Program-made: the position numbers and the translations under genes
Shown: positions 1-32,586 of the stretch, piece after piece
Position numbering within the stretch: position 1 is the first letter of the stretch
Layout of the letters: the number at the start of each line of letters is the position of its first letter
Notes under the pieces: model-generated
What the model saw: only the letters and a program-made list of their open reading frames with translations
What the model was told of the DNA's origin: nothing
The model's database searches: none
Assembly: GCA_013214205.1 (NCBI GenBank)
Contig: JABSPQ010000350.1
Coordinates: 1-32,586, forward strand
From: Flavobacteriales bacterium
GTDB taxonomy: Bacteria; Bacteroidota; Bacteroidia; DT-38
Length of the DNA stretch: 32,586 bases
Direction: 5' to 3'

Positions 1-123
1 ATTATTCTTAGTAAGTATCAGACTCTTTAGCCGTAGTTTCCTTTTATAGTTCCTTTCCTTTTTATACAGAATAGTTAATTCTTCTTCGCTCTCTTTTATA
101 AATATATTAGCTCTTTTTCCCAT
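1..123 (-). CDS. IS630-like transposase, N-terminus only (runs off window)
   Basis: Reading the minus strand from an ATG at 123-121 gives 41 codons with no stop before the window edge. The peptide starts MGKRANIFIKESEEELTILY and continues with a basic stretch (KRKLRLKSL). This acidic-then-basic layout, with a helical segment leading into an HTH, resembles the N-terminus of IS630-family transposases in Bacteroidota, where the first residues precede a helix-turn-helix. The catalytic DDE part would lie outside the window. The AT-rich sequence just right of the start (124-160) would hold the insertion-sequence end, but I could not fix a terminal repeat with only one end visible. The family call is from memory of similar proteins and is moderate at best. 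The open frame itself is directly visible. Confidence 0.45.
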   Translation of the reverse strand, partial: MGKRANIFIKESEEELTILYKKERNYKRKLRLKSLILTKNN

Positions 124-173
124 ACTATAAATATACGAAACATATAGGCAGCTTTGAATTTTAACTGGTATTA

Positions 174-758
174 ATGAAATCTCGCTACTTTGAAAAGTTT
201 GAGCATGCAACAGAGTTGGATTTATTGAAGAATGAATATGAATTTTATCTTAATGGAGATAAGACAGGTTCAAACTTTGCTCACACTCAACTTAGAAGTG
301 AATCGCAACTTAGCCTACTTACATATAAGAGGTTTCTAAACGGAGAGAACTTGGAGTTCTTTAAGTTACAGGACAAGAGGAAAATAGAATTTTTAGAGGA
401 AGAGATTGATAAACTAGGTTACTTGGTTAACATTGATTATTCGGGTGAAACAGCTAGAGTGAGCTTCTTTCATATAGAAACGGAGGCTGAAAAAGAATTA
501 AACTTAAAGGGATTACCAGACTTAACCGTTAGACAGAGGTATGCGGTTTTTCAGCAACTTGGTTTTCGAAAAAGAATTGATGAATGGGATTTAAAGTCGA
601 AGGATAAATACGATTTAATGGCTGTCATTTTGAATATAAATCCAGATAATGCTAAAAAACTTTACGGCAATACCTACAAACAATTGACTTCTAAGGATGA
701 TGAGTTGTTGTCTAAATTCCTTGATAGTAAGGGATTTAATTATGATTCTGAAATTTAG
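174..758 (+). CDS. Hypothetical protein, possibly RteC-like C-terminal region
   Basis: A 194-residue charged, mostly helical, soluble protein with no signal peptide or membrane segment. Residues about 115-190 contain a segment (LTVRQRYAVFQQLGF, then ILNINPDNAKKLYGNTYKQ) that resembles the helical C-terminal part of RteC-like proteins and related mobile-element proteins of Bacteroidota. That is an impression, not a firm family assignment. The start ATG follows an A/T-rich leader, as is usual in this phylum. The gene lies between an IS630-like end and a short hypothetical gene, ahead of the first recombinase module, and could be accessory to it. A stem-loop lies 36 bp after its stop. No function can be stated. 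Confidence 0.7.
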   Translation: MKSRYFEKFEHATELDLLKNEYEFYLNGDKTGSNFAHTQLRSESQLSLLTYKRFLNGENLEFFKLQDKRKIEFLEEEIDKLGYLVNIDYSGETARVSFFHIETEAEKELNLKGLPDLTVRQRYAVFQQLGFRKRIDEWDLKSKDKYDLMAVILNINPDNAKKLYGNTYKQLTSKDDELLSKFLDSKGFNYDSEI

Positions 759-793
759 AGGTCGACCCCCATCTTGACCCTTTCTACTATTGT

Positions 794-824
794 ATCATTC
801 AAATGCACGAGGCATGAGAATGAT
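794..824. repeat. Imperfect palindrome (stem-loop) between two hypothetical genes
   Basis: ATCATTC (794-800) pairs with GAATGAT (818-824), and inside them ATGC (803-806) pairs with GCAT (812-815) around a five-base loop. There is no T-tract after it, so it is not a classic terminator. The right half contains GGCATGAGAATG, which recurs with one change inside the palindrome near 1231. Confidence 0.5.
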
Positions 825-847
825 AACATCAATTAAATTTTAATAAT

Positions 848-1120
848 ATGATTACAGATAATTCAATAATAGAAAGTATGGGAGCACAAATAAAGGAAAG
901 AGTAGGAACCAAGTTTGTAAAGCACCTTAATGAAAAAGTAGTTGAGGCATTGGAAATAGCCTTGGAAGAAACGGATATGGAGATGTACGCTCATGATGTT
1001 TGTTTAGAAACTACAATGGAGTCTTGCAAAACAGAATTAAACGAACTTGTTTCTGCAATTATGTGTACGATTGAGGAAAGTGATTTAGCAGCAATTCAGA
1101 TTGAAAACTCTGGTTCTTAA
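848..1120 (+). CDS. Small acidic hypothetical protein
   Basis: A 90-residue, strongly acidic, helical protein with three cysteines in the second half (residues about 52-72) and no signal peptide or membrane segment. I recognise no family. It lies 229 bp upstream of the primase/helicase gene on the same strand. The gap between them has a perfect palindrome at 1223-1240, so it may belong to the same element but probably not to the same transcript. Small size and acidity would fit an antirepressor, a DNA mimic or an excision-type accessory protein, but nothing in the sequence selects among these. Coding potential looks real because the frame is continuous with no stronger overlapping frame. Confidence 0.6.
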   Translation: MITDNSIIESMGAQIKERVGTKFVKHLNEKVVEALEIALEETDMEMYAHDVCLETTMESCKTELNELVSAIMCTIEESDLAAIQIENSGS

Positions 1121-1222
1121 GCTCCCCTAAACACGTTTATCTTGGGCATACTAGTTAAGTCCCTGGATAAATCAAGTTTCCTTAGGAAGTTGAAAACCTG
1201 GAGATTATATTCGCAGACTCGG

Positions 1223-1240
1223 TTTTCATGGGCATGAAAA
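1223..1240. repeat. Perfect 8-bp-arm palindrome upstream of the helicase gene
   Basis: TTTTCATG (1223-1230), GG, CATGAAAA (1233-1240) is a perfect inverted repeat with a 2-base centre, in the 228-bp gap before the primase/helicase gene. It is suited to a dimeric regulator or a recombinase core. GGCATGAAAATG (1231-1242) matches GGCATGAGAATG at 811-822 except for one base. No TAnnTTTG box was found in this gap. Confidence 0.5.
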
Positions 1241-1348
1241 TGTCCGAATAATTAACAACAAAATATAGAGGCAATTACATCCTCAAAAAAAATGTTGCAC
1301 TAGCAGCCCTGGGATTGTTTTGCCTAAACCGAAATAAAATAATAGTAA

Positions 1349-3634
1349 ATGAAAGAAGATAAAGACATAGAAACCCAACCATTAAAAAGACTCTTTGAGT
1401 CCTTTCAGACAGGTATTAGAAGCATGAGGGCAGTTAAGCCAAAAGAACATTTAGAGTCGCTAGGACTTGATTATACAGACTTAGAAATAGGGTTCAACTC
1501 AGGACAATTTCACCACAGAAAGAGTGAGAAATTTAGAAAGCCCTTTGTAAAATTAGGTATGCTAAAGCCGAGCAATGCAGCCGTTTTAAAAGAAGGCATG
1601 AAGGCTTATACATGTCATGGAGCATATGGGATTGTATTTCCAATGCACGATGAAACAGGGGAGCTTGTCAACTTCTGTACCCAGCGAATTGAGCTGGAAG
1701 ATAAGCCTTGGATGCAGCTCAATGGTAAAGGTCTTTACCCAAAGTTCCCACACCAATTAACCCAAAGATTATACATTACTTCAACGGTACTTGATGCAGC
1801 AAGCCTGCTACAAGCAAAGGTTTTAGAACCGAGAGAGGCGGTAATATCATTACATAATAATAGCCTAGTACCTCAGCACCTAACAGCAATTAATAGATTG
1901 AGTGAACTTAGGGAGATAGTAATAATAACAGACGGAAATAGACCTACTGTAAAGTCAGAGATAGAAAAGCATTTTCCAAATAGTGTATGTGAAATGTTAA
2001 TTCTACCTGAGCAGCATAGCTTAAATGATATGCTTCTTAACTACGGCAGTGAGGCGATACTAGAGTGGACAAAAGAAACCTGTTTACAGGAACTTCAAAG
2101 AGAAACACAAGAGGATAAGCTAATAGTAAAAAACCCTCAACTACTAGAATATAAAGGAAGAGGTGCTACTTATGAAGTGGTAGGCAAATTGCAAAATGAC
2201 CTATCTAAGCTAAAGGCAACCACATTTATTATTCATCCTGATACAGGAAGAAAGTATAGATATACAATTGATTATTATGACAACCATAATATTAGTATGC
2301 ATTGCAAGGAGCTATCCGAAAAGGAAAACTTAAATGAGAACTTACTTGAAACTGACCTTTCAAGATTAACCGAGTTGCTTGAGCAGAGACGAAATAATAA
2401 GCTCGAAGAAAGCATGAATAATTTGGTCGTTGAGGATTTAAGCCATGAGCTAACAGCCAACACAGAACGGAAAGCGATTCAATTTCTTTCAGAGCCTAAC
2501 CTTCTTAAAAGCATTAATACAATGCTTGGAAAGAGCGGAATAGTAGGAGAAGAAGAAAATAGAATTGCCATGTTCATACTGGCCTCAACTTATAAAACTG
2601 CTCATCCTTTACATGGATTAATACAAGGAGCTTCATCTAGTGGCAAGACTCATTTAATTGAAGCTGTTTCAAAATGTATGCCCTCAGAGGATGTGATGAG
2701 CTTTAATCGGATTAGCAGTAAATCTTTGTACTATTTCCAAGAGGGTGACTTGATTAACAAACTATTTGTTGTACAAGATTTAGATGGAATGGATGGTGAT
2801 GCACTTTATTCTCTAAGAGAAATTCAGTCAGCAGGTGTGCTAACCAGTTCAACACCTGTACAGGATGCACTTGGAAATAGAAGAACGACCATGAACAAAG
2901 TTAGTGCAAGTTTCGCCTCTTTAATGGCTACCACCAAGGCAGAGATATACTATGATAACATGACTAGAAGTGTTCCCATTGGAGTTGATGAGAGTGAAGA
3001 GCAGACTTCACGAATTATACAGCACCAAAACAGAAAACGTGCAGGAAAGATTGATAGTGATGAGGAGTTTAAGGCAAAGCAAGCTCTAAGGAATTGCATA
3101 AGAGTTCTAAGGGATTATGAAGTTGTAAACCCCTATGCTGAGAGTATCCTGCTGCCTGTGGAGGCCAGAATGCAAAGGAGACTCAATGGTCAGTTTCAAG
3201 ACTTCATAGCTCAGATTACGATTCTTAACCAGTTCCAAAGAAAGAAGGATGAGAGGGGAAGACTTATCGTAGCATTGGATGATGTGATACAAGGCATTGA
3301 GATATTCTTCAATTCCATATGGCTTAAGGTGGATGAACTTGACGCTTCTACAAGACAGTTCTTCGAGAGTTTGAAAGACTTTATAAAAGAGAATGGTGAA
3401 GGTAACAGCTATAAGTTCACAGCTCGTGAGTTAAGAGAAAACCTAAATGTAGCCAAGGGAACAGTATTCAATCAGTTAAAAGTGTTACAACAATTAGAGT
3501 ACATACAGATTGCTTCGGGTTCCCCTAACAGAGGCTTTAAATATATGGTGAGCCATTGGGATGAAAGCAGTAGAGCCAAAGAGGCAATAAAAGACAAGAT
3601 GGTTCAACAAGTGAAAACACTAAATGAACACTAG
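1349..3634 (+). CDS. TOPRIM/DnaG-like plus AAA+ helicase-like ATPase of recombinase module 1
   Basis: A 761-residue, multi-domain protein. Residues about 90-235 look like the DnaG catalytic core: a TOPRIM_N-like strand (YGIVFPMHDETGE) followed by a TOPRIM fold. However, the usual catalytic Glu is replaced (LYITSTVLDAASLL) and the DxD site reads TDGNRPT, so primase activity is doubtful. Residues about 265-345 are a linker domain shared with the second module. Residues about 380-620 are a P-loop ATPase with Walker A GASSSGKTH (427-435), Walker B LFVVQDLDG (472-480) and a likely arginine finger R540 in DNMTRS. A winged-helix-like segment follows at about 670-745 (FTARELRENLNVAKGTVFNQL). No CHC2 zinc finger is seen. 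The gene lies 37 bp upstream of two tyrosine recombinases and is probably cotranscribed with them. Its C-terminal two thirds align with the protein at 8140-9771. Role inferred: replication or remodelling of a mobile element. Confidence 0.85.
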   Translation: MKEDKDIETQPLKRLFESFQTGIRSMRAVKPKEHLESLGLDYTDLEIGFNSGQFHHRKSEKFRKPFVKLGMLKPSNAAVLKEGMKAYTCHGAYGIVFPMHDETGELVNFCTQRIELEDKPWMQLNGKGLYPKFPHQLTQRLYITSTVLDAASLLQAKVLEPREAVISLHNNSLVPQHLTAINRLSELREIVIITDGNRPTVKSEIEKHFPNSVCEMLILPEQHSLNDMLLNYGSEAILEWTKETCLQELQRETQEDKLIVKNPQLLEYKGRGATYEVVGKLQNDLSKLKATTFIIHPDTGRKYRYTIDYYDNHNISMHCKELSEKENLNENLLETDLSRLTELLEQRRNNKLEESMNNLVVEDLSHELTANTERKAIQFLSEPNLLKSINTMLGKSGIVGEEENRIAMFILASTYKTAHPLHGLIQGASSSGKTHLIEAVSKCMPSEDVMSFNRISSKSLYYFQEGDLINKLFVVQDLDGMDGDALYSLREIQSAGVLTSSTPVQDALGNRRTTMNKVSASFASLMATTKAEIYYDNMTRSVPIGVDESEEQTSRIIQHQNRKRAGKIDSDEEFKAKQALRNCIRVLRDYEVVNPYAESILLPVEARMQRRLNGQFQDFIAQITILNQFQRKKDERGRLIVALDDVIQGIEIFFNSIWLKVDELDASTRQFFESLKDFIKENGEGNSYKFTARELRENLNVAKGTVFNQLKVLQQLEYIQIASGSPNRGFKYMVSHWDESSRAKEAIKDKMVQQVKTLNEH

Positions 3635-3671
3635 GATTCAATAATAACGGGCGATACGATACTGGTGTTCA

Positions 3672-4616
3672 GTGTCCAGCCAAAACAGCATGACAATGGA
3701 ATTACAAAACCCAAGATTTAAAAAATACTTTATCGGTTTCGACCAGTTCATTAAGAACAAAGAATTGAAAAGTAAAAGCAAGATGTACCATGTCCAAGCA
3801 TTGGAATTTATGTCTTGGCTAGAAGCAAAAGGAATAACGAGTATGACAAAAGTAACTAGTGGTGTTATGGTTGATTACCATGAGTACTTAACCAACAGAC
3901 CCAAAAGAAGTGGGAGTGGAGTGCTTAGTCAAAGCTCAATAAACGGTCACCTTTACACCATTGCGCTATTATTTGAAGACCTTATGGAGTCGGGTGTTCT
4001 AAACTCTATAATAAGTCTGCCTAAGTTCAACCGGGATGGAGTGAAAAACCAAAGGCAAATAATCTCCATGGAGCAAGCTAAACTATTATATGAGCATAGC
4101 AGCTCACAACGTGACAGGGCAATTATTTCAGCAGCTTACGGATGTGGATTAAGGCGGAGTGAAATGGAGAAGCTAAACGTTGAGGATATTTCTTTTCCTA
4201 CTAAAATGCTGATTGTGGTGAGTGGCAAGAATGAAAAAAGAAGAGAGATTCCAATGAGTAAGAGGGTGATTCACTATTTGAAGGAATACAAGTATGGTGA
4301 GAGGAATAACATTTTAAGTAGTGTGAATCAAGGGCAGCCAGCTTTTTTTGTTGCCAATATAGGAAGGAGACTTACGGGTGATATGATGAACAAAAGACTC
4401 AAAGAAATTATTAAAACCACAGGTGATGAGGATATGATAAATAAAGAGATTTCGCTTCACTGCCTAAGACACAGCATTGCCACGCATCTAATGGATAACG
4501 GTGCAAAGATGGAATTTGTTCAGGGGTTTCTTGGACATTCCAATATTGATACCTCACACATTTATGCAATTAGAAGAAAGAGAAAGTTTAACCAATTAAT
4601 TAGTTCAACCTTATGA
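3672..4616 (+). CDS. Tyrosine recombinase TyrA of module 1, full active site
   Basis: A 314-residue XerC/D-like integrase. The N-terminal SAM-like core-binding domain spans about residues 15-115 and the catalytic domain about 125-305. All expected catalytic residues are visible: R161 (GCGLRRSE), K186 (SGKNEKRREIP), H263 and R266 (HCLRHS), H289 (LGHS) and nucleophile Y298 (SHIYA). The annotated start is GTG at 3672; ATG at 3690 is an equally plausible start and would drop six residues. The gene overlaps the next recombinase by four bases (ATGA), which implies translational coupling. It is paralogous to the protein at 9772-10761, sharing YGCGLRR, LRHSIATHL and GH motifs. Expected reaction: site-specific DNA cleavage and strand exchange by a covalent 3'-phosphotyrosine intermediate, probably with its TyrB partner. 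Confidence 0.93.
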   Translation: MSSQNSMTMELQNPRFKKYFIGFDQFIKNKELKSKSKMYHVQALEFMSWLEAKGITSMTKVTSGVMVDYHEYLTNRPKRSGSGVLSQSSINGHLYTIALLFEDLMESGVLNSIISLPKFNRDGVKNQRQIISMEQAKLLYEHSSSQRDRAIISAAYGCGLRRSEMEKLNVEDISFPTKMLIVVSGKNEKRREIPMSKRVIHYLKEYKYGERNNILSSVNQGQPAFFVANIGRRLTGDMMNKRLKEIIKTTGDEDMINKEISLHCLRHSIATHLMDNGAKMEFVQGFLGHSNIDTSHIYAIRRKRKFNQLISSTL

Positions 4617-5482
4617 GAAAAATAACATTACATGAGTTCATTTATAGGAACCATACAAGACAAAGTGCAGACAGCTACATGTATTTGATAAATCACTTTA
4701 TTGATACCAACAAGAATGCAAAGGATTTCAAGTACCAAGATATAAAGGAATATATGCTTCGATTGCAAGATAGATATCAGAACAGTGCAACAAGAAATAC
4801 CAGACTCGCTGCAATTAAAAGGTACTTTGATTATCTGCTATTCACTGATTATAGGCAAGACCATCCTTGTAGGAAATTCAAAATAAAGGTCAAGAAGAAT
4901 AGAGATGTTCAATTTCAAAACCTGCTAAGCGGTGAACAGTTGAGCAGTCTAATGAATAGAGAGAACAGATACGTTAACTTAGAAAGTAGAAACAAGGTGA
5001 TAATTGGACTTATGATTTACCAAGGCTTAACCAGTGGAGAGTTGATTAATCTTAAGGTAGAGGATATTGATTTGACAAAAGCTACAGTCTATTGCAAGGG
5101 TTCAAAATCTCTTTCAAGTAGAACGTTGAGGTTAGAGGGAGAACAGATTACTTTGCTTAGAGACTATATAGATATTCACCGAAAGAACCTACTTAAAAGC
5201 AATACTCAAAGTCTAATAGTTGGAACAAGAGGAATGGCAATTTCTGTAGATGGCATTCATTCTATATTCGACCAGTTCAAAATGTTATTTGGAGGAAAGG
5301 TAATATGTCCTTCTATCGTTAGACAAAGCGTAATTGCCAACTGGTTGAATGAAGAAAATCGTGAACCACAACAAGTTCAATTAATGGCAGGTCATAAGTG
5401 GATTAGCACAACAATGAAATACGTTCGTAAAAGTTCCATTGAGCAAGTAGCAATTATTAACCAATTTCATCCTTTAGGTTAG
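4613..5482 (+). CDS. Tyrosine recombinase TyrB of module 1, degenerate active site
   Basis: A 289-residue phage-integrase-family protein with the usual N-terminal DNA-binding domain (about 5-90) and catalytic fold (about 105-285). The active site is incomplete: the first Arg position is T140 (YQGLTSGELINL), and the His of HxxR is S234 (PSIVRQS). K162, R237, H261 (AGHK) and Y270 (MKYV) remain. The paralogue at 10748-11683 has the same Arg-to-Thr change, so this is not simple decay of one copy. Both proteins end with a QFHP motif. The start overlaps the TyrA stop by ATGA. From known tyrosine-recombinase biochemistry, loss of the first Arg should cripple cleavage, so TyrB may be a structural, regulatory or half-active partner. 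That is inference. Confidence 0.9.
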   Translation: MRKITLHEFIYRNHTRQSADSYMYLINHFIDTNKNAKDFKYQDIKEYMLRLQDRYQNSATRNTRLAAIKRYFDYLLFTDYRQDHPCRKFKIKVKKNRDVQFQNLLSGEQLSSLMNRENRYVNLESRNKVIIGLMIYQGLTSGELINLKVEDIDLTKATVYCKGSKSLSSRTLRLEGEQITLLRDYIDIHRKNLLKSNTQSLIVGTRGMAISVDGIHSIFDQFKMLFGGKVICPSIVRQSVIANWLNEENREPQQVQLMAGHKWISTTMKYVRKSSIEQVAIINQFHPLG

Positions 5483-5490
5483 AAATAATT

Positions 5491-5593
5491 GTCACCAATA
5501 TATAAAGAGTAAACCTTCAAAAAATGTTACCTATATATAATGTGTAGCCACTAAAAAACGACACCTATATTTAAAGAGTGCCTTCAATGAAAA
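5491..5593. repeat. Three tandem degenerate ~34-35 bp repeats after TyrB1
   Basis: Units start at 5491, 5526 and 5560. Their first 20 bases are GTCACCAATATATAAAGAGT, GTTACCTATATATAATGTGT and GACACCTATATTTAAAGAGT, and each ends in a CT/A-rich stretch. The spacing (35 then 34) is about three helical turns plus a little, as expected for phased protein-binding sites. They lie directly after the recombinase genes and run into the terminator. They are candidate recombinase arm sites or an element end. Confidence 0.55.
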
Positions 5594-5607
5594 TTGAGGG
5601 CTTTTTT
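5580..5607 (+). terminator. Rho-independent terminator of the module 1 operon
   Basis: GCCTTCAAT (5580-5588), loop GAAA, ATTGAGGGC (5593-5601) with one G-T pair, then six Ts (5602-5607). The position, 98 bp after the TyrB1 stop, fits termination of the helicase-TyrA-TyrB transcript. It lies in the 5' part of the open frame of the RHS fragment, which argues that the fragment is not translated from that far upstream. Confidence 0.8.
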
Positions 5608-6589
5608 ATGTCTTATATTATTGAAAAGTGGAGGTAAATCCTTACCTTTATTTTATAAAGGTAGCCACCTAAAAACAGTGCATTTTTTCTTTGCTGTAGC
5701 CTATCCTAGGCACTTTCAAAACCGTGTAGATTCTTATAGATATGGCTTTAACGGAATGGAGAAAGACGATGAGGTTAAGGGGAATGGAAATAGCTATACA
5801 ACACAGTTTAGACAATATGACCCTCGTATCGGTAGATGGATGAGTGTTGATGCTCTTACAGATAAATTTCCAGAGCTTTCCCCTTATCAATTTGCTGACA
5901 ATACACCACTTTGGGCTACTGATATAGATGGGTTAGAGGCATTTTTTATTCATGGAATGGCGAGTTCGCCAAATAAATGGAGAACAGCAGAGTTTAAAGC
6001 TGTTAAGAAAACCTTAATACAATTAACCAATAATACAGAAGTTAACTCTAACGACGGTTTTGATTGGAGCATGGGAAAAGGGAAAAGGAATGGGGTTGCT
6101 CAAAATCAAAGGAATAGGACACGGGCGGCGAAAAGGTTGGCAAAATATGTTGTTAACAACAGAGCGGGTGGTGAAGAAATCTCTTTAATAGGAGTTAGTC
6201 ATGGGGGTAATGTTGCAATTCAGGCAGCAGCAATTATTTATGAACAGACTGGCGAACAGGTTAATATTATTACTTTTAACACAACCGCAACGCACGAAAA
6301 AGGCAATGTGGAAAACCCAATGGGTAATGAAGGAATTAATGATATGATTGATATAAGAACGAAAGACGATAGAGCTTCTGAATTTGTCAGAGGGGGAGGA
6401 TACAATAACGAGCCGCATAAAGTAGGGCAAGATTTATTAATTACAAATGACCAAGAGAAATGGTTGCCTAGACATGCTACCAAGAATGCAGATTTAGGGC
6501 AAATTAAAAACTCTTCACTTGTTCCTATGAAACGAGTTCCTTCAAGGAAGGAAAGAGGATTACGACCTGTTGTTGGACCATCATATTAA
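5594..6589 (+). CDS. Truncated RHS protein with alpha/beta-hydrolase-like toxin tip
   Basis: The frame encodes an RHS-associated core remnant followed by a C-terminal tip. Residues about 48-113 carry RYGFNGMEKDDE, QYDPRIGRWMSVD and SPYQFADNTP, the canonical core end. Residues about 116-331 look like a lipase-type alpha/beta hydrolase: a strand with FFIHGMASSPNKW (oxyanion region) and a nucleophile elbow GVSHGG with S202; an acid and His (possibly H275) would lie further on. The first 40 residues do not look like RHS sequence, there is no strong start codon (TTG at 5594 lies inside a terminator; first ATG at 5756), and the repeat-containing body is missing. It is therefore an orphan tip cassette, possibly silent or a recombination donor. 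In intact systems such tips are toxins released from the RHS cage. The gene at 6599 is its probable immunity partner. Confidence 0.75.
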   Translation: MRAFLCLILLKSGGKSLPLFYKGSHLKTVHFFFAVAYPRHFQNRVDSYRYGFNGMEKDDEVKGNGNSYTTQFRQYDPRIGRWMSVDALTDKFPELSPYQFADNTPLWATDIDGLEAFFIHGMASSPNKWRTAEFKAVKKTLIQLTNNTEVNSNDGFDWSMGKGKRNGVAQNQRNRTRAAKRLAKYVVNNRAGGEEISLIGVSHGGNVAIQAAAIIYEQTGEQVNIITFNTTATHEKGNVENPMGNEGINDMIDIRTKDDRASEFVRGGGYNNEPHKVGQDLLITNDQEKWLPRHATKNADLGQIKNSSLVPMKRVPSRKERGLRPVVGPSY

Positions 6590-6598
6590 GGGATTACT

Positions 6599-7150
6599 AT
6601 GACAAATAAACTATTGATAGCAGTTCTTATTTATGCAATATTGGGTTTTAAAAATCAACCAAATAAATGTGAATTAATTCCTAATAAAGGAGTTAATAAT
6701 CTTTTTATTGGAGAGACAACTTTAAAGGAGGTTAAGAAGGAGTATGGTAAAAAGTTTACTAGGCATAAATGGATTTTTTCTGATGAAACTGAGGTGTTTG
6801 GTCGTTTCGAGTACTTTGTAAAAGAAAATGGGATTAAGTTTTCAACTCGAATGAAGGATAGAAATAAAACAATTATCTACAGAATTGTTTTATCCTCAAA
6901 TTGTGACTGTAAAACAATTAATGGGATTGGGATAGGCAGCAGTTACAATGACGTAATTGACGAGTTTAAGTCGGCAGGAGAACTATCGCATTGGGATTCA
7001 TATGGATACAAAGGGGAAAAGGTAATTGAATTATCTTATGATAATATGTATGTAATATTTGATGGGAATAATAAAGCCACAAGCAAGGTTGTTCAAATAA
7101 TAATTGAATCGGCAGGCCCCAATCCAGCTTGCCATCTTCCAAATAAGTAA
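6599..7150 (+). CDS. Secreted hypothetical protein, candidate immunity to the hydrolase tip
   Basis: A 183-residue protein with a hydrophobic N-terminus (about residues 4-17, LLIAVLIYAILGF) that looks like a signal peptide or anchor, then a soluble beta-rich domain with repeated G-x-x-x-x-x-V elements (NNLFIGETTLKEVKKEYG; GIGIGSSYNDVIDEF). These resemble the two-repeat layout of small periplasmic BLIP-like domains, but I do not claim that family. It starts 9 bp after the RHS tip, the usual place for an immunity gene, and a periplasmic location would suit defence against a lipase acting at the envelope. The last residues (PNPACHLPNK) sit inside a repeated sequence that recurs near 7522, so the natural C-terminus may have been altered. 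Confidence 0.6.
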   Translation: MTNKLLIAVLIYAILGFKNQPNKCELIPNKGVNNLFIGETTLKEVKKEYGKKFTRHKWIFSDETEVFGRFEYFVKENGIKFSTRMKDRNKTIIYRIVLSSNCDCKTINGIGIGSSYNDVIDEFKSAGELSHWDSYGYKGEKVIELSYDNMYVIFDGNNKATSKVVQIIIESAGPNPACHLPNK

Positions 7151-7157
7151 AAGTTCA

Positions 7158-7206
7158 GCTTGTCATTTTAGATTTTAGTGTTAGCGTAAAAATCTTAATG
7201 GCAAGC
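7158..7206. repeat. Palindromic repeat, copy 1 of 2 (7.2 kb)
   Basis: GCTTGTCATTTTAGATTTT (7158-7176) pairs imperfectly with AAAATCTTAATGGCAAGC (7189-7206). The same design recurs at 7549-7606. The shared sequence starts further left, at CAGCTTGCCAT (7125-7135), inside the end of the preceding gene. It may also act as a transcription end for the RHS/immunity pair. Confidence 0.55.
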
Positions 7207-7496
7207 GGTTTAGAAATGAAGAATGCTGAAATTTAAGTATTAGATGTTTGGAGTAGCAAGGTGATAAACCATAATGCCCTAGGCTAAACCAACGTTTTAA
7301 TTTGGTTTAGGTGGTATTATGGGTTGATTTAATGAAGGCTAAATAAAATTAGCAACCTCGGATAAATGAGGGACTTTGTTATTTTAGAAACGCTTGTAGT
7401 TTGTTTTTAGCAAGAAAAGCATCTAAGAAAGTGTATACACATTGTTTTTCCGAATCTTCCAGCTCGTTATGGAAAGGGCAACGATACAGCTTACGA
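7207..7496. other. Non-coding spacer between the two 7-kb palindromic repeats
   Basis: No credible gene is seen in this 290-bp stretch. It contains a second local inverted repeat, in which GCTAAACCAA (7272-7281) faces TTGGTTTAG (7302-7310). This is probably decayed cassette DNA. Confidence 0.35.
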
Positions 7497-7562
7497 TGCA
7501 AGTCAGGAGGTTACCCTAACTCAGCTTGCCATATGCCAACTCGCATCAGCTTTTCATTTTAG
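7497..7562 (+). pseudogene. Remnant of a gene 3' end
   Basis: This frame reads CKSGGYPNSACHMPTRISFS plus one residue and a TAG. It resembles the C-terminus of the protein ending at 7150 (SAGPNPACHLPNK), and the DNA under it matches around CAGCTTGCCAT at 7125 and 7522. No longer open frame is attached, so it looks like the tail of a lost paralogous cassette gene or a repeat-borne coding end. Confidence 0.3.
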
Positions 7563-7606
7563 AGCTTCTTTTTGCGGAGCAGAAATAGAAGATCTTAATG
7601 GTAAGC
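7549..7606. repeat. Palindromic repeat, copy 2 of 2 (7.55 kb)
   Basis: GCTTTTCATTTTAGAGCTTC (7549-7568) pairs imperfectly with GAAGATCTTAATGGTAAGC (7588-7606). It matches copy 1 in both arms (CATTTTAGA; ATCTTAATGG then AAGCG) and lies 391 bp from it. Confidence 0.5.
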
Positions 7607-7620
7607 GTTAAAAAATATAG

Positions 7621-7646
7621 GCCTTTGAGCAATCAGAGGCTTTTTT
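7621..7646. terminator. Bidirectional rho-independent terminator after the XRE gene
   Basis: GCCTTTGA (7621-7628), loop GCAA, TCAGAGGC (7633-7640), with TTTTTT on the plus strand (7641-7646). On the minus strand the hairpin is followed by TATATTTTTT. It lies directly after the stop of the minus-strand regulator at 7649, so it can end that transcript as well as readthrough from the RHS cassette. Confidence 0.75.
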
Positions 7647-7648
7647 AT

Positions 7649-7987
7649 TTACAGGCTTTTGAACTTGGCTGCTTTGAGTAAGTTATCTAAAGAATACAGC
7701 ACACCGCTTTTATCATCTTTTGATAGGTTGTCGATATCCTGTAATCTTTTAAGCATCGCAGGATCTTTAAACAGATTGGCATCTTTGTTTTCTCCAAGTA
7801 AATAACCAACGGTAGTATCTAATAGGTTCGCCAGCTTTACAGCAGCTTCAATAGAAGGGGTCATCTCTTCACGTTCGTACTTACCGATAACAGAATGGGA
7901 AGTATTGAGAAGCTTAGCCAGTTCCTTCTGAGATAAACCTTTTGCTTTTCTGCACTCACTTAACTTATTGCCAAAATCTAAACTCAT
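7649..7987 (-). CDS. XRE/Cro-CI family repressor of module 2
   Basis: A 112-residue DNA-binding protein. Residues about 6-66 form a Cro/CI-type helix-turn-helix domain (LSQKELAKLLNTSHSVIGKYE is the HTH core; TPSIEAAVKLANLLDTTVGYLLG completes the five-helix fold). The C-terminal 45 residues are helical (DPAMLKRLQDIDNLSKDDK) and probably dimerise. There is no peptidase domain, so it is not a LexA/CI-type autocleaving repressor. It is transcribed away from the helicase-TyrA-TyrB genes, and the 152-bp gap between them contains a palindromic operator over the forward promoter plus related half-sites near its own start. It therefore very probably controls both the module and itself, as phage and ICE repressors do. 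Module 1 has no such neighbour. Confidence 0.88.
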   Translation of the reverse strand: MSLDFGNKLSECRKAKGLSQKELAKLLNTSHSVIGKYEREEMTPSIEAAVKLANLLDTTVGYLLGENKDANLFKDPAMLKRLQDIDNLSKDDKSGVLYSLDNLLKAAKFKSL

Positions 7988-8034
7988 AAACTACCTTAAA
8001 GGGGGTTAAAACATACTGTTTTTTAGTAATGAGG

Positions 8035-8042
8035 CAAAAGTA
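8035..8042 (-). promoter_or_regulatory. Putative -7 box for the XRE gene
   Basis: On the minus strand this reads TACTTTTG, matching the Bacteroidota -7 consensus TAnnTTTG, 48 bp before the regulator's start codon. No clear TTG -33 element is seen at the usual distance. An AAGGTAGAT half-site (8053-8061) lies just upstream of it and another (7989-7997, reverse) lies by the start codon. Confidence 0.4.
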
Positions 8043-8076
8043 TGAATATTAAAAGGTAGATAAAAACATGAAAGGC

Positions 8077-8125
8077 TTGATTGGATGAACTGGAAAATAT
8101 ACCTTTGTACCTAATAAGGTGTATT
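8077..8125 (+). promoter_or_regulatory. Promoter and overlapping operator palindrome of module 2
   Basis: TTG at 8077-8079 and TACCTTTG at 8100-8107 fit the Bacteroidota -33/-7 pair with a 20-base spacer. The -7 box is covered by an inverted repeat: AATATACCTT (8096-8105) and AAGGTGTATT (8116-8125), ten-base arms with one mismatch, spacer ten. A regulator bound there would block initiation. The helicase ATG follows at 8140. Confidence 0.7.
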
Positions 8126-8139
8126 AAAATATTTTTCCA

Positions 8140-9771
8140 ATGGCAGTAAAAAAGTTCAACATAACCAATCCCGAAAGTCTAATCTATCAGAACGAAATCT
8201 TAAAGCTAACCGTGCTTGGAGGAATAAAGCTTGAAGGATTAGACAGAATGCGCAGCACATTAAAAATAGAGTTGAAAAATAGCAGTGTTCCTCCAGTGCG
8301 GCACAACTTAGATCTGTACAACGATACACAAACAGAGAAGCTAATCAGAAAAACAGCAGAGAAATTAGAGATCGGCACTAGTGTAATCGCAGCAAGCTTG
8401 GCAGAACTAACCGAGCAACTAGAAGCTTACCGAATAGATCAAATAAAAAAGTCAGAAGCTGCCACCCAAATAATAACTAAAGAGCTATCAGCCCAAGAGC
8501 GGAAAGATGCAGAGCACTTTTTGAAATCTAAAAACCTGATGCAGCAAACCAATGAGATGATAAGCAAAAGCGGAATGATAGGCGAAGAAAGCAACAGGTT
8601 ATTAATGTACTTGATATTTACCAGCAGAAAATTAAACCAGCCCTTGCACGTAGTTAGCCTTGGCGCAAGTGGCACAGGAAAAACGCATCTACAAGAAAAG
8701 GTGGGCGAACTAATCCCTGAAGAAGATAAAATAGAAATAACGGTATTAAGCGAAAACGCCTTTTACTACTTCGGCCAACGAGAGCTTAAAAACAAACTGA
8801 TACTTATTGAGGATCTGGACGGAGCAGAAAGTTCGCTTTATCCTTTAAGAGAATTACAATCTAAGAAAAGGATCTCCAAAACCATTGCCCATAAAAACAC
8901 CAAAGGAGAAACCAGAACAATCCATTTAGTTGTTGAAGGGCCAGTAAGCGTAAGTGGTTGCACAACCCAAGAACAGATTTATGAAGACAACGCCAACAGA
9001 AGCTTCTTGATTTATTTGGATGAAAGCAAAGAACAAGATCAACGAATAATGGAGTATCAACGGAAACTATCAGCAGGCAAAATAAACGAGCAAGAAGAAG
9101 AGACAGCACAAGAGCTGATGCAAAACTGCCAAAGAATCTTGCAGCCAATCAAAGTGATTAATCCGTTTGCCGAACTGTTAAGCATTCCCGAAGAAGTATT
9201 GAAACCAAGGCGAACCAATAATCATTACTTGCAATTTATTGAAGTGATTACTTACTACCACCAGTTTCAAAGGGAGCAAAAAGTAAACGAAGAAACAGGG
9301 GAGATGTACATAGAAACAACCCTCGAAGATGTGGCAGCAGCCAACCAACTATTAAAAGAAATCCTGCTAAGAAAGAGTGACGAACTAACAGGCGCATGTA
9401 GAAATTATTTGGAAGCAGTCAAGAGTTATTTAGAGCAAGAAAACAAAAAAGGCTTTACCAACAGAGAGATCCGCAAAGCATTAAAAGTAAACCCAAGCAA
9501 TCAAAAACGTTACAACCTAAGTCTAACGCTGAATTACTACATCAAGCAAGTAAAAGGAAAAAAAGGAGCAAGCTACCATTATGAAATCGTTAGCTACAAA
9601 GAGTTCCAAGAGCTTCGAAATCACATTGCAAGCGTGCTTGATAATAACTTAAAAAAGCTAGAGGGGTTCACTGGTCCGCTACCAGTTCAAAAGAAGTATG
9701 AACCAGTTAAAGTAAAGAGCAGCAGTGAAATAAATAACCAGTTCACAGCGAACAGCAAAAAGGTATCGTAA
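8140..9771 (+). CDS. AAA+ helicase-like ATPase of recombinase module 2, no TOPRIM
   Basis: A 543-residue protein homologous to residues about 265-750 of the 761-residue protein of module 1, but without the N-terminal DnaG/TOPRIM region. Residues 10-105 are the shared linker domain. Residues about 125-330 are the P-loop ATPase, with Walker A GASGTGKTH (175-183), Walker B LILIEDLDG (220-228) and likely arginine finger R287 (DNANRS). Residues about 430-490 look like a winged helix (FTNREIRKALKVNP), and the tail is basic and low-complexity. Its stop is followed at once by the GTG of TyrA2, so the three genes form an operon under the 8077-8125 promoter. Expected role: DNA unwinding or remodelling for excision or replication of the element. 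Whether it is a true helicase cannot be read from sequence. Confidence 0.85.
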   Translation: MAVKKFNITNPESLIYQNEILKLTVLGGIKLEGLDRMRSTLKIELKNSSVPPVRHNLDLYNDTQTEKLIRKTAEKLEIGTSVIAASLAELTEQLEAYRIDQIKKSEAATQIITKELSAQERKDAEHFLKSKNLMQQTNEMISKSGMIGEESNRLLMYLIFTSRKLNQPLHVVSLGASGTGKTHLQEKVGELIPEEDKIEITVLSENAFYYFGQRELKNKLILIEDLDGAESSLYPLRELQSKKRISKTIAHKNTKGETRTIHLVVEGPVSVSGCTTQEQIYEDNANRSFLIYLDESKEQDQRIMEYQRKLSAGKINEQEEETAQELMQNCQRILQPIKVINPFAELLSIPEEVLKPRRTNNHYLQFIEVITYYHQFQREQKVNEETGEMYIETTLEDVAAANQLLKEILLRKSDELTGACRNYLEAVKSYLEQENKKGFTNREIRKALKVNPSNQKRYNLSLTLNYYIKQVKGKKGASYHYEIVSYKEFQELRNHIASVLDNNLKKLEGFTGPLPVQKKYEPVKVKSSSEINNQFTANSKKVS

Positions 9772-10761
9772 GTGAAGTTTTTAGTCTTAAAAAATAGCAG
9801 CTACGAGCACTTAGAAAAAGCTTTTAGGGAGTGGCTAGATATTTTGGGTTACTGCGCCCAAACGGTATACAACATGCCAACGCTTGTAAGAGAGTTTTTG
9901 CACTTTTTAGAATCCAACAACGTCAACCAAATAACAGGGCTTAAACAAAAGCATTACAAAGAATATTATAATTACATAACCAGCAGAAGAAATCTAAAAC
10001 GAGGCGGTGGGCTAAGTAATAATTATATCAATCAACACATTCAAGCATTAGATAAGCTTTATGAATACCTTAGCCACAAGGGCGTTCAGGATCTACCACC
10101 AGTAATTTTAAAGCAACTCAAATTAGAAAAGGGAAATGTTACTGTGCTCAGCCAAGAAGAAATTAGGGAGTTCTATGAGGTAGCAAACCTAGAAGGAGAA
10201 ACCATAAAAGAAGAAGCTTTGCACTCAAGAAATAGAGCAATGTTAACCGTTTATTATGGTTGTGGGCTAAGAAGAAAAGAGGGCGTAAATCTGGCCATAG
10301 ACGATATTAATTTTGATCGCAGAATTATCCATGTTAAACATGGAAAGAACTACAAAGAAAGATTAGTTCCGTTCAGCAAAACAGGTTCAAATTACTTGCA
10401 GCAGTGGATTTATGACCACCGCGCCAAACTAGTGAAGAGCCAAAAGGAAGGAGCATTATTTATTGGAATGAATGGAAATCCAATGAACGGAAACACCTTG
10501 TATGTTCGGCTCAAACTCCTTCAACAACAAATAGAAAACCCCGAACTACAAAGTAAAAATGTTGGGTTGCATACACTCCGGCACAGCATTGCAACTCACC
10601 TGTTAGAAAATGGAATGGATCTGCAAAAAATACAAAGGTTCTTAGGACATAGCTCTTTAGAATCCACACAGATTTACACACATCTCATCGACCGAAGCTC
10701 TTCGTTCTCCGAAGCTGTAGCGAAGGTTGACTTAATCGAAAAGGATAATGGGGAGCTTTAA
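9772..10761 (+). CDS. Tyrosine recombinase TyrA of module 2, full active site
   Basis: A 329-residue XerC/D-like integrase with a core-binding domain at about residues 10-105 and a catalytic domain at about 125-310. Visible catalytic residues are R167 (GCGLRRKE), K192 (HGKNYKERLVP), H267 and R270 (HTLRHS), H293 (LGHSS) and Y302 (TQIYTH). The start codon is GTG, immediately after the TAA of the ATPase gene, so translation is probably coupled. The last 14 bases overlap the start of TyrB2. It is paralogous to the protein at 3672-4616 and clearly diverged from it, so the two modules are not recent duplicates. Predicted to catalyse site-specific strand exchange, probably at the ends of its own element. 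Confidence 0.93.
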   Translation: MKFLVLKNSSYEHLEKAFREWLDILGYCAQTVYNMPTLVREFLHFLESNNVNQITGLKQKHYKEYYNYITSRRNLKRGGGLSNNYINQHIQALDKLYEYLSHKGVQDLPPVILKQLKLEKGNVTVLSQEEIREFYEVANLEGETIKEEALHSRNRAMLTVYYGCGLRRKEGVNLAIDDINFDRRIIHVKHGKNYKERLVPFSKTGSNYLQQWIYDHRAKLVKSQKEGALFIGMNGNPMNGNTLYVRLKLLQQQIENPELQSKNVGLHTLRHSIATHLLENGMDLQKIQRFLGHSSLESTQIYTHLIDRSSSFSEAVAKVDLIEKDNGEL

Positions 10762-11683
10762 ACAACATCTTGAATCGCAAGGTAAAAGCAAAAGCACCGT
10801 AACTGCTTACAACAGTTACGCATTAGACTTTATTAGTTACTTAGATAGAGACAACACTGAAGTAGAAAACGCCACAGCAAAAGAAGTTCTAAGCTATCTT
10901 AATTACTTGCAGAAAAAAGGGCAGGAGAATAAGACCAGAAGCACCAGACTAATTGTAATCAAGCAGTTTTTTAACTGGCAAATTGAACATGGAGCCAGGG
11001 CAGATAATCCAGTTGCACACCTAAAAATAAGAGGAACTAAAAGACAAAAACTCTATCCAATCTTAAGCAAACAAGAACTAGAAGAGATCTACGTCAGTTA
11101 CGAAATACCAACAGAGCAGCACAAGAAAGCAAAATGTAATTGGTTTAAAACTTACCAGCTCTCCAAACAAAGAAATAAAGCAGTTCTATCACTATTAATC
11201 AACCAAGGTTTAACCACTCCAGAGATTGCAAAAATTAGATTAGGGGATTTAAGATTAAAGGATGGAAAGATTAAAATAATAGGAGGAAGAAAGAGTGATA
11301 AGAGGATTTTGGATTTAAGATCAAATCAGATAATTGAATTGATGGAATACCAATACACCACAAGAACCGAGCTTTTAAAATACCAGAAAGAAGAAACTGA
11401 TTTACTGTTTTTATCTACACCAAGCGCAGGTAAGTTAGAAGCTACAGGAAATGGAGAGCTGCAAATCTGGAAGAGTTTAATCAAGGATATTAGAAAATAC
11501 AATCCCAAGCTAATCAACTTTAAACAAGTACGCACAAGCGTAATTACCCATTGGCTCAAACAATACAATCTTAGGCAAGTTCAGGATATGGCAGGGCACA
11601 GATATGTAAGTTCAACCGAAGCCTATTTAGTAAATCAAACAGAAGACTTACAAGCAGATATAGACCAGTTCCATCCGTTTTAA
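10748..11683 (+). CDS. Tyrosine recombinase TyrB of module 2, degenerate active site
   Basis: A 311-residue integrase-family protein. The N-terminal SAM-like domain is well formed (about 1-90, with KSKSTVTAYNSYALDFISYL). In the catalytic domain the first Arg is T156 (NQGLTTPEI) and the HxxR His is K259 (FKQVRTS). R262, H284 (AGHRY) and Y293 (EAYLV) remain, with K182 or K185 as possible beta-hairpin lysine. The Arg-to-Thr change matches TyrB1 exactly in position, and both end in QFHP plus one or two residues. The gene overlaps TyrA2 by 14 bases. The conserved pattern points to a distinct, functional family of partner recombinases rather than two independent pseudogenes. Its catalytic state is unknown. 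Confidence 0.9.
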   Translation: MGSFKQHLESQGKSKSTVTAYNSYALDFISYLDRDNTEVENATAKEVLSYLNYLQKKGQENKTRSTRLIVIKQFFNWQIEHGARADNPVAHLKIRGTKRQKLYPILSKQELEEIYVSYEIPTEQHKKAKCNWFKTYQLSKQRNKAVLSLLINQGLTTPEIAKIRLGDLRLKDGKIKIIGGRKSDKRILDLRSNQIIELMEYQYTTRTELLKYQKEETDLLFLSTPSAGKLEATGNGELQIWKSLIKDIRKYNPKLINFKQVRTSVITHWLKQYNLRQVQDMAGHRYVSSTEAYLVNQTEDLQADIDQFHPF

Positions 11684-11718
11684 AACAAATCAAATATTAA
11701 CTTTACATCTCACACAAT

Positions 11719-12411
11719 ATGAATATCAAGTTGGCAAAATCACAAAAAATCAAGATTGGAAGTAGTGATGATATTTACAGTGTCATGCAAAGTGTTTTAC
11801 TTAGAGAATGTAGGATAGATCGAGATAGAGAACACTTTTGGACTGTATGTTTAGACAACGCTCTTCGAATAACAAACATCGAAATGGTTAGCATGGGCAC
11901 CATTAATAAAGTACTTGTTCAACCGATGGAAGTATTTAGTATTCCACTACAAAAACGAGCAGTTAAAATCGTTTTGATACACAACCATCCAAGCGGAGAA
12001 ATCAAACCTTCCGAGGCTGATAAAGACATAACAGATAATTTAATCCAAGTAGGTTTAATGATGAAAACGCCAATATTAGATCATCTAATTATTACCGAAA
12101 AAAGCTTCTACAGCTTTGCAGATAGTGGCCTTTTGGCAGAGTTGGCGCTAAGTGAAAAATATGTTCCTGCTTACATTTTAGAAGAACGCTACGAGAAAAG
12201 ATTTAAGCAAAAGATTAAACAAGCTGTAAAGGATGCGCGAAAATCTACAGAAAAAGCACTTGCAAAAGCAGAGAAATCCATAGAAAACGCAGGAAAAGAC
12301 AAGGCAAAAGAAATGGCTAGAGCCATGAAGAAAAACGGGGAAGGAGTAGAAATAATCGCTATGTACACAGGATTAAGTAAGGCGGTTATAAGCAAATTAA
12401 AAGTAGATTAA
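11719..12411 (+). CDS. RadC-family JAMM/MPN+ protein of module 2
   Basis: A 230-residue protein. The JAB/MPN+ domain at about residues 20-145 has an intact metal site: E71, H88 and H90 (IHNHPSG), S98 and D101 (KPSEADKD). The N-terminal helix-hairpin-helix domain of housekeeping RadC is absent, as is usual for short mobile-element copies. Residues about 155-205 are a Lys/Ala-rich helix, probably coiled, and the last 25 residues (VEIIAMYTGLSKAVISKLK) resemble a small HTH. It starts 35 bp after TyrB2 on the same strand and is probably in its operon. RadC-like genes are common passengers on Bacteroidota conjugative and integrative elements. Their reaction remains unsettled in the literature, so I give no specific activity. 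Confidence 0.88.
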   Translation: MNIKLAKSQKIKIGSSDDIYSVMQSVLLRECRIDRDREHFWTVCLDNALRITNIEMVSMGTINKVLVQPMEVFSIPLQKRAVKIVLIHNHPSGEIKPSEADKDITDNLIQVGLMMKTPILDHLIITEKSFYSFADSGLLAELALSEKYVPAYILEERYEKRFKQKIKQAVKDARKSTEKALAKAEKSIENAGKDKAKEMARAMKKNGEGVEIIAMYTGLSKAVISKLKVD

Positions 12412-12420
12412 TCTGAAAAA

Positions 12421-12436
12421 GTCACGCACTGCGTAA
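12421..12436. repeat. Short near-perfect palindrome after the RadC gene
   Basis: GTCACGCA and TGCGTAAC face each other with almost no loop, ten bases after the RadC stop. There is no T-tract. It could be a weak transcription end or a protein-binding site. Confidence 0.3.
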
Positions 12437-12527
12437 CGAATTAAGTTGACACATTACAGGCTGCTAATGCGTATCGAAAAGAAAAAGGCCACTCAAAAAA
12501 ACAGTAACTAAATGTTAGCTTCGTGTT

Positions 12528-13550
12528 ATGAATAAAATAGACAAGACCGCGTACAAGAACTTTGTAGAAGAAATCAAAGAGAAGGTATATCGATCCCAAT
12601 ATGAGGCTCTAAAATCGGTAAATAAAGAACTGATAAAGCTGTATTGGGAGATAGGAGCTTCTATTATTGAAAAGCAAGAGCAGTACGGTTGGGGGAAATC
12701 AATAGTAGAAAATTTATCCAAAGACTTACAAAAGGAGTTTCCAGGAGTGAAGGGTTTTTCTGTTCAGAATCTTTGGTATATGAGGCAGTTTTGTACTGAG
12801 TACAAAGGAAAAGAAAAACTCCAACCACTGGTTGGAGAAATAAGTTGGAGCAAGCATATTGTCATAATTAGTAAATGTAAGGACGATTTAGAGCGAGAAT
12901 TTTATATCAAAATGACCAAGAAATATGGTTGGTCAAAAAATGTATTAATCCATCAAGTAGAAGGGCAGGCATATGAACGTTTTTTACTGAATCAAACCAA
13001 CTTTGATAAATCATTAGCCGAAAAATACAAGTATCAAGCAAAGCTGGCAGTTAAAGACAGTTACAGTTTTGACTTTTTAGAAATGAGTGAAGATTATTCA
13101 GAGCGAGAAATGGAATTAGGCTTGATGAAAAATATCAGAAGCTTTTTAATGGAGATGGGAGGAGATTTTACATTTGTTGGTAATCAGTATCGCTTAGAAG
13201 TTGAAGGAGATGAGTTCTATATTGATCTATTATTGTATCACAGGAAATTACAGTCATTAGTTGCAATAGAGTTGAAGACGACTAAATTTAAACCCGAACA
13301 CGCAGGGCAGATGCAGTTCTATTTAGCCGTTTTAGATGATACTGTAAAAACGGAAGATGAAAATCCATCAATCGGAATAATCATTTGTAAAGATAAAAAC
13401 AGAACAGTTGTAGAATATGCTTTGAAAGAAAGCAATACCCCGATAGGAGTGGCAAACTATACCATCAGCGATAAATTACCAGATGACATGAAAGAGTTGT
13501 TGCCAACATCAAAAGAAATAGCTGAAAGCTTAGGCAAGCTGCTTGAATAA
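12528..13550 (+). CDS. YhcG/DUF1016-family PD-(D/E)XK nuclease
   Basis: A 340-residue protein of the YhcG family. The N-terminal DUF1016 helical domain spans about residues 10-165 (VNKELIKLYWEIG, then WGKSIVENLSKDL and FSVQNLWYMRQF). The C-terminal PD-(D/E)XK fold spans about 175-335, with D233 (YIDLLLYH), E248 and K250 (VAIELKT) and a downstream Q (Q261 or Q263, AGQMQFYLAVLDD). All key residues are present, so it should be a metal-dependent nuclease. Family members occur alone, beside type I restriction systems and on mobile elements, and are thought to act in DNA processing or defence. No restriction genes are seen here. It is separated from RadC by 116 bp and may be cargo of the module 2 element. 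Confidence 0.88.
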   Translation: MNKIDKTAYKNFVEEIKEKVYRSQYEALKSVNKELIKLYWEIGASIIEKQEQYGWGKSIVENLSKDLQKEFPGVKGFSVQNLWYMRQFCTEYKGKEKLQPLVGEISWSKHIVIISKCKDDLEREFYIKMTKKYGWSKNVLIHQVEGQAYERFLLNQTNFDKSLAEKYKYQAKLAVKDSYSFDFLEMSEDYSEREMELGLMKNIRSFLMEMGGDFTFVGNQYRLEVEGDEFYIDLLLYHRKLQSLVAIELKTTKFKPEHAGQMQFYLAVLDDTVKTEDENPSIGIIICKDKNRTVVEYALKESNTPIGVANYTISDKLPDDMKELLPTSKEIAESLGKLLE

Positions 13551-13847
13551 AGCTTTGCATACGTTTGAGTAGCCATAAATCCACCGCATCCCACAGCAAC
13601 CAAAACCCAGTTTTTTGCCGAAGAAGCAAAAAGCCTCTGTGTTTTGTTTGCCTCCCCTCGCAGCCCTTCTGTGTTTTTTTCGCCTGCCCGGCCACTGACG
13701 TGGTCACACTTTTTTCCCAACCCGAAAGCAACACATTATTTATTCTTTTGAAATAAAGTTTTTAAACGGAAAAAGGAATAAATAACAAGTTGCGCCAACG
13801 CACAAGCAAAAAGAATGCGCCAAAAAAAACACCCCAAGCTATATTTA

Positions 13848-13893
13848 CATAATAGGAGTTATAAAACTGAAGAAGTCTTATAACACTATTATG
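13848..13893. repeat. Long palindrome, copy 1 of a two-copy family
   Basis: CATAATAG (13848-13855) pairs with CTATTATG (13886-13893), and GTTATAA (13858-13864) pairs with TTATAAC (13878-13884), with ACT/AGT further in. One arm has an extra base, so the stem is asymmetric. The outer flanks TTTA and CAAA extend it. It is related to the palindrome at 14207-14277. Confidence 0.6.
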
Positions 13894-13944
13894 CAAAATA
13901 TCCGCACCCAACAGCACAAGCAAAGGGCAAAAGAATTTACCCTT

Positions 13945-13982
13945 GCAAACCCTTTTCGGGCAACTTAAGTTGCTTGGTTTGC
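13945..13982. repeat. Nested palindrome with perfect 14-bp core
   Basis: GCAAACC (13945-13951) and GGTTTGC (13976-13982) enclose GCAACTTAAGTTGC (13960-13973), a perfect self-complementary 14-mer. This symmetry, in non-coding DNA and 20 bp upstream of a G/C hairpin, suggests a protein-binding or replication/transfer site. Confidence 0.6.
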
Positions 13983-14001
13983 TTCGCAGTTATTTATCAA
14001 T

Positions 14002-14018
14002 GGGGGTCTTCCACCCCC
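14002..14018. repeat. GC-rich hairpin
   Basis: GGGGGT (14002-14007), loop CTTCC, ACCCCC (14013-14018). No T-tract follows; the next bases are AAACCCCTGG. It is less likely to be an intrinsic terminator than a structural element of the palindrome-rich region. Confidence 0.45.
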
Positions 14019-14206
14019 AAACCCCTGGATACTCATTTTGATTAATTAATACGCGCAAGGCAACCGCACAATCAAATATTAATCAATAAAAATCGAGTGA
14101 TAATTTATCCGTTTTTGAAGACGATCCAATAAATCCCGTAAAAAATAAAAAACTTTTGGATCGGCTTTGAAAATGCGCCAACCGTAGGGCGGCAGGGTGT
14201 GGCTAT

Positions 14207-14277
14207 TTTACATAATATGGTTATGCGACCCACAGCTCGATTTATGCGAGGAGTTGTATAACGGCATGTTATGTAAA
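14207..14277. repeat. Long palindrome, copy 2, attC-like shape
   Basis: TTTACATAA (14207-14215) pairs with TTATGTAAA (14269-14277). Inside, GTTATGCGAC pairs with GTTGTATAAC allowing G-T pairs, around a loop of about 24 bases that contains CTCG/CGAG. It shares TTTACATAATA and the inner GTTAT/TATAAC boxes with copy 1. The discontinuous stem recalls integron attC sites, but the canonical attC core triplet setting is not met and no integron integrase is present here. Confidence 0.55.
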
Positions 14278-14279
14278 GA

Positions 14280-14287
14280 TAACTTTG
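14280..14287 (+). promoter_or_regulatory. Putative -7 promoter box at the edge of the palindrome
   Basis: TAACTTTG matches TAnnTTTG and begins three bases after the palindrome's right arm. A TTG at 14254-14256 is 23 bases upstream, a little longer than the usual spacer. The next gene starts at 14338. The palindrome thus may bring its own promoter to the gene it precedes. Confidence 0.4.
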
Positions 14288-14337
14288 GAGTTACTTACCT
14301 TTATTAAATCGGAATCACATATTAAGAACTTGTAACA

Positions 14338-14739
14338 ATGAAACTTAAATTAAAAGACAGGAAACACAAAAACGGGAAAACAATTGCTGAAATAATAATC
14401 AAGGATAAGGATGTAGTAAGAACTAAATCACTGGACTCTGAAACAATAGTGAACGGAAGATCTCCTGACTCAGATTTTAGAACATCCTTTAGCCTAGAGT
14501 TTATTGATAGCTATCATCCAGATTATAAATATGGTGACATCATTATTGAATATTTAATTTTTCCTGGTACTAAATACTCAGCCTTTGTTTTAACAAATTT
14601 TTTTCAAAAGGTGTACTTGAAAATATTGTTTGAACAATATGCTATTCAACGGCTCAAAGGTGTGCTAAGATTTGCTTGGGAAGTCTTTGCCGTTTTTTTT
14701 GCTGCCTTTGTTGCTTGGTATATCTCAAAGTGTAGTTAG
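14338..14739 (+). CDS. Hypothetical tail-anchored protein
   Basis: A 133-residue protein of unknown family. Residues 1-100 are polar and beta-rich (LKLKDRKHKNGKTIAEIIIKD at the start), and residues about 108-130 form one hydrophobic segment (FAWEVFAVFFAAFVAWYI) ending in a short SKCS tail. This suggests C-terminal membrane anchoring with the bulk in the cytoplasm. It has a putative promoter box 50 bp upstream, next to a palindromic repeat, and is the only gene between that repeat and the RHS tip at 14798. The setting suggests a single-gene cassette, and a link to the toxin genes is possible but not shown. Confidence 0.6.
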   Translation: MKLKLKDRKHKNGKTIAEIIIKDKDVVRTKSLDSETIVNGRSPDSDFRTSFSLEFIDSYHPDYKYGDIIIEYLIFPGTKYSAFVLTNFFQKVYLKILFEQYAIQRLKGVLRFAWEVFAVFFAAFVAWYISKCS

Positions 14740-14780
14740 TTCTAAATCAAGTTTTAAAGGAAAGTACTTATAAAAACTTC

Positions 14781-14788
14781 TATCTTTG
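14781..14788 (+). promoter_or_regulatory. Putative -7 box before the RHS tip gene
   Basis: TATCTTTG fits TAnnTTTG and ends nine bases before the ATG at 14798, so the transcript would have a very short or no leader. No TTG is found at the usual -33 spacing. Confidence 0.35.
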
Positions 14789-14797
14789 GCTTAACAA

Positions 14798-15718
14798 ATG
14801 GGTTGTCTAAAACTATCATATTACGAGCAAGAAAAGGATCTAGAAATAAATCCTAATTTTTTTGTGGGTACTCTAGAAAAGAATGACCACGCGGAAAAAA
14901 ATCGCGTGAGTTCCTCTAGGTATGGCTTTAATGGCATGGAGAAGGATGATGAGGTGAATAATGTGTCTGGTAGTAGTTATACAGCTGAGTTTTGGCAATA
15001 TGACGCTAGGCTGGGTAGAAGATGGAATATTGACCCTGTTGTGAAAATTCACGAATCTCCCTATGCTGCTTTTGCCGATAATCCAATTATATTTGCTGAT
15101 CCAAATGGGGATTCACCAGATAATGTTATAGTTAACGATGACGGGGTTGTTACTGATGTAGAAAGAAATGATGACCCAAATAAGTTCTTTGATGAAGATG
15201 GAACGGAGTTTAATTTTAATGATCCTGACAATTTGGATGAGATGTTATCGACGGATGACTTTAATAAAGGCGATCAGTTGTATTTTCCTGTGAGCAAAGA
15301 ACAGATTGGTAAAACAATAGCTAATGCAGGTATGGATCCTTTATTTGAGAAGGCCACTAGTAAATATTTTGACGCAGTATACTCCGTTGTTACGAAATCA
15401 CATGGCTCGGCAGATTTTGTTTTTAGTTTCCTTTCTACGGAATTCCCTATTAATCGTGCAGGAAGCGACAATGAAACCGTATTAAGAGCAGGGTTTTCTG
15501 AGAGCGCTGGGTATTTTAGATTTGGTGAAAGTAATACGGTATTTAATCTTTATGACGCGGGAAATTTCCTTTGGGGGACTTGGATGAAGTTAAATAACTA
15601 TTCAGACTTCACAGCGAAATATGGTGCACACTTAAATGAGATTTTACATGGTAACTTTAAAGGTGATTCAGATGCGGATCAAAGAGCAATTGGTCAAGGT
15701 TTACAACTTAAATTTTAA
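14798..15718 (+). CDS. Short RHS-core protein with polymorphic toxin tip, possibly Ntox44-like
   Basis: A 306-residue free-standing RHS tip. It starts MGCLKLSYYEQEK, a start often seen on short RHS cassettes of Bacteroidota, then carries the core end RYGFNGMEKDDE, WQYDARLGRRWNIDP and SPYAAFADNP (residues about 41-103). The variable tip spans about 105-306. Its last 70 residues (LYDAGNFLWGTWMK, GAHLNEILHGNF, SDADQRAIGQGL) resemble the Ntox44 class of predicted nucleases or peptidoglycan-directed toxins. This resemblance is recalled, not computed. No signal peptide or RHS repeats are present, so delivery would need recombination with a full-length RHS gene or another route. The membrane protein 12 bp downstream is the likely immunity factor. 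Confidence 0.75.
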   Translation: MGCLKLSYYEQEKDLEINPNFFVGTLEKNDHAEKNRVSSSRYGFNGMEKDDEVNNVSGSSYTAEFWQYDARLGRRWNIDPVVKIHESPYAAFADNPIIFADPNGDSPDNVIVNDDGVVTDVERNDDPNKFFDEDGTEFNFNDPDNLDEMLSTDDFNKGDQLYFPVSKEQIGKTIANAGMDPLFEKATSKYFDAVYSVVTKSHGSADFVFSFLSTEFPINRAGSDNETVLRAGFSESAGYFRFGESNTVFNLYDAGNFLWGTWMKLNNYSDFTAKYGAHLNEILHGNFKGDSDADQRAIGQGLQLKF

Positions 15719-15730
15719 GATTAACTAATT

Positions 15731-16033
15731 ATGATTAAAGTGTTTTTCAAGAAAGGTACTCTTGTTTGTTTTTTGCTGCTGGCTTGTTCTTATTCTATGA
15801 CCCTTCTTTTGGACGGTGATGTTTATCGAGTGCTTTTGAATGCCATTGGTTGGATTGTGAATTTACCTGTGTATATCATTGGGACCATATTGGTAGTAAG
15901 GGCCTTCTCTAAATACTTAAAGAACGAAATTAATGGAAAGGATTTTTTTTACAGCGTTCCAATGTTAATGGTTTCTCTGGCAGGTGTAATTTCGTTGGCC
16001 TATGCTCTAATTAAAGTTGTGAAAGAACTCTGA
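15731..16033 (+). CDS. Small integral membrane protein, candidate immunity
   Basis: A 100-residue protein with three hydrophobic segments, at about residues 8-26, 36-59 and 77-95, and short charged links (FSKYLKNEINGKD). It resembles no named family I can identify. Its position directly after the toxin tip (12-bp gap, same strand) and its membrane nature fit an immunity protein for a toxin that acts at the envelope. No other gene in the window resembles it. Role inferred from context only. Confidence 0.6.
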   Translation: MIKVFFKKGTLVCFLLLACSYSMTLLLDGDVYRVLLNAIGWIVNLPVYIIGTILVVRAFSKYLKNEINGKDFFYSVPMLMVSLAGVISLAYALIKVVKEL

Positions 16034-16148
16034 AAAAGAACTCTGAGTAATACAGGATTTCAGAAAACTCTTGTTATAAGTGGATCTCTGAATCCGCGAC
16101 CCAAGAGATAACTAGATGAAAGTTCGAGGTTTTATTGGATAATCCCAT

Positions 16149-16463
16149 ATGCATAAGAGTTATTTACCGTTTGTTTGTTTTGTTTTAATTGTTTTTGGGT
16201 GCTCCCAAAATGATAAATCAAGTCGGCCTAATAATTCAATTGATGAAGAAATAAAGACAATTGAAGTAGATAGTTTAAGGAAAGTCAATCTATTTTACCG
16301 TGATGTGAATACACTGATAATGAGATGTTATATAGATGATTCTTGTAGGTATATCCAGTTAATTTCTAAAAGAAAAAATGATGTATTACTGGTTAAACAC
16401 AAAAAGAATTGGATAAATATTGATAGTGTTGGACATTATTACTGCTTCTTCCCGTTGGCTTAG
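16149..16463 (+). CDS. Small lipoprotein, probably truncated at its C-terminus
   Basis: A 104-residue protein with a lipoprotein signal: hydrophobic residues about 5-17 followed by the lipobox VFGC, with lipidated C18, then a polar region. The mature part (KVNLFYRDVNTLIMRCYID) has no family I recognise. Its last dozen residues overlap, in another frame, the start of the orphan toxin fragment at 16420, so the real C-terminus was probably lost when the two pieces were joined at about 16430-16445. It would be anchored in the inner or outer membrane and could be an immunity protein of a lost toxin. Confidence 0.5.
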   Translation: MHKSYLPFVCFVLIVFGCSQNDKSSRPNNSIDEEIKTIEVDSLRKVNLFYRDVNTLIMRCYIDDSCRYIQLISKRKNDVLLVKHKKNWINIDSVGHYYCFFPLA

Positions 16464-17004
16464 AGAAGAAAGTGCTGGCACCGAAGAACTACCAACTTAT
16501 TGGATGGACGGTCGAGAATTATCATCAGATGTTTTTGGATGGGCTAATGTCTATGAAGAAGGAATTTCGGCTGGCGGGAGAGAGCATTCCTTTAGGTTAA
16601 CTGGAACTATTTATACGACTAATCTTGAATTTGACGTTGCTATTCTTGCAGCTTCTTTTGGCACAAGTAGTATGTTTAGAGCGCTATCGAATAGGGCAGT
16701 TTGGTCTGGAACAGGTGCAGAGGCAGCGGCAATAAAGGCAGGGTTCACAACATTGAGTAAAACAAGAGCTGGCCAAAATCTAGCAAAGCTAACTTCTGAC
16801 ATGGTATATAAGCCAGGTTCTCAGGCTTATAATATGTGGGGAAGACTTTCGCAAGCCTGCGTCAAAGGAATACCAAAGGGAAGTAAAGTACATTTGTATA
16901 TAACTAGAAGTAAATTTAACGATCTAACAAGTATTTATAATGCTTTTGAAAAGAGCATCTTAAATGATAGGAATATTAAGACAATTATTAATTTCATAGA
17001 TTAA
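16420..17004 (+). pseudogene. Orphan polymorphic-toxin tip lacking its carrier
   Basis: The frame gives 194 codons from a TTG with no ribosome-binding site, inside the preceding lipoprotein gene. The protein lacks any RHS core. From about residue 90 it contains a conserved toxin-tip pattern, with WSGTGAEAAAIKAGFTTL, KTRAGQNLAKLT, PGSQAYNMWGRLS and a C-terminal region ending INFID, known to me as the C-terminal segment of several RHS and hemagglutinin-type proteins; its activity is unknown to me. It is probably the intact toxic end of a former larger gene, displaced and now untranslated or poorly translated. The HEAT-like gene 14 bp downstream is its natural immunity partner, which explains retention of both. 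Confidence 0.6.
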
Positions 17005-17018
17005 ATTAAACGCACACA

Positions 17019-17492
17019 ATGAGTCTAAAAGAGCTGTACGAATCTATAATTCCTCCTCCTAGATATGAATTTAGAAATGGGTTTAGTAATATTGAAATTC
17101 TTGACAAGTTAGTTGGAGACGATAAATTGAAAGTGACGAAAATGCTTATAGAAGAAATTAAGCAGTCGGAGGAAATGGATGATCTAGTAGTTAATACTCT
17201 AGTATATCTGGATGAAAAATTGGCGATTTTAACAATCTCCGACTTGCTCGATCAATCTCATACAAGTATAGATTCTTTGTTTTTAATTACTACTTTATAT
17301 AAACTTAATCCTGAGGAAGCTTTAATAAAGGAAGCGATACTTGTTTTTGAGGAAATTAAGGATGAATATATTCTGGTAACAGCAATTCATTACTTATCAT
17401 TAATTGATAATGATATGGTGCGTAATAAAATTACCGAACTAACTTATCATTCCAATACTCTAGTTTCTAATAGAGCTAAGCAATACTTGTGA
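17019..17492 (+). CDS. HEAT-repeat-like immunity protein
   Basis: A 157-residue all-helical protein made of repeated amphipathic helix pairs, for example DKLKVTKMLIEEIK, LDEKLAILTISDLL, LNPEEALIKEAILVFEEI and SNTLVSNRAKQYL, which looks like a small HEAT/ARM-type solenoid. It is acidic with no signal peptide, so it is cytoplasmic. Helical-repeat proteins of this size are a well-known immunity class in polymorphic toxin systems. It lies 14 bp after the toxin tip fragment on the same strand and before a strong terminator at 17595-17630, closing the cassette operon. Cognate pairing is inferred from position. Confidence 0.65.
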   Translation: MSLKELYESIIPPPRYEFRNGFSNIEILDKLVGDDKLKVTKMLIEEIKQSEEMDDLVVNTLVYLDEKLAILTISDLLDQSHTSIDSLFLITTLYKLNPEEALIKEAILVFEEIKDEYILVTAIHYLSLIDNDMVRNKITELTYHSNTLVSNRAKQYL

Positions 17493-17514
17493 GAGAAAGA
17501 AAGAGAAAGAGGTA

Positions 17515-17538
17515 GTGTATCAGATTATATGATAGAAC
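17515..17538 (+). repeat. 24-bp direct repeat, left copy
   Basis: GTGTATCAGATTATATGATAGAAC is repeated exactly at 17671-17694. After it the sequence (CATATAGAGCAATGTAATCTG) still resembles the first codons of the IS1 transposase gene, so this looks like the decayed 5' end of an earlier copy. Confidence 0.7.
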
Positions 17539-17594
17539 ATATAGAGCAATGTAATCTGTTGTAAATCAATAAAGAAATAACGGAGTAAATTTGA

Positions 17595-17630
17595 AAAGGA
17601 GATAGCCTATTGGTTATCTCCTTTCTTTTT
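17595..17630 (+). terminator. Strong rho-independent terminator
   Basis: AAAGGAGATAGCC (17595-17607), loop TATT, GGTTATCTCCTTT (17612-17624), a 13-bp stem with one G-T pair, followed by CTTTTT. It ends the toxin/immunity transcript and shields the IS gene that starts 55 bp later. Confidence 0.85.
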
Positions 17631-17670
17631 AGGTCAAATACGGGCCTTAAACTCAACAAACAGGCTCCTT

Positions 17671-17694
17671 GTGTATCAGATTATATGATAGAAC
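17671..17694 (+). repeat. 24-bp direct repeat, right copy, at the transposase start
   Basis: It is identical to 17515-17538. Bases 17685-17687 are the likely start codon of the transposase, so the repeat straddles the gene start. Confidence 0.7.
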
Positions 17695-18365
17695 TTATGA
17701 AATGTAAATATTGTAGTGAAGTAAGTGTAAAGAATGGATTTATAAATTCTGTTCAGAGATACAGATGCACAGAATGTAGACGTGTGTTTCAAAAAGAATA
17801 CAAATACAAAGCTTATGAAGTAGTAGTAAATTCCAATGTTGTATCCTTTTTGAAAGAGGGGTGTGGAATACGAAGTATTGCTCGACTTTGTGGGATAAGT
17901 ACTACAACAGTAATGTGTAGAATACTTAAAATATCTAAGCACATTAATCGGCCTGTAATGGCCGTTGGTAAAGAATATGAACTAGACGAAATGTGCACAT
18001 TTATAGGAAATAAGTCGAACCGAGTGTGGATTGCCTATACCTTAAGAAAGGATACTAAAGAAGTAATGGATTTTAGAGTAGGAAAAAGAAGTAAGCGTAT
18101 GCTTAGACCGTTAACTGAAAGTTTGGTTCTTGCAATGTCGAAGAGAGTATCTACAGACAGACTGATTCATTACCAAGGCTTAATTCCCAAAGCAATACAT
18201 GACACAAAGAAGTTCGGAACAAATCACATTGAAAGAATGAACTTAACCCTAAGAACACATTTAAAGCGGCTGAACAGGAGAAGTATATGTTTCTCGAAGA
18301 GCTTAACAATGCTAAAAGCTTGTTTGAAAATTTACTTCTGGGATAATATCGTACAGTCAAAATAA
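17685..18365 (+). CDS. IS1-family transposase, single ORF
   Basis: From ATG 17685 the protein has 226 residues. Its N-terminus is an InsA-type zinc ribbon (C7, C10, C28, C31; MKCKYC and YRCTECRRVF), followed by an HTH (GCGIRSIARLCGISTTTVMCRI). The InsB-type DDE catalytic part has D101 (YELDEMCTF), D158 (VSTDRLIHY) and E183 (TNHIERMN), ending with the IS1-typical LTLRTHLKRLNRRSICFSKS. Unlike classical IS1 there is no frameshift between InsA and InsB. The frame is open further upstream to 17610, but that part lies in a terminator and is not transposase-like. All catalytic residues are present, so the enzyme may be active. I could not find a matching inverted repeat on the right side, where REP palindromes start three bases after the stop. 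Confidence 0.88.
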   Translation: MIELMKCKYCSEVSVKNGFINSVQRYRCTECRRVFQKEYKYKAYEVVVNSNVVSFLKEGCGIRSIARLCGISTTTVMCRILKISKHINRPVMAVGKEYELDEMCTFIGNKSNRVWIAYTLRKDTKEVMDFRVGKRSKRMLRPLTESLVLAMSKRVSTDRLIHYQGLIPKAIHDTKKFGTNHIERMNLTLRTHLKRLNRRSICFSKSLTMLKACLKIYFWDNIVQSK

Positions 18366-18367
18366 CT

Positions 18368-18468
18368 CATTTTGCTGTTTTTAGTCTTGTCATTCAGAGA
18401 GAAACGATGAAGGATAGACTGCAAACCAAAATCCAACGCAATGCTCGAATCCTGATGTGTTTGAGGCT
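18368..18468 (+). repeat. REP-like element A1
   Basis: Type A starts ATTTTGCTGTTTTTAGTCTTG and contains AGACTGCAAACCAAAATC. The two halves form an imperfect stem (ATTTTG/CAAAAT, GTTT/AAAC, AGTCT/AGACT). A1 is the most diverged inside the loop (ATAGACT and CATTCAGAG). Confidence 0.65.
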
Positions 18469-18490
18469 TACCGTTATGGTGAATCATATT

Positions 18491-18588
18491 GCTGCAATTG
18501 GTTTTCCGTCATCGTCGTGGCATATGTAGTTAGTGTATCTTTTGTGTTGACGATTAGACATTATTACAAAGTAATACCGAGCAATTGT
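18491..18588 (+). repeat. REP-like element B1
   Basis: Type B starts GCTGCAATTGGTTTTCCGTC and ends in GACGATTAGAC and GCAATTG. Pairing arms are CAATTG/CAATTG, CGTC/GAC and ATCGTC/GACGAT. B1 has the longer tail with a small hairpin, TATTAC/GTAATA type (ATTACAAAGTAAT). Confidence 0.65.
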
Positions 18589-18599
18589 AGACATTTCCC

Positions 18600-18696
18600 A
18601 TTTTGCTGTTTTTAGTCTTGGTTTCGTGCTTAAGCAAAGAAATTAGACTGCAAACCAAAATCGAACGACGTGCTTGAATCTTGATGTGATTGAGGC
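18600..18696 (+). repeat. REP-like element A2
   Basis: Full type A copy: ATTTTGCTG to TTGAGGCA, with the apical hairpin TTTCGTGC/GCAAAGAAA. It is 231 bp after A1 and nearly identical to A4. Confidence 0.7.
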
Positions 18697-18724
18697 ATAC
18701 GTTTCTCTAGCTGTGAATCATATT

Positions 18725-18808
18725 GTTGCAATTGGTTTTCCGTCATCGTCGTAACATGGTTGTAAGAGTATCTTTTATGTTGACGATTAGACGAAAAACA
18801 GCAATTGG
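18725..18808 (+). repeat. REP-like element B2
   Basis: Type B with the short tail: GACGATTAGACGAAAAACAG then CAATTG. It lies 180 bp upstream of the RAYT start. Confidence 0.7.
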
Positions 18809-18987
18809 AAGCAGAGAGGTTGTCGCAATCCCATTTTTCTCAGATAATTACCCTTTTAATTCGTAATATTGTTTCAACACAAATCCAATAACCTTCATCT
18901 CTCATCTCATGAAAATTACAGGCAAACCCTGCGACTCCATTCTTTTCGGAGAACTATATTTAGTATCAATCAATTTAAGTAGTCGGC

Positions 18988-19536
18988 ATGTCGGTAGGAG
19001 GATATAAAATACGAGACCAACAAGCCACGCATTTCTTAACCCTCACAGTAGTAGGCTGGGTCGACATTTTTACTAGGGCGTGTTACGCCGAAATAATTAC
19101 CGATAGCCTAAACTACTGTGTAGAAAACCGAGGACTTAAAATCTATTCGTGGTGCTTAATGTCTAATCACTTGCACATCATCTGTAGAAGTGAGAACGAG
19201 GATCTATCTGCTATTGTTAGAGACTTTAAGAAATCTACATCCCGACAAATTTTGTATGAAATTAAAAGCAATGTTCAAGAAAGTAGAAAAGATTGGATGC
19301 TGAGTGTCTTTGGCAAGGCCGGGGTAGATAATCCGAAAAATGTGAAATATCAGTTTTGGATAAACGGAAATCATCCGATTGAAATAGTGAGCAATAGATT
19401 TATAGATCAAAAGACAAACTACATCCATCAAAACCCTGTAAAAGCCGGATTGGTACAACAGCCAGAATATTATCGTTATTCGAGTGCCATAGATTTTACC
19501 GAAGAGGAGGGGTTGGTGAAATTGGAGCCGATGTAG
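18988..19536 (+). CDS. REP-associated tyrosine transposase (RAYT), Y1/HUH family
   Basis: A 182-residue single-strand DNA transposase of the IS200/IS605-like superfamily. The HUH metal motif is H61 and H63 (SNHLHIICRS), and the catalytic tyrosine is Y145 in the RAYT signature NYIHQNPVKAGLV. The body has the expected beta-alpha-beta layout (FLTLTVVGWVDIF at residues about 16-28). It differs from IS200 TnpA by the extended N- and C-termini typical of RAYTs. The start ATG is supported by the MSVGGYKIRDQQATHFLTLT opening, typical of the family. The gene lies alone between two sets of REP-like palindromes, which are its expected substrates: RAYTs cleave single-stranded REP DNA at the hairpin foot. 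Whether it is active in spreading them cannot be judged here. Confidence 0.92.
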   Translation: MSVGGYKIRDQQATHFLTLTVVGWVDIFTRACYAEIITDSLNYCVENRGLKIYSWCLMSNHLHIICRSENEDLSAIVRDFKKSTSRQILYEIKSNVQESRKDWMLSVFGKAGVDNPKNVKYQFWINGNHPIEIVSNRFIDQKTNYIHQNPVKAGLVQQPEYYRYSSAIDFTEEEGLVKLEPM

Positions 19537-19548
19537 GTGGTTATACTG

Positions 19549-19644
19549 CTGCAATTGGTTTTCCGTCATCGTCGCAACATGGTTGTAATAGTATCTTTAT
19601 AGTTGACGATTAGACATTATTACGAAGTAATACCGAGCAATTGT
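19549..19644 (+). repeat. REP-like element B3
   Basis: A type B copy 13 bp after the RAYT stop, with the long tail that contains the perfect hairpin TATTAC/GTAATA around GAA. It is nearly the same as B1. Confidence 0.7.
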
Positions 19645-19655
19645 CGTCATTCCCT

Positions 19656-19753
19656 ATTTTGCTGTTTTTAGTCTTGGTTTCGTGCGATAGCAAAGAAACT
19701 AGACTGCAAACCAAAATCCAACGCCATGCTTGAATCTTGATGTGATTGAGACA
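19656..19753 (+). repeat. REP-like element A3
   Basis: Type A copy: ATTTTGCTGTTTTTAGTCTTGG to GATTGAGACA, with AGACTGCAAACCAAAATCC. Confidence 0.7.
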
Positions 19754-19787
19754 TCCGTTTTTCCTTTAGGGTGAAGGAGTCATACTG

Positions 19788-19870
19788 CTGCAATTGGTTT
19801 TCCGTCATCATCGTAGCATAGTTGTAATAGTATCTTTATAGTTGACGATTAGACAAAAAACAGCAATTGT
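19788..19870 (+). repeat. REP-like element B4
   Basis: Type B, short tail. Its end (AGACAAAAAACAGCAA) is also the reverse complement of the head of A4 (TTGCTGTTTTTAGTCT, one indel/mismatch), so neighbouring units could pair with each other. Confidence 0.7.
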
Positions 19871-19881
19871 AAGCATTTTCC

Positions 19882-19979
19882 ATTTTGCTGTTTTTAGTCT
19901 TGGTTTCGTGCTTTAGCAAAGAAATTAGACTGCAAACCAAAATCCAACGACGTGCTTGAACCTTGGTGTGTTTGAGGCA
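19882..19979 (+). repeat. REP-like element A4
   Basis: Type A copy: ATTTTGCTG to TTTGAGGCA, 226 bp after A3. It ends where a separate 10-bp-arm palindrome begins. Confidence 0.7.
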
Positions 19980-20009
19980 GCAATATAGTATAGCCAAAAT
20001 ATATTGCTG
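19978..20009. repeat. Perfect 10-bp-arm palindrome
   Basis: CAGCAATATA (19978-19987) and TATATTGCTG (20000-20009) enclose 12 bases. It is unlike the A and B repeats and could mark the outer edge of the REPtron or serve as a transcription end, though no T-tract follows. Confidence 0.55.
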
Positions 20010-20379
20010 TGAAGCAGTATATTCTCAGTCCCAAACCGACATGAAATCATTCCAAATCCCGACGTTATTTACCCCGTTTCTGAAGCCTTAAAACGTATCT
20101 CGAAAAATAATATTTACGCAAATAAGTATTATGATCCTAATATATTGGTGTTGAATGTTTTAGGGTTGTGATTGTTTCCTTCGTATTGAATTTATCTAAG
20201 GGTAAATACCTTGTGTTATTTACGGTAATTCGTTATATTTAATGCACCAAATAAAGGAATACTACTGTAGCCATTCCAGTTGCATTTTGAGGTAGAATTA
20301 ACTTCATAAAAGATTAACAAAACTTGCTTCTATTTTGCATTTAATCATTGCGTGTTGATGAATATAAAGACAAACAATA
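20010..20379 (+). other. Non-coding leader region of the secretion operon, with a small frame remnant
   Basis: No full gene is seen in these 370 bp. A short open frame (about 20028-20171) reads VPNRHEIIPNPDVIYPVSEA and on to YYDPNILVLNVLGL then stop. It has no start codon in context and may be a relic of a broken gene. The promoter of the secretion operon must lie further right, but I find no full TAnnTTTG box; CTATTTTGC near 20332 is the nearest match. Confidence 0.4.
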
Positions 20380-20424
20380 ATGAATAAAGGAATAATGAAT
20401 AAAGGAATAATGAATAAAGGAATA
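20380..20424 (+). repeat. Three tandem 15-bp repeats carrying start codons
   Basis: ATGAATAAAGGAATA occurs three times in a row and is followed by a fourth ATG (20425). Each unit holds a start codon and an AAAGGA ribosome-binding-like box for the next start codon. All four ATGs are in the same frame as the pseudopilin. Confidence 0.9.
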
Positions 20425-20841
20425 ATGATTAAACGCATTGATTTAAACAAAAAACTTAAGGCATTTACTTTAACAGAACTGTTAGTTGTTTTAGTAATTG
20501 TAGGCATCTTGGTGCTATTGGCTTTGCCCAATTTAATGCCGCTAATTTCGAAAGCGAAAGCTACAGAAGCGCAATTACAATTGGAAGCTTTGTACAATGC
20601 TGAGAAAATGTACTTCTACACGCATTCTAAATATACCGACGATATTACTCAGTTAGATTTTGAGCAGGTAAAACTGACAACGGAGGATGGTACGGCCAAC
20701 TACTTGATGGATATCAAGGAGGCAACTGCTACAACTTTTGTAGCAACAGCTGAATCTGTAGTGGATTTCGACGGAGATGGCGAAATGAATCTATGGCAAA
20801 TGGATCAAGATAAGAAGTTAATAGAAGTTGTAAAAGACTAA
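20380..20841 (+). CDS. Major pseudopilin, GspG-like
   Basis: A 153-residue frame from the first of four in-phase ATGs; 138 residues from the fourth (20425), which is probably the main start because it gives a normal 13-residue leader (MIKRIDLNKKLKA). The class III prepilin signal is FTLTELLVVLVIVGILVLLA, with E5 present and Ala instead of Gly at -1. The hydrophobic helix is followed by a globular domain that starts KAKATEAQLQLEALYNAEKMYF, typical of major pseudopilins, and a DFDGDGEMN segment that could bind calcium as in GspG. It would be cleaved by the peptidase encoded next door, inserted in the inner membrane and polymerised into the pseudopilus. First gene of the operon. Confidence 0.88.
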   Translation: MNKGIMNKGIMNKGIMIKRIDLNKKLKAFTLTELLVVLVIVGILVLLALPNLMPLISKAKATEAQLQLEALYNAEKMYFYTHSKYTDDITQLDFEQVKLTTEDGTANYLMDIKEATATTFVATAESVVDFDGDGEMNLWQMDQDKKLIEVVKD

Positions 20842-20843
20842 AG

Positions 20844-21371
20844 TTGACACTCATTCTAATACCCATAGTTATGATATTACTGTCTCTTATAGCCTACCAA
20901 GATTTCAAAGACCGCTTGGTTTCCTGGTACTTGTTCCCACTACTTTTTGGGTTTTTAGCTTATAAAGGAATCCAGCATTTATTAGTAGTTGAGTTTTTGG
21001 AATATGCGGTGGTCAACCTTGCATTTCTGATCCTTCAATTTGCAATGGGCACCATTTATGTTTCCATTAAACAAAGGCAATTGGTAAACATTACCAAGCA
21101 ATGGATTGGCTGGGGCGATGTTTTATTTTTAGTAGCGCTTTGTGTTGCATTCTCTCCGCTAAACTTCTTTGTGTTTTACCTCGCCAGTTTAATCGGGGTA
21201 ATTGGCATTGCCTTAATTCAAAAAGTATTTACAAAAAACGAAGAGCCATTAATTCCTTTAGCTGGCATAATGGCTGTTTTTATGGTGATAATCCTAGGGT
21301 TAAACCTCACCGTTTTTCCAATCAATTTATTTGATGATTCGTATTTCGCAAACTTATTAATTGGAATGTAA
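20844..21371 (+). CDS. Minimal prepilin peptidase, A24 family
   Basis: A 175-residue polytopic membrane protein with about six hydrophobic segments. The two catalytic aspartates of A24 peptidases are visible: D20 (AYQDFKDRLVSW) and D92 in the GxGD motif (IGWGDVLF). It lacks the N-terminal cytoplasmic methyltransferase/zinc domain of PilD/GspO, so it resembles TadV/CpaA-type short peptidases. The start is TTG at 20844, two bases after the pseudopilin stop; ATG at 20871 is an alternative that removes nine residues. Its stop overlaps the ATPase start (TAATG). It should remove the leader peptides of the four pseudopilins in this operon, but without the usual N-methylation domain. Confidence 0.85.
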   Translation: MTLILIPIVMILLSLIAYQDFKDRLVSWYLFPLLFGFLAYKGIQHLLVVEFLEYAVVNLAFLILQFAMGTIYVSIKQRQLVNITKQWIGWGDVLFLVALCVAFSPLNFFVFYLASLIGVIGIALIQKVFTKNEEPLIPLAGIMAVFMVIILGLNLTVFPINLFDDSYFANLLIGM

Positions 21372-22810
21372 TGGAGCAATTAGATTACATATCACTCAAT
21401 GTAGATAAGCAAAATGTTATCACCACCAATCAGGCGTGGAACTACGGAATCATTCCTAAAAATGTAAGTGATAACGAGATTGGGTTTTATATCGATGAAG
21501 CTCAACTGTCGGATGCGTTGCACGCAGAGCTCGAAATTCTTTTTGGCAAAACGGTTTCATTAGAAAGTTCTCCTACAGAAATTATCAAGAAAACCCTTTC
21601 TAAATACTACCGAAAAAGTAAGAAAGAAGGCGTTCAAAAAATAGAATTAGATGCCAGTAAGGCCAAAGATTTATTGAGCAACTTGGTTGCCGAAGCAAAA
21701 AATATTGATAGCTCGGATATTCACATAGAAGCTTACGAGGAAAGATGTAGGGTGCGAATGCGAATTGATGGTTTATTGGTGGAACGATACACGATTAAAA
21801 AAGCTGATTATCCGGCTTTAATTAATAAGGTAAAAATCAAGGCCAACTTAGATATTTCTGAAAAGCGTTTGCCTCAAGATGGCAGGATATTTTTTACAGA
21901 TGGAGGGCAGAAGCTCGACATTCGGGTGTCTGTATTGCCAACGTTGCATGGCGAAAAAGTAGTACTCAGGCTTTTGAACAGCGACGCGGCAGAAATTGAT
22001 ATTGAGCAATTGGGTTTTGAATTGGATGATTTAAAAACCTATTTGGATGCCGTTAAACGTCCTAATGGTATTGTACTCATTAGTGGCCCTACAGGTTCTG
22101 GTAAAACCACCACTTTGTATGCTACCCTTAAAATATTGAATCAGGAGAAAACCAACATTCTTACCGTTGAAGATCCTATTGAATATACGCTGGAAGGCAT
22201 TAACCAAGTGCAATTAAAAGAAAGCATCGGGCTCACATTTGCCAGTGCGCTTAAATCATTTTTACGGCAAGATCCAGATGTAATAATGCTGGGCGAGATT
22301 AGAGATGGCGAAACCGCTCAAATGGCCGTTCGTGCTGCACTTACTGGGCATCTGGTGCTCTCCACCATTCACACCAACTCTGCCTGGGGCACCATTTCAA
22401 GATTGGCCGATATGGGCGTACCACCATTTTTAATAGCCAGCACTTTAAATACATCGGTAGCGCAAAGGCTAGTAAGGTTACTTTGTAAGGCATGTAAAAA
22501 GGCCGAAACATTCGACTCCCAAATGTATCCACGAAGTTATAAGCCTACCGAAACAGTAACCCAGCACATGGTAGCTGTAGGTTGCGACGAATGTTATTAT
22601 ACCGGATACAAAGGACGAAAAGCAATTTACGAAGTGATTCCAATCGACTTCGAATTAGCAAATGCAATAAAAGAAGAAAGGTTTGCACCGCCTAAAGAAA
22701 CAGAAAATGGTCCCATTAAATTTTTGGGAGCAAACGCATTCGATTTATTTAAAAGTGGTTCAACAAGTATAGAAGAAGTTTATCCATTGCTATTAAACAG
22801 TGGCGAATAG
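21371..22810 (+). CDS. Secretion/pilus assembly ATPase, GspE/PilB family
   Basis: A 479-residue hexameric motor protein. The N1E-like region covers residues 1-95. The ATPase core has Walker A GPTGSGKTTT (239-248), Asp box TVEDPIEY (265-272), Walker B VIMLGEIRD (304-312) and His box TGHLVLSTIHTN (325-336). A zinc-binding tetracysteine is present (C372, C375, C405, C408), as in GspE. It is shorter than E. coli or Vibrio GspE because the N-terminal GspL-binding region is reduced. It works on the cytoplasmic side of the inner membrane to drive pseudopilus polymerisation, together with the GspL-like and GspF proteins encoded downstream. There is no PilT-like retraction ATPase in the window, which favours secretion over twitching. 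Confidence 0.95.
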   Translation: MEQLDYISLNVDKQNVITTNQAWNYGIIPKNVSDNEIGFYIDEAQLSDALHAELEILFGKTVSLESSPTEIIKKTLSKYYRKSKKEGVQKIELDASKAKDLLSNLVAEAKNIDSSDIHIEAYEERCRVRMRIDGLLVERYTIKKADYPALINKVKIKANLDISEKRLPQDGRIFFTDGGQKLDIRVSVLPTLHGEKVVLRLLNSDAAEIDIEQLGFELDDLKTYLDAVKRPNGIVLISGPTGSGKTTTLYATLKILNQEKTNILTVEDPIEYTLEGINQVQLKESIGLTFASALKSFLRQDPDVIMLGEIRDGETAQMAVRAALTGHLVLSTIHTNSAWGTISRLADMGVPPFLIASTLNTSVAQRLVRLLCKACKKAETFDSQMYPRSYKPTETVTQHMVAVGCDECYYTGYKGRKAIYEVIPIDFELANAIKEERFAPPKETENGPIKFLGANAFDLFKSGSTSIEEVYPLLLNSGE

Positions 22811-22817
22811 AGAAATA

Positions 22818-24800
22818 ATGAAAGGAAAAACAATAAAAAGCATAGCATTGATTCTACTTTGTTTGGTAAGTCAAGTTCAATTTGCCGAGGCACAAGTTTC
22901 TGTACCAACAGAGAAAAAGACGGAACCGAAAAGAGATTTGTCAAAAGTTTCTGAAGAAGACTTTGTTGCAATGGAAAACAAAATGAAGGCGTTAATTCCT
23001 GAATTTAAAGGCTTAAAAGATAAAGTGGAATTGTCGGTAAACGATGTATCGCTCGAAGAATTTATTAGAAGTTTGGCGCTCACGAATTCATTAAACGTTA
23101 GTGTAGATAACTCCATGAAGTTTATCATCACCAACAATTTTTCTAACGTTACCGTGCTTGAGGTTTACATGTTTTTAGCCCGACAATATAATTTGGAGAT
23201 CTCTTTTGTTGGTTCCATCATGTCGTTTTCTAAATATGTTCCGCCAGCAATTGTTGTAGAACAAGTCCAAAAAAAGGAATTACTTGTTACTTACAAAAAG
23301 GCAGGTAACCTGGTTAACTTCGACTTAAATGAAGATTTACTTTCGGAAGTGGTAAGAAAACTCACGAAAGCATCTGGTAAAAACATTGCGATTTCATCCG
23401 ACTTAAATTCTAAAAAAGTGAACGGTTATGTTAAAGATATGCCGTTTGAAGATGCTCTGAATAACTTGGGCTATTCCAACGACTTGGTGGTGGAAAAGTC
23501 AGAAAATGGCACCTACGTTTTTGCCAAACATATTCCAGAAGTGGCCTCGTCTACAGGTAATAGAAATAGCAAAAGTAAAAATGGGCGGAGCGGAAACAAA
23601 AAGGGAAAGGCTGATTTTGTAATTGATGTTTTAACCAACGGGAATATAAACGTGGTGGCGGAGGAAACTCCAATTATAGATATTATTATGGCGGTATGCG
23701 AGGCAGCCGAAATCAAGTACTATCTCTATTCTAATCCAACATCCATACTTTCTTTAAATGTTAAAGATGTTGCCTTTGCCGACTTACTTTCCAGCATGCT
23801 TAAAGGAAGCGAGTTTACTTTTAAGATAGATTCAAAAGGCACTTTTTTAATTGGAGAAAGAAGTTACGAGGGGCTTCGACAGGTGAAGATCTTTGAGATG
23901 AAATTCAGAACGGCCCACGATATAGTTGAGTTTATTCCTAAAGAAATTACGAAGGATGTGACGGTTAATGTATTCGAAGAACAGAACAGTTTGATTCTTT
24001 CTGGTTCGCACATTGCAATTAACGAAGTAGAGAATTTCTTGTACAGCATAGATAAACCTGTACCAGTAATTTTAATAGAGGTAATAATTGTAGATGTGTC
24101 TCAATCGAAATCTTTGTCTACAGGAATCTCTGCTGGCTTAGGTGATAAACCTGGCACTACTACCGGAACGTTACTTCCAGAGTATGGGTTTGATTTGAAT
24201 GCGAACTCATTAAATTCTTTGATTTCAAACTTTAATGGATTTGGTTTGATTAAGCTAGGAAGCGTTACCCCCAACTTTTATTTAACATTAAAAGCAATGG
24301 AAGGGCAAGGGAAACTAAACTTGAGATCGACGCCCAAATTGGCCACACTAAATAGTCATGAAGCAACCATGAGTATTGGCAATACAGAGTATTATTTAGA
24401 AACCACAGTAACTAGCCAAGGGAGTTTGAATGTGTCTAACATGCAGGCAAATCGTTACAAAGCAGTTACTGCCGACTTGTCAATTAAGATAAAACCAACC
24501 GTTTCGGGCAACGAAATGGTAACAATGGAGATTGATGTTCAGCAATCAGATTTTACAGCGAGAATATCGCCGCAAGCACCTCCAGGAAAAGTAACACGAC
24601 AGTTTACATCTATGATTAGGGTAAAGAACGAAGAAATGATTGTATTGGGTGGTATTGAGGAAAGTTCAACCAGTGAGAGCAGTTCTGGATTACCCCTTTT
24701 ATCAAGAGTTCCAGTTATTAAATGGCTTTTTAGCTCTAGAATAAAAGAAAAGAAAAAGGGGAAAATGATCGTATTCATCAAGCCGACTATTTTGTATTAA
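22818..24800 (+). CDS. Secretin, GspD family
   Basis: From ATG 22818 the protein has 660 residues with a clear signal peptide (KGKTIKSIALILLCLVSQVQ, cut after AEA). A GTG at 22800 inside the ATPase gene is also in frame but would spoil the signal. The periplasmic part has several N-domain-like units (about 55-125, 180-245 and 270-350) separated by a Ser/Gly/Lys-rich linker (GNRNSKSKNGRSGNKKGK). The C-terminal secretin domain (about 410-660) has the usual VPVILIEVIIVDV, STPKLATLNSHEATM and IVLGGIEESSTSESSSGLPL then LSRVPVIKWLF motifs. It forms the multimeric outer-membrane channel. No pilotin gene is evident, although the lipoprotein at 26543 is a candidate. The stop TAA is followed by the next ATG (TAATG). 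Confidence 0.95.
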   Translation: MKGKTIKSIALILLCLVSQVQFAEAQVSVPTEKKTEPKRDLSKVSEEDFVAMENKMKALIPEFKGLKDKVELSVNDVSLEEFIRSLALTNSLNVSVDNSMKFIITNNFSNVTVLEVYMFLARQYNLEISFVGSIMSFSKYVPPAIVVEQVQKKELLVTYKKAGNLVNFDLNEDLLSEVVRKLTKASGKNIAISSDLNSKKVNGYVKDMPFEDALNNLGYSNDLVVEKSENGTYVFAKHIPEVASSTGNRNSKSKNGRSGNKKGKADFVIDVLTNGNINVVAEETPIIDIIMAVCEAAEIKYYLYSNPTSILSLNVKDVAFADLLSSMLKGSEFTFKIDSKGTFLIGERSYEGLRQVKIFEMKFRTAHDIVEFIPKEITKDVTVNVFEEQNSLILSGSHIAINEVENFLYSIDKPVPVILIEVIIVDVSQSKSLSTGISAGLGDKPGTTTGTLLPEYGFDLNANSLNSLISNFNGFGLIKLGSVTPNFYLTLKAMEGQGKLNLRSTPKLATLNSHEATMSIGNTEYYLETTVTSQGSLNVSNMQANRYKAVTADLSIKIKPTVSGNEMVTMEIDVQQSDFTARISPQAPPGKVTRQFTSMIRVKNEEMIVLGGIEESSTSESSSGLPLLSRVPVIKWLFSSRIKEKKKGKMIVFIKPTILY

Positions 24801-26008
24801 TGAATTTTAAATTCGACATACAAGATTTTTTAATTGGTACCACAGCTCTGGGAGTTGAGGTGAATTTACAAGGCGCCAATGCTGATTTTAAAGTAACTAC
24901 TTTAGAAAAAAAGGAAGGGAGTATTGATGTTGTCGGTTTTGAAAATTACAATTCTCAAGAAACGTTTTTTGAAAAACTCAATGTCGAAATGCCTATTTAT
25001 CTATCAATAGGAGGCAAGGGGATAATTAATAAAAAGGTGGCAGCAAAGGAAACGATCTCTGATGATGACCTAATTCAATTGGTATTACCCAATGCCAAAA
25101 TAGCTGACTTCTATCTTCAAAAGAAATCGTTGGGCAACAATCAATGGGTGGTGTCCATCATAAGGAAATCTGTTTTAGACGAAATTCTTCAAGAATTTAA
25201 GAGCCTAAAAGCCTATGTACTTAAAATAGTATTAGGGCCATTTTCTATAGTAAACGTTAGCGGCTTATTGGCGAATGACAATGCTACAATCAACGTTCCT
25301 GGCCATCAACTTCAATATAAAAAAGGGGAGTTGATAGCTCATAAAGCAAGCACCGAGGCCACCAATGGGTTAATTCAAATTGTTGATGATCAGGTAGATT
25401 TGAATCATTTGGTTTCTTTCTCCAACGCACTTTACCACTTCTCGCAACCAGATGATGATGGCGGTATTTCTATGGCAGAGAATCAAGATGAATTCAAGCA
25501 AAAGAAAATATTTAAAGTTGCTGGGTTCGGATTGCTAGGCATTTTTATGGTGAGTTTAATCGTTAATTTTTTGCTCTTCGAAAATTATAAAGCCACCTAC
25601 CAAGCATTACATACTCAGGTAGAAAGAGACAAAGGAAAGCTGGTAATGTTAGCGAGTTTAGAAACTCAGTTAGAACAGAAAAAGGGGTTTTTAGATGTCT
25701 CTGGAATTTTGGAAGCTTCTAAAACATCTTACTACAGTGATCAGTTGGCTAATTCTGTACCCAAAAGTATGAAGCTAACAGAAATGCACATTCATCCAAT
25801 TATTGGCAAAATAAAGAGGGCAGAGGTCATTCATTTTAATTCTAAATCCATTAGAGTTGAAGGAGAAAGTAAAAAAAGCACCGACTTCAACAATTGGGTT
25901 AAGGAGTTAGAAAAATTAGATTGGATCAAGGATTTAAAGATTTTAAACTATTCCCAAACAGGCGGAGGATCCACTGGCGAATTTGAATTAGAAATATTGT
26001 TGAATTAG
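24800..26008 (+). CDS. GspL/PilMN-like inner-membrane assembly protein
   Basis: A 402-residue protein with one membrane segment at about residues 238-260 (VAGFGLLGIFMVSLIVNFLL). The cytoplasmic 237 residues contain blocks that recall the actin-like GspL/PilM fold (EVNLQGANADFKVTTLEKKE; LAYVLKIVLGPF-like part), though phosphate-binding motifs are degenerate. The periplasmic part starts with a coiled coil (about 262-300) and ends in a ferredoxin-like PilN/GspL domain (EMHIHPIIGKIKRAEVIHF, then VKELEKLDWIKDLKILNY). It should link the ATPase to the periplasmic scaffold. The order E-D-L-M in this operon supports the assignment more than sequence identity does. Confidence 0.75.
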   Translation: MNFKFDIQDFLIGTTALGVEVNLQGANADFKVTTLEKKEGSIDVVGFENYNSQETFFEKLNVEMPIYLSIGGKGIINKKVAAKETISDDDLIQLVLPNAKIADFYLQKKSLGNNQWVVSIIRKSVLDEILQEFKSLKAYVLKIVLGPFSIVNVSGLLANDNATINVPGHQLQYKKGELIAHKASTEATNGLIQIVDDQVDLNHLVSFSNALYHFSQPDDDGGISMAENQDEFKQKKIFKVAGFGLLGIFMVSLIVNFLLFENYKATYQALHTQVERDKGKLVMLASLETQLEQKKGFLDVSGILEASKTSYYSDQLANSVPKSMKLTEMHIHPIIGKIKRAEVIHFNSKSIRVEGESKKSTDFNNWVKELEKLDWIKDLKILNYSQTGGGSTGEFELEILLN

Positions 26009-26009
26009 C

Positions 26010-26546
26010 ATGTTGAAGAATCTAACATATAAAAAGAAGAACATATTATTGGCTATAACTGCTGTCGCATTTACGTTTATTATGTACCTCGCTGCTATTT
26101 CTCACACTGTAGCTATTGCCGCTCAATGCGCAGAGCATGAAAAAGAGTTGGTGAAAATTAGTGGCGCGCCTGAAAAATTGATGGTGATAAAAGTTGAAAT
26201 GGCCAAAATTGACAAAGTTTTGGGCAATAAGAACCCTCTTGGAGAAAACTTGCAAAATAGGTTGTTGGAAGAAATAGTAACCTACTGCCAAAAAAAGAAA
26301 ATTGAACTGAGAGAGTTTCCAGAACCGCTTATTTACACCAAAGATGGCAATGTAATTGAAACCAGTATTGTTACTGTGGAGGCCGATTTTATTAAGATTT
26401 TAGGATTGGTATATGCGTTAGAACAATCTATAGACGCGGGTAAGGTAATCTCTGTTGATTATAAAGCGGTAAAGAATAAAAAGACAAGAAAAATGGAGTT
26501 GTTGGCCGACATCTTTATTCAAAATATTAAAAAGGAAGCATCATGA
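26010..26546 (+). CDS. GspM/PilO-like protein
   Basis: A 178-residue bitopic protein: cytoplasmic tail of about 10 residues (KNLTYKKKN), one membrane helix at about 12-33, then a coiled coil (about 38-70) and a small alpha/beta domain (TYCQKKKIELREFPEP, VEADFIKILGLVYALEQ). This is the layout of PilO and GspM. It starts two bases after the GspL-like stop and overlaps the lipoprotein gene by four bases (ATGA). It probably dimerises with the GspL-like protein to form the inner-membrane platform. The family call rests on topology and position. Confidence 0.75.
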   Translation: MLKNLTYKKKNILLAITAVAFTFIMYLAAISHTVAIAAQCAEHEKELVKISGAPEKLMVIKVEMAKIDKVLGNKNPLGENLQNRLLEEIVTYCQKKKIELREFPEPLIYTKDGNVIETSIVTVEADFIKILGLVYALEQSIDAGKVISVDYKAVKNKKTRKMELLADIFIQNIKKEAS

Positions 26547-27517
26547 GAAAAAGTGTGAATATTATATGTGTCGCAGTAGCTTTAATGACAGTGCTGTATA
26601 GTTGTTCAGATATCATTGAAAAAGACATCTCAGAAGAATCCGTATTTCTTAATGCCCCTGCAGAAGGATTGGAATTGGAAGACTTAACGCAAACTTATTG
26701 GTGGGATGAAGTTGCTGGGGCATCTTATTACAATCTTCAAATTGTGAGTCCATCATTTGCCAGTGCAGCTACTGTATTGCTAGATACAAATGTAACGAGT
26801 AACAAATTTACCTACACGTTAAGTTCTGGAGATTACCAGTGGAGAGTAAGAGCAGAAAACTCAACAAGCGAATCAAATTATACAACACATAATATCTCTT
26901 TTTCGGATGATATTGATTTAAATGCAGTTACAATCAATTTAACATCTCCCAACCCCGGTGAGTTAACCAACGATACTGTCATAGAGTTTGTTTGGGATGA
27001 AGTTGGAATTGCACATGCATATCGAATACAGATTCTTTATCCCAATGTTATAGATCCTACTTACGAGGAACTAGACACCTTGATTTACACGAATTCATAC
27101 ACGCATACTTTTGTAGCAGATGGAAGTTTTGAATGGCAAGTAATGGGGGTGGACACTGCAACTCAAATGAGATCACTTTATTCTTATGAAAGCATTACTG
27201 TTGATGCGACTATTCCAACTAAACCAAACAACGGTGAACCCGAAAGTGCAGATATGATTAAATTAGATTCTGCATTCACTTTCTCATGGGATCAAGGTAC
27301 TGATGCATTAAGCGGTATTATGGTAGATACTGTGTTTGTTTATAGCAACGCTTCATTAAAAACTCAGGTGGCTGCCTTGGTTGGAAATGAGAGTGCTGCA
27401 AGTCCCGATTGGGATAAAATGAGTGTAAATAACACCTATTGGTGGGTGGTACAATCTACCGATTATGCAGAGAACCAAAGTTCGTTTAGCGACACCACTA
27501 GCTTTATTGTGTATTAG
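26543..27517 (+). CDS. Lipoprotein with three FN3-like repeats
   Basis: A 324-residue lipoprotein: lipobox LYSC with modified C21, then three beta-sandwich repeats each with a W-D-x-V/Q motif and a closing W-x-V. The repeats start at about TYWWDEVAGASYYNLQI, EFVWDEVGIAHAYRIQI and TFSWDQGTDALSG, and close with YQWRVRAEN, FEWQVMGVD and YWWVVQSTD. This is the fibronectin type III-like layout common in Bacteroidota surface proteins. It has no counterpart among standard T2SS genes, yet it overlaps the GspM-like gene by ATGA and is followed by the GspC-like gene after three bases, so it is a true operon member. Possible roles: pilotin, secretin-stabilising protein or surface-exposed recruiter. None is proven. 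Confidence 0.85.
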   Translation: MRKSVNIICVAVALMTVLYSCSDIIEKDISEESVFLNAPAEGLELEDLTQTYWWDEVAGASYYNLQIVSPSFASAATVLLDTNVTSNKFTYTLSSGDYQWRVRAENSTSESNYTTHNISFSDDIDLNAVTINLTSPNPGELTNDTVIEFVWDEVGIAHAYRIQILYPNVIDPTYEELDTLIYTNSYTHTFVADGSFEWQVMGVDTATQMRSLYSYESITVDATIPTKPNNGEPESADMIKLDSAFTFSWDQGTDALSGIMVDTVFVYSNASLKTQVAALVGNESAASPDWDKMSVNNTYWWVVQSTDYAENQSSFSDTTSFIVY

Positions 27518-27520
27518 ATT

Positions 27521-27994
27521 TTGAAGAGCAAAAAGTTAATATATGTTTTGGTGCCCGCTGTAATATTTGTGTGGGGACTTATTATTATGCGAATTGTTTC
27601 GCCCGATACGGGAAGCGAATTTGTAATGACAGAGCAAAAGAATTATTCGATTGGAGATTTAGAAATTTCGGTTGATACATTCAATATTGTTGCTAAATAC
27701 CGCGATCCGTTTTTAGGCAGAATATATACAGAGCCAGCTAAAAAGAAGAAAGTTATTGTTGCAAAATCGAAACCAAAGCCGAAAGCGATTCCCGACAAAA
27801 AATGGCCTTCTATTAGTTATGGAGGAATGATAAAGAACAGTAAATCGGTTAAAGTAATAGCACTGGTAAACATCAATAAAAAAAGCAATTTGATGCAGCA
27901 AGGAGAAACGAAGTATGAAATTGAACTTTTGAAAATTTATAATGATTCCATAGAAGTGAAATTTTCAGGAGTAAAAAAATACATTAGGAAATAA
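27521..27994 (+). CDS. GspC/PilP-like protein
   Basis: A 157-residue bitopic protein: a membrane helix at about 7-24 (YVLVPAVIFVWGLIIM), a short linker that contains the DPFL motif typical of PilP and GspC-linked proteins (YRDPFLGRIY, about 60-69), a Lys/Pro-rich tether (KSKPKPKAIPDKK), then a small beta domain of about 60 residues (WPSISYGGMIKNSKSVKVIALV) like the GspC homology region. It has no PDZ domain. It should bridge the inner-membrane platform and the secretin. The start codon is TTG, three bases after the preceding stop. Confidence 0.8.
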   Translation: MKSKKLIYVLVPAVIFVWGLIIMRIVSPDTGSEFVMTEQKNYSIGDLEISVDTFNIVAKYRDPFLGRIYTEPAKKKKVIVAKSKPKPKAIPDKKWPSISYGGMIKNSKSVKVIALVNINKKSNLMQQGETKYEIELLKIYNDSIEVKFSGVKKYIRK

Positions 27995-28002
27995 TTAAGA
28001 CG

Positions 28003-28638
28003 ATGAAAATAATGATGAAAAAGACTTTCTTACTAATCGCAATGTTTACTGTTTTACTGATTCAAGTTAATGCACAGCGCGATATTTTTAAGGAGTACGA
28101 AACCACGGTTATCAGCATGAGCAACGATAGTTCGTATTTGCGTTTCTCCATTTACAACAGTAATCCCAAAATGAACCCAAAGAAAATATTGGCTTATGCT
28201 TGGTTTAAATCTAATAAAGTATTTGTTACCAAGGGTGGGTTTGATGGCAAATTACTTCATGGCAAATACACTTCCTTTTATAAATCAGATCAGATGATGG
28301 AGCAGGGGGAATATAAAAAAGGAGTAAAAAATGGTGAATGGATGCTTTGGAAACCCAATGGAAGTATAGATAAAGTAATTAACTGGAAAGGTGGAAAGTT
28401 AGATGGCACAACCTCTGTTTATAAAGGTGATAAAATACGGACGGAAAAAAATTACAATGGCGGAAAACTGGTAATAGAGAAAGATAAATCGAAAAATAAA
28501 AAATCTGTCGATTGGAAAAAGAAAGAAGATAAACCCGCAGAAATTGAGAAAACGAAAGAAAATTTCATCTCGGTTTGGATGATGAAACAGAAAGCAAAAA
28601 AGCGTTCCGACAAGGTAAAGAAACCTAAGAAAAAATAA
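28003..28638 (+). CDS. Secreted MORN-repeat protein with Lys-rich tail
   Basis: A 211-residue protein with a signal peptide (MMKKTFLLIAMFTVLLIQ, cut after NAQ). The middle, at about residues 75-155, has MORN_2-like repeats (GKLLHGKYTSFY, GEYKKGVKNGEWMLWKPNGS, GGKLDGTTSVYKGD). The last 60 residues are very Lys-rich (KKSVDWKKKEDKP; KQKAKKRSDKVKKPKKK). It is exported to the periplasm or beyond. It is not a standard T2SS component. Its place between the GspC-like and GspK-like genes (9-bp and 3-bp gaps) makes a role in the apparatus or in binding envelope polymers plausible. The start may be ATG 28003 or 28012. Confidence 0.8.
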   Translation: MKIMMKKTFLLIAMFTVLLIQVNAQRDIFKEYETTVISMSNDSSYLRFSIYNSNPKMNPKKILAYAWFKSNKVFVTKGGFDGKLLHGKYTSFYKSDQMMEQGEYKKGVKNGEWMLWKPNGSIDKVINWKGGKLDGTTSVYKGDKIRTEKNYNGGKLVIEKDKSKNKKSVDWKKKEDKPAEIEKTKENFISVWMMKQKAKKRSDKVKKPKKK

Positions 28639-28641
28639 TCC

Positions 28642-29889
28642 ATGTTGCGCGCCGGAGCTTTATTTTATGCAATTGTAATTTCCCTAATACTAGCTCTGGT
28701 AAGTAGTTCGTTAGTTATGTATGGCTATTTGAACCGCTATAGAAATTTACAATACGATTTAATTACGAGGCTCCACGATAATGCCAATTCAGGTATTCAA
28801 TTGCTCATGTCTGATCAAGATATTGTTGACAGAGACGATGAAAAGCAAATAGATTTGTTTGATTTAGGGAGAGACAGTGTGTTACTCAAAAGGAAATCGT
28901 GGGGAGTTTTTAAAGTAATTACTGCAACGGCAACAAGTAAAAATCAATTGGCATCTAAATCGGCTCTGATGGGTTATTCACTTAACGATAGATCTACTGC
29001 ACTTTATTTAGCCGACAACAACAAGCCGCTTTCAATATGTGGATCGGTAAAAATAGTTGGCACCGCCTATTTGCCCAAAGCAGGCACTAAGCGTGCCTAT
29101 ATAGAGGGTAAAACCTTTACCGGAAGGAGCTTGGTTGATGGAACTGTTTTAAGAAGCAAGAGGTCGGTACCTAGAATGAATAAAGAGGTTTTAAGAACGG
29201 TTACACAGTACATAAATGGTTCAATTAGTTTTGGCCGACCAATTACCATGGATGAATTAGGGCAGGACACCTTATCTCAATCTTTTGCCGATGAAACAAT
29301 TATATGGCAGGTTAGTGGAAGCATCAACCTTTCTGAAATTACCTTGATAGGAAACATAATGGTTATGTCGAGTACGTCAATTTTTGTTTCAAAAAGTACG
29401 AGGTTAAAGGACGTAATTATTGCGGCACCACTAATTGAAATAGAAGCAGGTTTTGCAGGAACGCTTCAAGCATTTTCCTCAGAAGAACTAATTGTAGGAG
29501 AGAATGTGGAATTGTTTTATCCAACAGTATTAGGGATGGTAGCCAATCAGTCGGTTATTGGTGGTAAGGCTCAACTAATAATAGAACAAGGCGCTCGTAT
29601 AAAAGGAGTTGTTTTTGCCGCATCGCAAAGCACACAAGTAGTTGCTGTTAAAGTTGAACGAGGAGCAAAAATTACAGGACAAGTGTATTCGCAAGATGGA
29701 ATGCAATTAAGGGGCGAAGTGATTGGCAGTGTGATCTGCGATAAGTTTATTTTAAAAACTGCATCGGCCTATTACGAAAATCATTTATTAGACGGTAGAA
29801 TTGATATTACCCAACTAGCTCCCCAGTTTGCCGGTATTGGTATGTTGGGCATTTCAGAAAACAAATCAATTGCCAAATGGGTGCATTAA
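28642..29889 (+). CDS. GspK-like minor pseudopilin with beta-solenoid domain
   Basis: A 415-residue protein whose first 30 residues (RAGALFYAIVISLILALVSS) match the N-terminal helix of GspK-type minor pseudopilins, which lack Glu5. Instead of the GspK Ca-binding domain, residues about 185-400 show repeating short beta strands with stacked V/I/G positions (GSINLSEITLIGNIMVM; IEIEAGFAGTLQAF; VERGAKITGQVYSQ; GEVIGSVICDKFILKT), which suggests a right-handed beta-helix or bactofilin-like solenoid. It would cap the pseudopilus tip or contact a substrate. The family call on the N-terminus is fair; the solenoid is inferred from the pattern. It lies two bases before the next pseudopilin gene. Confidence 0.7.
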   Translation: MLRAGALFYAIVISLILALVSSSLVMYGYLNRYRNLQYDLITRLHDNANSGIQLLMSDQDIVDRDDEKQIDLFDLGRDSVLLKRKSWGVFKVITATATSKNQLASKSALMGYSLNDRSTALYLADNNKPLSICGSVKIVGTAYLPKAGTKRAYIEGKTFTGRSLVDGTVLRSKRSVPRMNKEVLRTVTQYINGSISFGRPITMDELGQDTLSQSFADETIIWQVSGSINLSEITLIGNIMVMSSTSIFVSKSTRLKDVIIAAPLIEIEAGFAGTLQAFSSEELIVGENVELFYPTVLGMVANQSVIGGKAQLIIEQGARIKGVVFAASQSTQVVAVKVERGAKITGQVYSQDGMQLRGEVIGSVICDKFILKTASAYYENHLLDGRIDITQLAPQFAGIGMLGISENKSIAKWVH

Positions 29890-29890
29890 A

Positions 29891-30226
29891 ATGAAAATTA
29901 AAGCAGGAACCCTTATTGAAACTTTGATTGCCTTGGTAGTGGTAATGGTAGTTTTTAGTATTTCCATTATGATTTACCAAAACGTTACAGGAGGTTGTAG
30001 TTCTGCCCGACAGCTTACGGCAGATTTAATATTAAGCGATGAAATGATCAACACCATTAAAGGTGGTTCTTTCATTGATGAGGACATTCAAGTAAAGGAC
30101 CTAACGATTGTTAAATCTGTTGAAAAGTATGATAGAATAGAGGATTTATTGATGATTACACTTAAATGTATCGACAAAGATGGAAAGGAATTACTAACCA
30201 AACAGCAATTGTTTTTTAACAGATGA
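29891..30226 (+). CDS. Minor pseudopilin, GspI/H-like
   Basis: A 111-residue pseudopilin. The ATG at 29891 is chosen because it gives a five-residue leader (MKIKA) directly before the class III signal GTLIETLIALVVVMVVFSIS. A longer frame begins at 29828 inside the GspK-like gene but adds 21 residues with no pilin character. With Glu at +5 the cut falls after Ala5, so -1 is Ala and +1 is Gly, which is unusual. Gly at -1 is possible only with Glu at +4. The C-terminal domain is small (LTADLILSDEMINTIKGG). It overlaps the next gene by four bases (ATGA), so translation is coupled. Confidence 0.82.
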   Translation: MKIKAGTLIETLIALVVVMVVFSISIMIYQNVTGGCSSARQLTADLILSDEMINTIKGGSFIDEDIQVKDLTIVKSVEKYDRIEDLLMITLKCIDKDGKELLTKQQLFFNR

Positions 30227-30801
30227 TATCACAGTTAAACATTTTTAAGCGATTTTATCTCGATGTATATCGAGATCTTTCTTTACATAGGAAGTTACTT
30301 TGTCATCCGAAGCTTCAGCGTAGGATGAAATCCTTCACCCTAATAGAACTTATTGTAACCATGATCATCTCATCCATCGGCATCGGAATAATGGGCAGCG
30401 CCTACAGAATTGTGAATCATCAATATTCCTCTTATAAGAAGATGAATGAAGGTATTTCGCATATTAAGCAATTAAACGCGCTTTTGCACAAAGATTTCGA
30501 CAACGCCATGCAAGTAAATTGGCGCAATGGCACACTGGAAATAGTTAACGAGAAAGATGAAAAAGAGATCATCTATAAATTTAACCACAACACTATTACT
30601 CGATTGCAAGCAAATGTGAATGATGTTTTTGAAATAAAAATAATTGGAATTAAAGGTATGTTGATGGATCAACCGTTAACGGGGATAATAGACGAATTGC
30701 AAATAGAAGTATTGGTTAATGGAGCAAATCAGCATTTTCACTTTAAGAAACAATATGGTGCAGACGTAATGATGGCGATGAAAGAAGTATATGGCAATTG
30801 A
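30223..30801 (+). CDS. Minor pseudopilin, GspJ-like
   Basis: A 192-residue frame by the first ATG, which overlaps the previous stop (ATGA). The prepilin signal is at residues 35-60: MKS then FTLIELIVTMIISSIGIGIM, with E5 present and Ser at -1. If the ATG at 30325 is the real start the leader is a normal three residues (MKS). From 30223 it would be 37 residues, very long. The intervening DNA contains two hairpins of intergenic-repeat type, which favours 30325. The mature part (SYKKMNEGISHIKQLNALLHKDFDNAM, then strands) fits the GspJ class. It is predicted to join the tip complex of the pseudopilus with the GspI/H-like and GspK-like proteins. Confidence 0.78.
   Translation: MISQLNIFKRFYLDVYRDLSLHRKLLCHPKLQRRMKSFTLIELIVTMIISSIGIGIMGSAYRIVNHQYSSYKKMNEGISHIKQLNALLHKDFDNAMQVNWRNGTLEIVNEKDEKEIIYKFNHNTITRLQANVNDVFEIKIIGIKGMLMDQPLTGIIDELQIEVLVNGANQHFHFKKQYGADVMMAMKEVYGN
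30257..30334. repeat. Two small hairpins in the leader of the GspJ-like gene
   Basis: ATCTCGAT (30257-30264), GTAT, ATCGAGAT (30269-30276) is a perfect palindrome. TCATCC and GGATGA at the two ends of TCATCCGAAGCTTCAGCGTA flank a second one near 30304-30328. Both look like dispersed intergenic repeats of Bacteroidota. Confidence 0.5.
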
Positions 30802-31942
30802 TCTAAATAAAATACAAAGCGCTAAGGCCATCAAAAAAACGGCTGGAAAGACTTCGGAGGGAGGTTCTATGTTTGATTTATTAAACAAAGACATCAAGCT
30901 TTTTGGTAGCCAATTAAAAGATCAAACAAAGGAATCATTCTATTCCGAACTCACCACACTTTTCTCTGCTGGTGTAGATATTAAAACAGCGTTAGAACTG
31001 ATAGAAGAAGAGCAAGAAAAAGAAGTAGATCGAGTGCTGTTCAAAAAAATTAAAGACGATGTGGTAAGTGGAATCTCCTTATCAGCATCCATAGAGAATA
31101 CAGGTAAGTTTTCTCCATACGAATTTCATAGTTTAAGAATCGGGGAGGAGAGCGGTAAATTGAACTTTGTACTCACTGATTTATCCAAATTCTTCAGTCG
31201 TAAAATAAACCAACAACGTCAAATAGTTAGTGCTTTAACCTATCCGGCCATTGTGTTTTCAGTTGCTTTCGGTGCTGTGTTTTTTATGATGAACTTCATT
31301 GTTCCGATGTTTGCCGATGTGTTCAAACGCTTTGGTGGCGATTTGCCAGGCATTACCCAATTCATCATCGATCTATCGGATGGCATTGCCGACAACTGGT
31401 TTTACATGTTTTTAATCATAGCATCAAGTGGAGCATTTATCTATTCTCAAAGAAACGCCAATTGGTTTAGGAAATACTCATCAAGAATTGTTTTGAAAAT
31501 ACCTGTAGCAGGTGAGATAGTTAGAAAGATTTATCTAGCGAGGTTTTGTCATTCAATGAATTTGCTCATCAGTGCTCAAACTCCAATCATTAAAAGCTTA
31601 GAGATGATCAACAAAATGATTGGATTTTATCCATTAGAGGAATCATTAAAACAAATACAAAAAGATGTGCTGTCGGGTAAAGCATTAAGCGAAAGCTTAA
31701 TGAACTTTCCGATATATGGTAGGAAGTTTTGCTCGTTAATTAAAGTAGCGGAAGAAGTAAATCAAATGGACATGATGTTCGATAAGCTGGCAGATCAATA
31801 CACCAGCGAAGTAGAACATCAAACCAGTCTTATTAGTAGCCTTATAGAGCCCCTTATGATTGTTTTCTTAGGCGTAATGGTATCTGTAATACTAATAGCA
31901 ATGTACTTGCCGCTTTTCCAACTGAGTAGTTCTTTTCAGTAG
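30791..31942 (+). CDS. Inner-membrane platform protein, GspF/PilC family
   Basis: A 383-residue polytopic protein with two T2SF domains. The first, at about residues 45-165, has FYSELTTLFSAGVDIKTALE and GEESGKLNFVLTDLSKFF, followed by a membrane hairpin (about 150-180). The second, at about 245-360, has RFCHSMNLLISAQTPIIKSLE and VAEEVNQMDMMFDKLADQY, then a C-terminal membrane helix (about 350-375). The membrane helices and the repeated helix bundle are as in GspF. It overlaps the GspJ-like gene by 11 bases and is the last gene of the operon. It joins the ATPase and the pseudopilus base. The N-terminal 30 residues are extra compared with shorter homologues and could bind the ATPase. Confidence 0.95.
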   Translation: MAIDLNKIQSAKAIKKTAGKTSEGGSMFDLLNKDIKLFGSQLKDQTKESFYSELTTLFSAGVDIKTALELIEEEQEKEVDRVLFKKIKDDVVSGISLSASIENTGKFSPYEFHSLRIGEESGKLNFVLTDLSKFFSRKINQQRQIVSALTYPAIVFSVAFGAVFFMMNFIVPMFADVFKRFGGDLPGITQFIIDLSDGIADNWFYMFLIIASSGAFIYSQRNANWFRKYSSRIVLKIPVAGEIVRKIYLARFCHSMNLLISAQTPIIKSLEMINKMIGFYPLEESLKQIQKDVLSGKALSESLMNFPIYGRKFCSLIKVAEEVNQMDMMFDKLADQYTSEVEHQTSLISSLIEPLMIVFLGVMVSVILIAMYLPLFQLSSSFQ

Positions 31943-31947
31943 TTTTG
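31940..31947 (+). promoter_or_regulatory. Putative -7 box for the last gene
   Basis: TAGTTTTG fits TAnnTTTG, overlaps the GspF stop codon and lies 19 bp before the next ATG (31966). No -33 TTG is found at the usual distance. Confidence 0.3.
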
Positions 31948-31965
31948 TATAAAGGTTAAGCAATA

Positions 31966-32388
31966 ATGAAAAAAGAATATTTCAATGGTAATTTTATGCA
32001 CTTGCTCAAAAAGAATGGCCTTGTTGAGAAAACGGTAAAATCGAAAAAGTTATTAGGGCTAACTAATGTACCAGGTACATGTATCAAAAATCGGAGAATT
32101 CTTTTTAGCAGTGATAACATAGATTTCCTTTACAAAGGAGAGATCCTAGGAAGTACAAACTCTTTGACTGAAATTCAATTTAGGCATGTGGTCTTGTATT
32201 TAACAATGGGAGGTGATGAATTTAGAACAGTGTCGCCAGGGAAAAAGTTTAACCTAACATTTGTTGGGCGATATATCGAAAACCTGAAGAAAGAATATAA
32301 AACATTGGAGCTTTATGGCACTGATTTCTTAAGACAGAATGAGATACTCCGTATTCTTAAAGTTTATAATAGCGTTGTTTCACGTTAG
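31966..32388 (+). CDS. Hypothetical protein after the secretion operon
   Basis: A 140-residue, basic, soluble protein with no signal peptide or membrane segment and no family I recognise. The middle has strand-like blocks (RRILFSSDNIDFLYKGEILG; FRHVVLYLTMGGDEFRT), and the C-terminus is helical (YIENLKKEYKTLELYGTDFL). It lies 23 bp after GspF with its own putative promoter box, so it may or may not be part of the secretion operon. No role can be given. Confidence 0.6.
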   Translation: MKKEYFNGNFMHLLKKNGLVEKTVKSKKLLGLTNVPGTCIKNRRILFSSDNIDFLYKGEILGSTNSLTEIQFRHVVLYLTMGGDEFRTVSPGKKFNLTFVGRYIENLKKEYKTLELYGTDFLRQNEILRILKVYNSVVSR

Positions 32389-32586
32389 TCAAAAGGGAGT
32401 TCTAGAGCAATTCAATTAAAATAAAAGAGGGCAGTGTGGGGCTTGTTTTTGCTTATATGCTGAATTTAAGTTCGGAATATTTATACTTACAAAGTTAAAC
32501 TAGATACAGAGGGTGATTGGAGAAACATATATGGGGCTATTACATTAGTACTAGTTATTGCAATTCCCTTTTTTATATTCACATTC
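32389..32586 (+). other. End of window, no assignable gene
   Basis: The last 198 bases have no credible complete gene. A hydrophobic frame near the end (YGAITLVLVIAIPFFIFTF) runs off the edge and could be the start of a membrane protein, but I see no start codon for it. Confidence 0.3.

Follow-up and report, generated by a model that had tools for sequence, protein, structure and literature searches.

How are pseudopilins processed when their leader peptides end in Ala or Ser, and when the prepilin peptidase encoded beside them is a short enzyme without a methylase domain? A gene cluster of a Flavobacteriales bacterium (assembly GCA_013214205.1, contig JABSPQ010000350.1) raises this question. 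A sequence-only reading of the 32,586-nucleotide stretch of DNA analysed here (the window) had suggested a peptidase of altered specificity and possibly unmethylated pseudopilins. The cluster lies tightly packed on the + strand between positions 20380 and 31942, and contains the following genes (slash, predicted cleavage site):

20425..20841 (reading frame open from the ATG at 20380), +, gspG-like major pseudopilin, ...NKKLKA/FTLTE, Ala at -1 and Leu at -3
20844..21371, +, minimal A24 prepilin peptidase of 175 aa, TTG start, D20 and G89xGD92, no methylase domain
21371..22810, +, GspE/PilB-type assembly ATPase
22800..24800, +, secretin (GspD-like)
24800..26008, +, GspL/PilN-like inner membrane protein (PF05137)
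26010..26546, +, GspM/PilO-like protein, assigned by position and size in a conserved place, without Pfam support
26543..27517, +, lipoprotein-like protein, from reading of the sequence
27521..27994, +, GspC/PilP-like protein, assigned by position, without a Pfam or NCBIfam match
between the GspC-like and GspK-like genes, +, MORN-like protein, from reading of the sequence
28642..29889, +, GspK-like pseudopilin without Glu5, MLRA/GALFYA, Ala at -1 and Leu at -3
29891..30226, +, GspI-like pseudopilin, MKIKA/GTLIE, Ala at -1 and Ile at -3
30223..30801 (ATG at 30223 or inner ATG at 30325), +, GspJ-like pseudopilin, MKS/FTLIE, Ser at -1 and Met at -3
30791..31942, +, GspF-like platform protein

Judged by its genes, the cluster is a Bacteroidia form of type II-like secretion system with a putative role in the secretion of folded proteins across the outer membrane, since the gene set of a type II secretion system (T2SS) is clustered together: secretin, GspE ATPase, GspF, major and minor pseudopilins and prepilin peptidase. 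Three of its proteins score well below the NCBIfam equivalog cut-offs for the T2SS (GspE 476 bits against 630, GspD 159 against 351, GspG 43 against 89), which is consistent with the proposal that the Bacteroidetes 'T2SS' may have arisen from type IV pili as a secretion system in its own right, separately from the classical T2SS (PMC6668835). In that work it branches with T4aP, away from the T2SS, and its major pilin is described as very divergent. The putative T2SS of Cytophaga hutchinsonii (CHU_3191-3202) resembles the cluster in having G, an A24 peptidase (CHU_3197), E, D, F and divergent minor pseudopilins, and its mutants are reported to be impaired on cellulose (PMC5553014).

Alignment of G, I and J on Glu5 confirmed the Ala, Ala and Ser previously read at -1. 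The gspG leader in full reads LNKKLKA/FTLTE. Both G and I have the features of a class III signal peptide, that is, a hydrophilic leader with Gly or Ala as its last residue and a hydrophobic helix, often with Glu5; J has Glu5 and the helix, but its Ser at -1 goes beyond the Gly/Ala wording of a 2023 review (PMC10191384), and K lacks Glu5. The GspK-like protein is a fourth pseudopilin, additional to the three noticed before, and also carries Ala at -1, so that all four end in Ala or Ser (KLKA, MLRA, KIKA and MKS). The premise that Gly is near-invariant in known systems stands only in part. A 2014 review describes Gly as the invariable last residue of the leader outside the archaea (PMC4471445); a 2011 paper already gives glycine or alanine (PMC3244431), and Ala belongs to the definition accepted in the 2023 review.

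Is this choice of residues a peculiarity of one genome? GspE was present in 68 of 396 genomes of the class Bacteroidia, and in 155 of 392 genomes of the phylum when more distant ATPases were counted. For the survey 80 stretches were taken, among which gene order was mostly conserved. Read by alignment in 200 pseudopilins from 69 class loci (the GspK of L047 and L062, mis-started ORFs, being left out), the -1 residue was Ala in 135, Gly in 47 and Ser in 18, and nothing else. An enlarged table, with 14 more loci entered by hand and one duplicate taken out, gave Ala 154, Gly 60 and Ser 22 (236 pseudopilins, 82 loci); L164, a duplicate of G088 (= L101), and L090, from the same genome as L246, were left out of it. 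A Glu5-anchored scan, blind to the -1 residue and taken at its middle filter, gave Ala 97, Gly 30, Ser 14 and others 2 in the class (n = 143), and, among the matches listed, Gly 149, Ala 4 and Pro 1 in other phyla (n = 154, 52 loci); this outgroup consists of the other-phyla loci that made up most of the named-genome scan, and its Pro, included in the count, is one record that is probably a non-pilin. In sister classes the scan gave Gly 8 and Leu 1 (n = 9), the Leu coming from a mis-set frame. Ala or Ser at -1 is beyond chance: 153 of 200 class pseudopilins against 4 of 154 in other phyla, among the matches listed. Certain loci within the Bacteroidia use Gly, a correction to the earlier picture. 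Order-level searches found matches in 1 of 2, 5 of 21, 12 of 33 and 5 of 7 genomes, with few new clusters and most already in the set, and a search of plasmids with GspG returned four Bacteroidota records only.

The leaders carry a second mark. At -3, 190 of the 200 class records (69 loci) have an aliphatic residue (Leu, Ile, Val or Met), and this holds for each type of pseudopilin (G 65/67, K 44/45, I 44/45, J 37/43) and irrespective of the residue at -1 (130/135 with Ala, 16/18 with Ser, 44/47 with Gly). It extends over 22 families, none of which has more than two exceptions, and is also seen in the named Persicobacter and Flavobacterium loci. In other phyla, by contrast, an aliphatic -3 occurs in 6 of 154 records among the matches listed, Gln and Glu being most frequent, and in sister-class loci in 0 of 9. 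Fisher p-values for this contrast are tiny, but the sequences are related to one another, and the aliphatic -3 is better read as having arisen once, in the ancestry of the whole class, and been kept by shared inheritance: a single evolutionary event and not many. The -3 mark had been missed by the sequence-only reading; it is stronger than the -1 mark.

The short A24 peptidase without a methylase domain was likewise borne out, at 175 aa and with no PF06750 in the protein. It begins at the first transmembrane helix, without an N-terminal domain, and has the A24 hallmarks of a polytopic membrane protein with two catalytic Asp, D20 (in YQDFKDR) and D92 (in GWGD, the GxGD motif); its Pfam PF01478 score is 26.7 bits, against a cut-off of 26.5. 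Across the class (n = 80) the peptidases measure 145 to 203 aa, with D92 in 80 of 80 and D20 in all 79 that reach that position, one sequence starting too late. They depart from the canonical bacterial A24 form, in which IP[DN] accompanies the first Asp and GDxKL the second, each on its C-terminal side: IP[DN] is replaced by [IV]-x-W or other residues (positions 26-28), GDxKL by GD[VIL][LV]F and PFGP by PLAG, and the Lys of GDxKL is absent from all 80. The closest solved fold to the AlphaFold2 model (pLDDT 90.7) is that of the methylase-free archaeal FlaK (3s0x; Foldseek probability 0.69, E 1.3); the match by VIA (Z 7.3, 3.8 Å over 128 residues, next row Z 3.8) is modest for a helical protein, and a profile match to FlaK gave E 2.8e-8. 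Of 74 class stretches, 68 held the minimal peptidase according to a profile built here; in three of the remaining six it is found, together with gspG, K and F, in a block apart, and the stretches fetched for L064, L095 and L112 have no peptidase.

Taken together, these comparisons among sequences give good support to a class-wide change of the cleavage code in Bacteroidia. The altered specificity first proposed is thereby supported, in a broader form that involves -3 besides -1. We consider it quite probable that a dedicated methylase-free A24 enzyme cuts G, K, I and J through a combined -3/-1 code and leaves N-termini that are probably unmethylated. This enzyme, an aspartic protease made of the peptidase domain alone and dedicated to the cluster, would cut the four pseudopilins at the cytoplasmic face of the inner membrane. 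The leader read would have the form [KR]-aliphatic(-3)-[KR/P]-[Ala/Ser/Gly](-1), followed by the predicted cleavage site. Canonical PilD meets Gly at -1 and a polar or acidic residue at -3, whereas the S1 site of this enzyme would be wider, accepting Ala, Ser or Gly, and a second putative pocket would read the aliphatic side chain at -3. The new N-termini would probably stay free amines, because no methylase domain was found in the genome. More tentatively, the Bacteroidia may possess a separate prepilin-processing system altogether, in which a methylase-free A24 enzyme had its motifs remade alongside its substrates, with an aliphatic -3, a small -1 and pseudopili that are unmethylated throughout.

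Could the pattern reflect ordinary tolerance? On this view promiscuous prepilin peptidases would accept any of three small residues, Ala, Ser or Gly, and the class may have drifted without any change in how substrates are read. The Gly-or-Ala definition already mentioned (PMC10191384), streptococcal Com pilins with Ala throughout (PMC7212644) and the mixture of Ala and Gly within certain class loci all speak for this explanation, which we nevertheless regard as unlikely. Drift of this kind would not readily account for an aliphatic -3 that is retained, despite variation at -1, in 190 of 200 records, nor for the class-wide alteration of motifs adjacent to the active site. Furthermore, the pseudopilins of a locus change their -1 residue jointly. 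Within-locus concordance (Gly or not) was 0.845, against 0.603 (sd 0.023) in shuffled data and reached in 0 of 5000 shuffles, and after correction on the GspE tree the correlation was kept for G, I and J (G-I r = 0.52, G-J r = 0.60, I-J r = 0.58). After the same correction K showed no correlation with G (r = -0.02) and a weak one with I and J (r = 0.26, p = 0.075). The simplest cause of the joint choice would be the peptidase as the shared reader of the leaders.

A single peptidase residue that decides between Gly and Ala was also sought. Raw associations with Gly use indicated W28 and A25 among others; no residue remained linked to -1 after tree correction with Bonferroni (best p 0.0013 of 756 tests), and the idea was rejected. 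Residues 25, 26 and 28, directly after D20, are among the five best in the tree-corrected test.

Another explanation is that other enzymes cut, and perhaps methylate, the pseudopilins, either a PilD that the assembly fails to contain or some unrelated N-methyltransferase. The genome, at 97.35% completeness in 464 contigs, leaves some room for the first, and searches with PF06750 are blind to an unfamiliar methyltransferase; even so, we judge this very improbable. A bifunctional PilD carries an N-terminal PF06750/IPR010627 domain with four Cys, which the window peptidase lacks. In its genome PF01478 matches once, at the window peptidase itself, the sole PF06750 match (14.6 bits against a cut-off of 23) contains an internal stop, and PF07963 matches two genes only, both inside the window. 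Among 73 cluster-bearing class genomes PF06750 exceeded its cut-off in none, with sub-threshold matches in six (E 0.0007 to 0.009), and PF01478 matched in 41 at E 0.01, 15 of them over the cut-off, at one place per matching genome except in G606, where there are two matches for two clusters; no cluster has more than one A24 match. The peptidase gene, moreover, stays beside gspG even where both have left gspE (L244 and L246). A full-length PilD elsewhere, named beforehand as the finding to count against the proposal, was thus found neither in the genome of the window nor in the 73 class genomes. Since the PF06750 methylase domain is missing genome-wide, it is plausible that the T2SS-like pseudopilins of the class are unmethylated.

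That loss of the methylase domain itself caused the change at -1, as the sequence-only reading implied, is scarcely credible: both traits run throughout the Bacteroidia, but Ala coexists with a methylase in streptococci, and Gly occurs without one in L121, L124, L183 and L198 and in class loci with a minimal peptidase such as L106, L107, L244 and L246. In Streptococcus pneumoniae ComGC is reported to be cleaved after Ala and methylated (PMC3694846), and in S. sanguinis all five ComG leaders end in Ala (PMC7212644) and ComC has both domains, including the methylase (PMC10790768). The sister-class loci L121 and L124 encode peptidases of 214-215 aa that lack the Cys motif and keep IPN and GDxKL, and their leaders are EEDG and DESG; L183 and L198 have methylase-free peptidases of 207 and 203 aa beside EEG and DDG leaders. 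A rule by which a short peptidase entails Ala is ruled out by these dissociations, and domain loss and Ala at -1 are separate matters.

The streptococcal Com pilus (ComC, ComGC-GG), as described, is similar to the window system in that every pilin has Ala at -1, and its ComGG, like the K-like protein of the window, lacks Glu5. Streptococcal Com leaders have V or I at -3 too. It differs in being a monoderm DNA-uptake pilus whose ComC retains the methylase domain and whose ComGC is methylated. FlaK/PibD and TadV, the former including the nearest solved fold, are likewise A24 peptidases without a methylase domain; they serve archaella, archaeal pili and Tad pili, and not a T2SS-like system with a secretin and PilN-like parts. 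Methylase-free peptidases are also recorded in T4cP (PMC10191384). Neither Ala at -1 nor an A24 enzyme lacking the methylase domain is new in itself; as far as the searchable literature goes, there appears to be no description of the two together, of the -3 code, of Ser at -1 or of a range covering the class. Our literature search found no published analysis of pseudopilin leaders or peptidases in Bacteroidetes/Bacteroidota: the available text on the C. hutchinsonii T2SS holds no discussion of a leader code, peptidase length or methylation (PMC5553014), and that of PMC6668835, which excluded prepilin peptidases from its further analyses, examines neither leaders nor peptidases.

Why pilins are N-methylated is described as a mystery after more than 40 years, and substrate processing by prepilin peptidases as poorly understood (PMC10191384). 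A class-wide T2SS-like system apparently without N-methylation would offer a natural test of what the modification is for, and may be a natural example of a type II-like machine whose subunits lack the customary chemical tag; the -3/-1 code would be a concrete substrate rule for the prepilin peptidase family. Prediction rules that expect Gly or Ala at -1 may overlook pseudopilins whose leader ends in Ser, as well as pseudopilins lacking Glu5; this is relevant to the reported absence of identifiable minor pseudopilins from certain Bacteroidetes (PMC5553014). A further unusual feature concerns the GspI-like proteins, whose +1 residue is non-hydrophobic in 34 of 45 class records; in the outgroup +1 is hydrophobic in all 152 pseudopilins among the matches listed.

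Most GspI-like minor pseudopilins of the class (34 of 45) have Ser, Asn, Thr, Gln or a comparable residue directly after the predicted cleavage site (+1), whereas the outgroup pseudopilins, those of other phyla, carry a hydrophobic residue there. Replacements were also seen at Glu5 in the major pseudopilins of seven loci (L052, L055–L058, L061 and L240), where Asp, Gln or Ser takes its place; several of these proteins come from family f85. In the window, a 15-base unit, ATGAATAAAGGAATA, is present three times in frame at 20380–20427, immediately 5' of the likely start of gspG, the major pseudopilin gene, and this triple repeat accounts for the several alternative gspG starts.

Upstream of the window's secretion cluster, the sequence reads as dense in putative tyrosine-recombinase-like and transposase-like genes (3672–11683 and 17610–19536), together with probable RHS-type core fragments at 5594–6589 and 14798–15718. 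An RHS-type core fragment also lies within the cluster carried by a Flavobacterium jumunjinense plasmid (L248, 6287–7264). A GspE of the cluster kind was not found in G418, the only other genome of the window's order examined.

In part of family f90 (L244, L245 and L246, with L089, L092 and L090), gspG, the peptidase gene, K, the minor pseudopilin genes and gspF are separated from gspE and gspD, and residue -1 is Gly in every leader read in the gspG-containing block. Persicobacter sp. JZB09 bears the secretion cluster on two plasmids, of 110 kb (L247, CP012864.1) and 40 kb (L249, CP012857.1), each encoding its own minimal prepilin peptidase, of 157 and 165 aa, respectively, and the leaders on both plasmids have an aliphatic residue at -3.
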